Source of the DNA: Paramacrobiotus metropolitanus
Lineage: Eukaryota > Tardigrada > Eutardigrada > Parachela > Macrobiotidae
NCBI RefSeq assembly: GCF_019649055.1
Contig: NW_026570311.1
Location: 434,001-498,000 of the forward strand
DNA length: 64,000 bases
Reading direction: 5' to 3'
In this document: piece after piece, positions 1 to 64,000 of the stretch
Layout: each line of letters begins with the position of its first letter
Numbering within the stretch: the stretch's first letter is position 1
Notes under the pieces: generated by a model
The model's database searches: none
Told to the model about the DNA's origin: nothing
The model's input: the letters and a program-made list of their open reading frames with translations, nothing else
Made by a program: the position numbers and the translations under genes

Positions 1-565
1 TGATTAGGTATCTCTAATCTTGGGAGAAATGAGTTTGTTATTGTGGTAGACGTAGTGGAGTGGCAATCGTTCATAGCGCAATATACGTGCGATCAGTACT
101 TGTACCGTTACGATAGAATTACTGGACAAGCTAGTACTGTACATGGTTTTTACGGTTTAGTGGATAAAATGATCGTGGTTTATTGATTTTCAAATCGCGA
201 CATTACAGTCGTAAGTCAGTTAACTACGGCCAGCATTGCACAATTAAGAATTAAAAAAAGCAACCAAAATCAGTATTATTAACCAGTTACTCTTGCCCGG
301 TAAGGTCATATGACTTAATGTTTTGCAGGGCCGCGGTGGAATGTTAACGTCCTGGTTGGAAAAACTGCCGAACCGACAAGTTTAATGACTTTCTGTAGTG
401 TTCTCCTATTTTTATAATAACCGGGTGCCTGAAAAGCAGTTTTTACAATTATGCCACAACCTTGTTAAAAGTGCACAGTATTCGCCATGAGAAATTTTAT
501 TACGGGAAGCGGTGAATAAAGCTAAGCAAAATAAAAGTGCAGGGTTCTTTTAATTATTGATTCCT
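1..565. other. Non-coding flank, no gene recognised
   Basis: AT-rich sequence downstream (on the minus strand) of the neuropeptide gene. I see no splice-bounded coding stretch. It presumably contains the 3' untranslated region of that gene. Confidence 0.5.
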
Positions 566-2379
566 TCAGCGCCGTCCGCTGTTGACGAGGAGGCGCAGCG
601 AGCTGGGCGTGGCCGTGGGAAAGAGCCGCGAGGGACGCCGACCGAAGCAGGAGACGGTGTGGAAAAAGCACTGGTTACGCGGACGGATGTAGGGTGTCAG
701 CGCAGCGGGGGGTTGCGGTTGAGCGGGTGCTGTAATAATACGGACAGTCACAAACATGTACAGCGGTGATTTAGTGTAGTTTACACAAAAGCGATAAACA
801 AAACACACCTTCATCGTTGGATACACTGATAACCGGGACAGCATCGGCTTCCGGCGCATCCGGGACATCGGCACGCATGTTTAAGGACAGCTTCATCCAT
901 GGCGGAATATCGCCGAGGAAGCTGCGTTTCTGTACCGTCTGCCAACAAAAACACCCAGAAGGTTATATGGAGTAACACATTACTGTATAAATAATAGCCG
1001 GTTGACAGCTTTATTGACAGTGGACACGCAATAGGTATTTAGCGATTTGTGTATATCAATATTTAAAAAAATTAGTTTTACTTCGTCACTGCACCAAACT
1101 TAAATACTTCTCTTCGGCTGTATCTTAAACGTTAAAAAATAAATAAAATCGATAGTTAGTTTATGACCTTAGTGACGAGCGATCAAGGTTGCAACAAAAA
1201 ACTGATCGCGCCTGTTTTGTTTATTTTTGCCAATGGAGTTTTTTAGAGAACAGCAGCAAATGCTGCCGAGTTTTTAAGATAGCATTGATATACGAATGTA
1301 CATCGTTAATTAATGATCAAGTTTACGTATGTAGCTGCTGTATTTTTTTAAAAATAACAATAATATTATTTAACTTCTTCGAAAACCCAGAATGGAACGC
1401 AAGCGAGTGATGGTGCCTGGGCCAAATACAAAAAGATGTAAGCCAGCTTGTGGCAATGGCATAAGCGTAAAAGCTAACCGCTAAGTGCTCCCTCGCATTC
1501 ACGAGGCGATAGTACTATTATATGGGCATAAAACAACGTGGGATGATGGCATTCAAATGCCACCATTCAAGATGCTCATGAATAAAATCATTGTAATTGA
1601 CGTCATGTGCATTTCCATGTTATTATGTACTCTTATGCATATTACGCGGACAATGAGGCCTTGAACGTCCAGGGTTGGAAAATGTCGGTTTCCACGTATA
1701 CATCGGCCTTTTTTCCAGAAATGTCAATTACAACGTATACATTAGCCTTTTTTCCAGAAATGTCGGTTACAACGGACCGTTAAGTTATTTTAAGAGTTAT
1801 TAGAAAAGCTAATTCTTAATTATTAAGTGTTGTAAAAAAATTATATTTCATATTTTTGCGGTGATGATAATACCTTTGCCGAAATATTTTATTATATTCA
1901 AAGATCTAAAGATTATGGATACATCGAGTGGTTTATACAAAGATTAATGAGTTGAATTACCAGTTTATCAATACCATCTTTGAAATGCAGCTGTCTCCAT
2001 GCTGTCATAAATTAAAATACAAAAAGTTTGAAAATATTATCATGAATTCTCCTTTTTTCTACTTATGCAACGCCCATATGTTTTCAATACTGTTGTTATC
2101 TTTTCAAGTTCATAAGAATGGGTAGAACCGTAGATGTGAAAATCACAATGAAAAATGCTTTGCTCAGCTAGGATATGTTGCGCGGCAGTACCGATTAAAT
2201 TAAAATTACATTACTTTCAGCGTATCACGTTGTCTATTTTTAAAGGTCACTCGCACAATAAAACAGATGTTTCTTACCTTAACAATATCGTGATCAGCTT
2301 GGAAAATCGCAGCGCCCTGAGTCACGGCACTGGCGACACACAGCACAAAGGTCACCAGGATATACGGAGTCGATGCCAT
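566..2379 (-). CDS. Allatostatin-C-like neuropeptide precursor (3 exons, complete)
   Basis: Exons on the minus strand are 2379-2278, 938-809 and 729-566, joined in phases 0 and 1 by GT-AG introns of 1339 and 79 nt. The 396-nt CDS gives 131 residues. Exon 1 is a clean signal peptide (hydrophobic core ILVTFVLCVASAVTQG). Exon 2 is an acidic spacer opening with a KR site. Exon 3 holds the mature peptide at residues 96-106, NQCFFHTVSCF, followed by GRR, an amidation and dibasic cleavage signal. The C-x6-C spacing and the SCF ending are the allatostatin-C hallmark, with a disulfide expected between Cys98 and Cys105. Known family members are secreted ligands of somatostatin-like receptors in arthropods. 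The N-terminal cleavage would have to be at a single Arg (RPR/N), which is inference. The precursor ends in a second GRR. Confidence 0.9.
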
Positions 2380-2460
2380 TTTCCCCCGCTCTCACCCAGA
2401 AATCAGCAATCTCCACCTTTAAGACAAAAGGAATCGTAGTGCAGAGCAGCTGTCAACCCG

Positions 2461-2472
2461 GCTTAAATATCC
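2461..2472 (-). promoter_or_regulatory. Possible TATA-like element of the neuropeptide gene
   Basis: On the minus strand a TATTTAA motif (2469-2463) lies 84 nt upstream of the start codon of the allatostatin-C-like gene. Position and sequence suit a core promoter, but AT-rich matches are common here, so this is only suggestive. Confidence 0.3.
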
Positions 2473-4279
2473 GTTAAAGAAAATATTTTCGTACAATATA
2501 ATCAACTTAAAAATTAATCCAACTGGCTAACAGCGCATTCAACCACACGGTAAAATACTAAGCCCCGTACAATCCTCCCTGGAAAATCTCCCACCACCAA
2601 CGTCAGCGCGATGAATCTTTCTCGTCTGGGAAGGTGCGCGCGCACGTCCTTATGTTTGTCAGCCGAGAAACGAGGAGAAAAGAGCGGAAAACAATTAGCC
2701 AACGGTGGGATTACATGAGCACAAAGCCCCTTCTCATCCGGCTGTTGTGCCGGTAAGAGACAACGGCTGCTGTTTGTCGGCGCCGCTGCCCATCGTTTTC
2801 ACTGGCAGAGGAAATGTCAAGGATGCACACACGTACATGTACAGATACCTACAATACCTCGTATGTCACAACAGCAGCCGGCTGTTTCCCAAGCACGATG
2901 TGTGCCCGGCGGACAATCACGGTATATATTCAGCCCTTGCGTCTACCCAGGCAAAAACACCACTTCCGCTGGCCGCAATTATATGGGTTGGTTTGTTCTT
3001 TGTTAACGGATGAATTTGCGCTGAAGATGTTAAGTAAAACGACAACGAACAAGACATTAAGTAGGACAGCTGCACAGGCCGGAAATATATAAAAAATTTC
3101 TTTCCGTTTTGTTGGTGCGGCTAGTTATTCTCGTCAGCATTAATGCTCAATGGTTTTCAGCTGTCAGGCTATTCATTACGCTTCAATGCATAATCGAATG
3201 TTTAGTAAAAACATACATATTACATGAAATTTAACCTTTCAAACTTTATCAAATAAGTTGCTAATGGAAGGTTAACAATTATGGTGTGGTGTTAGCGGTA
3301 TGTTTTGCTTGTGCATTTCATTTTGCCACTGATGAGTCGCTGACGTATTTGCTGCACTCAAAAGATTAATAAATGAAAGGCATTACCTAGCGTTTAATAT
3401 CTGTTAATCGATCGCTAAATTGAAAATTGTTAATCGATTGTTAACCGAAAATTGGTATAGGGCGCTTAAGTATCATGGTGTAGAAAACCTGGGTGTACAG
3501 ATATTCAAGGCGACCACATACTTTTGAATCAGTTTAACAGAATTAACTACCGCCGTAGGGCAGTCACTAAGTATGCATCGATCAGCTGAGCTCTGTACAG
3601 CACAAAAGTATTAGTATTTTGCTGTGCGCTATTAATATTTTTTGTACGATATTAAGGTCGGCTTTTGCTTTTAAATATATTTATAGCTTTTTCTGGCTCT
3701 CACAATCCAGCGGCGACATTTTCGAAAAGAAAAAAGCACATTTTTTAGGTATGCTTAGTTCAGATGGCGATAAAGCGAACGAGAACAGCCGCACCGTACG
3801 GTCTATAAACCTGTTTATATCAACGCAACATCCGCAGATATCTCGCACAAAACACTTGTTATTCTAATTCACAATGTACGGAGGTAAAAATGCGTCAATC
3901 AAAACTGGAGAGCATAGCGATAGTTAAGGAGAATGGTCTGATAATTGCGTACATTGCGGTATATCCCATGTTTATCCTGTAAACCGATACCTACAGCGGA
4001 CAATAAGCACCGCAGAATCTGGACAAATAATGCGTACGCTGGCAAACAAGATAACGCGCAGCCGTGCACACACCTAACGCGCTCTATCAGACCGCTCTAC
4101 CGAGAGAAAAGGTTTCCCTTTACTCTCCCTTCTATAACTTCCGGTAGCACTCAATCAAGCTAAGCATCCGGGAGACCGTAATTTTTTACACAATGTACGC
4201 AACGTTTTTGAACACTTTACTAACGTTCTTTAAGAAGACGAACCTCGATCGGAGGAGTACTTAACTTAATAACCGTATC
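2473..4279. other. Intergenic region, no gene recognised
   Basis: This separates the divergently placed neuropeptide gene (-) and receptor gene (+), so it should hold both promoters. Short open stretches are present but lack splice context, composition or similarity that would support coding. Confidence 0.5.
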
Positions 4280-5281
4280 ATGGAAAATTTAACCGAAGCG
4301 AATTGGACCAATGTTTCCCATCCGGACGGCTGGAGCTACCAAGCCGGTGTTCGCATCTCCCTGGGCGTCATCCAGTTCATCCTCAACCTCACCATGCTCA
4401 TCCCCATCCTCATCCTCCGCGACCTGCGCAACGCCTTCACGGTGTACGTCGCCGCGCTCTTCACCGCCAACCTGGTATACGTCAGCACCGAGTACCCCAT
4501 CGACGTGCTCCGCATCGTCTACTCGGAGCAATCCTTCTCCTCCTCCGTCTGCACGTTCTACCTGTACCTCGTGTATGTCTTCGCGGTGGTCCGTCTGCAC
4601 ATGCACGTCCTTATCACCATCAACCGCATCTGGGCCATCCAGTTCCCCGTCCACTACCGCAACGTCCACAACGAGCGGGTCGCTGTTCTAGTTTGCCTGG
4701 GAACGGTTTTATATATTCACATTCTGATTCTCCCGTTGATCATCATCGATCTGCTGTATTATCGATTGCCGGAGCAGGTGTACGGGTGCGGGTTGGCCTC
4801 GGACCAGCTGCCGCTCTTCGAGTACGAGCTGATTGTGGAGGTGCTGGCGGATGACCTCTTGATTGTCGTCATCATCGTGGCGTACCCGTTTCTGTATTAC
4901 AAACGTTGGAAAGCTATTAAGAATCGGGAGAATACACCGGAGGGACAAGCCGCGTCGCATCCGTTTTTATTGTTGACCTTGTTGACGTTGGGGATCGTCG
5001 TGGCGTCCGCCCCGGCCAGTGTGTATTCGACCCTGATGTACCTGGTCCAGCCGGAGGATTACCATAAGTATACGGGGTTTGAGCGCGCCGCGCAGATTAT
5101 GGCGTCACTGCTGCCGGTGATCGATCCCATCGTATTCGGACTGAGTTTGAGGAATGTACGGGAATTCTTCCAAAAGGGGCTGGAAAAGATCAACTTGAAC
5201 AGAGTTAGGCGTTCGGCAGTATTTATGAAAGGTCCTAACAGCCGTGTTAATTCTGTCACACCAATTGGTGCGGTGGTTTAG
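4280..5281 (+). CDS. Class A (rhodopsin-like) G protein-coupled receptor, intact single exon
   Basis: A 333-residue, intronless receptor. The N-terminus is short, without a signal peptide, and has two N-glycosylation sites (NLT, NWT; also NVS). Seven hydrophobic segments follow at about residues 28-47, 53-78, 89-117, 133-160, 184-208, 226-254 and 267-292. The DRY position at the end of TM3 reads NRI (ITINRIWAIQFP) and the NPxxY position in TM7 reads DPIVF, so both signature motifs are divergent. Cys before TM3 and Cys in the second extracellular loop are present for the usual disulfide. The C-terminal tail is basic. The ligand cannot be named. An almost identical but broken copy lies inverted at 15.1-16.0 kb. 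Lack of introns could reflect an intronless lineage or a retrocopy. Confidence 0.85.
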   Translation: MENLTEANWTNVSHPDGWSYQAGVRISLGVIQFILNLTMLIPILILRDLRNAFTVYVAALFTANLVYVSTEYPIDVLRIVYSEQSFSSSVCTFYLYLVYVFAVVRLHMHVLITINRIWAIQFPVHYRNVHNERVAVLVCLGTVLYIHILILPLIIIDLLYYRLPEQVYGCGLASDQLPLFEYELIVEVLADDLLIVVIIVAYPFLYYKRWKAIKNRENTPEGQAASHPFLLLTLLTLGIVVASAPASVYSTLMYLVQPEDYHKYTGFERAAQIMASLLPVIDPIVFGLSLRNVREFFQKGLEKINLNRVRRSAVFMKGPNSRVNSVTPIGAVV

Positions 5282-6067
5282 GACTGACAAAATTACCTAT
5301 GCAAGACGCGATCGATGTACTGCATGTACCAATGCTTTGCCCGGGTCTTCTGAATCCGACACTCTGTTCTATGGCTTTGATAAAGCGATAATATAGCTGA
5401 TAAATAACGTTAGTAACTGAATTTCCAGATTAGTTGTACAAATAAGCCCACGGTTAACCGTTACAGTATGCGCTGTTTGTGTCACTTTTTGTCTCCGGCC
5501 ACCATTACCAGGCACCACCGCCTATATTCAAATACTATCAGTCTAGTTATAAGTGCAGCTAATTAAAGAAATTACCGCTCATTACCGCGTTCGCCTTTAA
5601 TTTGTCCGCAGGATGCATATTTCTGAAGCCACCTTCGGCGTATTCGCATGCATGCGGCATGCCAACGCTACTCATTATGATCACGCTTTGATCACGCTGG
5701 TCTCATAGACCTTGTCTCCTTGGTACCGTTAGACTTTGGGTTATTGGTACTATTTGCTTTCGATTTGATCTTTGAAACATCAGATATCTGATCGGATCGA
5801 TCCGATCAATCCGTAAAGCGCTATCATTAAGAAACAGACCCGTTGGCACAACTGTTTGTGTATAAGTATCCCCTCAGCTGCGTTGTACAGTATAGTCGTT
5901 GTTCCTTCCTACCGAGCGAAGCGAAGAAAGATTTCGATCACGTGAGTAAGGTTGCGCTAGTCATATGATACTGTTTACTAATAAGTATAATAATGCGACG
6001 GAGTATAAGGAGTTCAAAAAAAGCGCATTTTATTACTGAAATGCTTTAGCCGGTCTAAATCTTATAC
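5282..6067. other. Intergenic, nothing recognised
   Basis: Downstream of the receptor gene. It presumably holds the 3' untranslated region. No coding or repeat structure stands out. Confidence 0.4.
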
Positions 6068-6222
6068 AATGTAGGACTAAATGGTCGCATACCCAGCATT
6101 CTGTACGCAAGCGGTGCAGTGCACTTGTACGAAACGGATATTTTGAACTCAGTCGTACACTGCACTGCGCTGCATACGTACTGAATGTGGAGATGTTGGG
6201 TATGCGACCATATCGTCCTAAG
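6068..6222. repeat. Short inverted-repeat element (MITE-like)
   Basis: Two imperfect arms of about 65 bp are reverse complements. The left arm begins TAGGACTAAATGGTCGCATA (near 6072) and the right arm ends TATGCGACCATATCGTCCTA (near 6220). About 20 bp lie between them. This fits a small foldback or MITE remnant; no target duplication is certain. Confidence 0.65.
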
Positions 6223-7165
6223 CTGTAGCTACGACCACCATTTCTGTAAAGATCATATTAGTCTGTCCTTGAATTTTCAATATTCTTTAGCTGCGAATTG
6301 CGATGATCTAGTTTTATTTCAGTTGTCTGCCGACCCGCGTAATACAATAAAGTTCAAGACGGTATATAAACGGTGCATCAATGACACAGATTGATAGTTT
6401 TATTCACACAACAATAACAAATTTTCTACTAAAAAAACATATTTTTATTGATTGTACAGCTTTAGCCCACTGCGGAAACAGGTGATATAAGCACACACAA
6501 CATTTCCATTTAAGTTAGCCGAGGCTGGTGCTGTTCCCATGATTGATAGATATCAATAAGTATTTAATAAAAATAATACCACAACTATTCAGGACAATCA
6601 ACCAATAAAATGCAACAAACTGTGTAAAACAGCTGCTGGTTGTTTTAAAAACCTAGAAGAATTATCTTACTTCAGCCTAATTATTGTTATGGCGTTTGCT
6701 TGTACAAGTTAAAGTAAGGTTTTATGTTATAGTGTACATTTTAACCAATTTTCATTAACGGAAAATTATTAATTTTATCGCCATTGCAATTTCTCAAATT
6801 TTTGCCATTTCCAGCTAGTGAGGTGGTATCCGCGGTGTGCTCTAACCGGTGCAGCATCTTTTGCTTTGCGGTTGCTTAGCTATACACATGGTTGATTGTC
6901 GCATTGCTTGGAAACCGTTGGATGCTCCATATACTGTATTTACAAAAATTATTTACTTGTTCTAGTTATATGATATTTTAGCTTAAGTGTAAATGAGGTT
7001 TTAATTGTTTCGCTAATGCGCTAGGCAACCAGTTGCACCTTCCACTACTGCATGTCCTTATGGGCAGTTGTGACAGTACTTTGACCGCCACCAGCTGCGG
7101 ACCACTGCCAACTGACACGGCAACTAGCTGACAACACGGCAATCGTGCATTATGTTGCGTGATTT
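6223..7165. other. Upstream region of the Ig-domain gene, nothing recognised
   Basis: AT-rich, without a convincing exon. It should contain the promoter of the gene starting at 7166. Confidence 0.35.
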
Positions 7166-10100
7166 ATGGCATCACTGCTTCCATCGTCGCTGTATCCGTT
7201 TGATTGGCCCATTTCTCGTCGCACAAGGCGGCTGGTGCACTGCACCGGTAAGCAGCGCCGGCCTCTATTTGTCAACCCGATAGGACTCAAGCTTATTTTG
7301 ACTGTGGTAGCAATAACATTTATCTGGATATCTCATAACTCTGGCCTGGCTTGCCAAGTACAAAAAACGGCAAAAGTGGGCGAGACATCCATCCCATCTG
7401 CACAGGCTTGTGTAGATGGGAGCTGGGAATGTAAATTTGCACGATGTGAGTGGTACGAAATTTCTATTCATACTTCGTATGTATAAATTTTGTATAACTA
7501 TCCATTATTATGGACCGGAGCCTTCTAGAGCCTTCTTTTTTTTTACGCAAGTTTTTATTTATGTCATGCTCAGTAGCCTTCTAGCCCAACAAAAGTAGAA
7601 TATTGTCTTTCTGTTTTCTGTTTGCCTGATACAAAACTGAAAAACTCCATTATTATATCATTACTTTCTTTTCACGGGGCGTGGGGCGCCAGTAATAAAA
7701 TTATATTATTGTGAGGTCATCAGAAGCATACTGCAGCGTGGATGTCTGTTTGATGCAGAAAAGAAATACACTACGCTCTGTGAGATCTTCTTGGGCAACG
7801 GCATCTGGGTCGTCGCACAGGGACAATTCTGCAATAGATATTACATAATCTTGACAGAAATGCTAAAATAACCAAAGCAAATGTGCAAGGAATTAACACA
7901 TTACGTTATAGTCAATCTAAGCCCTTGTCCCAAATACAGCTGCACTGTGAGCGCAGGTATCTTTATATTTATACAAACTCACCGTCAAAAACGTATTTTT
8001 CTTGGGTTTTTTATTGACTTGTCAACGCGCGGTCAGTTTAATTCAAGCTTAGTCCTGAAAAATTCTCAATTTCCCATAAGTGTGCCTTCTGAATCTTAAT
8101 TTTTTTAAGGAAGCTTTGGTCAGAAGACATTTCGACGGGTTCTTAAGTATGGAAGTACTGTGAAAATGGAGTACGAGTACATACTGTAATAATTATAATT
8201 GTTCTTAAGATACTTAATGGTATCACATTCCTACGCATAAAATAAACTGTTACCACGGTGGCAACAATCAGAGAAATAATGCAGTGAAACTAAGGACTGC
8301 ATAGACCAATAATTAATAATGATAGAAGTGAAAAATTGCAGCTGTGGTCAGAGAAGCAAGAAAAAAACTTGGAACGATCAAATAATTATTAGTATTCGTC
8401 CAAGAGGGTAGTGCCGAGCGAGGAGCGCGATGCATACCTTGTAATTAATACGGCAACACGGTATTCGTGATTATTCATTTATGGAAGTATAATTATACAT
8501 TTTGTTAAATACAAAATTTTCCGTATGTACATGTTTCCATATTATATATTGGACGAACTTCATTTACTAATTCACCAACAATTAGGAAAACTATTTTCGA
8601 GAAAAGCTGAAGCTGCTACGCTCGCCTACCAGTGCACCAGCCGGTGCCTTATTCTAGTTAAATAAGCATTTTAGGAATTGTAGTATGCGTTGCACTTTCG
8701 AACAAAATTTTACAGCAGCCAAGTCGTGTTTGGTTCTGCCTTTTTCTCTCAGCAATATTACACAACGAGCACTGTGAAGACCTTTGGACTCGGTACAAAG
8801 TCTGCATGGAAGAATAAGTGAGCCCATCGGTAGCAGCAGTTCAGCGTTCGTAACATGGTTACAAACACTGGACAGCGGCTGCTGCAACCATTTCGTCAAG
8901 GTTAAGGCAGTTCATAGCCATATATAAAATACTGCACTTAAGGGAAGTGACCCGGTACATGTGCATATACATGTATAACGTTATTTTAGAAAAGCAGTTT
9001 ACTGGAAAGAGCAGTCTTTGCTCTTTGAGATGTCGTGACTTTTCCCTTAATATAATGCCGTGTATAGTGGATAATAATTGTGTGCTCTGTTATCTGTAGA
9101 ATACCTCCAACTGCATTCGACATAGTGATGTTACATAGTGCGCCGTTGAATTACTTCTTTTAAATATTAAACAATAATAATGATAGCGCGGCCAGATACC
9201 ATACGTACCGATTGGGTACGTGGCCCGGTACATAGCGTCAAAAATGGGATACATACACTAAAACGTCCGCTTTCGCACAATACGAATCACTTTTTTGCAA
9301 TACTTGATGTCATCCTAAAGGTAAATGATTTGTACACATTGTTCTGAAAACCGTTTGCGCGTGCAGCATCCGGTTGCCGAGATATGGCGAATTATAAAGG
9401 GAAAAAAGTTTAAATGCATTGTTGTGTACTAAAAGTCTGGTTATTACCCGATCTTTTTGAAACTTTGCTGTAAAAGGCGCATGGCCATGAAGATCGTTTT
9501 TACACCGATCCAGACTTCCATGGTTTTTTTGATATTTTAAAATGAATTTTAAAATTTTTGAAATTCATTTTAAAATTTGAAAAACATGCCAGATCAGTGG
9601 ATCGATGTAAAACGATCTTCATGAACATGCGCATTTACTTGCAAAATTTGAAGGAAATCAGTCCATAATGAGACTTTTAGTACACCTGAATGCATTTAAA
9701 CTTTTTGGAATTTTCTAACAGCCATAACTCCCGAATTAAATGTTGCGCGCACAAACGGATTTCACGCCAGTGTATACAAATCATCTGGGCCCTACAGAAT
9801 GTCATAAACCGAAACAAAAATGTGTTTGGGAGTGCGCGAAAGTGAAAGTTTTCGTGCATGTACACGAATTTGGCACCATGTACCAGGCTGCTTCCCTTAA
9901 GTTTAGAAGCATCTGGTGAGGTAGCCAAATGTTACACACTCGAAATCCACCTTGTTCGAGAAAGCATTTACCTGGTCCCTGCATCCAGTATTGGATTAAT
10001 CAATAGAAGAGTTACTCGAACCGTGAAGTGAAAAATAGATATACAAAAAACTGTGCTATTTGATTACCGCATCTGGTCGGCATATACGTACAGACTGTAT

Positions 10101-12038
10101 CTCCTAGTCTTCTTACTGCAGAAAACGGTGTTAAGGCACAACAGAAAGCTATTGTGCCGTACCGCTCAACCCGACTTTGTGCTGGCTTGTCCTCCAAAAA
10201 CAGGCGTACTTTTGCTATCGCTTTATCCGGTTATTCCTTTTATCCGGTTAGGTTATAGAAAAAAAACCGAAAGGAGTGCAGACTTCTGTGGTAGACTGCG
10301 AAATCAGAATAATTATACAAGAATCAGAATAAATACACAAGTGATGCTGTACATCGAATAATCAGAATAATTACACAAGTGATGCTGTACATCAAACCAG
10401 AACAAGAAAGCTTAAGAAAGCTTTCGGCACTTGTATATGTACAAGACTTTGGTATCGTGTACAGCTCTGGGATGGCCTGGTACTGTAACGGCGTGGTACT
10501 GTAGCGGCGTTAGCAAGTTATACCCACGCAGCACCGGTTTAACTTGCTACCGCCGCTACAGTACAAACCTGTCGCATAATTGGTACAGCTGAAAACACAA
10601 AGGCAGGGGCCACGCTCCAAATCACGGCGCGTCACGCCGCACTCTTTAGCCTTTGCATCTCACATGCATCTGGCATGGCTGGTGCACCTCAACCGGTCAG
10701 ATGTTGCGAGACTCTCGTATTGTTACAGAAGAAATACTGTATTTGTCTGGCGGATGGTGGCTGGACGACAGTAGGCGCAGTAAGAAAGAATCTAACTGGG
10801 GACCACAGATGGTCACTGCGATGGTCATCGCGCTCTTTGCGCAAAAAAGTTAGGTCATTCATTACAATTACCACGAGGAACACACGAGGCAAGGTACCAG
10901 TTGTATATATTAACTTTTAATGAGTTCCGTATGCAGCTATGCGGCAAAAAACCCCCATTACAGATTAGGGGAAAAGGCACGCATTATCTATTCTTTTTCG
11001 AAAGTTTTGCAAACAAAACTCGTTAGAAACCTTATTACTTTCATAACAATGTCTTTGCGCTACAATAATATTCCGGTATTGCGTATGGCTACTTAAGTTA
11101 GTCATTGAAGTGTGTGCGTTATAATAATGACCATAATTTCATATGCCCGGACAGAACGGTAATATGTCCCATTAAAAAGTCATTTTTTTGTGATTGTGTC
11201 TTTAGTGGATAAAATGCTGAATGATGCAGCGCGCCATCCAGTCGATGGACGAATTTATCTGCCACTGGACGACAAGGAGACATCCAGCCTCATTGTCGAC
11301 AATTTGCGCGTTGTGGATACGAATTCTGGCGATGCGGCTACTTTTTATTGTCCGCTGCAGTTGACTCCTAATTCATCCGACACGCCGGACATTGTCTGGG
11401 TCCACAACGGTCGACCAGTGGCTGTGGCCAAAAGCAGCGGCATTAACGTCTTCAATGGCTACAACATAAGTCACGCAATAAACAGGACAATATCCGCTGC
11501 CACCCTGATTATGAAGAACGTCAGCTGGAGCGATCGAGGCGTTGTGGAGTGCCAGCAGAGGTGCCCCGAGGTGGCACCTCGCTTCTGCCGCCAACAAGCC
11601 TTTCGCCTGCGGGTGGCTCCCACCGGTAACGAACTCTTCCCGCTTCCGATGGCCAACGTCACCGTACCCCGGGATGCGGAAGCCCGTCTTCTCTGCGTGA
11701 CCGGCTTCACCCATCCCCTGGAGCCCTTTGACATGCTCCATGGTTTTATCTGGCGCTTTAACCGGCAGTGGTTGGAGGCGCCCAAAAAGCATCCGCTGCG
11801 TGATTTAATTTTTACTGATCCCGACCAGCGTCAGTTTCGCCAATATATTCCACCGGACGCTGCAACAGAGGATACCTTATCCAAGTACGGGATGCAGTAC
11901 AGTCGCGCGGGAAATGTCGCCAGCACGTTGTTTATTCCCAAAGTAGACGCGCGCCGCCCGGCGCGCGTCGAGTGTTGGGTGCAGCCGGATTCGCGCGAAG
12001 TATGGCTCATGCAGGCGGCTTACCTCCACGTCGTCTAA
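7166..12038 (+). CDS. Two-Ig-domain membrane-anchored or secreted protein (2 exons)
   Basis: Exon 1 is 7166-7445, ending at a strong GTGAGT donor. Exon 2 is 11206-12038, preceded by a pyrimidine-rich tract and TTTAG. Both are phase 1, giving 370 residues across a 3.76 kb intron. Exon 1 encodes a basic cytoplasmic-type stretch and then a hydrophobic segment (about 42-62, GLKLILTVVAITFIWI) that could be a signal anchor or an internal signal peptide. Exon 2 has two Ig-like folds. The first has Cys142, Trp158 and Cys209 in an SDRGVVEC context; the second has Cys257, Trp276 and Cys350. N-glycosylation sites include NIS, NRT, NVS and NVT. No C-terminal membrane segment follows. A role in cell-surface binding is inferred from the fold only. 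The exon pairing rests on phase and domain logic; transcript evidence could move the 5' exon. Confidence 0.7.
9215..9900. repeat. Foldback/MITE element, family 1, copy in the Ig-gene intron
   Basis: About 340-bp arms are imperfect reverse complements around a centre near 9545-9580, where a TTTTAAAATGAATTTTAAAA palindrome sits. The outer right end is GTACCAGGCTGCTTCCCTTAA and the left end resembles its reverse complement (GGCCCGGTACATAGCG). Related copies lie at 25.8-26.5 and 27.7-28.9 kb, with fragments near 21.9-22.1 kb. TTAA at the end may be a target site. Confidence 0.65.
10318..10393. repeat. Short direct repeat (two units)
   Basis: The block AGAATAA-TACACAAGTGATGCTGTACATC occurs twice in tandem, about 43 bp apart, with one substitution. 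Probably a local duplication. Confidence 0.6.
10496..10564. repeat. 24-bp inverted repeat (hairpin)
   Basis: GTACTGTAGCGGCG... at 10496-10519 pairs with its reverse complement at 10541-10564, with one mismatch and a 20-nt loop. It resembles the ends of a small MITE. Confidence 0.65.
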
Positions 12039-15000
12039 GTAGCTTTTCGGCCGGGTAACGAGCGCCCCGAAGATAGAAAATCCGGTAAACTGGAGGGGAG
12101 TTTAGTCAAGTTCTTTTTCCTTTACTGTGTACTGGAAGTCCAAGGGTTAAGTGCCCCGATAGAAGCCGATACATGGTGTCAGATTGTTATTATTATATTA
12201 CTTCGTTTACGCCACTAACGTACAAGGTTCAATAATAAATATTTAATAGACAGATTTCTTTGTTTATTTATGTTTACACTACGACATAACAGTTAGTCAT
12301 TCCACTACGGCCAGCATTTTAGTCAAAAATCAATAGTCAAAAGCTGCAGAAAAAATGTATTAGCACTAAATTCAGATTATTCAAATAGCTGAAACGTGCG
12401 ATATCCCAGTTTTTCTGGTAGAGGCCGGTTTACTCTTACTCCAGTTTATGAATGGTCGCAAATCACAATGGTAATGATACAGTACGTGCAGTACGATACA
12501 GTACGTGCATGGGCTATAAATTTGTTTTCATTTTATATTTTGCTTTATTTCTTGATGCGAGAGCCGAACAACAACACAAGCACCAGCTAACAACCGAAAG
12601 GACGTTTCCTTCTCCGACTATAATTATACTGCATATCAGTTGCGCCTTGCACGACCGCCGTACGGCAAAGAATCAACATTCAAGCTGGCATAATGTTTCA
12701 ATAAAATAAGTAAACGAAATAGTTACGCGCGCGAGTATGCGAAATAAATATCAAGGGAACCCATTGTTGCATCATACAACCCCTGGCGAGGGCTACTAAC
12801 TGTACACGGTATTTCAGATTGTGCGAGCAGTTCATCATGTCTGACGCCGCAGGGAAGCCAGTGGTCGATTATTCATTATGTTTATATCACCAGTAAATGG
12901 TTGTTGTTAAATGCCGAGTTATATAATATTATTATAGTTAAATAAATACTAGTGCACGTACAAAGGCCATTGTAACATTTTGAAAAATGTGAATATTATA
13001 TACTTTACTGCTTGCAGAGTTCTTACGTCTATTATAATAATTATGTGATTGTAGTTTTCAGTTTTGTCAGATGTTTGTGTCTTTATTGATCGAATACTAA
13101 AACAAGCTCACAATTCACAAAAGAAGCATCACATCCTAATATTAACAAATAGCAGAAAAATGCGGCCGGATTACAGAGAACATTTGTTCTACATTAGGCG
13201 AGGCCGGTGCCGTTCGCCGGTTGGATGCCGCGTTTCCACGTTGAATTTCGATGTTGAACCTCTGGCGCGAAAACTCCGTTGCACGTTTCTCGCCTGTTTA
13301 CTGCCATATCATCTTGCCCACTTCGCTAGTCAGCCGGGAGTTTGATAACTGGTAGATAATGGCATAAAAAATTACTGATTCGTACTTTGCGTAAAAAATT
13401 ACTGATCACTGTACGATACTTGCAAGCTCGTCACAAAAGTCAGTGCTATACAGTAAACTGCTCCTGTGAGAGATGCATTTCCATTCCGCATTGGAAAATT
13501 AATCGTCTGAACTTGGGTTCATACAACGTTTTCTAGTATAAAGTTCCTTAACCCTTAGTTGACTGACATATTTTTCACCGTTGATGCCTGACTGTGTAAA
13601 ATTGACACAAGTGAAGACCATTGGTCACAGAGAGCGAGTAGAGCCAATGCCTGTGCGAATAGATTTGAAAGCGCACATGTGCTGATTTGCAGCATAGCCT
13701 TTGCTGCAGAGGTAGGAGTAGTACGCATACGTTATACGTAATAATACTTACTCGCAAAATTCGAAATTTTTTTTTTAATTTTTTATTTTTTTAATTTTTA
13801 ATTTTTTTTTTTTTTTTTTTTTTTATTAGTTATACAATTCTAAACATCGTAAACAACATCCTAATTGCACTGTTAATAGTATGTTATGTTCCCAACGAGT
13901 AACGACATCTGTGTAGTAGGAAATTAAATAGTCATACTTTTCCACAAGTTATTATGCGTCATTAGATTAGTGAAATAATAAAACATAATATCCGACACAC
14001 CGTTATTTTAAAATCGGAAAAGAAAAGTTCCGGGATCGCGGTAAGTCGGGCAATTGAACAATGCTTTGAACAGCCTTCTGCTTTTTATTCGACACCAGTC
14101 AGCTCACAGATCAGATGGGATAGCACAGGTTTACACTACTTTAAATGATAAAAATTTAAACATTGAAAAAACATCCAAAATCGTTAGTGAACAGCCTTTG
14201 TTCTGCGCATCCGTTAAGCTGGTAAGATTCCGGATCGCGCAAGCGATAAATGCGCTCTGCTCTTATCACTTCACTGTAGCGCAAAATGGAATTATTTATT
14301 CGGGCTAAGTAGGTCACGCACCGGTACCATTTGCGATCGTTGTCTTTAGAATTTTTTCCCGGACAACTGCAGATTTGTTTTCGTTCTCTGTTTTTTATAA
14401 GTGATTAAACGTAATCTATACTATAAGCCAGAATTTTATGTGAGTTCAAATCAGCAGTCTACTTTATGTTTTTTTGCTTAAAAGTGACTTCCGGCCAAAC
14501 GTGTGTCATTTTTACACACGTGGTTTTTTAAAGACCTGGCGTTTATCAAATTTGGCAGAATTCGGTAAAATGCTTCCCAGGTTGATGTCATAGCATTCCG
14601 GTCACGGTAATCCTGGAATTGTACTGCCCGGCCCATGTGGAATTTGTAATCAATTGTCGTGTGTAACTTTTTTTATGTCAGTCAAACTAAGGGTTAAAAG
14701 AGAAAACCTCCTGCGCATAGCTTTGGCATTAACTGGACACACCGAATAATATTATATTCAGAATCACGGTAATAAAGTGAATATATATTGCAGCATGCGG
14801 GTTATGTTTGTAAAATCTATTAAAAATTTGCTGCCTGCAAAATAATACAAAAAAACAAAATTAGAAAATTGCTATATGTGCTATTTCTGCAGCTTCTATG
14901 TAACTGTTTCTCGCACATAGTTAATATTGTGACGGTGTTTGAATATTGCGACGGCTGCATGAACGTGTGCTTATTTGCGAAACCAAACTGGAGTTTTATA

Positions 15001-15108
15001 TTTATAATCATCAGAAATATCAAAGACTCAGACCAAAGTTTCAAATTTAGAAGACTTGGGCAAAACGCTGTATATACATCGACCGCATCATGTGTAGGTT
15101 TTTCGGTC
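12039..15108. other. Intergenic region, no gene recognised
   Basis: Three kilobases of AT-rich DNA after the Ig-domain gene. It contains a poly(A/T) tract at about 13768-13825. Several open stretches of 60-110 codons occur, but none has splice signals, membrane segments or motifs I can support. Confidence 0.45.
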
Positions 15109-15994
15109 CTAAACCACCGCACCAATCGGCGTAATAGAATTACCACGACTCCTTTCAAAAAACCTCAGACCCATCCCTCAAACTCAGTCCGAACACGATC
15201 GGATCGATCACCGGCAGCAGCTACGCCATAATCTGCGCGGCGCGCTCAAACTCCGCATACTTATGATAATCCTCCGGCTGGACTAGATACATCAGCGTCG
15301 AATACACACTGGCCGGCGCGGACGCCACAACGATCCCCAACGTCAACGAGGTCAGCAGTAAGAACGGATGCGACGCGGCTTGTCCCTCGGGTGTATTCTC
15401 CCGATTCTTGATGGCCTTCCAGCGTTTATAATACAAAAACGGGTATGCCACGATGATAACGACAATCAAGAGGTCATCCGCCAGCACCTCTACAATCAGC
15501 TCGTACTCGAAGAGCGGCAGCTGGTCCGAGGCCAACCCGCACCCGTACACCTGCTCCGGCAATCGATAATACAGCAGATCGATGATGATCAACGGGAGAA
15601 TCAGAATGTGAATATATAAAACCGTTCCCAGGCAAACTAGAACAGCGACCCGCTCGTTGTGGACGTTGCGGTAGTGGACGGGGAACTGGATGGCCCAGAT
15701 GCGGTTGATGGTGATCAGGACATGCATGTGCAGGCGCACCACCGCGAAGACATAGACCAGGTACAGGTAGAACGTGCAGACGGAGGATGAAAAGGATTGT
15801 TCGGAGTAGACGATGCGGAGCACGTCGATGGGGTACTCGGTGCCGACGTAGACCAGGTTGGCGGTGAAGAGCGCGGCGACGTACACCGTGAAGGCGTTGC
15901 GCAGATCGCGGAGGATGAGGGTGGGGATGGGCATGGTGAGGTTGAGTATGAACTGGATGACGCCCAGGGAGATGCGCACTCCGGCTTGGTAGCC
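15109..15994 (-). pseudogene. Broken inverted copy of the 4.3 kb GPCR gene
   Basis: From the codons for GYQAGVRISL through TM7, this stretch is almost base-for-base the receptor at 4280-5281, in opposite orientation and about 11 kb away. In TM7 the serine codon TCA is replaced by TAG (stop at 15223-15221). Downstream about 59 nt of the tail are deleted and scrambled, though the final PIGAVV codons and stop (15109) remain. Homology starts exactly after TTGACAG at 15995, next to a TTATTACAG, so the 5' coding part is absent and the break coincides with a splice-acceptor-like sequence. Low divergence implies a recent duplication. A truncated receptor lacking most of TM7 could still be translated, but function is unlikely. 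Confidence 0.85.
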
Positions 15995-16060
15995 TGTCAA
16001 CTGTAATAAAGCAGAATATGCAAACAGAAGGCAAATCACCACAGTAATAACATTTCCTAA

Positions 16061-16830
16061 TCAATTTATGCACTTGTACAGTTTGGAAGTATAGTTTGAT
16101 TTGGAAGTGTAGCGATAGCGATAGCAGCAAATTGTTTTGGATAAGGTATAGGCGACATGCTCACATTGCATGATTACCTGTTGCTGATGGCTGGAAAAAT
16201 ACAGAGCTTCCACCAGTGCACACAGGTCCGAATTGCACAAAATACTGTTAAACAAATTCGATTGCTTGCCCTTCAGCACTTCCTTCCATTGCTGTTCTCT
16301 TCGATACAGCCGGAACAGTAGTGGATAGCTAATAAGTATAAAAACCATCGGCACTAATTAATCGTATACCAAGGTAATTACAGTGCATGAATAATACACC
16401 AACATCTCATGTCCAAACCAGTTCAGACCGTAAACAGCGGATTTCTCAAGTGCGAAGAAGCGGTCCAACAGAAGAAGGCCCAGGAAAGGAACGATGAGAT
16501 GAGTGGCCGTCGCTGTCTCCAGAAAAAGTATCCACGTCATCGTCGATATGTGGAGACGTTTGTATAAATCCGGGAAACTGAGCGCCATCAACGGGAAAAG
16601 CCGATTAGCGCGTGCATTTACATCAGCACTGCATTCAGCATGCCTCGAAAGTTTGCAATTGTAGAGAAAGTACGGAAATTTTTGCCATGATTCGGAGCCC
16701 GATTCAAAAAAGTCCCGCAGACGGCGAAGGAACTGCGCAGATGAGTAACCCGGATGTAACAGTAGGTAGTGATGACGATGGGTGAATTGGGTATCATGCA
16801 CAAGCAGCAGACAATGGCGTAGATCGCTCT
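16061..16830 (-). pseudogene. Decayed GPCR-like relic
   Basis: On the minus strand one frame gives the end of TM3 and loop 2 (NRLFPLMALSFPDLYKRLH), TM4 (TMTWILFLETATATHLIV), a loop, and TM5 (HEMLVYYSCTVITLVYD). An in-frame TAA (16360-16358) follows, then the TM5 end and basic loop (LISYPLLFRLYRREQQWKEV). The part before TM3 is open only in another frame. The layout matches the receptors at 4.3 and 61 kb, but stops and frame changes show it is dead. It lies on the same strand directly upstream of the copied receptor. Confidence 0.55.
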
Positions 16831-17941
16831 ATTGAAAATCCCGCTTCAGAAATTAGTTAAATCCGAGTCAGGATCATCTCAGGCTTGGGTAATTTGATGT
16901 AATCTGCATAGAAGTTGTTTGGTTAAATTCATTGTCTTGATTCACTGCCATTCATTTGTCCCGAGTGCGAATAGTAAATACAGTGGACAGAAAGGTCACA
17001 GCAACTTTTCGGGGGCACTTTACGTTTGCTAACTTCCTTGCTGCAGAAAGCTGTGGTTTGAATACTCTTACCGGGATTGTAAGGTTTGGACGATGAGCAT
17101 TCCACGCGGCAGACGGCCAAGTTTGACCAGCCGCGGTAAACAGCAGGTCCCGGTTTATAATTTGGAATGCGCTTCGTTGCTGGTAAAATTAAGGCAGGTA
17201 TATATGCCGCGTGAATGTTCAGCATGTGTGTGAATTATACGTAAAGAAATCGGACTCTTGAGGAAGCGAGATTGATATGCATAAGCATCGCGGTGTCGGC
17301 TTCTAATTTACTGCAAACATGGTTCATGAAACAGGAGCACGGACACGGTTGTATACGACTCGTACGTTTTAAAAGAATTAAAATTTTTTGCTGTATATAG
17401 TATTTATTGATACTTGTACAAGCTTAACGCATTTGCACTTGAAATAAAGAAACCAGTAATTAGAACAAGTGGAATAATTCTTCTGGCTCTCTAGAACACC
17501 CAACCGTTCCTAAAGCAGAAGTAGCAGAAGTAGCGCACGCCGAACTTCCACACTTATACGCTGCCACAAAAATTCGTTAGCGCGCGTTTCTCCTGTTTGC
17601 TCTCTAATGCGCCGGCCAACTTTACTGATGAACTTACGAGCTATTAAAAAAAAATTAAAAAGCCGTTTATTCTGTAAAGTTGTCGCATGCCGAATATTGT
17701 ACGAGTACATGCCTATAATTACTGTTGCAAGCTTGTATCATACTCTTGAATGTAGTTTTAATGGCTTTAGGGGCATCGGTAGAAGCCTGGACTCACTAAT
17801 AAGTTTATTAGCATCATGTACCACTACAGTATTAAATTTTATGCTCCGTAACACCGCCCTTCTACAGACCGAATGCACATGCTGCTGATTGATGCGCACC
17901 TGTAAACCGACGGCAAGGAAACGGCCCTTTGAATCCAGTTA
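16831..17941. other. Intergenic, one weak candidate exon
   Basis: Mostly featureless. On the minus strand, 17179-17072 is an open 108-nt stretch bounded by a TTTTACCAG acceptor and a CCCG/GTAAGAG donor, phase 1 to phase 1, encoding a Cys-containing peptide (AVCRVECSSSKPYNPG). No partner exons are evident, so I do not call a gene. Confidence 0.3.
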
Positions 17942-18247
17942 TCACTGTCGCAGTATGGCCCAAACGGGCTCAATAAAGAGGGGAACTAGAAACAGAATCG
18001 CGAAGATAATAACAATAATGATAGCACAAGTCTTATTTTCGGGTTGAGGACGTTGGGGTGGAGGAGAAGGACCCTTTTTATCGGCAATATAGTCATCATA
18101 ACGCAAACTCGAGTTTAATAATGGGGCACTGACTACGTCAACGGCAACACCGTCGATATACAACTGTAAAACTAACGTAACATTTTTCGGACCGGCATTT
18201 GTCTGACTGAGCAATAGTAATATCAAAAGGACAGAATATGACTTCAT
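17942..18247 (-). CDS. Small predicted type I membrane protein, unknown function
   Basis: 101 residues in one exon. A clean signal peptide (MKSYSVLLILLLLSQTNAG) is followed by a short lumenal part with N-glycosylation sites (NVT, NSS, NKT), a proline-rich stretch (GPSPPPQRPQPENKT) and a strong membrane segment (CAIIIVIIFAILFLVPLFI), ending in a short tail EPVWAILRQ. The consistent topology argues this is real, not a chance open frame. I recognise no family. It could be the last exon of a longer gene, but a start, signal peptide and stop are all present. Confidence 0.6.
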   Translation of the reverse strand: MKSYSVLLILLLLSQTNAGPKNVTLVLQLYIDGVAVDVVSAPLLNSSLRYDDYIADKKGPSPPPQRPQPENKTCAIIIVIIFAILFLVPLFIEPVWAILRQ

Positions 18248-18602
18248 TTTGCTGGGTTAATTATGTAATAATTTAATAAACTAGTGGCTGATTCTGCGAA
18301 TGAAAGGTTCAAATTAACCGCTTAAATTATGTTACAAACACCACCCGACAGCTGGTTCACGGACAACCATAATTACTATGAAGACATACCTAACGGATAA
18401 AATGGAACACTCAACGCCGTTTATATCCGTTGGAATCTCGCAGTACGTACATCACTACAGAGAAAGTGACTCGGAGAGAACAGTCCGGTTTTCTCGGTAC
18501 ACGGCCGGGCTCCGGTTTGCGTTGTACGGAATCCGGCTTTTTTCCCCCAGTGCATTGTAGTATGGTGAGCTGACGGGTAATATTTATTACTGAGAGTGGC
18601 AA

Positions 18603-18823
18603 AAAGTAAAATGTATGTGGAAACACAAACAGAAATGTCATACATCCGTGATAATAAGTAGAATGTATGGGGAAACAGAAATGTCTTCCTGACAATAAGT
18701 AGGATACGTATGTGGAAACAGAAATGTCTTGCATCCGTGATAATAAGTAGAATGTATGTGGAAACAGAAATGTCTTCCTGACAAAAAGTAGAATGTATGT
18801 GGAAACTGAAATGTCGTGCATCC
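18603..18823. repeat. Minisatellite with two alternating unit types
   Basis: Five tandem units share AAGTAGAATGTATGTGGAAA followed by CAGAAATGTC. Units alternate between endings TTCCTGACAAT (about 41 bp) and GCATCCGTGATAAT (about 48-52 bp), a higher-order pattern. Open frames across it are by-products of the repeat. Confidence 0.8.
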
Positions 18824-18839
18824 TTGTCAGCATCGCCGA

Positions 18840-19270
18840 TGAGAAAACGCATTTTCTCAGTACAAGTACACCAGCAGTGAGGGACCGCCTCGGCAGTGCC
18901 GCGTCGGCTGAACACTAGCAGCAGTATTCTGTACGTTGTGCACGGAAAAGGGCACACAACTCATCGGCTCCTTTCCCTTCTTCAACCGCTATTATCGAAC
19001 GCCCAGCTTTCGATCGCCTCATAGTACACATCAGTATCGCGCAAGTACTCGGTGGCTCGTGAATTAATTATGCAAAACCAGGACGAACAGCTGGTCATTT
19101 AGCGCGCTAACTCCCGCTCCCACTCCCGCTCTTTTTGCATATCACCTGCAAAAAACGCAGTCATTACTGACTGCGGTCGATAAACTGTTTGCCGAAGAGC
19201 CGGACATTTCTTGGTCCATTGACTGGTAGCTGGATTACAGCCCAGCAACTACTCAACTGATTCAGATTAG
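18840..19270 (-). pseudogene. Relic of the last two kelch exons
   Basis: The minus strand around 19150-18960 reproduces exon 7 of the kelch gene at 20173-23696 (GTGATATGCAAAAA... through the CTGTTCGTCCTGG block) but carries stops and indels, such as an in-frame TAA in GCGCGCTAAATG. Near 19250-19190 is a decayed exon 6, with CAGTCAATGGACCAAGAAAT matching CAGTGGACCAATAAAT. The two lie in the same order and orientation as in the intact gene, so this is a partial downstream duplication that has decayed. Confidence 0.75.
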
Positions 19271-20172
19271 CCGGGCGTTATTCGTTTTATCCCCTATCAA
19301 GCACCTCAAAGCTTGAACAAAGTTAAGTATGACCATCGCGTGTTATCAGCGCAAAATGTTACTCAAATTACTATTGCTGAAGATTCTTTCGCAAAGCGGT
19401 TTCCACATTCGGTGTTCCCGCCACTTTCAACGAAAAATATCGTGTTTGAAAAAATTGACTTTTGCCTTCAAGGTTCTAGAATTGCTTATAATTTTATTAT
19501 GCCAACAAATTTACAGAGATTATGTTCTGACTTATCAGAGCAAAGGGAGCAAATCCCACATAATTTATTGTGAAATTGTGAGCAATAAAGCCAAATAACC
19601 AACAAAAAACCACAAAATCGAGGCGGCCTCAATACGCGGGAAAAGTGGCTGCCGGAGAGCTCATGAAAACCCGATCTAAAGAGCAGCGTGCTGCAGCTGC
19701 GTATCAGCTGAGGCTGCATAACATAGGGTTGTCATCCCACCAAGGTTTAGGAGGTGGGATGTGATGGGACTGTAAACAGGAAGTGATGTGACTAGTGGGA
19801 TTAGTGAGTGAGCGGTATGTCAATAGTGAGTTCTGTGCACGTTAAAGCCCAAAAAGGTTGCGCAAAAAAAACTGAATTTACAACCACAACGAATTTCATC
19901 AATTTATTTTGCACGAAAACAGTTTCGTCTACATTTTGCCTATAACCCGATCACTAAGAATATTTATAAGCCGGACACTGACTACTGAATACTATGGGGT
20001 GTGCCAAATTAACGCCGACCAGTTACTTAACACCTAACAATACTAAAAATACCGTACATTCACACACTACCCCAAAGTAAGTGAGTAGCAACATCTGCCC
20101 TACAGCTATTCTCCAGTTCGTTATGCAACCATACTAGAGCCAGTATTTAGAACAGCAATTCGTCGGCACTGA
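19271..20172. other. Intergenic, nothing recognised
   Basis: Lies between the kelch relic and the 3' end of the intact kelch gene. No coding stretch can be supported. Confidence 0.4.
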
Positions 20173-23100
20173 CTACAGGGCTTCTTTATCCACTAGCACA
20201 GCCTGCGCCGTGTAACTACGTCGGCTGAGCACCGGTAGCAGTTCCCTGTGTACAGTGAAGACGACGCAGCTCATTACTTCCTTTCCTGTCTTCAACTGGC
20301 TGTTATGGAATGTCCAGCTATTGGCCACCTCATCGTAGACCTCGATATCGCGCAGATACTCGGTGGATCGGGAATTATGCCCACCCAGGACGAACAGCTT
20401 GCCGTTCAGCGCACAGATTCCCGCTCCCACGCGCGGTTTTTGCATATCACCTATAAAGCACATACGAATGCTGACACATAATTGCTGGCTGAGAAAAGAT
20501 TCTCATACATTTATTGGTCCACTGATTCGTTGCTGGGTTGTAAGCTTCCACGCAACTCAGCCGGTCATTGTTTTTCCTGTGACCTCCTATGAAAACGGTT
20601 TAGGTTAAGATACGATACTCACGCTTTAATTCACCAGCGCGTCATGCTGCTCATCCTTAAATAACTAAAGCGAAATTCGCGTGAAATGGCGAACAACGTT
20701 GGTAGATTTTAGGTTTTCGCGCAAAGTGCTTGAACACCTGTATCACTGTTCGAACCCAGCGCTGGCAAAGGACCTTTGCCGTTTAATGATAATCATTGGG
20801 TGTGTTTCTGTTGCACATCAATTTTTTCAGTTCTACAATTTACTGACGCAGCAACTTACCGACGACGTAGATCAGGCCTTGAGGAGTGGCGCACACAGCG
20901 AACCATTGCCGCGGCGTAGGCATGGGTGGCAGCTCCGTCCACGTATTCTTCTTAAACTCGTATACCAGGACGACATTATCAATCTCGGCACCGTTGCCAC
21001 CGTCGCGTTGAGCAAAGATATACAGCCGGCCGCCGACAATCAGCGCGACTTCATGCCTCAACCCCGGCTTCGACACGCGCGTCACACAGTGCCAGGCCTC
21101 CGTGGACGGATCGTAGCCGTAGACCGTGCCGCGCTCCCCGGAACAGTCCACGCCGTATAGGCGTCCCTCCAACCAACCGGCTAATTTCGGGATGTTGAGA
21201 GCCGGCATCGGTGCAACACTCTGCCACTCGTCACAGAGCAGGTCGTAGCGCAGACAGGCGGAGCTGCTGCCGTAGCCCCCGACGAGAAACATTTCGTCCT
21301 CGTTTACACAGGCCGCTGTCCCGATGACAATGTGCGAGATGGGCTCCGGAGGACGACACCAATCCCACGCGAGGGATGCCGTAGGGGCGACAAATTGTAG
21401 ATGCGTTGGGAAGACGCCGCCCAAGCAGAGGATGACGTTCCTGTAAGCTGATCACCAACAAATACTTTGAGTTCATTTATAATATGAAACGATTTCGCTG
21501 CATGATTCCGGATGGAGAAACAAGGAAATTCTTTTATTTGGCAATAATAAAACAATTATACATGCGCAGTTAGCACATGTACTTCTCAGAAGTATACAGA
21601 CTAATATTATACTTATTATATTACAATGTAATATTACTTAGTCTAACGAAGTATACAGACTAATATTATACTTATTACTGCATGTATACATGTATGTACA
21701 CAGTACATGTATGCATATATCTATATAGTATGTACATGTATGCATGTATGCATGTGTGTACATGCATGCATGTATGCATGTATCTTACGATTATTTATAC
21801 ATCTATTGTACATGGACATTATCAGTACATATATATGTACACTTTTACCTGCATATTTGTACATGTATGTGTACCCATTTAACTGAATTTCCGCTCGTCG
21901 GAAGTAAGATTTCAATTAGCTTATACGTACGTATGTACTAAAAATTTCGGTATGGACCGATTTCTTCAAATTTTTCTGGAAAACGCCCGTCTGTATAACG
22001 ACATCGGGTAAAGCTTCCACCTGGTTATCCGTTTAAAATGAATTTTTAACATTTTTGTATTCATTTTAAAATTTAGGGAAAACTGTTTTTACATGAAAAT
22101 TTCAAAGATCGTAAAATTTATTTTGAAACTACAAAATAATTTAAAATGTTAAAAGCGCGCTCTGTGAAACACTGGGCGCTTACTGTCTGATTTCCTGGGC
22201 CGGTATTCGATCTCGTAATCATCCTCGTCCAATCCTCGCTCGACAACCGTAGCCGCGGCATTGGCGTTCACGGACAACAGTCGCGCAGCCATGTCCAACC
22301 GTTTCTCCGCGCTGACCTCAAGCAGTCGTACGTACTGCAGCATTTGGGAAAAATGTTCGGCTCGCGACGCAGAATCATAACACAACCAATCCACCACCGC
22401 CTCCAGGACGGTGGCCTCCTGTTCCACGTAAAGATCATCCGCTCCAATCAGCTCCTGTACCTGCAAGAGAGCCGAAGCATGGAAAATCCGGAAATCATCA
22501 CTGTAAAGGAACCGAACACCTTATCCAAGTCCAGCTGCAGGAAGTCGGGTTGTTTGACCACATGGGCGAAGTAGGCAACCGCCACGGCTTTGGCCTGTTC
22601 GGCCAGGCGGGGGCGTCGGTGGAGACTGTTGTCGGCGATTCCCCACGTCTTCAAACACGTGTCCACGTTCAGATTGCTCTCCAGAAACTCCCAACACGCG
22701 TCTACTATACTGTCCATCTCCAGGTGCACCGCATCGGGCAGCAGGCTGGGTATGTTGCTCCAATCCAGAGCGATCTCTGATGTGTATGCATAGTTGATTA
22801 GTCTGTTAATAAGAAAAACTTCAGTAATCCACCAGTTAATTACAACTGAAATGATGAATATACATAAGCGTGAGCCAAGTCTGGAAATGGATTTGTATAA
22901 AAACGCTCGCATAAAGGAATTTACGGATATGTATGAGTAATAACGATGCTTGCTTATTAAATGGATGCATATAGCGATATAGGTATATAAAATAATTGCT
23001 CCAATGCAGAGATCAATTTTATGACCAACGTGCAACGGACTTTTTTTGCTGCTTAATAAGATCTGGATAGGCACTTGCTTAAATTATAAACTTGCAGAAG

Positions 23101-23696
23101 TAATTGCATGAAATCGGAATAGACAAATAGAAAACGTGATATTAAAATTCCAAAGAAACCGTTTTTAACGCAAACAGTATTTTGAAACTGTGCCCAAAAT
23201 ATCCAGTCAAATTTTGTTTTTCCAGTTTTTTATTTGAAAATTTCATACAACACAAAATCTACTTCTTTGTGTGCAGGTATAAGGCAAAGAACAAGTTTTA
23301 CCATACAGTATAAAATATTCGATAACCGGCAAATATACAACACAAACCTAAAGCAATTTACGTTTCTGTACTCGAAAAGGCCAAGCTTATTTAGTATTAC
23401 TGAGTAAGGTTGTTGGAAGAGATGTCGTGAAGCTGCAGACATGTGTTCTGGGATTCTTTCGCTTGTGAAGGAGACGCGAATGCTGCCCGGAAGTAACTGC
23501 TGTGGGCGCTGAGAATCACACGGTGACACGAAATCCCCGGCGCACCGGCCTCGCAGCCTTTCACCACTACATCACAGAAGGCTTCGTCGGCTCGCAGATT
23601 CTGTAGCTCCCGGAAGAATCCAGACGGATCAGTCTTCCGGAAGGGGAGATTTGGTATAATCGCATCACAGGATTTTTGAGAGCTGGTTGCTGCCAT
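20173..23696 (-). CDS. BTB-BACK-kelch protein, intact (7 exons)
   Basis: Exons (minus): 23696-23401, 22802-22520, 22460-22184, 21882-21849, 21440-20860, 20586-20509 and 20450-20173. All are GT-AG with matching phases 2,0,1,2,1,1; the CDS of 1827 nt gives 608 residues. The N-terminal BTB fold has the usual core (FCDVVVKG, CHRVILSAHSSYFRAAF). The BACK region follows (VDACWEFLESNL, YVEQEATVLEAVVDWL). The C-terminal half holds kelch blades with GG pairs and W/Y spacing (ILCLGGVF, FLVGGYG, VEAYNPATNQWTNK, LFVLGGHN). Family members are usually substrate adaptors of Cullin-3 ubiquitin ligases, which is inference here. The 34-nt exon 4 is the weakest part: it was chosen because phase demands an exon there and because the paralogue has a 43-nt one, but it sits in ACATGTATG-rich sequence. 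Confidence 0.8.
21600..21880. repeat. TACATGTATG-rich low-complexity tract
   Basis: Purine-pyrimidine alternating ATGTACATGTATGCATG runs, preceded by a duplicated CAGACTAATATTATACTTATTA block at 21598-21620 and 21656-21680. It lies in a kelch-gene intron and overlaps the proposed microexon. Confidence 0.7.
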
Positions 23697-24209
23697 AACG
23701 ATGAGCTATAGGACGTTATTCAGTCATTTAACACGATTATTTTTTGCTTCGATTATATGAAATGACAGGAGCGATCTAACCGAATTTTCACTCAGGTAAT
23801 TATAAATAATTATAATAATAGGTCTTGCGCAAGCCAGCCTCGAGTCTCGACTTGCTGCAGGCAGCAGAAGAAAATCTATCAGGCTGCACTGTTATGGATA
23901 CATCATACATACGCATATCAGCTGCTAAGCCGCGTTATTAGTCGATCGATAAAACAGTCATTGCAGAATCATACTGCCCAAGTGCCCATGTGGCATGTGG
24001 TGTACGCTACTGCCGAGCTTCTTGCCTGAGGACACACGTGCAGCAGTGACGTGCCACGATTGCATGTACATGTACGCTACTTGTACAGTAAGTTGTGTTG
24101 CCGGGTTGCTTAACCTGTTCCTAACTGAGATGCTGTAGTTTATAACTTGTCCCCTATTTCAAAGACTGACTGGCGAACAGTGATTTTATCCAAACTCATC
24201 GTAGCAATA
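23697..24209. other. Part of the space between head-to-head kelch genes
   Basis: Together with 24392-24831 this is the 1.1 kb gap between the start codons of the two divergent BTB-kelch genes, where both promoters should lie. No specific element is recognised. Confidence 0.4.
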
Positions 24210-24391
24210 CAGTGAAACCTCTACGTACGTTCACTCCCAGGATACGTACACCTCCAATCTACGTACGAAAAAGTTTTAACCGAATCATTCCGTAAGCTGG
24301 AGTATAGGGGGGAACCTCTGTTTGGCGTACACCTCCACGTTACGTACGATTTTTTTTTAACGGAGGTGTACGTATCTTGGAGGTTTCACTG
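24210..24391. mobile_element. Tc1/mariner-superfamily (pogo/Tigger-like) MITE
   Basis: The element starts CAGTGAAACCTC and ends GAGGTTTCACTG, with TA on both outer edges (24208-24209 and 24392-24393), the target duplication of this superfamily. Inner sequence is TACGTACG-rich and also partly palindromic. At 182 bp it cannot encode a transposase and is non-autonomous. Confidence 0.85.
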
Positions 24392-25789
24392 TACAAAACT
24401 GCTTAACGCAAATGATGAAGGACAAGACAGAGCAGTCGGGTGGCTGGGTTAGAGGGTCACAAAAACTTCATCCTCCGCTGTTGAGTGGCACGCAAGACAA
24501 TATCGTGATGACCCTGTTAGTAATGAGCCCTCTTTCTCGGTTTGATTGGCAAAAGCTGATGATTACCGAACTGTCTTCTGAACGACCCGTATTATGAACA
24601 CTTTTCGCAGTAATCATCCCACTTTCAGCAACAGCGTTTCGCATCGTGTTGCTGAAAGTAATATCGCTAAAAATTTACCGTTAATATCGTATCGTGTGTT
24701 TTTCCGCTACCTGGTAAATCTAAAACGTTTCTCTCGCCTTAATTACCTTTTAGCGCCAATAATCACTAAGCGGCGCACTTGCCGGCAATAAACGCAGCAG
24801 AATATTATTACCCGAACGACAGTGTACGATCATGGCGGAAAGCGGGGGAAGCAGTTACACACTGGAAGCAGTGCTGCGTGCGGTACCGCCACCCTTACAA
24901 GCTACGAAGATAAATCCGTTGAATGTTTTTCGGGAACTGGAAATTTGCGTGCCAACGAAGCGCTGTGCGATGTCGTGGTGAAAGGACGGGAAAGAGGGTC
25001 GCCGGGAATTCCCTGTCACCGCGTCGTACTCAGCGCCCACAGCAGTTACTTCCGGGCAGCCTTTACGTCATCCATAAAGACCAAAGAGTCGCAAGAACGC
25101 TGTATCCGGCTCCACGACATCCCAACGCAGTCTTACCACGTAGGTTATTTTTTGTAGATGTTACTCAGCTTATGCGTTGAAATCCAGCTTTCTTCAGTTA
25201 AATCCCGCTTCCCAATCTGCAGTAAAAATTTAATAGCATGCTTTTCTTGAACGTAACATTATGCGTGATTCTTAAATTTTATGTGCAGCTTCATCCCGGA
25301 TCGTTGTCGTCACTGATAACCGATAGGCGTAATATAATCATACTAAAATTGTTAATATGAATGGTAATATTGTAATTTACAGTTTGATCGATTACGCGTA
25401 CACTTCGCAAATTGCGATTGACGCAAGCAGCGTGGAGCTGCTTCTGCACAGTGCAGTGTACCTAGGGATGGACGTCGTCGTGGACGCCTGCTGGGAGTTT
25501 CTGGAGTACAACCTCAGTCTGGATACATGCGTGATGACCTGGTGTTTAGCTGATAATGAGCTACATCAACAACCCCGGCTGGCCAAAGAAGCGAAGGATT
25601 TCATTTTCGCCAATATCGGCTGTGTCGCCGAACAGTTCGAGTTTTTAGAATTGGACTACGATAAGGTGACCGCATGCACTCATTTCACCCACTTTTTGTT
25701 TTGTGGTAGTTGTTCATTCGATATTTTGAAGTTATCATTGTGGAGTTCAGCAGCAGTGTTCGTATTAGCCGCCCGATTCCGATGTTGTT

Positions 25790-26515
25790 AAGGAACATCG
25801 CCCGGTCCATGGTTACAGGTTGAAATTCGTGGACAGATACATCATGCATCCACAAAAACTTTCACTTTCGCGCATCCCCAAAAACTGTTTTGCTTTCTGT
25901 ATGAAATTCTGTAGCCATGTGATTTGTATACAATGACGTGAAATTAGTTTGTGCGCGTAACTTCCGGTTAGGGAGTTGTTGCTAGCCCTAACTAGCTAAC
26001 AGGAATAAGGAAGCTGCGCGCTGTAAGAAAATTCCACAAAGTTAAGGGCATTCAGGTGCACCAAACGCCTCACTACGCACTGATTCTTTAATTTTGCACT
26101 TAAATGCACATAATAATTATTATGGAGATTGTTTGCGCACCGAACCAGGGTGACACCATTTTATTCTAATTTTAAAAATTTAGTTTAAAAAGTAAACACA
26201 TTCCTTACACCGAGCGTTTTCCACATAATGGGTGCGGAGGTGTCAAAACGACCTGTCATACTTGCATTTACATGCAAAATGTTTTTAATGGAGATTTTTA
26301 ATGGAGACTTTCTGTGCACCTGAATGCCTTTAAACTTTTTTGAGCCACAACTCCACAACCGGATGTTGCGCGCATAAACGGCTTTCACGCTTATGTACAC
26401 AAATTATCTGGCAACAAACTGTTTTAAGACAAAGCAAAATAGTGTTGGGGAGTGCGAGAAAGTGACAGATTTCGTACATGTACAGTACACCATGTACCGA
26501 GCCACCTCCTTTACC
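25790..26515. repeat. Foldback/MITE element, family 1, in kelch-gene intron 2
   Basis: The left end TTAAGGAACATCGCCCGGTCC and the right end (CACCATGTACCGAGCCACCTCCTTTA) are imperfect reverse complements, and long inner arms pair as in the 9.2-9.9 kb copy. Shared blocks include GGATGTTGCGCGCATAAACGG and the AGTGCGAGAAAGTGACAGATTTCGT type. Confidence 0.65.
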
Positions 26516-27689
26516 TGTAACTGTTGTTTATTTTTCCTAAAGTTCGTCCAACTTCTTGGAGCAAATGATATTTACGTGGAACAAGAAGAGTCCATCCTGG
26601 AAGCGATTGTCAATTGGCTTAGCCATGATTCAGAATACAGAAGCCGGCACTTTGCGGAATTACTGCAGTATGTCCGACTTCCGCAAATCAGCGAGGAAAT
26701 TTTGGACACCACAGTCGTTCGGTTGAAGGCAGAAGGCAGTGCTGACGCAGCGGATATCCTCTACAAAGTTAGCAAAACGTCGGGATGGACTATTCCTCAG
26801 TACGCAGTGCGAAAATCTGACGGTACGTTCTATCTTACACGTAAAATTTTTGGCACCCCTCGTTTTATTTCGTATTAAGAGATTTCTCTGAATCGATTTA
26901 GGAAAGCTTGATAGTTACTTGTTACCTAACTGTTATTTAGGAAGGTGTATATTTGCGCATAAGAAAGTACCGACGAGTTACCGGTAAAGTTCGTTCGAGT
27001 TCTCATCCTGTGCCTTTCGGTTATACGCTACAGGGCCGTCATGGTGTATATCGTCGATTCTAAAAATCCACGTCCTTCATCGGTCCTTCGGTATTTTGAT
27101 CCCCGGGACGGCATTTGTCGGACAATTTGCCCACTGCCACAACCGGTGTCGTTCGGAAGAATTCTAGGAGCGATCGATGGCGAACTGTATGTTGCTGGTT
27201 GCGGTGAAAGCAAGAATTTTTACCGCTTCAGCTTGTCAAATTATCAGTGGACCGAGTTAACCGCACTGCCAATGAAGACCTTCCCCGCAACCGGCGTATC
27301 GATCCGAGGATCTTTTTATATCATCAGCGGCGTGAACAGCGACAACAACACGCCACCCCTCTTCAAGGTGTATCGTTATGACCGTGCCATCGATGCATGG
27401 GAGATGGTGTCCCAGATGACGCTTGTTCTACCTGATAACGCACCAAATGCCAGCTTCTTTCGCTTCTTCGCTGCTTCTCTATGCGGACGGCTGTACATCT
27501 TATCCAACTATGATCATTTCAGCGGCGGACCATTTAAGGCCGCAACCCTTAAGCATTTATTTGTCTGCTATGATCCGAAAACCGACGTCTGGACAAATTT
27601 GCCGCCGGTGCCGACTGTATGCGACCGCTTCGCAGTGTGCGGCGGTGCGCTGCTTTCAGTGACCAACTCATCGTTGTCGGTAAGAAGCT

Positions 27690-28930
27690 AAGGGAAGTAA
27701 CTTGCTACGAGTAGTTGTTACATGGCACGAATACAGATATACATTTTCTTTCGCACACTGCTAAAAAATTCATAACAATTTGCAATGACTTGTATCTGTA
27801 TATTGGCGTGAAAACTGAAAACCGCTTAAATAACGCGCCCCACGTCCGGTGGACAGGTACAGTAATATCGGGTCCCACGTGTTAGGGAGTTTGAGCTTTC
27901 AGAACATTCCAAAGTTAAAATGTGTTGAGGTGTATCAAGCGTCTCACCAGGGAACATTTCCGCCTCCAAATTCAACAAATTCTCATCTTTTGTAAAATGG
28001 TAGTGTACTATTGTAGTGTGCTTAAAAAAATATTTTTAGCTGCCATCGTCAAGGGGGCGTGGCCAGACAACAATTAAAAGTTTGCATACTATGACATACT
28101 TGTAATGCAGTGCAGTACAAGTTATTCATCATTATGTTAACTTTCCCGCAACACCGTGGACATTTTGCAGCTGTCCGCTGTCGTGAAATGATGTACACGT
28201 AAAAGAAGCCCACGTGCGTCGGCTCGCGCCATTGCTGCCTGGTTACACGTTTTCAAAAAATTTTCATTCATTTCGGTTGTAAACAATAATAAGTTGTGCA
28301 AAAAACTTTCTTCTGCTATTAAGCAGACATGTGCTGTACTTCATAACAAATTTTTGAAAATGTGCAAACAGGCAGCAATGGCGCGAGCCGACGCACGTGG
28401 CCTTTTTTTACATCATTTCACGACAGCGGACAGCTGCAAATGCTCCACGGTGCTGCAGGAAAGTTAACATAATGATGAACTTGTACTGCACTGCATTACA
28501 CAGTATGTCATAGTATGCAAACTTTTAATTGTTGTCTGTAATAAAAAATATTCTCATACTACAATAGTACACTACCATTTTACAAAAGATGAGAATTTTT
28601 TGAATTTGGAGGCGGAAAATGTTCCCTGGTCAGTATGGACCGATCTCTTCCAATTTTGCACGAAAGCACACATTGGCACGAAGGTCGTTTTTACACTAAA
28701 CCAAGTTTTCACCATGCTTTTTTCTTCATCAAGATTATGAATAATTTAAAAAATATTTTGAAGTATTAAAAAAAAGCCGTATAACGTTGATTAATGTGAC
28801 TTTTGGTACGCTTCTGTATTTTTAAACCGTTGGAAATCTATTTCACCCATAACTAACCAGCCGGATGTTGCGCTTACAAGCTGTTTACACGTCTCTGCAT
28901 ACAAATCATTTGGTTACTCAAAAATGACGA
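27690..28930. repeat. Foldback element family 1, split by a nested foldback
   Basis: 27690-27945 and 28631-28930 correspond to the two outer parts of family 1 (GGGAAGTAAC start; CAGTATGGACCGATCTCTTC and GGATGTTGCGCTTACAAGC on the right). They are separated by an unrelated 685-bp palindromic element. Confidence 0.55.
27946..28630. mobile_element. Foldback element family 2, about 300-bp arms, nested
   Basis: Starts ACCAGGGAACATTTCCGCCT and ends with the reverse complement at 28611-28630. Arms of about 300 bp pair with small gaps: for example, CATCTTTTGTAAAATGGTAG on the left and its complement on the right, and the GCGAGCCGACGCACGTGG blocks near the centre. No coding capacity. Confidence 0.8.
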
Positions 28931-29349
28931 AGTACCGCATATCCTAATTTCAGATCTATATGGCCACGAATGGGATACACCAGAGCCGGCAAACCAGAAA
29001 AGACTGACCCAAACCAATATTATATTCTGAAAGCCCGTAGTCGAAAACCCGGCCAGATAGTATTCATTTCTTTCAGAACCTCTCCCGCTTGGAACGCCAA
29101 AGCGGAAGAGTTTTGACTACCTTCACCAAATGGAACTAAATTATTGTAGTAATAAGTATTATCGGGGTATTTTTAACCAGGCAATGTTGCCACGTAAACC
29201 AACTGAAATATAGCTAGAAAATGAACGTCATTCCTACTATTTAAATTATCAGAATCTTTTAATTAGCAGGTCGTTATTACGACAAGAACGACAAAGAGTA
29301 CATATGTAACGTTGTCATCGATGAAAATTTCTGCGCGAGTGCCGACCGA

Positions 29350-30090
29350 TCAAGAGACCAAGCTACCGGTACTGCCCAGTGTACGGGGCCCGTTAGGTGA
29401 GGGGATGACCAAGCTACCGGTACTGTCCAGTGCACAGAGCTCGTTAAGCGAAAGGAGTGACCAAGCTACCGGCACTGTGCAGTGTATGGGAATGGATAAG
29501 TGAGCGGGTGACCGAGCTACGGGTACTGTCCAGTGCCTCTCGCCATACATAATTCTAGGCGGACGAATTACCAAGCTACTGGTACGCTACGTCAAATGTA
29601 CGGGACCCGATAGGTGAGCAGGTGACCGAGCTACCAGTATTGTCCAGTGTACGGGACCAGTTAGGTTTGCGGGTGACCGAGCTACCGGTACTGTCCAATG
29701 TGCGGAGCCCTGTCACTACTGTCCAATGTACGGGACCCGCTAGGTGAGCGGGTGACCGAGCTACCGATACCATCCAATGGGCGCAGCCTGTTAGGCGAAC
29801 GAATGACCCAGCTACCAATACTGTCCGGTGCACAGTTACCGATTGAACAAGCAACCGGTACTGTCCAGTGTACCGGACCCGTTAGGTAAGCGGGTGACCT
29901 AGCTACCGGTACTGTCGGCCCGTTAGGCAAACGAGCTAGCCGGTGACCCTGCTACCGCTACTATTTTATGCACAGAGCCCGTTAGGAGAACGAATGACCG
30001 ATCTAACGGTACTGTCCAGTGTACGAGACCCGTTAGGCAAGCGGGTGACAGTTCTGTCCATTGCACAGATTCGTCACATGCAGAACCAGT
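29350..30090. repeat. 51-bp minisatellite, about 14 degenerate units
   Basis: The unit reads approximately GACCGAGCTACCGGTACTGT, then CCAGTGTACGGGACCCGTTA, then GGTGAGCGGGT. Units differ by substitutions and a few indels. Because 51 is a multiple of three, repetitive open frames appear on both strands; these are by-products. It lies in the last long intron of the frameshifted kelch gene. Confidence 0.85.
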
Positions 30091-31992
30091 GACCGAGCTT
30101 CCACTACCCAGATTACCCACCTACCCAGCTCTTTTGTCTAACGCGGAGGCGAAGCCGAGGCTGTTTCCTGTACTGTATTATAGCAGCGGAACCATAAAAC
30201 TACGAAAGGACACAATGTAGCCGAGTATGGTGGAGTTTTGCTGGCTGCGTAACATGTGAATGTAAAGCTGTACTGTTGCCGGTAGATGATGAAGGGACTC
30301 GACAGAGTTGGTGTATGGGAAAATGGCACCTGCAAATGTGTGTACTGATCGTACATTCACCAATGCACAGGCAATATACGCATTTGCAAGTGCTGTTTTC
30401 CCTTACACCAACTCGGTGGAGCCACTTCAGCTAGCGGCTTCAGTACTACTGCTTCAGCTTTAAATTGGACTAAACGTTTTGTACATGCTGACCACCGTAC
30501 AGTTTGCTGTAAAATAATTTGCATTGCTGTTACTTTTATTTTACGTAGTGCTTTCATTAGTTTGAAAGCACATTCTTTTATGGTAGTCTACTATGTATCT
30601 CGTGCAGGAGTGTCCTGATTGTGGTAGACATTAAGCTGATTAAACAAACAACTATGTATAGTGCTGTATTATCTTCTGCGCGATATGCGTGCGCTTTGTA
30701 AGCAAGTTAAACCTGGTTCGAACGGAATTGTTGGTTATGGGATGGAAAAGGGCATAATCTGGCATCGAACCATCGGTTGTCATAAATTGTGCAAAGTGCA
30801 CGATCGTTTACAAATTGTATAACTCGCTCGCATGAGTACCTCCGTCAACGATTGTCGCTGGAAATTCAGCGGGGCAACGCTGCTTCCGTGCTGGGGACAA
30901 TGGAGGGAGCGGCAGCATTAAATGAAATTCTGTTTTTTTGATCTGTTGTTCTAAAACTGTGCTGTTACCGCATTTTGTGAAATAAAACCATCATCATGCG
31001 TGTTATGTTAGGTGGGGATCGGCATTCTGGTCGAAGGAATACAGTGGGACCTTCGCGGTGTGTAGAGGCCTTCAATCCGGCGACAAATACGTGGACAAGA
31101 AAATGTAAGCATGGCCCTTCCGGTTTTTTGGGACCATTACGTTAAAGCTGTACCCGTAGCCAGCATAGTTATGCTGCTGTCCGATAGCTCGGTTTCGGGT
31201 GAGAGCGTCGGAATCGTGAAGATAGCGGCCAACATAATTTGTTGCATATTGCTGGTTGTTTAACAGGCTTACGCGTTTTACGATTTTGGTTGTGTTTTCA
31301 ATACTTCACTCGTATCATTTGAATTAGTGTCCAGCGCAAGCAAATTTGTATCCAGACATACTGTTTACGGTATACTGTACAGATATGCGTGTAATGGGTA
31401 ACGAGCCCGGACCAAGATAGTGCTGGGGAGATATTCTGCTATTCATTTGTTTGCTTGTGCGAATGTCGACCCTGCTTCTGTGCTTCTGTTTCTTCTATAG
31501 AAAGAAGTGCTGTAAAAATTTCTTTATCGTTAGCTTATTTAATCTTGGTGGCTTAAGCCGGGATTCTTGATACAGTAATAGTAATTTTCCCCCGGTTACG
31601 GCATAAATATTCTGTTCTCACGGTCTTACATTTCGCTGAGCCAATTCTCGCACTATTTCCAGGTAATATGTGGAGGATGCGTTCAGACGCGGGAATCTGT
31701 GCTTTACCGGGCAAAATCATTGTTCTGGGTGGCAACAAAGAGCATCCCAAGTACGACAGAAAATACGTAGACTATGAAGTGTACGATGAGGCCTCCGACC
31801 GCTGGACACTGTATACGGGCTGGTGGCGGGCCGGGCAGCAACAAGCTTGCGCAGCATTTCTTCGGCTTCCTAATGGTGGTGAACCGGCGAACCTCGGCCC
31901 GGATGTTGCGGAATTCTTACGGCCGGGACGGCGACAACGCAGTAATTTTGGCTTTGCCGGTCCTCGTTGATGAGGAAGTAGAGAAGTTTTGA

Positions 31993-32853
31993 TTCTACTG
32001 CATGATCATTACTTCGCTGGTTTGCACTCTTTTGTTTTAATTGCACGATACTTCGCGTTACGTACACTACGCATTCCGTTCTTCACTACATTTTGCACCT
32101 ATAACTACGAGCTTTTACTGGGTTACTGTGTGAAAACTACTGTGTACAAATTTATTTTGTATTTGTTGTGACCTAACCTTGTTTAACACCGACCGTATGA
32201 TTAAAATGGCAAAAAACTAACTAACCCTCTTCGAAGGCAGTTCCGTGTTCCATGCTCACACATCTTGGTTAAGTGCGTTAGCCATGTTTTCTATGGCCAG
32301 AGTTAAACAGTGCATGTTTCTCACGAGGTCAAAACAAAACACGGTGAGAATGAGTGCCACAACACGATAGAATCAGAATGTGTCAGAACACAGCGGAAAT
32401 CCTTAACCGGCGGCGTCTGGCGCCGACCGTAGAGTAAGTACACTGCCCATCAGTTCAGTTTACGGGCGCCCATGAATTGTGCTGCACGGCTCGTTTGTAC
32501 ATCACATGATACATATTGCTGCATCTATTTACAGATCTGTACTTCACAGAAGGTAGTCGTCCTTACAACCGCCGTGATCATATTACTAGAACGTCAGGAT
32601 GACTAACGCGAACGTTCGAACATAGAGTGGCAGCATAATAATACGCAGCAGGCAAGGACAAGGCCGTATGCTAAGAATAACCGTATAGTACGTGTCTTTG
32701 TGGCGCTAGTTACACTTTACTAACGAAGAGCCAGCGACGGAGGAAACACAACAAATTCAACTGCATTTCCGTCCAGGCCGAGCACTGCTTGACACATTTT
32801 ATCAAGGATTTTTACGTTGAACGCAGCGACTCGTTCAGTAGCACGTCAGCATA
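31993..32853. other. Intergenic; promoter side of the first 4-TM gene
   Basis: About 32600-32850 resembles 39210-39490 upstream of the second 4-TM gene (shared GAATAACCGTA, AACGAAGA and TGCATTTC blocks in the same order). The duplication therefore included the 5' flank. Confidence 0.5.
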
Positions 32854-33919
32854 ATGGCGGGTAATGGGGCGAAAATGGGGACGGGGCATATGATTGGGCT
32901 CGGCGCTGGTCTGTGTGTCTGCGGATTACTGTTGATTATCCTGGATATCGTCTGTAAGTGGTGTGCTGAAGTAGTGCATTTATTACTGCTGTATAATCGT
33001 CAAATTTAATGACATTTACCGCGGCTATATCACTGCCGATAATATTTGGTAACTAAGTATTTTAGCGTGCCCTAGCTGTGTTGCCGCATAAGACTTCTTT
33101 TTCTCCTCCGAAAAAATTTATATGCCCCTGCATTAACGGCTCAGCTTTCCGATAGCATGATTATTACGTCGAAAACATTTGTGGCAAATACAATGAAATC
33201 GTAGTGTAATGACACGAGTAGTGATTGGATGAAGTTTGAAACCCACAAAAAATGACATTGTCTGAAAGAATTAGAATTGCACTAAAATTAAATTCACAGT
33301 TATTTTTAGCGTTTTCCCCCCTCAAGCTTTCCCACTTGATTAACTCGTTCAGCATGCGTAGTGTACAAATGACAATTATCAGCTGACTGTTACAGTCGGA
33401 ATCCGTACTGCAATATCAGACGGTTAAAGCAGACGCTGTTAATAATGATGTTTATTGACAGTCTTCGCTTTGTACATCCCCATAACCGGATCGACCGGCA
33501 TCATCTTCGGCATCTTCTACATCATCACCGGCGCGATAACGATCGCCGCCGGGAAAACCACGCAGGCCAACCAGGACAACGCCCGCTGCCTGATGATCGC
33601 CGCCCTGGTGCTCAGCATCCTGTCGCTGCTGGACGCCTTCGGTATGCTCATCTTCGCCATTCTCCTGACCATCCTGTGGCCGGTGGTGGCGGTCGTGCTG
33701 GTCCTGCATGTGCTGGTGTTGGCCATCTGTGTCGGCGTCATCGTGGTAATGGCTGGCTGCCCCGCCCTGCATGCCCGCACCACCCAGACCATGGTGGTTA
33801 CCCATCTGTACGCGCCGCAACCGACGGGAGGTGCTCCACCTGGCTATACGACGGCAGAAACCCTGCCGATTTACCCGACTGGTCAGTTCTATCCGGTTTA
33901 TCCACAACAGAAAGTCTGA
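32854..33919 (+). CDS. Four-transmembrane protein, copy 1 (2 exons)
   Basis: Exon 1 is 32854-32953 with donor GTAAGTGG. Exon 2 is 33462-33919 after TTTATTGACAG. Both are phase 1, giving 185 residues. Four hydrophobic segments: about 13-38 (split by the intron), 43-66, 76-100 and 103-128. A tail rich in Pro and Tyr follows (GGAPPGYTTAETLPIYPTGQ, ending YPQQKV). The general shape resembles MS4A, MARVEL or CD20-like tetraspans, but I see no diagnostic motif, so the function is unknown. The gene is convergent with the winged-helix/zinc-finger gene ending at 35226. A paralogue with identical exon-1 length (100 nt) lies at 39493. Confidence 0.8.
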
Positions 33920-35225
33920 GGCGTCTCCGCGAGGAAATGCATGGATGGCGTTATGTTGAAGCAAATATCGTCTACTCGATCTGCCATATTCTGATCATGT
34001 CTACCAGTTCTAATTATCTTGTTATAAGCGCAGCGTGGCTGTGTAGATTTACCACTGGCTGACCATTCAGTTTTTTTACCATTCTAGCTCGTTCTCGTTT
34101 TAGCAAACCGATTTAAAAGCGTAATAGAATTTGTTTAGTGAAATCTTAACGTGTAACAAGAGCACCTTTTCTCCATATTTTGCATTTAAACACTCTAACA
34201 ACTGTCATCGGATTACAAGCACTCGTGCATACCAAATTAAACGAATGATAAGTTTTGCGTGCTCGTATGGCGATGTTTTCGCTACGAAAGTCGATGGTTG
34301 ACAGCAAGATTGTGTAAGCGCGGCCAAATTAATTCGGTATTACCCGGGAGCGGCCCTCCCATCGTTCCGCGGGCGCGTACATCTCTGCGTTGTTTTTGCT
34401 TGGCTATCCGGATGAGTTTTCCACACGTGCAGGTTAACACTTCTGGGTATCTGCAGACTGTAGTGTGCCGGCAAATGGCAGCAACGGAGTTTTGCCATGA
34501 CTTAGACTTTATAGTAACCAAAATATGCCACAAGCTTAAAACAAAATATGCCACAAGTCAGTCACACGCGCGAATTCATCAATCTCAAATTTTCGGAAGG
34601 GTGTTATGTCGGTTATGGGAAGAGACCGGCAACCGTTGGGAAAACGGGAAACCGCTGACATGCGGTGTGACTGCACTACTTCGACGGATTCTTTTGTACA
34701 GACACACAAAGTTCTATGGTACCACAACTACACGGAAGCGCTGCGGAAGTCAGAGCAGAACAAAACGTTCAGTGGTTTAACAGACCGGTCGATCGGGCGT
34801 GCGTGCCTTTAGCATGCGAAACTGCGAAAGTATGGGCTCATGAGAAACAAAGATTATGTATAATTTGTTTGCTGCAGATCTGTGTATTGGGATATTTGAG
34901 GATTCGGTTAAGGAAGATGTGCTTTCCCTTTGAAGTCAGCTGAGCAGAACAGATTGCCGAATTGCTGTTCGATTGACCTCTATTTTATGTACAGTCAACA
35001 ACTTAAAAGTGAAAAAAAATGACAAACTGGAACTGCATATATGAAAAAAATAGATACAGAAATCGAGGAATTTTCGACTCGAACACCCACTTTGCTCTTT
35101 AATCCATATGATGTCAGATTTGTAATAGAAGAACCTGCACGCAATACTTAAGGCTGATGCCTGATCAACATTCAACGCCCAACAGAACAAGAGGGAAGAA
35201 ATTTAACTTTCTTCATATGGAAAAA
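33920..35225. other. Space between convergent genes, nothing recognised
   Basis: An open stretch at 34259-34780 exists, but it lacks domain, signal or splice support and includes a duplicated AAAATATGCCACAAG, so I do not call a gene. Confidence 0.4.
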
Positions 35226-37037
35226 TTATTTCGATCCAGCCAGCTTAACCGCGCTGGATGCCAAGAGACAGGATGGTACAGATCTGCCCGCATGACAGCC
35301 ATGACGTTGCAGATGCTCCGTCATCTTCTCCACTTTCCGCGAGCCAAAGGGGCACATGTCGCACTGCACCATTTTCCCGTTGACCTTTTCCCGGTGGGCC
35401 GGGCTCTCAATGTGTAGCAAGAAATCCGCCTTTGTCCGTGTGTTGAAGTTGCAGGCACCGCACTCGTAGTCTCTCGGAGTCAGTTTCGACATCTGACTTC
35501 TCGTTACTCTGCTACGTTTCGTTTCGGCATTGCTGGGAATAATCGCTGTCGGCGCCGTCCCCGTTCTTGTGGATTTCCCGAGGCGGCAGCGTTTGTATTC
35601 CCGCGGAACAGTTTCAGTGGTGTCCGTCTCCGAGCTGCTGGAGGAACTCCATCGTTTCGGACGACGGCGCTGTCGCTTAGCACGGTTGTTGGTGCTGTTG
35701 CTGTCTACACGCGGCTGGGCGACTGGAGCACGTTTCGGGGATTTTGCCATTTTCGTAACGGGGTCAATAATCAGTCTCCTGCGTTGGAGAACCGTTGCTG
35801 TACTCTTATTATAACCGGGATATTTGTAACGACCTGGTGCCTGCTCCACCAGACATTTTTGCGAACCAGCTCGGTGAGGACCGGCTGCAGCTTCTCTGGA
35901 AGAGTGGCAAACTCCACCCTAAAATCACACAGCATAATAGCATGCCCAAGAGGTACGGGTTCGTTTTCAGAGTTAGTTAATGGACATCTACGAAGTATTT
36001 AAACAAAAGAAATATATTTTATGGAACAGAAGAAGAAAATTATTTGCGTGAAAGGTGGTTTGCCTGGCTTGCGAAACATTTAAACTGTAAATGGCAGTAC
36101 GGCTACCTAAACCCGGCACTCTACGTCATCGTACACATTTCGTACTTACTGAGTAAACACGAGTAGAAAGTGGGGGTGGCCAACTGTACCGTAACTGAAC
36201 CAAGTGGGGATTCATATACAACGAAACATGCTCTATAATTCTGGCCTATCAGGGGTAGGGGATTCATCATCATTACACGATTTGTGGCACGGAGACCCCC
36301 ACGCTACTGAATTCTACAAAAATAGTTTCATGATTTGTAAAATGTGCAAGGCTAATATGCACACCCACGGTGCGACAGTTACTAAGTAACAACCATGCTC
36401 GATTCGTTTTTTGCGTTTCCTGAACATTTTGTGCTCAGTGGGTTCTCTGATGGGGCAAACGATATCTAAAGGACTACTGTACTGATTTTTAGGGACTTCA
36501 ATGAATCGGAAAGAGAAATGATTGTACTGCTAGGAGATGCGGAGAACCGTTGTTGAGTTCTCTGACGTAAAGTGCCTGGTTTAGGTTGCCGTACTCCCAA
36601 ATGTATCTGACAGCTTGCAAGATTACGTGTTTGTGATCTGGTACTTACTCAAATGTCCCGTGGATGTACTGCACGATAAAGTCGGCCGTGGCGCCCTCTG
36701 GATCGCCAATCTCCTTCACCGACATCACGACCGCTCGGCGGAAATTCTTGACATTCTTGACGACGTATGTGCGAATACTCTTGAGGCCGTCGGGGTCCTT
36801 ATAACACGGAAGTCCTGGGCTGTGTACGACGAAAAGCAATTCGCGTTGAACGGCCGTCTCCAGCTGGGACTGTACCGTTCGGCGGTTGTCAACGTGCTGG
36901 TGCAGCACTAACCGTTGCAGTATGCGGTCGAAAGACGGCCGCTTTTTTCTTTCTTTTAGACACTTGATGGCCGCCTTAATTTGCGGCAGCAACGGGCACG
37001 CTGTGGTTATGGCTTCCAAACCCCTCGGTTCCGCCAT
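35226..37037 (-). pseudogene. Winged-helix/H15/C2H2 family member 1, one frameshift
   Basis: Exon 1 is 37037-36649 (389 nt, donor GA/GTAAGT) and exon 2 is 35918-35226 (acceptor TGATTTTAG). Exon 1 encodes the SAMD1/KAT6-type winged helix (LLPQIKAAIKCLKERKKRPS ... GLPCYKDPDGL) and the first half of the second winged helix. After splicing, VEFATLPEKLQPVLTELVRKN is read, then one base is missing near 35855 before LVEQAPGRYKYPG. The rest, a basic linker (AKRQRRRPKRW) and two C2H2 fingers, is intact in the shifted frame. Summed exons are 1082 nt, one short of 361 codons. This could be a young pseudogene or a one-base sequence error. Confidence 0.75.
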
Positions 37038-37877
37038 TTGATCGCTGTCGCCGCACTTACAGATCTGTATAACTTAATCCCGGCTCATGGAAAACAGTGG
37101 CTAATTGGTAGTAATAAAAGATACACGGCACACCATTGTGCCACAACAGAACATGTATATCAGTATATGCATACTGCAACCAAGAATTCTGGCTTTTTAA
37201 ATACCATTGCAGTTTGCAAGGGCTGGACTCGGCTCGCATAGAAACTCTGAATAAATCTACCGATGGAGGGAATCGAGCGCACGACGTCTTTTCTCTAAGG
37301 CCGAAATAGGCGCCACTACTGTCTGTTATCGAAATATCGTACAAAATGTATTGAAATTTTTATCGAACGATTCTATACTTTTAGAGAAAGAATGTCTCTC
37401 TGACACCATGACCCATGACTAAATCGCTTTGAACATTTTAGTTACCGGTAGGCGTATTCTTTTTTTGGTACGGTTGTTGTTGTTGTTTGTTACTGCAATA
37501 AAAACTTCCGCGGCGTCAGGCATGCGTGGATTTTGGAAATACCGGAGATTAGTGGAAACGGCTCGAATTATCCACTCCAACGATCCACTCGAAATAGCCC
37601 GAAACAGGTCTCCTTCAGTGGTTAGTCTCCGTTAATGCTTAATGAGTCTTATATAGGTTAACGTCACTTATGGGATATTCAGGTCTGACGTCACAAAACT
37701 AGAAGTGTGTACTGCCATAACTTATGCGATGTTTCAACCTTACTGCACGCCTGTCTGATTCAGCTTCGTTGTAACGGCCGGTCTGGCAACGGAGGGGGCT
37801 TTTTTAAAATACTTGATTGGGGAAGCGCTATCACTGATCAGCATCTATGATTCAACCAAAGCTAGACCTTACTGAAA
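37038..37877. other. Intergenic, nothing recognised
   Basis: Upstream of family member 1 (minus). No coding stretch supported. Confidence 0.4.
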
Positions 37878-38430
37878 ATGTGTAGCAATGTTCCTATGTG
37901 GAAGCAACAAGAGCAAAGCGGAAGTAAGCCCACCGTTACCTATAAACGGCGAGTTACTGACAATCAAGGGGAACATTCAGCTGCAGAAAGTAAACTGAAC
38001 ATCAACTACGGCATCCAAAAGATGAGACGAACAAAAACCGGACTCACCATTTCCCAGCAAGTCATCCTTTATCACGCCTTTGTCCAGGATACATAGATTA
38101 CTGTGGACTGGCCTGGTCAACGGCGTCTCCGGGGGAGCGGAAGAAAGTTGAGTGAACGTTAGGATGCAGCCCTGCGAACCATCACCGAATACGGGATACG
38201 GGTAACACCGGAACTGTACCGGAAGCTGGGGATTACACCAGCAAAAGATCGATGGCGCCAGAAGGAAGCAGCCTGGCTGTTCAAGATCCGCAACCGGGAG
38301 AATTTTGCAGTGTCGTCATACGTGTGCGACTTGGTTTCCTTCAAGGACACCAGTACGCAATATGGACTCCGCCGTACAGAGGGGATCGATGCTACCGCGC
38401 GGCGGAACATCGGGGAGACGACCCTAGCGA
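37878..38430 (+). pseudogene. Unrecognised coding-like relic
   Basis: About 38164-38330 reads without stops as a charged helical peptide (ALRTITEYGIRVTPELYRKL, then GITPAKDRWRQKEAAWLFKI). The segment 37878-38093 is also open but is separated from it by stops. Composition looks coding, unlike the flanks. I do not recognise the family; a decayed mobile-element protein is one possibility. Confidence 0.3.
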
Positions 38431-39492
38431 TGAGGCTTAAAATTCGATTTAATAAAATTATGAACGATGGAGATAATCTGTTTGGCTGTGGTTCTGTTGA
38501 AGTGGAATTGTCTTTACTGAGTCGTCTTTACTGAGTGGAATTGTCTTTACTGAGTCTCAAAAATATTTTTAAATTTTTTTTGCTGTTTTATTGTTTAAAG
38601 TTTGACATTGACCAGACTATTGAGTGCCTCAGGGTGTGTCTGCTCGGAAATAAACTAAACCAAGTAGCAGGAGTGTGAATATCGGAACTTGTATTTATGA
38701 CATTTGGTGCAGTATATGAGTATATCAGCTCCAAGAGGCAGACCGCCTGAGATTTTAATCGTCTCGTCGACAAGGCGGTTGTCGGTGTAGGCTGAGGGAA
38801 GCGCATTTAATCAAATTCCGGCTTCCGGTCGGGACTGCGCGTTAGAATGGCATCATAATTAAACTGTGACCGGAGGTACGTATGGTACGTACGACCACTG
38901 TACCTACCGATGAAAGCACTACTCGTCTAGCAGGGAGATTGTTTGTTCCCTGCAGCGTTTACACGTTCGGTGTTGTTAACGCTCGCACCACGCGCATACA
39001 TACACCAAAACTATTACCACATACACCGAACAACTGCTCCTTCTACTGTCTGCCGCTCGTAGCCGCATGCCGCCGCTTGACGTCTCTTGATCAGGATATA
39101 AATGCGCACTGGCGCATACTAACGGAGTACGATTAGTCACTCGAACCTTCTGTCTTCTCTCTAAACTGAACCCTGTGTATTAATGACTCGTATTGATTTT
39201 TCCCGGGTGCCGATCTCCACGCAGTTCAGCACAGACATTAGCCTTGCTAGCATACAAAAACACCACACAGGCGCTACCAGTGTCTACGCTTTCAGTACGA
39301 AGAACAACGCCACATGTCAAGAATAACCGTACAGTAAGCATATCTGCGGTGACGCTTTTATGCCCTACAAACGAAGAACCAGTCGTTAAAAAAACAAACT
39401 GAGCTGCATTTCGATCCAATTCGAGTAGCGTTTTCACCATCGTGGAGTTTTAAGCTGGACGATGTGATTACGTTTGGTAACACGTCAGGATA
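38431..39492. other. Intergenic; promoter side of the second 4-TM gene
   Basis: Contains a short direct repeat GTCTTTACTGAGT (three times, 38508-38556). From about 39210 it matches the flank upstream of the first 4-TM gene. Confidence 0.45.
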
Positions 39493-40261
39493 ATGGCGGG
39501 TAATGGGGCGAAAACGGGGACAAGGCATATGATTGGGCTCGGCGCTGCCCTGTGTGTCTGTGGCCTACTGCTGCTTATCCCGGATACCGTTTGTAAGTGG
39601 CGCATTGCATTGATTATTTTGTTATTTAGAACTTGTTTTGTAATCCAACCAAATCGAATTTTACGTTGGAACTGTGCATTAAGCAGACGTATTTACAGTC
39701 TTCGTTTTATTCATCCCCATATTTGGATTTTCCGGCGTCATCTCCGGAATCTTCTACATCGTCACCGGCGCGATAACGATCGCCGCCGGGAAAACCACGC
39801 AGACCAACCAGGACAACGCCCGCTGCCTGCTGATCGCCGCCCTGGTGCTCAGTACCTTGTCGCTGCTGTGTGCCTTCGGTTTGCTCATCTTCGCCATTAT
39901 CGTGACCATCTGGGTGAGCATCTGGCCGTTGGCGGCGGCCGTGTTGGTCTTGCATCTGCTGGTGTTGGCCATCTGTATCGGTGTGATCGTAGTGGTGGCC
40001 CGCTGTCCCGCCTTGCATGCCCGCCCCACCCTGAATGTGGTGATGACGCCTCTGGTCTCGCCGCAAGGGACCGGAGAGGCTCCCACGTCCAGCTACCACA
40101 CTGTTCAGTTTTATCCGGCTCACGCAGCAGAGAAAGCTTTTCATCCGGTTCGGGAACCAGGGAAAGCATTTTATGCGGTTCATGAACCAGGGAAAGCTTT
40201 TTATCCAATTCATGAACCAAGAAAAGGTTTTTATCCGGTTTATCCACCACAGAACGTTTGA
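39493..40261 (+). CDS. Four-transmembrane protein, copy 2, with repetitive tail (2 exons)
   Basis: Exon 1 is 39493-39592 (donor GTAAGTGG) and exon 2 is 39699-40261 (acceptor ATTTACAG), phase 1, giving 220 residues. Membrane segments align one-for-one with copy 1, and the AITIAAGKTTQ-NQDNARCL loop is nearly identical. The extra length is a C-terminal array of about four 10-11-residue repeats of the type EPGKAFYPVH, ending YPVYPPQNV. At DNA level the unit is TTTATCCGGTTCATGAACCAGGGAAAGC-like, so it arose by tandem expansion. Convergent with the gene ending at 40850. Function unknown. Confidence 0.85.
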
Positions 40262-40849
40262 AGCATCCCTGCCAGGAAATGCATGTAACAGTGTTAAAGC
40301 AAATGTCTGTGTAATCTTTTACGGTCTTCTGACTACCTGTTCTAGCTACCTTATGACACCATCTTGCATAAGCGCAGCGTGGCTGTGCAGATTTTCCGGA
40401 AGTTGGGCATGCAGATTCTTAATCGTTCTTGTACCGATGGGGTACGCTTGATGATTCGAATGCTTTCCTCTTTTAAAGTAGCTCTGGAGAAGTGATTGTC
40501 GTATAATATATTGCTTGCGCTATTACTTTCGTATGCGGAAAATAATTGCCAGTGCCGACAGTTAAAAAAATTGTGATCGAAAAGTACCGGTATGGTAATA
40601 GCATAAAGGAAGTGTTTCTGTTACAAATTTTGTGAATGGTACTTAGTTTGTATCCGAAATAAGATACTTATTAAAGGAGTCTACCCAATGGGTACGGATA
40701 CTGGGTCCGAGAGAACCAAGCTGCGAAAACAGAGTCGCGGCTTATAACATTTACTGTCTATTGACTATTACAACAACTAGCGAACAAATTATGAATGCCG
40801 CAATGAACAATGATAGCCTAATACCTTTTTCGGTGAAAACTTGTGAAAA

Positions 40850-42259
40850 CTATTTCGATGCAGGCAGTCCAGCCACGGTGGACGCCAGAAGACCGCATGG
40901 TATCGATTTGCCCTCATGGCAACCATGACGCTGCAGATGCTCCGTCATCTTGTCCACCTTCCGTGAACAGAAGTGGCACACGTTGCACTGCACCATTTTC
41001 CCGCTGACCTTTTCCCCGTGGGCGGGACTTTCAGTGTGTTGCAAGAAATCCGCCTTTGTCCGTGTGTTGAAGTTGCAGGCGGCACACTCGTAGTCGTTCT
41101 GATTTAGTTTCGAAATCTGACTTCTCGTTACTCGGCCACCGTGTGTTCCGGTACTACTTCGAATAGTGATTGTCGACGCCGTCCCCGTTTCGGTGCGTTT
41201 GCCGAGGGGGCTGTGTTTTTTCTTTTCCGGTGGAACAGTTTCAGTGGTGTCGGACTCGGAGCTGATGGCGGAACTCCATCGCTTCGGACGACAGCGCTGT
41301 CGCTTGGCACGGTTGTTGATGCTGCTGCTGTCCGGCAGCAGTCGGGCTGTTCTACCGGGCTTCGGGGGTCTTGGGATTTTCGTGATGGGATCGATAACCA
41401 TTTTCGCGCGCCTGAGAACCTTAGCGTTAGTTCTGGAATAACCGGGATATTTGTAGCGCCCAGATGACTGCTCCACCAGCAAACTTTCGTGAACCAGCTC
41501 GGCTAGGACCGGCTGCAACATCTCTGGAAGAGTGGCGAAGTCCACCCTGAAATCCCAGAAAAGAATACGATACCACTGGCACTGGATAAAGTGCCTTGGA
41601 CAGATACGTATCTCATGGATAAAATATCATCTTCCTCATGAATTTTTAAATGTTTTGGAACGCTAATTGCATGGCAGCTTCTACTGGGTATAGTTCTGGT
41701 GTCTGAGTATTTTTCTGGAGTACCCTTATTTATTTTGTTCTATGTGAAATTGTTTCGATTCTCTATGGATCTCGATCCGAAAAGATATCTTGCATCTTTC
41801 AGTATACAAGCGAAACACTGTACTCGTATCTGCAACTTTCAACATTTCGTGTTTGTTATCATGTGCTTACTTAAAGGTCGCGCGGATGTATTGAACGATG
41901 ACTTCGGCGGTGGTGCCGTCCGGATCGCCGATCTCCTTCACCGACATCACGACCGCTCGGCGGAAATTTTTGACAGTCTTGACAGCGTAGGTGCGGATAC
42001 TCTTGAGGCTATCGGGGTCCTTGTAACACGGAAGTCCTTGGCTGTATACGACGAAAAGCAGCCCCTGTTGAACAGCCGTCTCCAGCTGAGACCGCACGGT
42101 CTGGCTGTTTTTCAAATGCTGGTGCACCCTCAACCATTGTACTATACGGCAGAAAGATGGTCGCAGCTTTCTCTTCTTCGCACACTTGATGGCATCCTTA
42201 ATTTGCGGCAGCAACGGGCATGGGATAGTTATGGCATCGACACTACCAGGATCCGCCAT
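40850..42259 (-). CDS. Winged-helix/H15/C2H2 family member 2, intact (2 exons)
   Basis: Exon 1 is 42259-41871 (389 nt) and exon 2 is 41546-40850 (697 nt), phase 2, giving 361 residues. Residues about 12-85 fit the SAMD1-like winged helix found at the N-terminus of KAT6 acetyltransferases: CPLLPQIKDAIK, basic KKRKLRPS..RI, GLPCYKDPDSL. Residues about 93-175, across the intron, fit a second, H15-like winged helix (VKNFRRAVVMSVKEIGDPDG, LPEMLQPVLAELVHESLLV, GRYKYPG). A basic Ser-rich linker follows (AKRQRCRPKRW), then two fingers, C-x2-C-x12-H-x5-H (YECAACNF) and C-x2-C-x12-H-x3-H, ending GCHEGKSIP. A nuclear DNA- or chromatin-binding role is inferred from the domains. No acetyltransferase domain is present. 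Confidence 0.85.
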
Positions 42260-42691
42260 TTATCCGGAGTCGCAGCACTTAATCCTGAACCAGGGAAAAT
42301 AATAAATATTATTTTACCAAAGCCTGCGCACATGGTAATTCTACAGAAATATAATTATTATTATTATGCAACCATAATATATTATGTAAATACTACTTCG
42401 GTTTTTTAATGCCGAAAAAGTTAATTGCTCAAGTAAATACTGTCGATGTTTTACACCGAGAGTTGAGTCATAGACAGGCTGGGATATGTTCGGGACACCT
42501 TCGCCCCAGACACCCTGAATAAAAACATATGCTGAAGTCAAGGTTCACGTGTAAATTATACAATATGCAGAGACCGCATCGAGAAATAGAACATGCGCAG
42601 TAAATAAAGAATAAAGAAACACTTACGAAACACAGCACTCGTCCTAATGCTTTATGACTTTTGTAATTTTAAAAGTCCTTTTCAAAGAGCC
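42260..42691. other. Upstream of family member 2, nothing recognised
   Basis: AT-rich 5' flank of the minus-strand gene. No coding stretch. Confidence 0.35.
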
Positions 42692-42869
42692 TGTGAGCGG
42701 AGAAGCGGCTCACGTACAGCGATAAAGTCTTTCAAAGGATTTCAACGTATTGCGCCGTGGTGCAGTGGTACTGCCTACGCGGATCTAACGACGTAGCCGG
42801 GGTTCGATTCCCCCATCGGCGCCTTTTTCAGCCGTTTCTCGGTTTCCCCCGGATTGCGCCCTGCTTATA
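42692..42869. repeat. 178-bp duplicated unit, copy A (tRNA-derived SINE-like)
   Basis: Identical as far as I can read to 43055-43232, offset 363 bp. Each unit has TGTGAGCGGAGAAGCGGCTC, a tRNA-like core and a CGGTTTCCCCCGGATTGCGC tail. Copy A continues into GGTAGCAGATCGTGGTT, a tail also found after the tRNA-like core at 47.9 kb. Confidence 0.8.
42752..42823 (+). tRNA. tRNA-like sequence, copy A (probable SINE head, not a functional tRNA)
   Basis: 72 nt. The acceptor arms GCGCCG/CGGCGC pair. The A box TGGTGCAGTGG and B box GGTTCGATTCC are perfect, the D stem GCAG/CTGC and T stem pair, and TTTTT follows at once (RNA polymerase III stop). The anticodon stem CTACG/CGTAG encloses a 12-nt loop instead of 7, so no anticodon can be assigned. 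Confidence 0.55.
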
Positions 42870-43054
42870 TGGTAGCAGATCGTGGTTCGGTACGTCCACT
42901 TCGCCTATGAGACCAGTGTGCTAACCTCGAACGGGAGGAACAGAGCAAAAACGAATAAAAAGATAAAATGAATAGAGGATGCGGTGAGCCGGAGCCGCCG
43001 CTTAAAGGATCGCTTAGTCTCGCTACGAGGACGTAGCGAAAGCTGCAAAGGGGG

Positions 43055-43232
43055 TGTGAGCGGAGAAGCGGCTCACGTACAGCGATAAAGTCTTTCAAAG
43101 GATTTCAACGTATTGCGCCGTGGTGCAGTGGTACTGCCTACGCGGATCTAACGACGTAGCCGGGGTTCGATTCCCCCATCGGCGCCTTTTTCAGCCGTTT
43201 CTCGGTTTCCCCCGGATTGCGCCCTGCTTATA
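43055..43232. repeat. 178-bp duplicated unit, copy B
   Basis: Second copy of the unit at 42692-42869. Identity ends at CTGCTTATA, after which the flanks differ. Confidence 0.8.
43115..43186 (+). tRNA. tRNA-like sequence, copy B (probable SINE head)
   Basis: Same 72 nt as copy A, with the same 12-nt anticodon loop and TTTTT stop. Confidence 0.55.
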
Positions 43233-44215
43233 AGCCATATCAAACGATGTATAACCGTGGACTGGATAAGAGTCCAGGACGGAAGCCAGACTGACAGGAC
43301 TCCGTGTAGTGTAGAACGTAGCGTTTATGGGAATAAATGCACAACGCACGATATCCAGCTAACGTAATACACTTTTATTAGTGACTTCGATCGTCAACCA
43401 AAACACACTGACGTTCAACCAACTCAGAGAGCCAAATTCCATCTGCTCTCGGCAACACTAATACACTGCGCAGCAGTGAACACAATGAACGGCAGTAGCC
43501 GACCAATCAGAGAAGCGCTGCGTCACAGACGGCAGTTCCCCACGGAGTAGTGCAACGAGGCACACCACTAGCGTCACGAAGGTGGACGCAGGGGAGCCAT
43601 CGCCTCACAGATGTTTAACTGAAGCACTCCGAGCAAAGCGCCCTCTACTGATATTTTCTTCACTGTGCATAAACCAACGATATCCTGAGTCTCCCCGGTA
43701 TGGTAATTTGACTATTCACCGGCAGAGCTGTTTTTCGTTTAGCTGACTAGAAAGTAGAAAACGATTGTTTTCTATAAAAATACAGATGCATGTGCTCGTA
43801 ATTTTGCGAAAATAATATCGGCATCTTTAAGGGCTGTAACAGGGTAAATGTGTACAGTACATGTCCATGAACTTCCGCTTTCGTGCGTTCAAAAGGAGCT
43901 TCTGATTTTCTGCGTGCATGTTATTATGACATGGTGTAGCCACATGTTTTGTATTATAAGTACCTTCATTATTATGTACAGGTTTGGTTGTCTGCTTTTT
44001 CTTCTCTATCTGCTGACTGAGCCTGACTCAGCTGATTGACCAACATTGGCTTTGTTTCTGCACATCTACGGTAGCAACTCAACTTTTCCCTAATGAAATA
44101 CTATTGTCTTATTCAATGTGCTTACTACCGGTATTTGAACAATTCGCAAAAAAAAACATACGTTCGTAGAATTAACAGTAGAAAAAAACGATGATTGAAG
44201 ATTCGAAAAGGTTAC
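43233..44215. other. Intergenic, nothing recognised
   Basis: GC-richer until about 43700, then AT-rich. The first part could be the body of a transposon, but no coding motif or terminal repeat is visible. Confidence 0.35.
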
Positions 44216-45375
44216 TTAAATCGACGGATCCACCTCCAAAACGGCCGATGACCGGAGACAGGAAGGGATGGATTTGTCCTCATGACAGCCATGACGCTGC
44301 AGATGCTCCGTCATCTTCTCCGCATTCCGCGAGCGAAAGCAACACACATCGCACTGTACCATTTTTCCTTGGACTTTCTTCGCGTGGGCGGGGTTCTGGA
44401 CGTGCTTCAGCAAAAGTGTCTTTCCGCGTGTGGTGAAACCGCAGGGCGAACACTCGTAGTTTTTCTGGATTCGCTTAAAAATCCGGCGTGTCGTTACTGT
44501 GTTCTTCGGCGATTGGACGTTGCTAGTTGCAGCAGCTAACACCGTCGACGATTTATTATGTTTCCAGGGGTGACCGCGTTTTTGCTGGCCCGCGGGGCAC
44601 GCTTCCCTGGTTTCCGGCTCAGAACTACTGGTTTCACCTAATCGCAAGAAAGCCGGACGTTGACGTTGTCGTTTGAAGCGCTTTATTATGCTGCTGTCGT
44701 CTGACGGCGGGTGGACTGCTGTGACACACTTCGGAGATCCAATTGCGTGTGGATCGTTGACCGTTTTCACGTTCTTGCGTCGAAGAACCCCGTAACTACT
44801 CTTCTTCAGGTCGGAATACTGGTACCGACCCGGCGTCAGCTCCGTAAGCAGGCCCTCCCGAGTGAGCTCGGCCAGGATAGGTTGCAGCATTTCTGGAAAT
44901 GTGGCCAGCTCGACCCTATCACAAAAGTAATTTATGACCACCCAGCGTTAAGGACGCGATATGACCGCTACGGTTACCCAAGTGCAACTTACTCAAAAGT
45001 AGTCACGATATACTGGATGATAGAGTCCGCGGTAGCGCCCTCCGGATCGCCCATCTCCTTCACTCCTGTCGACACCGCACGCCGGAAATTCTTGACATTA
45101 CTGACGGTGAAGGTGCGGCGACTCTTGAGGCTATCGGGATCGCTGTAGCACGGCACTCCCTTCATGTGAACGACGCGAAGCAGTCCGTGGTGCACTGCCG
45201 TCTCCAGCTGGGACCGAACAGTCTGGATGTGGTCAACGTGATGGCGCAGCATCAACCACAGGCAGTCCAGCGATGGCCGCCGGTGAAGCCGTTTCGCAAC
45301 CCGGATGGCCTCCTTGATTTGCGGCAGTAACGGGCACGTGGTATTTGTTGCTGGCACATCACCAGGATCGGCCAT
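44216..45375 (-). CDS. Winged-helix/H15/C2H2 family member 3, intact (2 exons)
   Basis: Exon 1 is 45375-44993 (383 nt) and exon 2 is 44915-44216 (700 nt, acceptor TTTTGTGATAG), phase 2, intron only 77 nt, 360 residues. The first winged helix (LLPQIKEAIRVAKRLHRRPS, KGVPCYSDPDSL) and second winged helix (VKNFRRAVSTGVKEMGDPEG, LPxMLQP form FPEMLQPILAEL, GRYQYSDL) are conserved. The linker is basic (KRFKRQRQRPAF), and two C2H2 fingers close the protein (YECSPCGF..., CDVCCFRSRNAEKMTEHLQRH). Unlike members 1 and 2, no 4-TM gene lies tail-to-tail with it. Likely a nuclear DNA-binding protein, by domain inference. Confidence 0.85.
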
Positions 45376-47013
45376 TCCTTCGGTGTCCCTGCACTGAAAT
45401 CTGAGCCAAGGAAAAACAGTAATTACTGTTTAACTGGATCTTGCCAGGAGAGCAACCAGAATTGTACCAGTATGCCAGTTATGCAAGCATCAATCCTGAT
45501 TTTAAAACACCTTGATGACAATGTTTGGTCAATCAATTATCCCAAAAAGTAGATAACTATTGCTCTGGCTTTTTACGAATTCGTGTTTCAACGCACTTCA
45601 TTTGATAAGCAGTTATTATGACATGAAGGCAGCTACTCGAGAGCCTACCGTAGAAATACCGCACCTTTATATGGTAATTTGTGGTTAGGAGCACTTGACT
45701 GGGATACATTCAGGATAATTTGGTCAGCCCAATCCAAGGTTCATGCAGGAGCAGGATATAAGGATCTGCAGAAAACTTTTGTTTGTTGACAGTTCAGTGA
45801 AGTTACAGGCACTGAATGCGAGCTACGGTTGTGCTGTGGGTCTAAACCCAGGCGAAATACAAAAATGACGTAAGTCGAAAATACTTATAAAATACACGTA
45901 CTCGTAGATCGTAGGAAACATCTGACAATATTCATCAGCTTTTCTGCACACGTACAAAATCGGCACAATACTAGTACTGTGTGAAAAACTGCTGTATGAC
46001 ATTCTTGGAATTGGGATGAATCAAAAAAGCTAAGATGTCTGCTGTTACGACCGTGGTGTTGACAAGTGGACGATGGCTATCCTGGTTTGATTAATTGCCA
46101 ATGTGCATGGTCTGCGTGCTCATTAGTACGAGTATTATTATGCGAAGTGGCTATGCGCAGGAGTTTCGTACTGCGGTGCTATACTGCGCATCGTACGTTA
46201 CATAGCAACCGGTGACCGTTGATACGTAGGTGCGAACAGTACGAGAGTTGATAGCATTGCTTGCATGGTATAGTTTTTTTTTACCTTCCCTGAAATTTAT
46301 TTGGCCCCTGGGGGCCGGGGGGTTCTCCCATCGCACCTGATGCTAATATTGGCACGGGCAAAAATTAGCTGCAATGGTAGCAGGCATGCCAAATCGGGAT
46401 TTTTCTACTACATACATAATTATGCGAATGCATTAAGTATTTTTTCTAAGTTTAACCAATGCGGTTCTCTAGGGGCTGTATTGTATTTCATACGATACAG
46501 ACTGCTATACACTGTATACAATGCTGTATACAATACAGTGAAGCCCCTTGAGTAGGGCAGTGGTAATGAGAATTTTAAATTTTCGGCTCGTGCATTCTTT
46601 ATATAGAAGTAAGTACAGATTCTTGATATTCAACCGTTATTCAACCGAAACTGATTCTTGATATTCTTATCGCTGTTTTGGAAATAAAGTATATACTTTC
46701 AGTACAGATAGATCAATGGCCTCAATGGCGTTCTCGACTGGGCCCAGGGCGACGATGAGGATGACGACCTGAACCGGGGTGGCGATGGAGCCGCGACGTC
46801 GCCCTTTTCTAGTATCGCGACACCAATACTGACCTCCGAAACTATCCTTTCGCAGCTCATGACGCTTCTGACGAAATCTCCGATGTCGACACACTCAGCA
46901 CAGTGCGCATACAGTGGTACAATCGCACTCGCTGCAGTAAGTCCAAACCAAAGATTCGCCGTTGTAACAGAGGTGGCACAGGAGCCGTACTGTAGCCGCT
47001 AGATGAAGTTGTA
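45376..47013. other. Intergenic, nothing recognised
   Basis: Contains a short palindromic stretch near 46490-46540 (ACTGTATACAATGCTGTATACAATACAGT). No coding exon can be supported. Confidence 0.4.
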
Positions 47014-47014
47014 C

Positions 47015-47063
<49 letters not shown>

Positions 47064-47065
47064 AA

Positions 47066-47092
<27 letters not shown>
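47014..47092. repeat. (TA)n microsatellite
   Basis: About 80 bp of nearly pure TA, interrupted by a few extra A bases. Tyrosine/isoleucine-rich open frames here are by-products. Confidence 0.95.
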
Positions 47093-47097
<5 letters not shown>

Positions 47098-47888
47098 ACA
47101 TCGTTGCGGCACAAACTCTGAGCGGTAACGATATTTCACTCTTTTAAGTTTTTCTCAGATTGGTCATTTGATTTACTCAATAATTTGCCCCTTTTAGCTT
47201 TTCGCAAGAATTTTAACATTTTTTATCCCTTTTTTGTTTTTATCCATGAGAAAGCGGTTTTACTTGATATATCTTATCATTCTTATGTTTATTATCACTT
47301 TTCTAAATAAAAAATTTTGACGTACTAAAGTTTCCTCTAATTATAAAACTCCTGCGCATAGCTTTGACCATTATTATGACCATAAGTGTGTGAAGACGTT
47401 TATGTCTTCATCGGATTATTCCTTATCTGCTGTGTAAGATCTGACTGCTGGTCGAGTGGGAATAATGAGGAGGCAGGATGAATGTGGCCTGCAGATGTGG
47501 TTAATGTGAAATGTAGTGATGGGATTGGTGCATGTGTTTTTCTAGCTTTGTGGCTGTATGCGAATATGAGCATATTGATGTGGTATATAAGTTGATGCAA
47601 CTGTGGGAAGGCGGCACAGTTGTCGGGAGTACAGCTGTCATGGTGAAAATAAAAGTTAAGCTTTTTCCCTTAGTGAATGTTGTGGTGGTAGACGTAGTGC
47701 ATTAGGGGTTTTATATCACTGCGTATTCAGACGCAACCGTCAGCAGAGGTATGTCTGTTTTTATTTGTTTAGAACAGATGCATTCTTTGGCTTCGCATAA
47801 GAACTTTGCAATTCTAGCGTGATGTCAGAGCGGCATCAGCTCTCTATAGGATCGTTCGATAGAATATTTCATTAGATTTGTATGCTTT
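47093..47888. other. Intergenic, nothing recognised
   Basis: AT-rich, no coding stretch supported. Confidence 0.35.
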
Positions 47889-47959
47889 GCCGATAGCCTA
47901 GTGGTGCCTCTCTCGGCCTTAGAGTATGGAGGTTGTGGGTTCGATTCCCTCAATCGGCA
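47889..47959 (+). tRNA. Second tRNA-like sequence (probable SINE head)
   Basis: 71 nt. Acceptor arms GCCGAT/ATCGGC pair, with discriminator A. The A box TAGCCTAGTGG and B box GGTTCGATTCC are good, and a T run follows shortly after. The anticodon region (CTCT...AGAG, 9-nt loop) and the T stem (T-T mismatch) are irregular. About 45 nt downstream is GGTAGCAGATCGTGGTT, the same tail as at 42871, which links both to one repeat family. Confidence 0.5.
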
Positions 47960-49691
47960 GATTTTTTGCGAGTGTCTGTGCGAGCCTAGCCCAGCCCTTT
48001 GATGGTAGCAGATCGTGGTTACTATCTACGGATCCTCCTACTAATTCTATTAAGCTATTCGATTACTTAATTAAAACGATTTAAGCGAAAAATAAACTAT
48101 TATTAAGCCGATTTGCCGAACGTACGACTTAACCGTTGTACGTACAGCCGACTCGATATGAGTATGAGCCGATTCTATCAGTACGGGATTTGGGCTCTAT
48201 CAGCTCGAGGGACCTCGCTTCGTAGCGGAGGGAGTGTCTGTGCGAGCCTAGCCCAGCCCTTTCAGTGACTACGTTATTTCTGTACGGTGCATGCAACTCC
48301 GTTAAAATAGGGCAGGGCTAACAAGCGCCCGTCTTCGCAGTCACTGGCGAATCAGGGGAAGGCGGCCAAGAAACAATGCCGTCCATAATTCATTGCCTTT
48401 GCACGAAGAACGTATGCTTAAACACCACAACCTCCCAGAGGCGCAGTGGATTTCAGAAAAAACCAAAAACTACGGAAGTTCACTGGTCAACCTTCCGGCA
48501 TTCAAAATCTGAAGCATGTGGTGACCCAAGACACATGAGCATCGATCCCAAGAGATGTGGGCCAGAAAATTAGCAGTGAAATTCACGATGGCAAGGAATG
48601 CTGTATTTTTTCTCGGAATGTTAAGGTATGATTTGGTCGACAACAAGGTTTTTTTGCTCTCGTTAACAGAGTGTACTGTGTACGCCGTAGCATTCGGCAA
48701 CGGATTTCTCAGAAGTGGCGCAAGTGGATGAACCTTCAGGAAGCGTGATTCTATTGAACATCCTGAAGCACTATGTCCACAGTCCTCCTTCGGTCGCTTC
48801 TAATCATGGCCGATACCCAGGTCACATGGAACTGTTGTGCGCTGCGTGCAGCACACGAATGTTTGCAGTACAAGCATAACGTATTTCTGCACGCTTGAAG
48901 TAGCTCCGTTACAAAATGTCGCTCTGACGAATGATCGTTTTCTACAACAGCTGCCAGGCAGCTGTTCGGAAGGCAACCTATGTACAGCTCCGTTTTCTAT
49001 TATGCCACTCTGCTTTAACTTACACAACCGGACTAGAACCGTTATTATGCGGCCAATGTCGAAACGCCGACGACATTTGATTTACGAACGTTCTTACCAA
49101 AAAACGAAAACTTGGAAGATGTCTAGAGGATGAAGCGTACACCTCGCCACGTATCCTACATCATCGGTGAGGGCAGTGGGGAACATACAATCTTTTCAAT
49201 GATGAGTCAAGTGTCCCTGCCTATAACGCTTGCCCATTACCGCACAATTTATATTGAATATCTACTCGTTTGTGCATAATTTAGAACAGTTTTTGGCTGC
49301 TCATGCTACGTATACAAAATATGCACTACAAAATTCCTTCGTTCAGTTCGGCCGACGGTACTTTCCAGAACGGAAATCGATGCTGTTGACAAGAATCCAG
49401 GGTTTCAGTACTAGTACTATCGACAAAAACTGGAGCACGAACGTAAAAGCCGCTGGCATGCAATTTCGACATTTAGAATGGAAACTACGAATAATCTGGT
49501 CAACGGAAACAGTCATAAAGGACGTAACTTTAACTCATGCTTAAGTTCAACTTTGATATGACATTAAATTTTTCGGAGTGTGTCTGAGATCTGTTCTGTG
49601 ATCATTTATTTATATAATGCCACATAAGGACACCCAGCGCCTGTTTCAGCAGTATTTCAGCTAACAAATTTTTGATACTTTATATTTACAA
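47960..49691. other. Intergenic with dispersed repeats, no gene recognised
   Basis: GTCTGTGCGAGCCTAGCCCA appears at 47972 and again near 48235. The block AGAAGTGGCGCAAGTGGATG near 48711 recurs in altered form near 53090, so the region includes members of an unidentified repeat. Open stretches at 48376-48573 and 49230-49544 show no motif I can name. Confidence 0.4.
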
Positions 49692-50171
49692 TTATTTCGA
49701 CATAGCCAGTCTGAACAACACGCAGGTCAGGAGACTGGATGGGATGGATTTGTGTCCGTGACAGCCATGCCGCTGCAGATGCTCTGTCATCTTTTGCATA
49801 TCCCGCGAGCGAAAGCGGCACGCGTCGCACTGTATCATCTTTCCGGCGACCGTCTCCCGGTGGGCGGGACTGTGGATATGTTCCAAGAAACCCGCCTTTT
49901 CCTGTGTGGTGAAATTGCAGGGCGCGCACTCATAGTCTATCTGAGCTCGTTTCGGAATCCCACTTCTCGTTACTCTGTTATTTAACGCCTCTACCTTCCT
50001 GGCTGATGAGGCAACAGATAGCGCTGTCGAAACTCCAGCACGTTTTTCGGGGTGAGTTCCTTTTTTCGTCGGATATTTTCTACTCGCTCTGGACTCTGAG
50101 CTGCTGGCTTCATCGCAGGGAGCGAATGCCGGGTGTGGCGGACGACGGGGGTTCATGCTGCTGCAGTCAGG
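49692..50171 (-). pseudogene. Winged-helix/H15/C2H2 family member 4, 5'-truncated
   Basis: Only the linker and the two C2H2 fingers remain (YECAPCNF..., CDACRFRSRDMQKMTEHLQRH, GCHGHKSIPSS), corresponding to the C-terminal half of exon 2. Similarity to siblings stops around 50171; the LPEMLQP block, the exon-2 acceptor and exon 1 are missing upstream. The remaining frame is open. Without both winged helices and with no obvious start, I treat it as a truncated pseudogene; a short zinc-finger protein cannot be excluded. Confidence 0.7.
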
Positions 50172-51270
50172 CGGTCGGTGGACATCGAAATAAGATGCAA
50201 TCTGAATATTTGTTCAATGCGAATATCGAAATCAGATATAATTGGCGGCCAGGCTCCAGGCTACAAGGCCACTAGGGTAGTCCTACGAAATACACAAAAA
50301 ATCAATAATAAATATTTCAGAAGAACTATTTAACCAGCCGAATAAAGCAATCGCAAAGTACGGCTGTGTTTTTCAGACAACGTACGAACTGTTTACTGTA
50401 CTACAAAAATTTAGTAATACTCACTAATCAGGATAATACTCAGCTTCGATAATATATTGCATCGATAATACTCAGCTTTTCTGCACACGAAATCACTAAC
50501 GGCTAAGAGCGCTTCTTGTTATTCGTAGAATAATCTTCGGGATGTGCTAGAAGAGTCACGCCAAGAGAAGAGTAACGCGCCGGCCGCTTCCTCTTCGATT
50601 ATATCGTGTTTGACAACGGGACAGCAGCAAACAATCCACAATCCCAATATTATAATCCACAACTGAATATTCATAACAATCATAGCAATGCTGGTATTTT
50701 TCTTGCCAGTTGCCACAGCACACTGAACATCGGGTATTTTTTACATTCATATGCACGTCGTTGCACTTGCACATCCGTGTTCTTGTACTATGCACTATAA
50801 AGGTCACACACTGACACTGTACTACATCACAGAGGTGCAACTGGTCATGACATGCATTTGTCTTACAAATCGTCATTCGTCTGTGAACAATTGGCTGTCT
50901 GCTATTTCTTCTCTTCTGTGTACTTCTTAAGTGCAACTAACAACGAAGAAATGCTTGCTGTTCGATTGATGAAAACATCCAAGACTATAAGCGACTGCAA
51001 AGTGCAAAGCATCAAACTACAGAACCACCAATCGGGTGATAATCATTTCGAAAAATCACTGTTCGGCTTACATATCACATCCGCTTGCTGTTAGGAGAAA
51101 ACCTTAGAATAAACCTGCACTACTCTGTACTACCGAACTGTATGATTCAACAATCAAATATTCGTATACATCTGTACAGCAGCAGAAAAAAACTTTCTCT
51201 GCCTAATTTCCACAACCAAGCGTATAACCGACAAAACTTTCTCATCATTTTCTAGTGAGAATTTTCAAAA
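50172..51270. other. Intergenic, nothing recognised
   Basis: Separates the truncated member from member 5. No relic of the missing exon 1 is visible here. Confidence 0.4.
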
Positions 51271-52948
51271 CTATTTCGGCCTTTCTTTGTGCAGCCTACC
51301 AGGCCGAAAAGACAAGAGACTGGACGGGATGGATTTATTCTCGTGACAATCATGGCGTTGCAAATGTTCCAGCATCTTAGCCATCTGCCGCGAGCGAAAG
51401 CGGCACGTGTCGCACTGAGCTAGTTTTCCGGCGACGTTCCCCGCATGGGCGGGGCTCTGAATGTGCTCCAACAAAAGGGCTTTTTCTCGTGTGGTGAAGT
51501 TACAGGCACCGCACTCGTACTCGTAGTCCACCTGCCTTCGCTTCGGAATCCGGCTTCTCGTTACTTTGTTACCTGGCGCGAGGACCGTGCTGCTCGACGC
51601 CGTCAAAACTCCAGTGTGTTTTCCGGGGCGTACTGGCTTATCCCTCGGACATGTTCCACCAGTATCGGACTCGGAGCTGCTGGCTTCGTCCCTTCCAGCC
51701 CATGCTATACGTTGCGGTCTGATGTCACGCTGGCCCCTGCTGTTGCGGTCAGGCGGCCGCTGGGCGGCTGGGACGGGCTCCGCGGAATTGGAGGTCTTCG
51801 TATGGCAGTCCATCGCCAGTCTCTTGCGTCTTAAAACCCGGTGTCTGGCTTCCCGACAACCAGCCTGATATATATACCGCAATGACGACAGCTGAGTAAG
51901 GATGTTTTCACGAACGAGTTCTCCAAGGACAGACTGTAGCATTTCGGGAAGAATGACCAGGTCTACCCTACAAATGGTATTCAATGAGTCCTACAAGATG
52001 GTCATTTCATACTCTGTGTTTCTCATATTCGGTCATCAGGTGTTAAAATTTCCGGACAAAGAAAAATACCAGAAATTAGTAGCTTTCATAGTAAAAACTC
52101 CGCTCATAAATTTCGAAACATGACTTCAAAAACATTTCCATAAAAAACCAAAGGAAGAACAGGAACTGGACCGGATGCAACCTAAAAGAACCGCTGTTCC
52201 AGGGTTTACAAATTTTATAAATTTCAAATTTCAACGTTTCCAATAATCTTGTTTTGATGACGCAGACCAGCGAAAACAAATCAAAAAACACGTTGTACAA
52301 TCAGCAGTTGTGCTGTTTATGTAGCGCGTCCACTTTGAGGTGGCGTAAGTTACCGGTGAAAATAAGAAAGTGTAAACTTAATGCGACCGAAATATGAGAA
52401 AAATCGAAGTACTGAAATACATGACCTTTTGAAACATGCTAAGGATCATTAAACCTTTGCGAATTTCCGCTTTCAAAATTCAAAATCTTTTCTAATGTAA
52501 TATTCAGATGAAATTGTTGTTTTTGACTGTTTTTAGCGTTTCTATGTTGGTGTAGTGGTACTTACGTAAAGGTCAGCTGGATATATTTAATGATGTCGTC
52601 GGCTGTGGTGCCCTCCGGATCGCCGGTCTCCCGCACCGCTGTTACAAATGCCTGCCGCAAATTTCTGACATTATTGACGGTGCTAGTCCGGAGACTCTTT
52701 AGACTGTCGGGATCCTTGTAGCACGGCAGTCCTTTACTGCGCACTGCGAGAATCAGCCCGTGTTGAACGGCTGTCTCCAGCTGGGAGCGGGCCGCTACCA
52801 TGTTGGTTCCGTGGTGGCACAGCGTCTTCCACAAACAGTCGAAAGACGGTCGGTGGTTTTGTATTTTTGCGAACCGGGTGGCCTCTTTGATGTGCGGCAG
52901 CAAGGGGCACACGATGCTTGTGGCTTGCAGATCACAACGACCGGTCAT
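51271..52948 (-). CDS. Winged-helix/H15/C2H2 family member 5, intact (2 exons)
   Basis: Exon 1 is 52948-52566 (383 nt, donor AC/GTAAG) and exon 2 is 51967-51271 (697 nt, acceptor CATTTGTAG), phase 2, giving 359 residues. The first winged helix keeps LLPHIKEATRFAKIQNHRPS and GLPCYKDPDSL. The second keeps VRNLRQAFVTAVRETGDPEG and LPEMLQSVLGELVRENIL, but its GRYKYPG block is altered to LRYIYQAG. The linker is Ser/Arg-rich (DEASSSESDTGG). Fingers are C-x2-C (YECGACNF) and CDTCRFRSRQMAKMLEHLQRH. The intron is 598 nt. Predicted nuclear, DNA-binding. Confidence 0.85.
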
Positions 52949-53519
52949 TTCCTTGATACCGTCGCAACGGAAACTCCAAGTTACTGTAAAATAACAAACT
53001 TCGATTAAACAAGCAATACCTACCGTATCATGACAATACCCAATGCAAACAGACTTGATACTGTGAAAAACGCTCTTCGGCTTTCGTAGAAGTGGCGTAA
53101 GAATAAAAACCTTCAGGATGCTTGATTATCTGATTGCATTCAGGATCCTGGAGTGCAGTTTTATTCGGCAACAACCCGCACCCATACCAATGCGACCGCA
53201 CGGATTTAAACTAAATAAAAAGGCCAAATTTAAACACTACGAAAACAACCGTAATCGTCGTTCATTGCTCGTTAGCATCGATGGACATCTTAGGTCCTGC
53301 ATTCAGTGAATCGAAATTAACAGCTGTGGCATTTCCTCTGACTACCGCTAAACTCAGACTCTAATCCTGACACTCAAACATCCTGAAGACACTCAAACAT
53401 CTTCCTACCTGAGGTGAGATACAGTTGTTCAGTACACATCGGTAGAAAACGAAGCACCAACGAAAAGTCACTGACAGTGACATCTGACAAGCAATCTCGG
53501 CAGAATGGAAAAATCACGA
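52949..53519. other. Intergenic, nothing recognised
   Basis: Upstream of member 5; includes the diverged repeat shared with 48.7 kb. No coding stretch supported. Confidence 0.35.
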
Positions 53520-53640
53520 ATAACGTGCCGCCTTAGCTACTGGAGTATACGGTCGAAAAACGGCCGGCCCTGTCTCTCTTGATGGCCGCTTTATTTTTGG
53601 AAGAAATGGGCACAAAAGCCTTATGGCTGCGTCGTAGGAT
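53520..53640 (-). pseudogene. Relic of family exon 1
   Basis: The minus strand reads LLCPFLPKIK, one frame slip, then a basic block ending FFDRILQ-like codons, matching CPLLPQIKAAIK...RPSFDRIL of the family. The rest of exon 1 and all of exon 2 are missing. Confidence 0.55.
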
Positions 53641-53966
53641 AGGCTGACGGCTGTTTCATAGAAGAGGAAAGCACTATGTTGTACAAAGTATATCACAAAA
53701 CCGTCAATGCGTTGTGTTCAATTCCAAGAACAGGAGCACGTTAGATCCGTTCCGAGCACATGAACTGTGACTAAATTTAGGTCACTTTATCGTCTGACTC
53801 GGCAGTGACCCAGCATATGAGAATTCCTTGCATCAAGCAACCATCTAAAGTCATTTGAAAAATCATTGATATTAGCTTGGCGATTCTTTTCCTTTTTCTT
53901 AATTTAATTACGAACTTACTAACGAAGATTTACTTTTCGGTGTATAAATGTGAGAACATTGTGCGA

Positions 53967-55728
53967 ATGGCGGACCCGGGTGGTATATATGCGTGCCAGT
54001 TTATCTGCCCGATGTTGCCGATATTTCTGGAAGTCGTCGACAGCCGAGCCTACAAAACCCGGTCAACCTGGGAGCAGCTGCTGGGGATACTGCGGCGGCG
54101 CTACGGTGTTTACGACGCCCAGGCCGTGCAATCGCAGTTGGATGCGGCCGTTCACAACGGACTACTTGTCGCCGTCCACGTCAAGGGTAATGTTTGTTAC
54201 AAGGACCCGGAGAGCTTGAGGGAAGCCCGCCGGTTCAGCGTCGATGACGTAAAGAAGGTGTGGCGGGCGGTCGTCACCGCTGTGCGGGAAATCGGCGATC
54301 CGGAGGGTTCCACTGTCAGTGCGGTGGAGCGGCACATTCGCTTATCATTTTGGTAAGTACAGCGTGGTACCTGGTAGGCACGCATTGCTGGAATATTTTG
54401 CCGAATTATCGCTGCTACACTGTACAGGTGCTGAAAACAGGGTTTTGGTCGTGTCCGATCGCTTCGGCCGACGTTCATTTCACCTGCACGTTACTTCGTC
54501 GAGCATTCAATTCCACCGCTGGTTTAGATATACCAGCTAGTTTCGGCTTATATATTCGAGTGGAAAGTTTTCTTTAAGCTTCTTAAGTTGTTTCTTAGAT
54601 TTTTAGGTTTTTTCACGTTTCTTAGGTCATCATAAGCTTTTTTCCAGTTTTGTGGTGTGTGGAGGTATTTTGTTTTTTAATTTCAAGACATATCTTAGTT
54701 TCCTCGCTCGAGAGTTTCTTAGATTTGTTAGGTTATTTTATTTTCTTGGGTTGGTTGCAGTTTCTGTGGCCAGATTTTGTTTAACGAAAGTCTATTTTGT
54801 TTAAAATGTAATTCGTGGGCGAGTCGGTGTAAGCCGAAGTGTGTGAGCCGAAATATAATTTTGCCAAAGTGAATGGCGGCCGAAAACGAAGGGCAGCCAA
54901 AAACGTTTTCCCGAAATCAGGAAAGTCGAATGAAATTGGTGGAAGTGATCGGTTGCCGTGTTCAGTGTGCATGTCCATGCTATTTTGCCGCTTCGTTGCA
55001 GGGTACACATTACGGGAAACCTCGCCGTGCACATTCAGCGTGCCCTGGAACTACTCACCCGGCAGGGAATTTTTCTTCAACTGCCACACGACCGTTACAA
55101 ATACACCGGCTCCTGGCGGAATGATAATACGCTGCTCAACCGTGCGTACAAGGCGGCGACGGAAATCATCGAAGCCCCCGAACCAGCACCGTCGGTGCCC
55201 CGTAGTACCCCGCCCAAAACCGGCAGCAGCCTGATTGTGCATAATACGCGGCAGCGCGCTCGCGCCACCGGGGCGGCTCTCCTCCCGGCGGAACTACTGC
55301 GCATCGCTAACCGCTCCGCGTCCGCCCCCAGCCTCTTAGCCAAGCGGCCGCGGCGCCGTACCGCGCAGCTCTCGAACCTAGTATTTAGCACCAGGGCAGG
55401 AGACCACCCCACCGTCCCGGAAAAACCTACCGTAGTGAAGAAGCGGCCGCCGGAGAATTACGAGTGCGCCGCCTGTGATTTCGGTGCCAGCCAGGCAGCG
55501 GTCTTCCTGGATCATATTCAGAGCCTGGCCCATTGCGACCAGGTCGGTGGGAAAATGGTGCAGTGCGATGTGTGCCGTTTCCGCTCGCGGAAGTTGACGA
55601 AGATGCGGGCGCACCTGCAGCGTCATGGCTGTCATGCGGGCAAATCCCTCCCATCCAGCATGCTGCCTCAGGCTCTTCCATCGGAAAGTGGTATAGGCAG
55701 TCAGTATTCCATTGCCATTTCCACTTGA
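53967..55728 (+). CDS. Winged-helix/H15/C2H2 family member 6, intact, opposite strand (2 exons)
   Basis: Exon 1 is 53967-54352 (386 nt, donor TG/GTAAGT) and exon 2 is 55002-55728 (727 nt, acceptor TTCGTTGCAG), phase 2, giving 370 residues. The start is the ATG opening MADPGG, shared with siblings, although the frame is open further upstream. It is the most diverged member: first winged helix CPMLPIFLEVVDSRAYKTRS with KGNVCYKDPESL, second winged helix VKKVWRAVVTAVREIGDPEG and IQRALELLTRQGIFLQL with DRYKYTG. A Pro/Arg-rich linker and two C2H2 fingers follow (YECAACDF, CDVCRFRSRKLTKMRAHLQRH). It is convergent with a 4-TM gene (end at 56387), repeating the pairing of members 1 and 2 in inverted form. 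Confidence 0.85.
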
Positions 55729-56386
55729 CAGAAATTCGTCACGTTTTTCGCAAAGAAATTCTTTGAAGTTTTTCAACCTGCAGACATTCTTCGAAGCAGA
55801 AATTACGAGCAGAACTACGTCGCCTTGTAAAAAATGTCGGCCGCTTCTCTCGGTAGCGAAATCGACGAAATTTTTTTGTTGTCTTTTACAGCTACCGTTA
55901 AACTGTGCCGTGGTTTTCAAGTAAAAAATATTTATAAGGCTGCATGAATTACGTTAAGTGCCGCAAACGTATGCAGTGTTCAGTTTATGGAAATAACTGA
56001 TTAGAGGTTTTGGTTGCTGTTTAAATTTTAACTATGAAGTAATGTGCCTGCGCTTGCTTTTTTTGTTATTCTCATGGCCATTGCCTAATAAAATTTATTG
56101 ACATAATTCGCCAGCACAGCGTTTTAACAGAGATGAAGCGCTTGATTGCGCTTTATGCGTAGAAACGACGCGACCGCTTTTCACACTTAACGGGAATTCG
56201 CTGGATAAATAAAATCCACTGTGGACATCGATCAAACAATAATAACGTAGTAACTCTCGAAACAACATGAAGCTGGGAAATCAGCCTGCATCAGTTGAAA
56301 TATTTACAGTAGTGTCGGAATACTGATGGATCACCCGGTACATGGTACATTAACAACGGATATTCCGTAGAAACGAACTGCCTCGG

Positions 56387-57497
56387 TTATACCTTGGGGA
56401 AATACGCTGCGGGCTGCTGTCTAGGATACGATGACCCTCCGGCCGGCTGTTGTGCGGGGAACTCCGCCGTATTGTATGTTCCCGACAAAGCATCCGCGTT
56501 CGAGCGCATCGTCGACACCGCACGAAACCCGAGGACACTCGTGACAATGCTGGCGATGAAGACGATTAGGAAGAAGGCCAGCTGCGACCCGACGACCCCG
56601 CCCACCCCGGGCTTTAACCAGTCCCACAAGCTGCCGATGACGTGGAACTGCCAGATAATGACGCCGAAGGCCTGCATAATGGAGAAGCCGCTCATGACCA
56701 GCGAGCCCATCAGCGAGCAGCGCGGATACCGTCCCGTGTGGGAATGGCTGCGCTCGGCCACGACGCCCAGAATGCCGGTTATCATATAGAAGATGCCCAG
56801 CGGATAGCCCAGATACTCGGTGACAGATCCGCGTCCCTCCGTCAGTGCCGCGCTTGCCAAAGAAACGGCTTTGCTAGACCTCAGTAACGAGCGATCAGTG
56901 CTTAATAAAACGCCGCATTGTCGAAATATGTAGAAAAAAATGTATTAAACGTGAATCGCATGGACATGGTCGATCATGTTGAAAATATTTTTAGCAGCCG
57001 CGCGCACTCACATAATCGTGATATTAAGAATAAATGATTTACTTACTCATCAGGCCTCATGGAAGACAGTGTCATGCAAAGCAAATCCATACAATGTCAT
57101 CATTTTAAGTTTCTAATACGTTCAACACAAAAAATGCTTTTTGCAGCCGTGCTTTTTGCGGTCGTGCTTTTTGCAGCCGTAATTTAGCAAAGTAATGTAA
57201 TAAAATTATCTATAAGCTGGTATATGTTGAAATTTCCTTTATACCGTAATATACCGTAGTTGACATTACCTATCTTAGACTACCGTACATCTACTCGTAT
57301 ATTTCCAGTACTTCTGAAGTACAAGTAGTTTACATGAAACTAATATATAAAGGTCACTTACAAGAAATCTTAGCAATCAGGATGGCGAACCCGCAGATAA
57401 TCTGGATGCCGGAAACAATCACCCAGGCTGTAATATCGACTCCCGCTAGTTTGATTTTCGGAATTTTTTCAAGAATTTCAGAAACACAGTGACTGTT
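56387..57497 (-). CDS. Four-transmembrane protein, copy 3 (start and splice uncertain)
   Basis: The main exon ends at 56387 and begins near 56873 (CTAG acceptor) or slightly later. It encodes membrane segments aligned with copies 1 and 2 (YPLGIFYMITGILGVVAERS, SLMGSLVMSGFSIMQAFGVI, SQLAFFLIVFIASIVTSVLG) and a Gln/Pro tail ending AYFPKV. An upstream exon ending at 57362 (donor T/GTAAGTG, as in copies 1 and 2) encodes the first membrane segment (VIVSGIQIICGFAILIAKIS). The donor is phase 1, but the visible acceptors give phase 2, so a small exon is missing from my model or there is a frameshift. The 5' end is unresolved; an acceptor at 57498 is possible. Function unknown. Confidence 0.55.
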
Positions 57498-57653
57498 CTG
57501 TAGCTGGGTTGAAACGGCACAGTACCTGGAAACATAGCCGTTGTCGGACGAGATATAGTATTTTATATGCACCAGCTTTGCCACTGTGCATGTACCATGA
57601 TGGAGCAATTTGCACAACCGATACAGGCGATTTGCGGGATAAGATATTGGCAT

Positions 57654-58525
57654 TGAGGAGTCTCACGTGTGGATTCTTCATAACGATATGGAGTAATGTA
57701 CACACCTCTGATGTCAAGCAATCACAGCGCAAACTATGCCGCCTACTCATCGAACATGTACTCGTACATATGAAATTAACTACCGGTGTAAGTGATGTAC
57801 AAACACTTCCACGATTACCGCCGCTACACAATCTCGCTGTACTTCTATGTTTGATAAGAATTACTCATTTAAATGCCTTGTCATGTCGACCAGTGTTTAT
57901 CAGTGTTCAATTACTGTATGCAGCTGTTGTTGGAATGCAAATCTGTCGAGTCACGTGAAGTGTTTGGTCAAAATTCTCTGTGCAATTCGCAGAGATACAA
58001 CCACTGTCTTTTTTCAGCCGTATGATTTCTGCATCTCTGAGATTCAGAGTAGCGATCATTTCGTATTTATGGTTTTGACAGTATTACGGAGAGATAGCCG
58101 CGAGCGGTCGCGTTACACTATCTGGAAAATTTGATGGGCACTATTTAACAATCCAATAGCATAGAGCTGTACAATACACGGACACCGTAAAGCTTCGTAC
58201 ACTAACTTCTCCACTGTATAAACTATAAATAGCGCTTTTCGTTCAGTGTATTACTGTATTAGGCAAAATAGTACTCGTGCCTTCGATTATTACTGAATCT
58301 TCTTCGTGGTACAATTCCTACACACAAATATGAAGTACGTACAGTTTATTTTAGCCATAACCGGCATAACGCAATTTCGCACATCAGATTTTGCGACGGA
58401 TATTTTGAATAAAACGTGACTGATGGCGACTTCTCTTTTGACTTTCTGACTCAGAAGGTAATTGGGAAAATTTATACCCGAATTTAAGAAATTTGTCAAC
58501 CAAGTAAAGTGCTTGGAATCAAAGA
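57654..58525. other. Intergenic, nothing recognised
   Basis: Open stretches exist on both strands but lack motifs, and none pairs with neighbouring exons by phase. Confidence 0.35.
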
Positions 58526-59852
58526 TTGATCAAGTGGGCGGAAAAATTACGTGATCACGCGTCGGTCTCGTACATCTTTCCCGGCACAAATTGCATCCTG
58601 CAAGCGCTATCGGATGAGGGAGAGGATAACAAAATAACGGATGAGCGGTGCATTTACGCCGCAGCTATGGCAGTCTCTGACCCAACGGAAGGAACTCGGA
58701 TGAGCTCACACAAAGCTAAGGACTCGGCACAGGCTATTACAGCCGCCGAAGTCGGGCGCAAATCAACCAACTCGACGGATGAAGCGCAGAAGTCGACCTC
58801 GCCCCACTCGGGTAGGGCGACTCGGAAGCTCGACATACGACCGACGAAGCAGGTCGGCCAACAGGAAGTCGACCCACCAGCAACCAAGGAGCTCGGTCAA
58901 CACCGACCGACCATGGAAGTCGACCAAACAGAAAGTCGACCTACCACCAACCAAAAAAGTCGACCAACGGAAGGTCGACTAACCATCAACCAGGGAGTTC
59001 GGACAAACATTACCGACCAACCCGGATCCGAAGTCGACTGTGCCCCCTTTGGGCATAGTCACCAAAGAGGTCGGTCGGAAGTCGCCGACCGAGGAGATGG
59101 GACCTAAGCGGACCGCACCGGTCGGAATTGAGGCAGGTCGGATACAACCGACCAGCTCGGAACAGAAGCTAAACGACAACAGGTCGGAGTCCAGCCGACC
59201 AAACCAACAGTTATGATTGCAGTAACCGAGGCACCGCCACGAAGTGGACTTCCACAGGCTGGATCAGCGACTACCATGCCGGCACCTAACGAAAGGGCCA
59301 TTGGCGAGGTCGGAATCAACTCACCGACTTGAACGATGGAAGTGGGAAACCAATCTGGCAGCCGCCAACAAAGCGTTGCCGACCAACAACGCCAGATCAA
59401 CAAGCCGCTCAGACCATTCGACCAGCGTAACCCAACTTGGAACCGGAACGTCGGGGACTGGGACTCAGGAATTGCCCAATCCGCTCGGACTTAACATAGC
59501 ATCCGTGCCGCCAGTCGCAGAAAGTGACGCTGGGCGGACCGGCCACGGAGGTTGTACCGGACTACCGATGAGAAGAAACTCGACCGAGCAGCCCAGACGA
59601 GGGTCAAGATGCGGGGGACCGGTGCGCCGATTCACGCATAGGAACAACAGAAACTACCCCACGGTATCATCCGGCCGCGCAACGGATAGATACGCCGCAA
59701 ACATAGCGGCTATCGACCTGACCGAGAGGATTCGTAGACTGGGAAACAGTCCCCTTGGAAGGATAAGCAACCGCCTACTCTCGGCCGGAGGAAACGGGCG
59801 TTTTCCAACAGCGGCTGCCAAGAACAGTAACTGGCTCTCGGACGTTACTTAA
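58526..59852 (+). other. Unrecognised GC-rich open region
   Basis: Two long open stretches in different frames (58526-59107 and 59244-59852), polar and rich in Thr, Arg, Pro and Ser, with repeated GTCGAC-containing codon blocks around 58900-58990 (RPTTNQ, RPTEGR). GC content is well above the flanks. The composition could suit a gag-like or disordered protein with a frame break, but no zinc knuckle, protease or polymerase is visible. I do not name it. Confidence 0.3.
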
Positions 59853-61033
59853 CCTTAACTACATGTGCTCAAAGTTGAGACCAACGGAAGTCTCCATGGA
59901 GGAATGGATACTTGAACGAGCACATCCGGTAGAAACCACCGACACACTGACGGGAGGAGTGCGTTCGAACCGACCTGAAGTACGTTTTAGTGAATCACCC
60001 TCTTAGTTTATTATTTTTAATCTCGTCTTTTTGTGTATTGTATGGTGTCTAACTCATTGATGTCAGTTCCTTTCTCATTAATGTTACTCTAATCAGCGTT
60101 TCTCCAGCCAGGTTTAAAATCCCATGCTAGATGTCATCCTAGCCGGATATGGGCCACCTGCACTGATTCCAAATAATTTAAATTAAATTAATTGTCGTAC
60201 TTCGTACATTATTGTTTGCATCCTAGCACTTCCTGTTGTACTACTACTATTACAGTATACGAGGGGATGTCAGTAGCGCACGTAGATAATCCGCCTGGAG
60301 TGTGACGTTACGGCAATACATATGGCCAAATCAGGCGCGGTACATAAGCACCATGTATAGCCACAACGTCATGCTCCAGCCGGCTGACAGCAGCAGTTAC
60401 AGGGATTATCTAGGTGAGCCACTTACATACCCTCTTATGTATTATAATACTAATGAACCTAATGCTGATCCTAATCTTCATACATTCATCTTATTGGCCA
60501 GCTGCAGTAAACAAGTATCATTATTAAAGCTACTTATTACTATAGTATTACGTACTCATATACAATAATATTAACTTCACAGCGTCCTCGTATAAATTGC
60601 CACTACATAATTAATTGTATGGTTCGTCATCGTATAAATTATTGATTCTTTTTCCATAACGGATTATACTTTGCTGTTAATTTTGAGTTTCCGGGATCTT
60701 CGTTGAACAGTTGTTTAATCAAATACTACGTATCCATGAACTCACAGTAATAATCGCAAAAATATGTATTAAACATGTACGGAACCTCTAGCGTGTACAG
60801 ACTACAGAGTGCACAGCACAGCATATTGTAGGCTATTTGCAGCATTAAGAATGTCAGTCCATTCACTTTAATAAAAATAGGTCAAAAACATGTAGGTGCT
60901 GAATTTTCCTTCCAGCAAGATACAGTACAGAGACATGCCTAGTTATTACACTGATGCACAACGTACAAACCATTTCAAACCGTTTACAATTTAAGAGGAA
61001 AGAAACAGTTAAAGACACCATGGGCTCGATGTG
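59853..61033. other. Intergenic, one weak candidate first exon
   Basis: ATG at 60352 opens MYSHNVMLQPADSSSYRDYL and meets a donor-like CTAG/GTGAGC at about 60413. No downstream partner exon is evident, so no gene is called. Confidence 0.25.
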
Positions 61034-62195
61034 TCATCTTTGGTTGTCAGCAAATTGTGTACAAGGCTCGTGAAAGAGTGATGGCGGCAGAAATGAACGG
61101 TTGTTAGCAAAGACTTGTTGACCGAGGGCCCTGTTTTCCGGTTGGGAACGGCAGAGCCAGAGCATGGTGCAGCCCGGCCCTCTGATAATAATTATGATAA
61201 AAGGATTACCTGAAACAAGGACATTCGGACCTTCCACGAACACATCGTACCAAATCTGCGCGCTAGCGGTGCGCAGTTCTGCCATGGTAGCCAGGAACTG
61301 GAGCTGCAACGATCGTCGACTGCAACAACTTCACCAAATTCAAAACGGAAAAGAAATGAAAATCTTGCGAATGGATCCAGAAGTACACGTTGGACGGCGT
61401 CCAACACACCCGTCTCACTGACCGTCATTACCGTCAGAATGGCGAACGACCGCCCGGACGCCTTACTTTTCACGGTCACCGCGGCGCTGGTAACCTGACT
61501 AGTAATCGCATTCACGGTGCTGTTATACTCAGAGGGACGGAGTTTACGCTTTCTCTGGCGAAATTTCTTCCCTATGAACAACGGATAACTCAGCGTAATC
61601 ACCATCACCGGCAAATTATAGAACACCACTCCGTACACCGTGGACCACAGCTGCATCGGCGCCGATGTAAAGGTCATGGAGCAGCGGTTATCCGCCATCG
61701 GGGTCCGGTACAGCTGCTCATCCATCACCACACCGGGAATGGTGATTACAACAGCCGCAAGAATCAGTATCCCGGAAATCCAGTACGCTAGGTTATTAGT
61801 GTGGTAGCGTTTGTACAAGATGGGTGTGACAATGGCGAAGATGCGGTTAACGCAGATCAGCATTTGTCCAGTGGGCAACAACAGTCCTACAGGCATGCGG
61901 AGAAGTAAGTGGACAATACAGAATGGACGATTCAGAGAAACGGGCAGCGCGTCTTTGATGAGCAATGATATCGGGTTCTGCCACATTCCGTTGATGGTGT
62001 TAGCAATGGTCAGCAGCACCACGTAAATAGTGAACGGTGTCCACGGGCGGATTCTGGTGACGGAGATGTACACTAGGAAAGCGTTGGCAATAATGGCCGC
62101 CGTGCAGAAACCCGCTGTCCATGACTGCAGCGTGTCCCAGTTGGATGCGACGGAATACGTGTCTGTCGGAAGGTGGTGTCTGTCGTGTTGGGCAT
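61034..62195 (-). pseudogene. GPCR pseudogene with three frame breaks
   Basis: The first frame (ATG at 62195) gives a glycosylated N-terminus, MPNTTDTT. Within about 40 nt the frame changes to SNWDTLQSWTAGFCTAAIIA (TM1). TM2-TM5 are continuous (GQMLICVNRIFAIVTPILYK at the TM3 end, VMVITLSYPLFIGKKFRQRK at TM5). Near 61410 the frame shifts again to give the TM6 motif VCWTPSNVYFW. Near 61310 a third shift leads to the TM7 block (VLVSGNPFIIIIIRG). Every class A landmark is present but scattered over three frames, so as written it cannot make a receptor. Errors in the assembly are an alternative explanation. Confidence 0.75.
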
Positions 62196-62499
62196 TTTTG
62201 TGCTTGCTAGAAAATGTAGAGTATTACTGGAAACGGTTTCCATTCTTTGATGAAACGGTTTCCCGGTAAATGAAGGCAACGTGGGCTTATATGTCGAAAG
62301 GATGACATTTTGGCGCTGCAGCCTACGTGTTTGGATGATACCGTTTCCTAAGAAAGTGGTAAAGAATATCAGCACCCGCGGCTGACTGCGTCAGTAGGTC
62401 ACGATGCGTTAGGGTGGGTGTTCGATGTGACGGGCAGAAGTAGGACAACAACAACCACGATGTGGTAGTTTTGTTACAAATTGGTCCGTCGCGAGACCC
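62196..62499. other. Upstream of the receptor pseudogene, nothing recognised
   Basis: No coding or repeat structure recognised apart from a short GGAAACGGTTTCC palindrome near 62230. Confidence 0.35.
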
Positions 62500-62935
62500 C
62501 CGTTAGTTTTTCAAAACGCAACTCCTCCCGCGGTTTTCATCGCACAATTTTTCTGAAAATATCATTACACTCGCCGTCAAATTCAGAACAAAATGGTTCA
62601 GGCCGATTTTCGAGATTCGTTTTCCCTAAAAGTTAACATTAACGGGCGGTCGCCAATGCGACATCCACCAATTTGGGTGTTTCCACTGATCGCCCCATAT
62701 TAAGGGGAAAACCCTTCGAAAATCATACTGTCGCACGGCCGACCGCCCTAGGTTTCGTTTCTGGGGTGAAACGAATTTCGAAAATCGGTTGCAACCATTT
62801 TGTTCAGAATTTTGTGGTGATCTTACTGGTGCATTCAGAAAAAATGTAGGATGAAAACTGTTGGAGGAGTTGCTTTTTGAAAGTGTAAGGGGAAGCACCT
62901 CAAAAGGAAGGTGTCGCATTGGCGACCGCCCGTGA
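62500..62935. repeat. Imperfect foldback element
   Basis: The left arm (CAAAACGCAACTCCTCC ... CAGAACAAAATGGTTCAGGC near 62510-62610) is the reverse complement of the right arm (near 62770-62885). A second inverted pair, GGGCGGTCGCCAATGCGACA at 62644 and its complement near 62912-62931, is arranged differently relative to the first, so the element is rearranged. Confidence 0.65.
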
Positions 62936-62938
62936 TAG

Positions 62939-62971
62939 GTGCAAGCCATTGTAACTTACAATGGCTTGCAC
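62939..62971. repeat. 33-bp perfect palindrome
   Basis: GTGCAAGCCATTGTAA, one C, then TTACAATGGCTTGCAC: 16-bp arms with a single-base spacer, directly next to the foldback element. Confidence 0.9.
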
Positions 62972-63466
62972 AAACCGGGACACAAACTGAGCATTGCCAT
63001 AAATATATGCTCTATTTATAGCCGGGTTAGGATGTTAAGTGTTACGTGTAGTGCAACGGGGCATGCCGTAGTATGAAGTTAGGCGCAATCCGTAAGTTTG
63101 TTATTCTCGGTGTGTTAAACTTGTGTGTGCTTAACTTGTTGCCCGGCTTATACAGCTCATTTCCTAATATTTGACACAAACTTAATAGTGAGTGTGGTCG
63201 TATACGCACGTTTTCTGTACTCTACTACCGCTGTACACTTATATTTTGATGATGAATGGAGTTCGTGTACGCACGGCGAAGCTTTCCCAATCTCTGTAAG
63301 GCTGGGTATTAAGAACACCCCTTATTTTCACCTTTGAGTCAAAAATTAGGAACTAAGCGGTCCACGCGGAGCGGAAACCATAATGTATTCGACATATTAG
63401 TTTGCCAACGCTGTTCGTTTTCTGCTAGCCAGCAGCGGAACGTTCTACAGCCTGTCAGAGCCCTAG
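62972..63466. other. Sequence before the retrotransposon frame, nothing recognised
   Basis: Could include the 5' end of the retroelement, but no boundary is visible. Confidence 0.3.
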
Positions 63467-64000
63467 CCAAACAGTTTTCCGCCTCGCACTGAGTTTCTAA
63501 AGAGAACGGTCAGTTTATATTCCTGTATGAACGTCCACTATAGCGTACAATTCTCACTGAAAGCTTTTTTGGCTCACAATGTCACATGCGCTGGCGCATT
63601 AGTGCGATTACCGTTCGACAAAGACAAAGCGTTTGTTCTAAATATTCACTATGCCGGCACATTTGTTAAGTGTTCATCGCATTGTACCGACACAACCGTG
63701 AGCTGCAAAAATCTTCTAACAGCAGAAAACTTTGTCAATGAAAATGATATCTGGAGGATACTGAAAACCGTCGACATTTCAAAAAGTAGCGGCTCTTTTG
63801 TTTTCACGAATGAATTAATAAAAGTTTGCGGTTCTGCTTTAATCTCTCCTTTAAAACTTTTGTTTAATTGTTGTTTCCACGAACAAAGATTTCCAGATAT
63901 TTGGAAGCTGTCGTACGTCACTCCAGTTCCAAAGCAGTCGTGTGACCTTACACTTCCTGAAAGCTGGCGACCAGTCAGCTCTCTCCATCCTCTGTCGAAA
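63467..64000 (+). mobile_element. Non-LTR retrotransposon, N-terminal part of reverse transcriptase
   Basis: The frame is open from 63467 (after a TAG at 63464-63466) to the window edge. It reads a LINE-type reverse transcriptase beginning: ILKTVDISKSSGSFVFTNEL, then ISPLKLLFNCCFHEQRFPDI, WKLSYVTPVPKQ, and ESWRPVSSLHPLSK. This matches the usual order s-G-xD-..-fPdxWKxaxvxPvpK-..-yRPiSll of RT motifs 0-2a. The catalytic FADD-type motif would lie beyond the window. Upstream of the RT the same frame gives CxxxC-rich sequence of unknown function, and no endonuclease domain is visible, so the element may be 5'-truncated. Confidence 0.75.

Follow-up and report, generated by a model that had tools for sequence, protein, structure and literature searches.

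Here we report a gene family in the tardigrade Paramacrobiotus metropolitanus that sequence comparisons support as a copy of the tandem winged-helix portion of the acetyltransferase KAT6, in which the KAT6 intron was kept, a two-finger C2H2 unit was added, and the acetyltransferase is absent. The predicted layout of the proteins is a first winged helix (WH1), then an H15-like domain, then two C2H2 fingers. We consider it reasonably probable that this origin and the following role hold jointly, namely that the enzyme-less proteins with their KAT6-derived WH1 and H15 domains, KAT6 intron and finger pair are most likely nucleosome-bound adaptors or competitors of KAT6. A literature search of titles and the starts of abstracts, covering few subscription papers, recognised neither such a family nor the related transposable-element open reading frame (ORF) described below.

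Loci and gene models in the window

The window is a 64,000-nucleotide stretch of one contig, C91. A tblastn search of the window with the proteins of genes B, C, E, and F found six family loci, one fewer than the seven counted in the initial annotation, which had rightly taken four of them as intact. Genes B, C, E, and F are open, locus A is frame-broken, and locus D has only the finger part, the same search finding neither exon 1 nor H15 there. The proposed fixed two-exon plan with a phase-2 intron was seen, with GT-AG borders predicted, in all five window loci that have exon 1. The features are as follows, with the bit scores of the exon-1 translations against the Pfam family SAMD1_WH.

36649..37037, minus strand: locus A exon 1, coding for WH1 plus the first half of H15 (40.3 bits)
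35226..35918, minus strand: locus A exon 2, second half of H15 and finger pair, frame broken near the exon start
35301..35462, minus strand: locus A C2H2 finger pair
41871..42259, minus strand: gene B exon 1, coding for WH1 plus the first half of H15 (43.2 bits)
40850..41546, minus strand: gene B exon 2, second half of H15, basic linker, and two C2H2 fingers
42017..42196, minus strand: gene B SAMD1_WH match (C91:476017-476196)
40925..41086, minus strand: gene B C2H2 finger pair
44993..45375, minus strand: gene C exon 1 (20.6 bits, under the 24.5-bit cut-off)
44216..44915, minus strand: gene C exon 2, after an intron of 77 nt
44291..44452, minus strand: gene C C2H2 finger pair
49692..50213, minus strand: locus D, an open frame holding the finger pair alone, its in-frame ATG (50156) placed by eye
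49767..49928, minus strand: locus D C2H2 finger pair
52566..52948, minus strand: gene E exon 1 (24.4 bits, cut-off 24.5)
51271..51967, minus strand: gene E exon 2
51352..51513, minus strand: gene E C2H2 finger pair
53967..54352, plus strand, opposite to the other window loci: gene F exon 1 (27.4 bits)
55002..55728, plus strand: gene F exon 2
55465..55626, plus strand: gene F C2H2 finger pair

The predicted proteins of B, C, E, and F have 361, 360, 359, and 370 amino acids, respectively. A scan of the window against Rfam gave no match above the gathering scores. A search for COX1 gave no match, nor did one for the nematode SL1 RNA, in which none of the controls was recovered either.

Domain content and the link to KAT6

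Comparisons with Pfam, with PDB profiles, and by hhalign support the WH1 assignment, in agreement with the KAT6-type domain proposed initially. The SAMD1_WH score exceeds the Pfam cut-off in three of the five exon-1 translations (A, B, and F) and falls under it in those of E and C; the spliced proteins of B, C, E, and F score 40.1, 22.7, 23.4, and 26.3 bits. The claim of an H15-like second winged helix stands on the same three kinds of comparison, but at the Pfam level the window genes only approach the Linker_histone (H15) cut-off of 22.4 bits: matches at the expected place in the spliced proteins of B (22.0 bits), C (21.7), and F (19.8) lie 0.4-2.6 bits under it, and the Pfam scan listed none for E. 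Two family members elsewhere in the genome, C7:1515 and C7:1518, are above this cut-off, the two scores being 34.9 and 29.6 bits. The two C-terminal C2H2 fingers were confirmed in the window loci, and all eight zinc ligands are invariant in the four intact proteins. An AT-hook-like stretch in the linker is clear in the C86 member, in C7:1518, and in the KAT6 of this genome, and is decayed in B and C; a motif scan did not find it in E and F.

The profile-profile comparison suggested in the initial annotation was run as a PDB-profile search and with hhalign. With a profile built from four proteins, the best solved match was the WH1 of KAT6A (7y43, E 4.6e-10), and the SAMD1 structure (6lui) was matched at E 0.0062. 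The H15 profile had a single match below 0.01, an H5/ADAR chimera (7c0j, 1.5e-4), with H1.0 at 0.039 and KAT6B at 0.24. In hhalign comparisons, eight family sequences aligned with the KAT6 of this genome over 148 columns spanning both domains (probability 99.8, E 6.4e-30); against WH1 fragments, they reached 98.5% with KAT6A and 13% with the SAMD1-like gene of this genome, a separate gene at C66. SAMD1 parentage was therefore rejected in favour of KAT6, on both the PDB and the WH1-fragment comparisons.

The KAT6 gene of this genome is marked by MOZ_SAS matches at C3:2389006-2389740, with a SAMD1_WH match some 5 kb upstream in the same orientation. It carries both the WH1 and the H15 domain, as the family does, its Linker_histone score being only 13.9 bits; a motif scan, which an intron-split PHD would escape, found no PHD in it. 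The position and phase of its intron are equal to those in all 12 family loci having exon 1 (acceptors placed by eye). Since this KAT6 has both domains and the matching phase-2 intron, duplicated KAT6 N-termini are the best explanation of the family, and the initially noted resemblance to the KAT6 N-terminus becomes firmer than had been claimed. Trees did not separate the family from KAT6 and left many forks open.

Compared with known proteins, the family shares the order WH1-WH2 with the N-terminus of KAT6A/KAT6B (MOZ/MORF), and the phase-2 intron inside WH2 with the KAT6 of this genome. Unlike KAT6A/KAT6B, the proteins scanned have neither a MYST acetyltransferase domain nor a PHD, and carry two additional C2H2 fingers. 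This agrees with the enzyme-less architecture proposed at the outset: Pfam scans of the family proteins listed no PHD, including the double PHD finger, and none of the 14 MOZ_SAS matches listed for the genome (on contigs C3, C11, C14, and C45) lies on the family contigs C91, C7, and C86. The family WH1 falls in the Pfam family named after SAMD1 (atherin), but its match to SAMD1 is weaker than that to KAT6A, and Pfam scans of the family proteins showed no C-terminal SAM domain, nor any other. With the linker histones H1/H5, the family shares the H15-type globular domain, which is its second domain. A lysine-rich C-terminal tail is a feature of linker histones, whereas in the family H15 lies between WH1 and the fingers, and the C-terminus is formed by the two fingers, not by such a tail. 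A separate strong linker-histone match is located at C33.

Divergence, selection, and DNA-contact residues

The genome-wide count and the dN/dS comparison of paralogues suggested initially were both carried out. The count gave 13 family loci on the three family contigs, 12 of them with exon 1 present; six keep the full open layout and a start codon, and seven lack one or the other. Synonymous divergence in exon 1 ranges from 0.34 upward across the family and is often saturated; in the window, A-B is the closest pair (dS 0.54), and other C91 pairs range from 0.86 to 2.26. These large distances do not support the recent expansion that had been proposed, and the family appears fairly old. As judged from codon comparisons among B, C, E, and F, the H15 domain and the fingers are under purifying selection, with dN/dS of 0.20-0.35 and 0.14-0.29, respectively, and upper bootstrap bounds below 1 in all six pairs for each; the fingers are the most constrained part. 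WH1 is not clearly constrained in the B-F pair (dN/dS 0.82, upper bound 1.51). The seven incomplete loci could be taken to mean that the family consists mostly of decaying duplicates without present function; this is very unlikely, given that six loci are still open despite large synonymous distances and that, in the four genes tested, both H15 and the fingers are under purifying selection.

In human MORF, mutation of R26, K21, K24, and K66 of WH1 is reported to hurt DNA binding (PMC9908889). These positions, along with K19 and K22, were mapped onto the family via 7y43, and the resulting table covers 10 of the 12 family sequences. R26 is kept in all ten and K21 is K or R in all ten; K24 is K or R in eight, being lost in C and E; K66 is kept in six and lost in the other four, as well as in the KAT6 of this genome. 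K19 and K22 are basic in five and three of the ten, respectively. As these contact residues are partly lost, CpG reading by the family WH1 may be weakened or changed. CpG observed/expected in the window is 1.12, and no DNA_methylase match was listed for this genome.

The drift of these contact residues, the strong constraint on the fingers, and the finger-only open frame kept at locus D would also suit ordinary C2H2 DNA-binding factors whose fingers read the DNA and whose winged helices are generic aids to DNA affinity, with no tie to KAT6 function left. We regard this as unlikely, though the most serious of the alternatives: H15 is constrained in all six pairs as well, and two fingers alone offer little for specific reading.

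As to relatives of the finger pair, two-finger ORFs on contigs C51 and C55 reach 39.8 and 52.5 bits against the finger profile of the family, compared with 30.5 for a CTCF pair, and hhalign ranks CTCF above C51. A role of the C51/C55 ORFs as finger donor is suggestive only.

Predicted function and a related module in LTR elements

By analogy with KAT6, a KAT6-derived family would be expected to bind nucleosomes and CpG-containing linker DNA without acetylating them. In such a mechanism, WH1 would grip linker DNA containing CpG and H15 would sit at the nucleosome dyad, both as reported for human MORF; the basic linker, AT-hook-like in some members, would give an extra DNA contact, and the fingers would lend each paralogue its own preference for DNA or partner. 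Since the enzyme domain is absent, the proteins would most likely be nucleosome-bound adaptors or compete with KAT6 for its sites. If so, a conserved acetyltransferase can have its chromatin-reading front split off, multiplied, and re-armed with zinc fingers, and the family offers natural KAT6 competitors or adaptors for study.

A homologous tandem module is encoded in an ORF after pol of one Ty3/gypsy-type LTR element, and ORFs related to this module occur on many contigs of the genome. The family and element modules align in hhalign over 147 columns (99.0%, E 2.5e-18). A 757-amino-acid element ORF searched against the PDB gave nothing below 0.04 and no winged-helix match; element ORFs are not among the 12 matches of a genome-wide SAMD1_WH search, nor included in a genome-wide six-frame Linker_histone search, whose one match is that at C33. 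The homology raises the possibility that the family is a domesticated element protein derived from this module and not from KAT6. However, such an origin is disfavoured to the point of being highly improbable by the intron, whose KAT6 position and phase are common to all 12 exon-1 loci, whereas the element ORFs inspected run in a single frame straight through that place; moreover, the family matches KAT6 more strongly (E 6.4e-30) than the element module does (92.7%, E 4.4e-7).

With descent from KAT6 as the preferred reading of the family, a doubtful extension is that the KAT6-type nucleosome-reading module serves both the host family and a Ty3/gypsy-type LTR lineage in a host-element contest. 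A diversified lineage carrying two module copies after pol would perhaps steer its integration or the chromatin state, and the host family members would compete with the elements for the same nucleosomes. The presence of a homologous module in an LTR element would permit a direct test of nucleosome reading by such elements.

Family loci in the window and across the genome

Using the reading frames of the window, we identified six related loci (A-F) within 64 kb, one fewer than the seven of the initial annotation, whose four intact genes were all recovered as open two-exon genes of 359-370 aa (B, C and E on the minus strand, F on the plus strand). In locus A the frame is broken early in exon 2, and locus D has a finger-bearing frame only. 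The fixed two-exon plan proposed earlier is common to all five window loci having exon 1, each with a predicted GT-AG phase-2 intron of 77-730 nt within the second domain. Loci A and B were duplicated along with a stretch at 33453-33837 and 39690-40083 (DNA repeats D1-D4 and D7), which is a portion of a hydrophobic ORF. Hydrophobic membrane-type ORFs alternate with the family loci (33453-33837, 39683-40258 and 56390-56944); in a Pfam scan the one at 56390 was weakly CD20-like (19.7 bits vs a cut-off of 27.9), and the one at 39683 had no family match. A two-copy 187-nt repeat lies upstream of gene B (42683-42869 and 43046-43232, 98% identical).

Searches with SAMD1_WH, protein B and the finger segment, combined with reading of the loci found, gave at least 13 family loci genome-wide, a lower bound because the search scores the best candidates only: six in the window (contig C91), one on C86, and on C7 a group of five clustered at 1.484-1.519 Mb plus a single locus at 1.739 Mb. 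Six of the 13 keep the whole layout open, start codon included: B, C, E, F, C86 and C7:1515. C7:1518 is open, with no ATG seen in the exon-1 frame; C7:1739 has lost the H15 end and first finger in frame; and C7:1485, C7:1497 and C7:1507 are, like A, broken. Outside the window, open or broken status was assigned by eye. By inspection, a 1195-aa gag-pol-like ORF sits between the exons of C7:1497 (C7:1491618-1497260; L010, L011).

Domain composition and relation to KAT6

Exon 1 encodes a winged helix (WH1) matching Pfam SAMD1_WH above the cut-off in A, B and F and below it in E and C. When the four intact proteins were combined into a profile and compared with solved structures, the WH1 of KAT6A ranked top (E 4.6e-10), C2H2 fingers came next, and SAMD1 scored 0.0062. 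The suggested H15 domain exceeded the Linker_histone cut-off of 22.4 in C7:1515 (34.9) and C7:1518 (29.6) and fell just below it in spliced B (22.0), C (21.7) and F (19.8), at residues ~98-163; no such match was listed for spliced E. A spliced H15 profile of seven segments matched an H5/ADAR chimera (1.5e-4), H1.0 (0.039) and KAT6B (0.24). The fingers are spaced C-x2-C-x12-H-x5-H, then C-x2-C-x12-H-x3-H. A motif scan, which presupposes the zinc ligands, found nine family finger pairs, and all eight ligands are invariant in the four proteins aligned without a ligand condition.

On contig C3, a SAMD1_WH exon is followed ~5 kb further on the same strand by MYST exons, and by its sequence this gene is KAT6. 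Its WH1 exon stops at the same codon position as that of the family, in phase 2, and the next exon restarts at the matching residue; the predicted intron has the same place and phase in all 12 family loci having exon 1 (acceptors chosen by eye). Aligned by hhalign, eight family sequences matched this KAT6 across both domains (E 6.4e-30, single-template E-values being rough). Pfam recognized WH1 alone in it (47.2 bits), Linker_histone being below the cut-off (13.9). With many forks left open, the trees do not separate a single family clade from KAT6.

A further start exon of the WH1-H15-like type, its donor at the same place, was observed at C113:248500-251000 (L017), with neither second half nor fingers in the 1.1 kb read downstream. 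A SAMD1-like gene at C66:694000-699500 (L006) has a WH1 (65.3 bits), PHD-type motifs and, by eye, a SAM-like end. Open frames of ~120-205 aa on C51 (L020), C55 (L021), C40 and C81 have two fingers in a similar arrangement, and C51 carries 22 of the 48 genome-wide finger-segment matches; such frames are a possible donor of the family fingers.

WH1-H15-like units downstream of pol ORFs

The protein B search also matched long single-frame ORFs on many contigs. Two loci with such or related ORFs placed after pol are:

C32:1045407-1057805 (L025, L015, L026), element with two KAT6-like WH1-H15 units after pol
C1:1961000-1976500 (L028, L019, L027), related ORF after pol

On C32, a pol ORF matching aspartyl protease, reverse transcriptase, RNase H and integrase precedes a 757-aa WH1-H15-type ORF, which is flanked by two repeats ~12 kb apart (98.6% identical over 283 positions). 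This is an LTR element, and its domain order suggests the Ty3/gypsy type. Alignment resolves two WH1-H15-like units in the 757-aa ORF; its Pfam support is modest, with Linker_histone at 31.7 bits and SAMD1_WH at 21.1 bits (below cut-off) for the whole protein and no single stretch passing on its own. The C1 ORF (Linker_histone 21.6 bits, below cut-off) is preceded by pol with reverse transcriptase, RNase H and integrase, and a repeat pair was not found within the pieces examined.

ORFs with related units are widespread on many contigs. An element winged-helix unit used as query gave 54 matches, some ORFs being matched repeatedly; four were family loci (A, B, E and C7:1739). By hhalign, twelve element units matched the family at E 2.5e-18 and KAT6 at 4.4e-7. 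Among the 45 pairs of ten element units, 23 were saturated and 22 were close enough to compare, 21 of the latter from one group of which the ORF units were examined (L030-L032, L034-L037). Uncorrected pN/pS was 0.06-0.17 in 20 of the comparable pairs, with the two closest pairs reaching 0.30 and 0.40.

DNA contact residues, proposed role and selection

A study of human MORF (PMC9908889) describes WH1 binding CpG DNA via residues including K19, K21, K22, K24, R26 and K66, and WH2 binding the nucleosome dyad. In ten of the 12 family WH1s (C7:1497 and C7:1507 omitted), R26 is kept in all ten, K21 is K/R in all ten, K24 is K/R in eight, K66 is kept in six, K19 is basic in five and K22 in three; in this genome's KAT6, K22 and K66 themselves are changed. 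No DNA_methylase was among the matches listed for the genome, a missing match not being proof of absence, and the CpG o/e of the window is 1.12; methylation is therefore probably not gating DNA binding in this genome. A motif that we take to be AT-hook-like reads KRKRGRPK in C86; an exon lying between the domains of KAT6 has it as KKKRGRPFKK, and B, C and members on C7 show weaker versions. From the MORF mechanism, the contact residues, the CpG and methylase data and this motif, we infer that the family proteins may be enzyme-less nucleosome binders that would serve as adaptors or as KAT6 competitors.

Exon-1 dS is 0.54 for A-B, 0.86 to 2.26 for other C91 pairs and 0.34-0.71 among C7 loci, and C86 is saturated vs every partner listed. 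For pairs drawn from B, C, E and F, dN/dS has an upper bootstrap bound below 1 in all six pairs for both H15 and the fingers, in five of six for WH1 and in three of six for the linker; the ratio is rough for several pairs involving F because they are near saturation.
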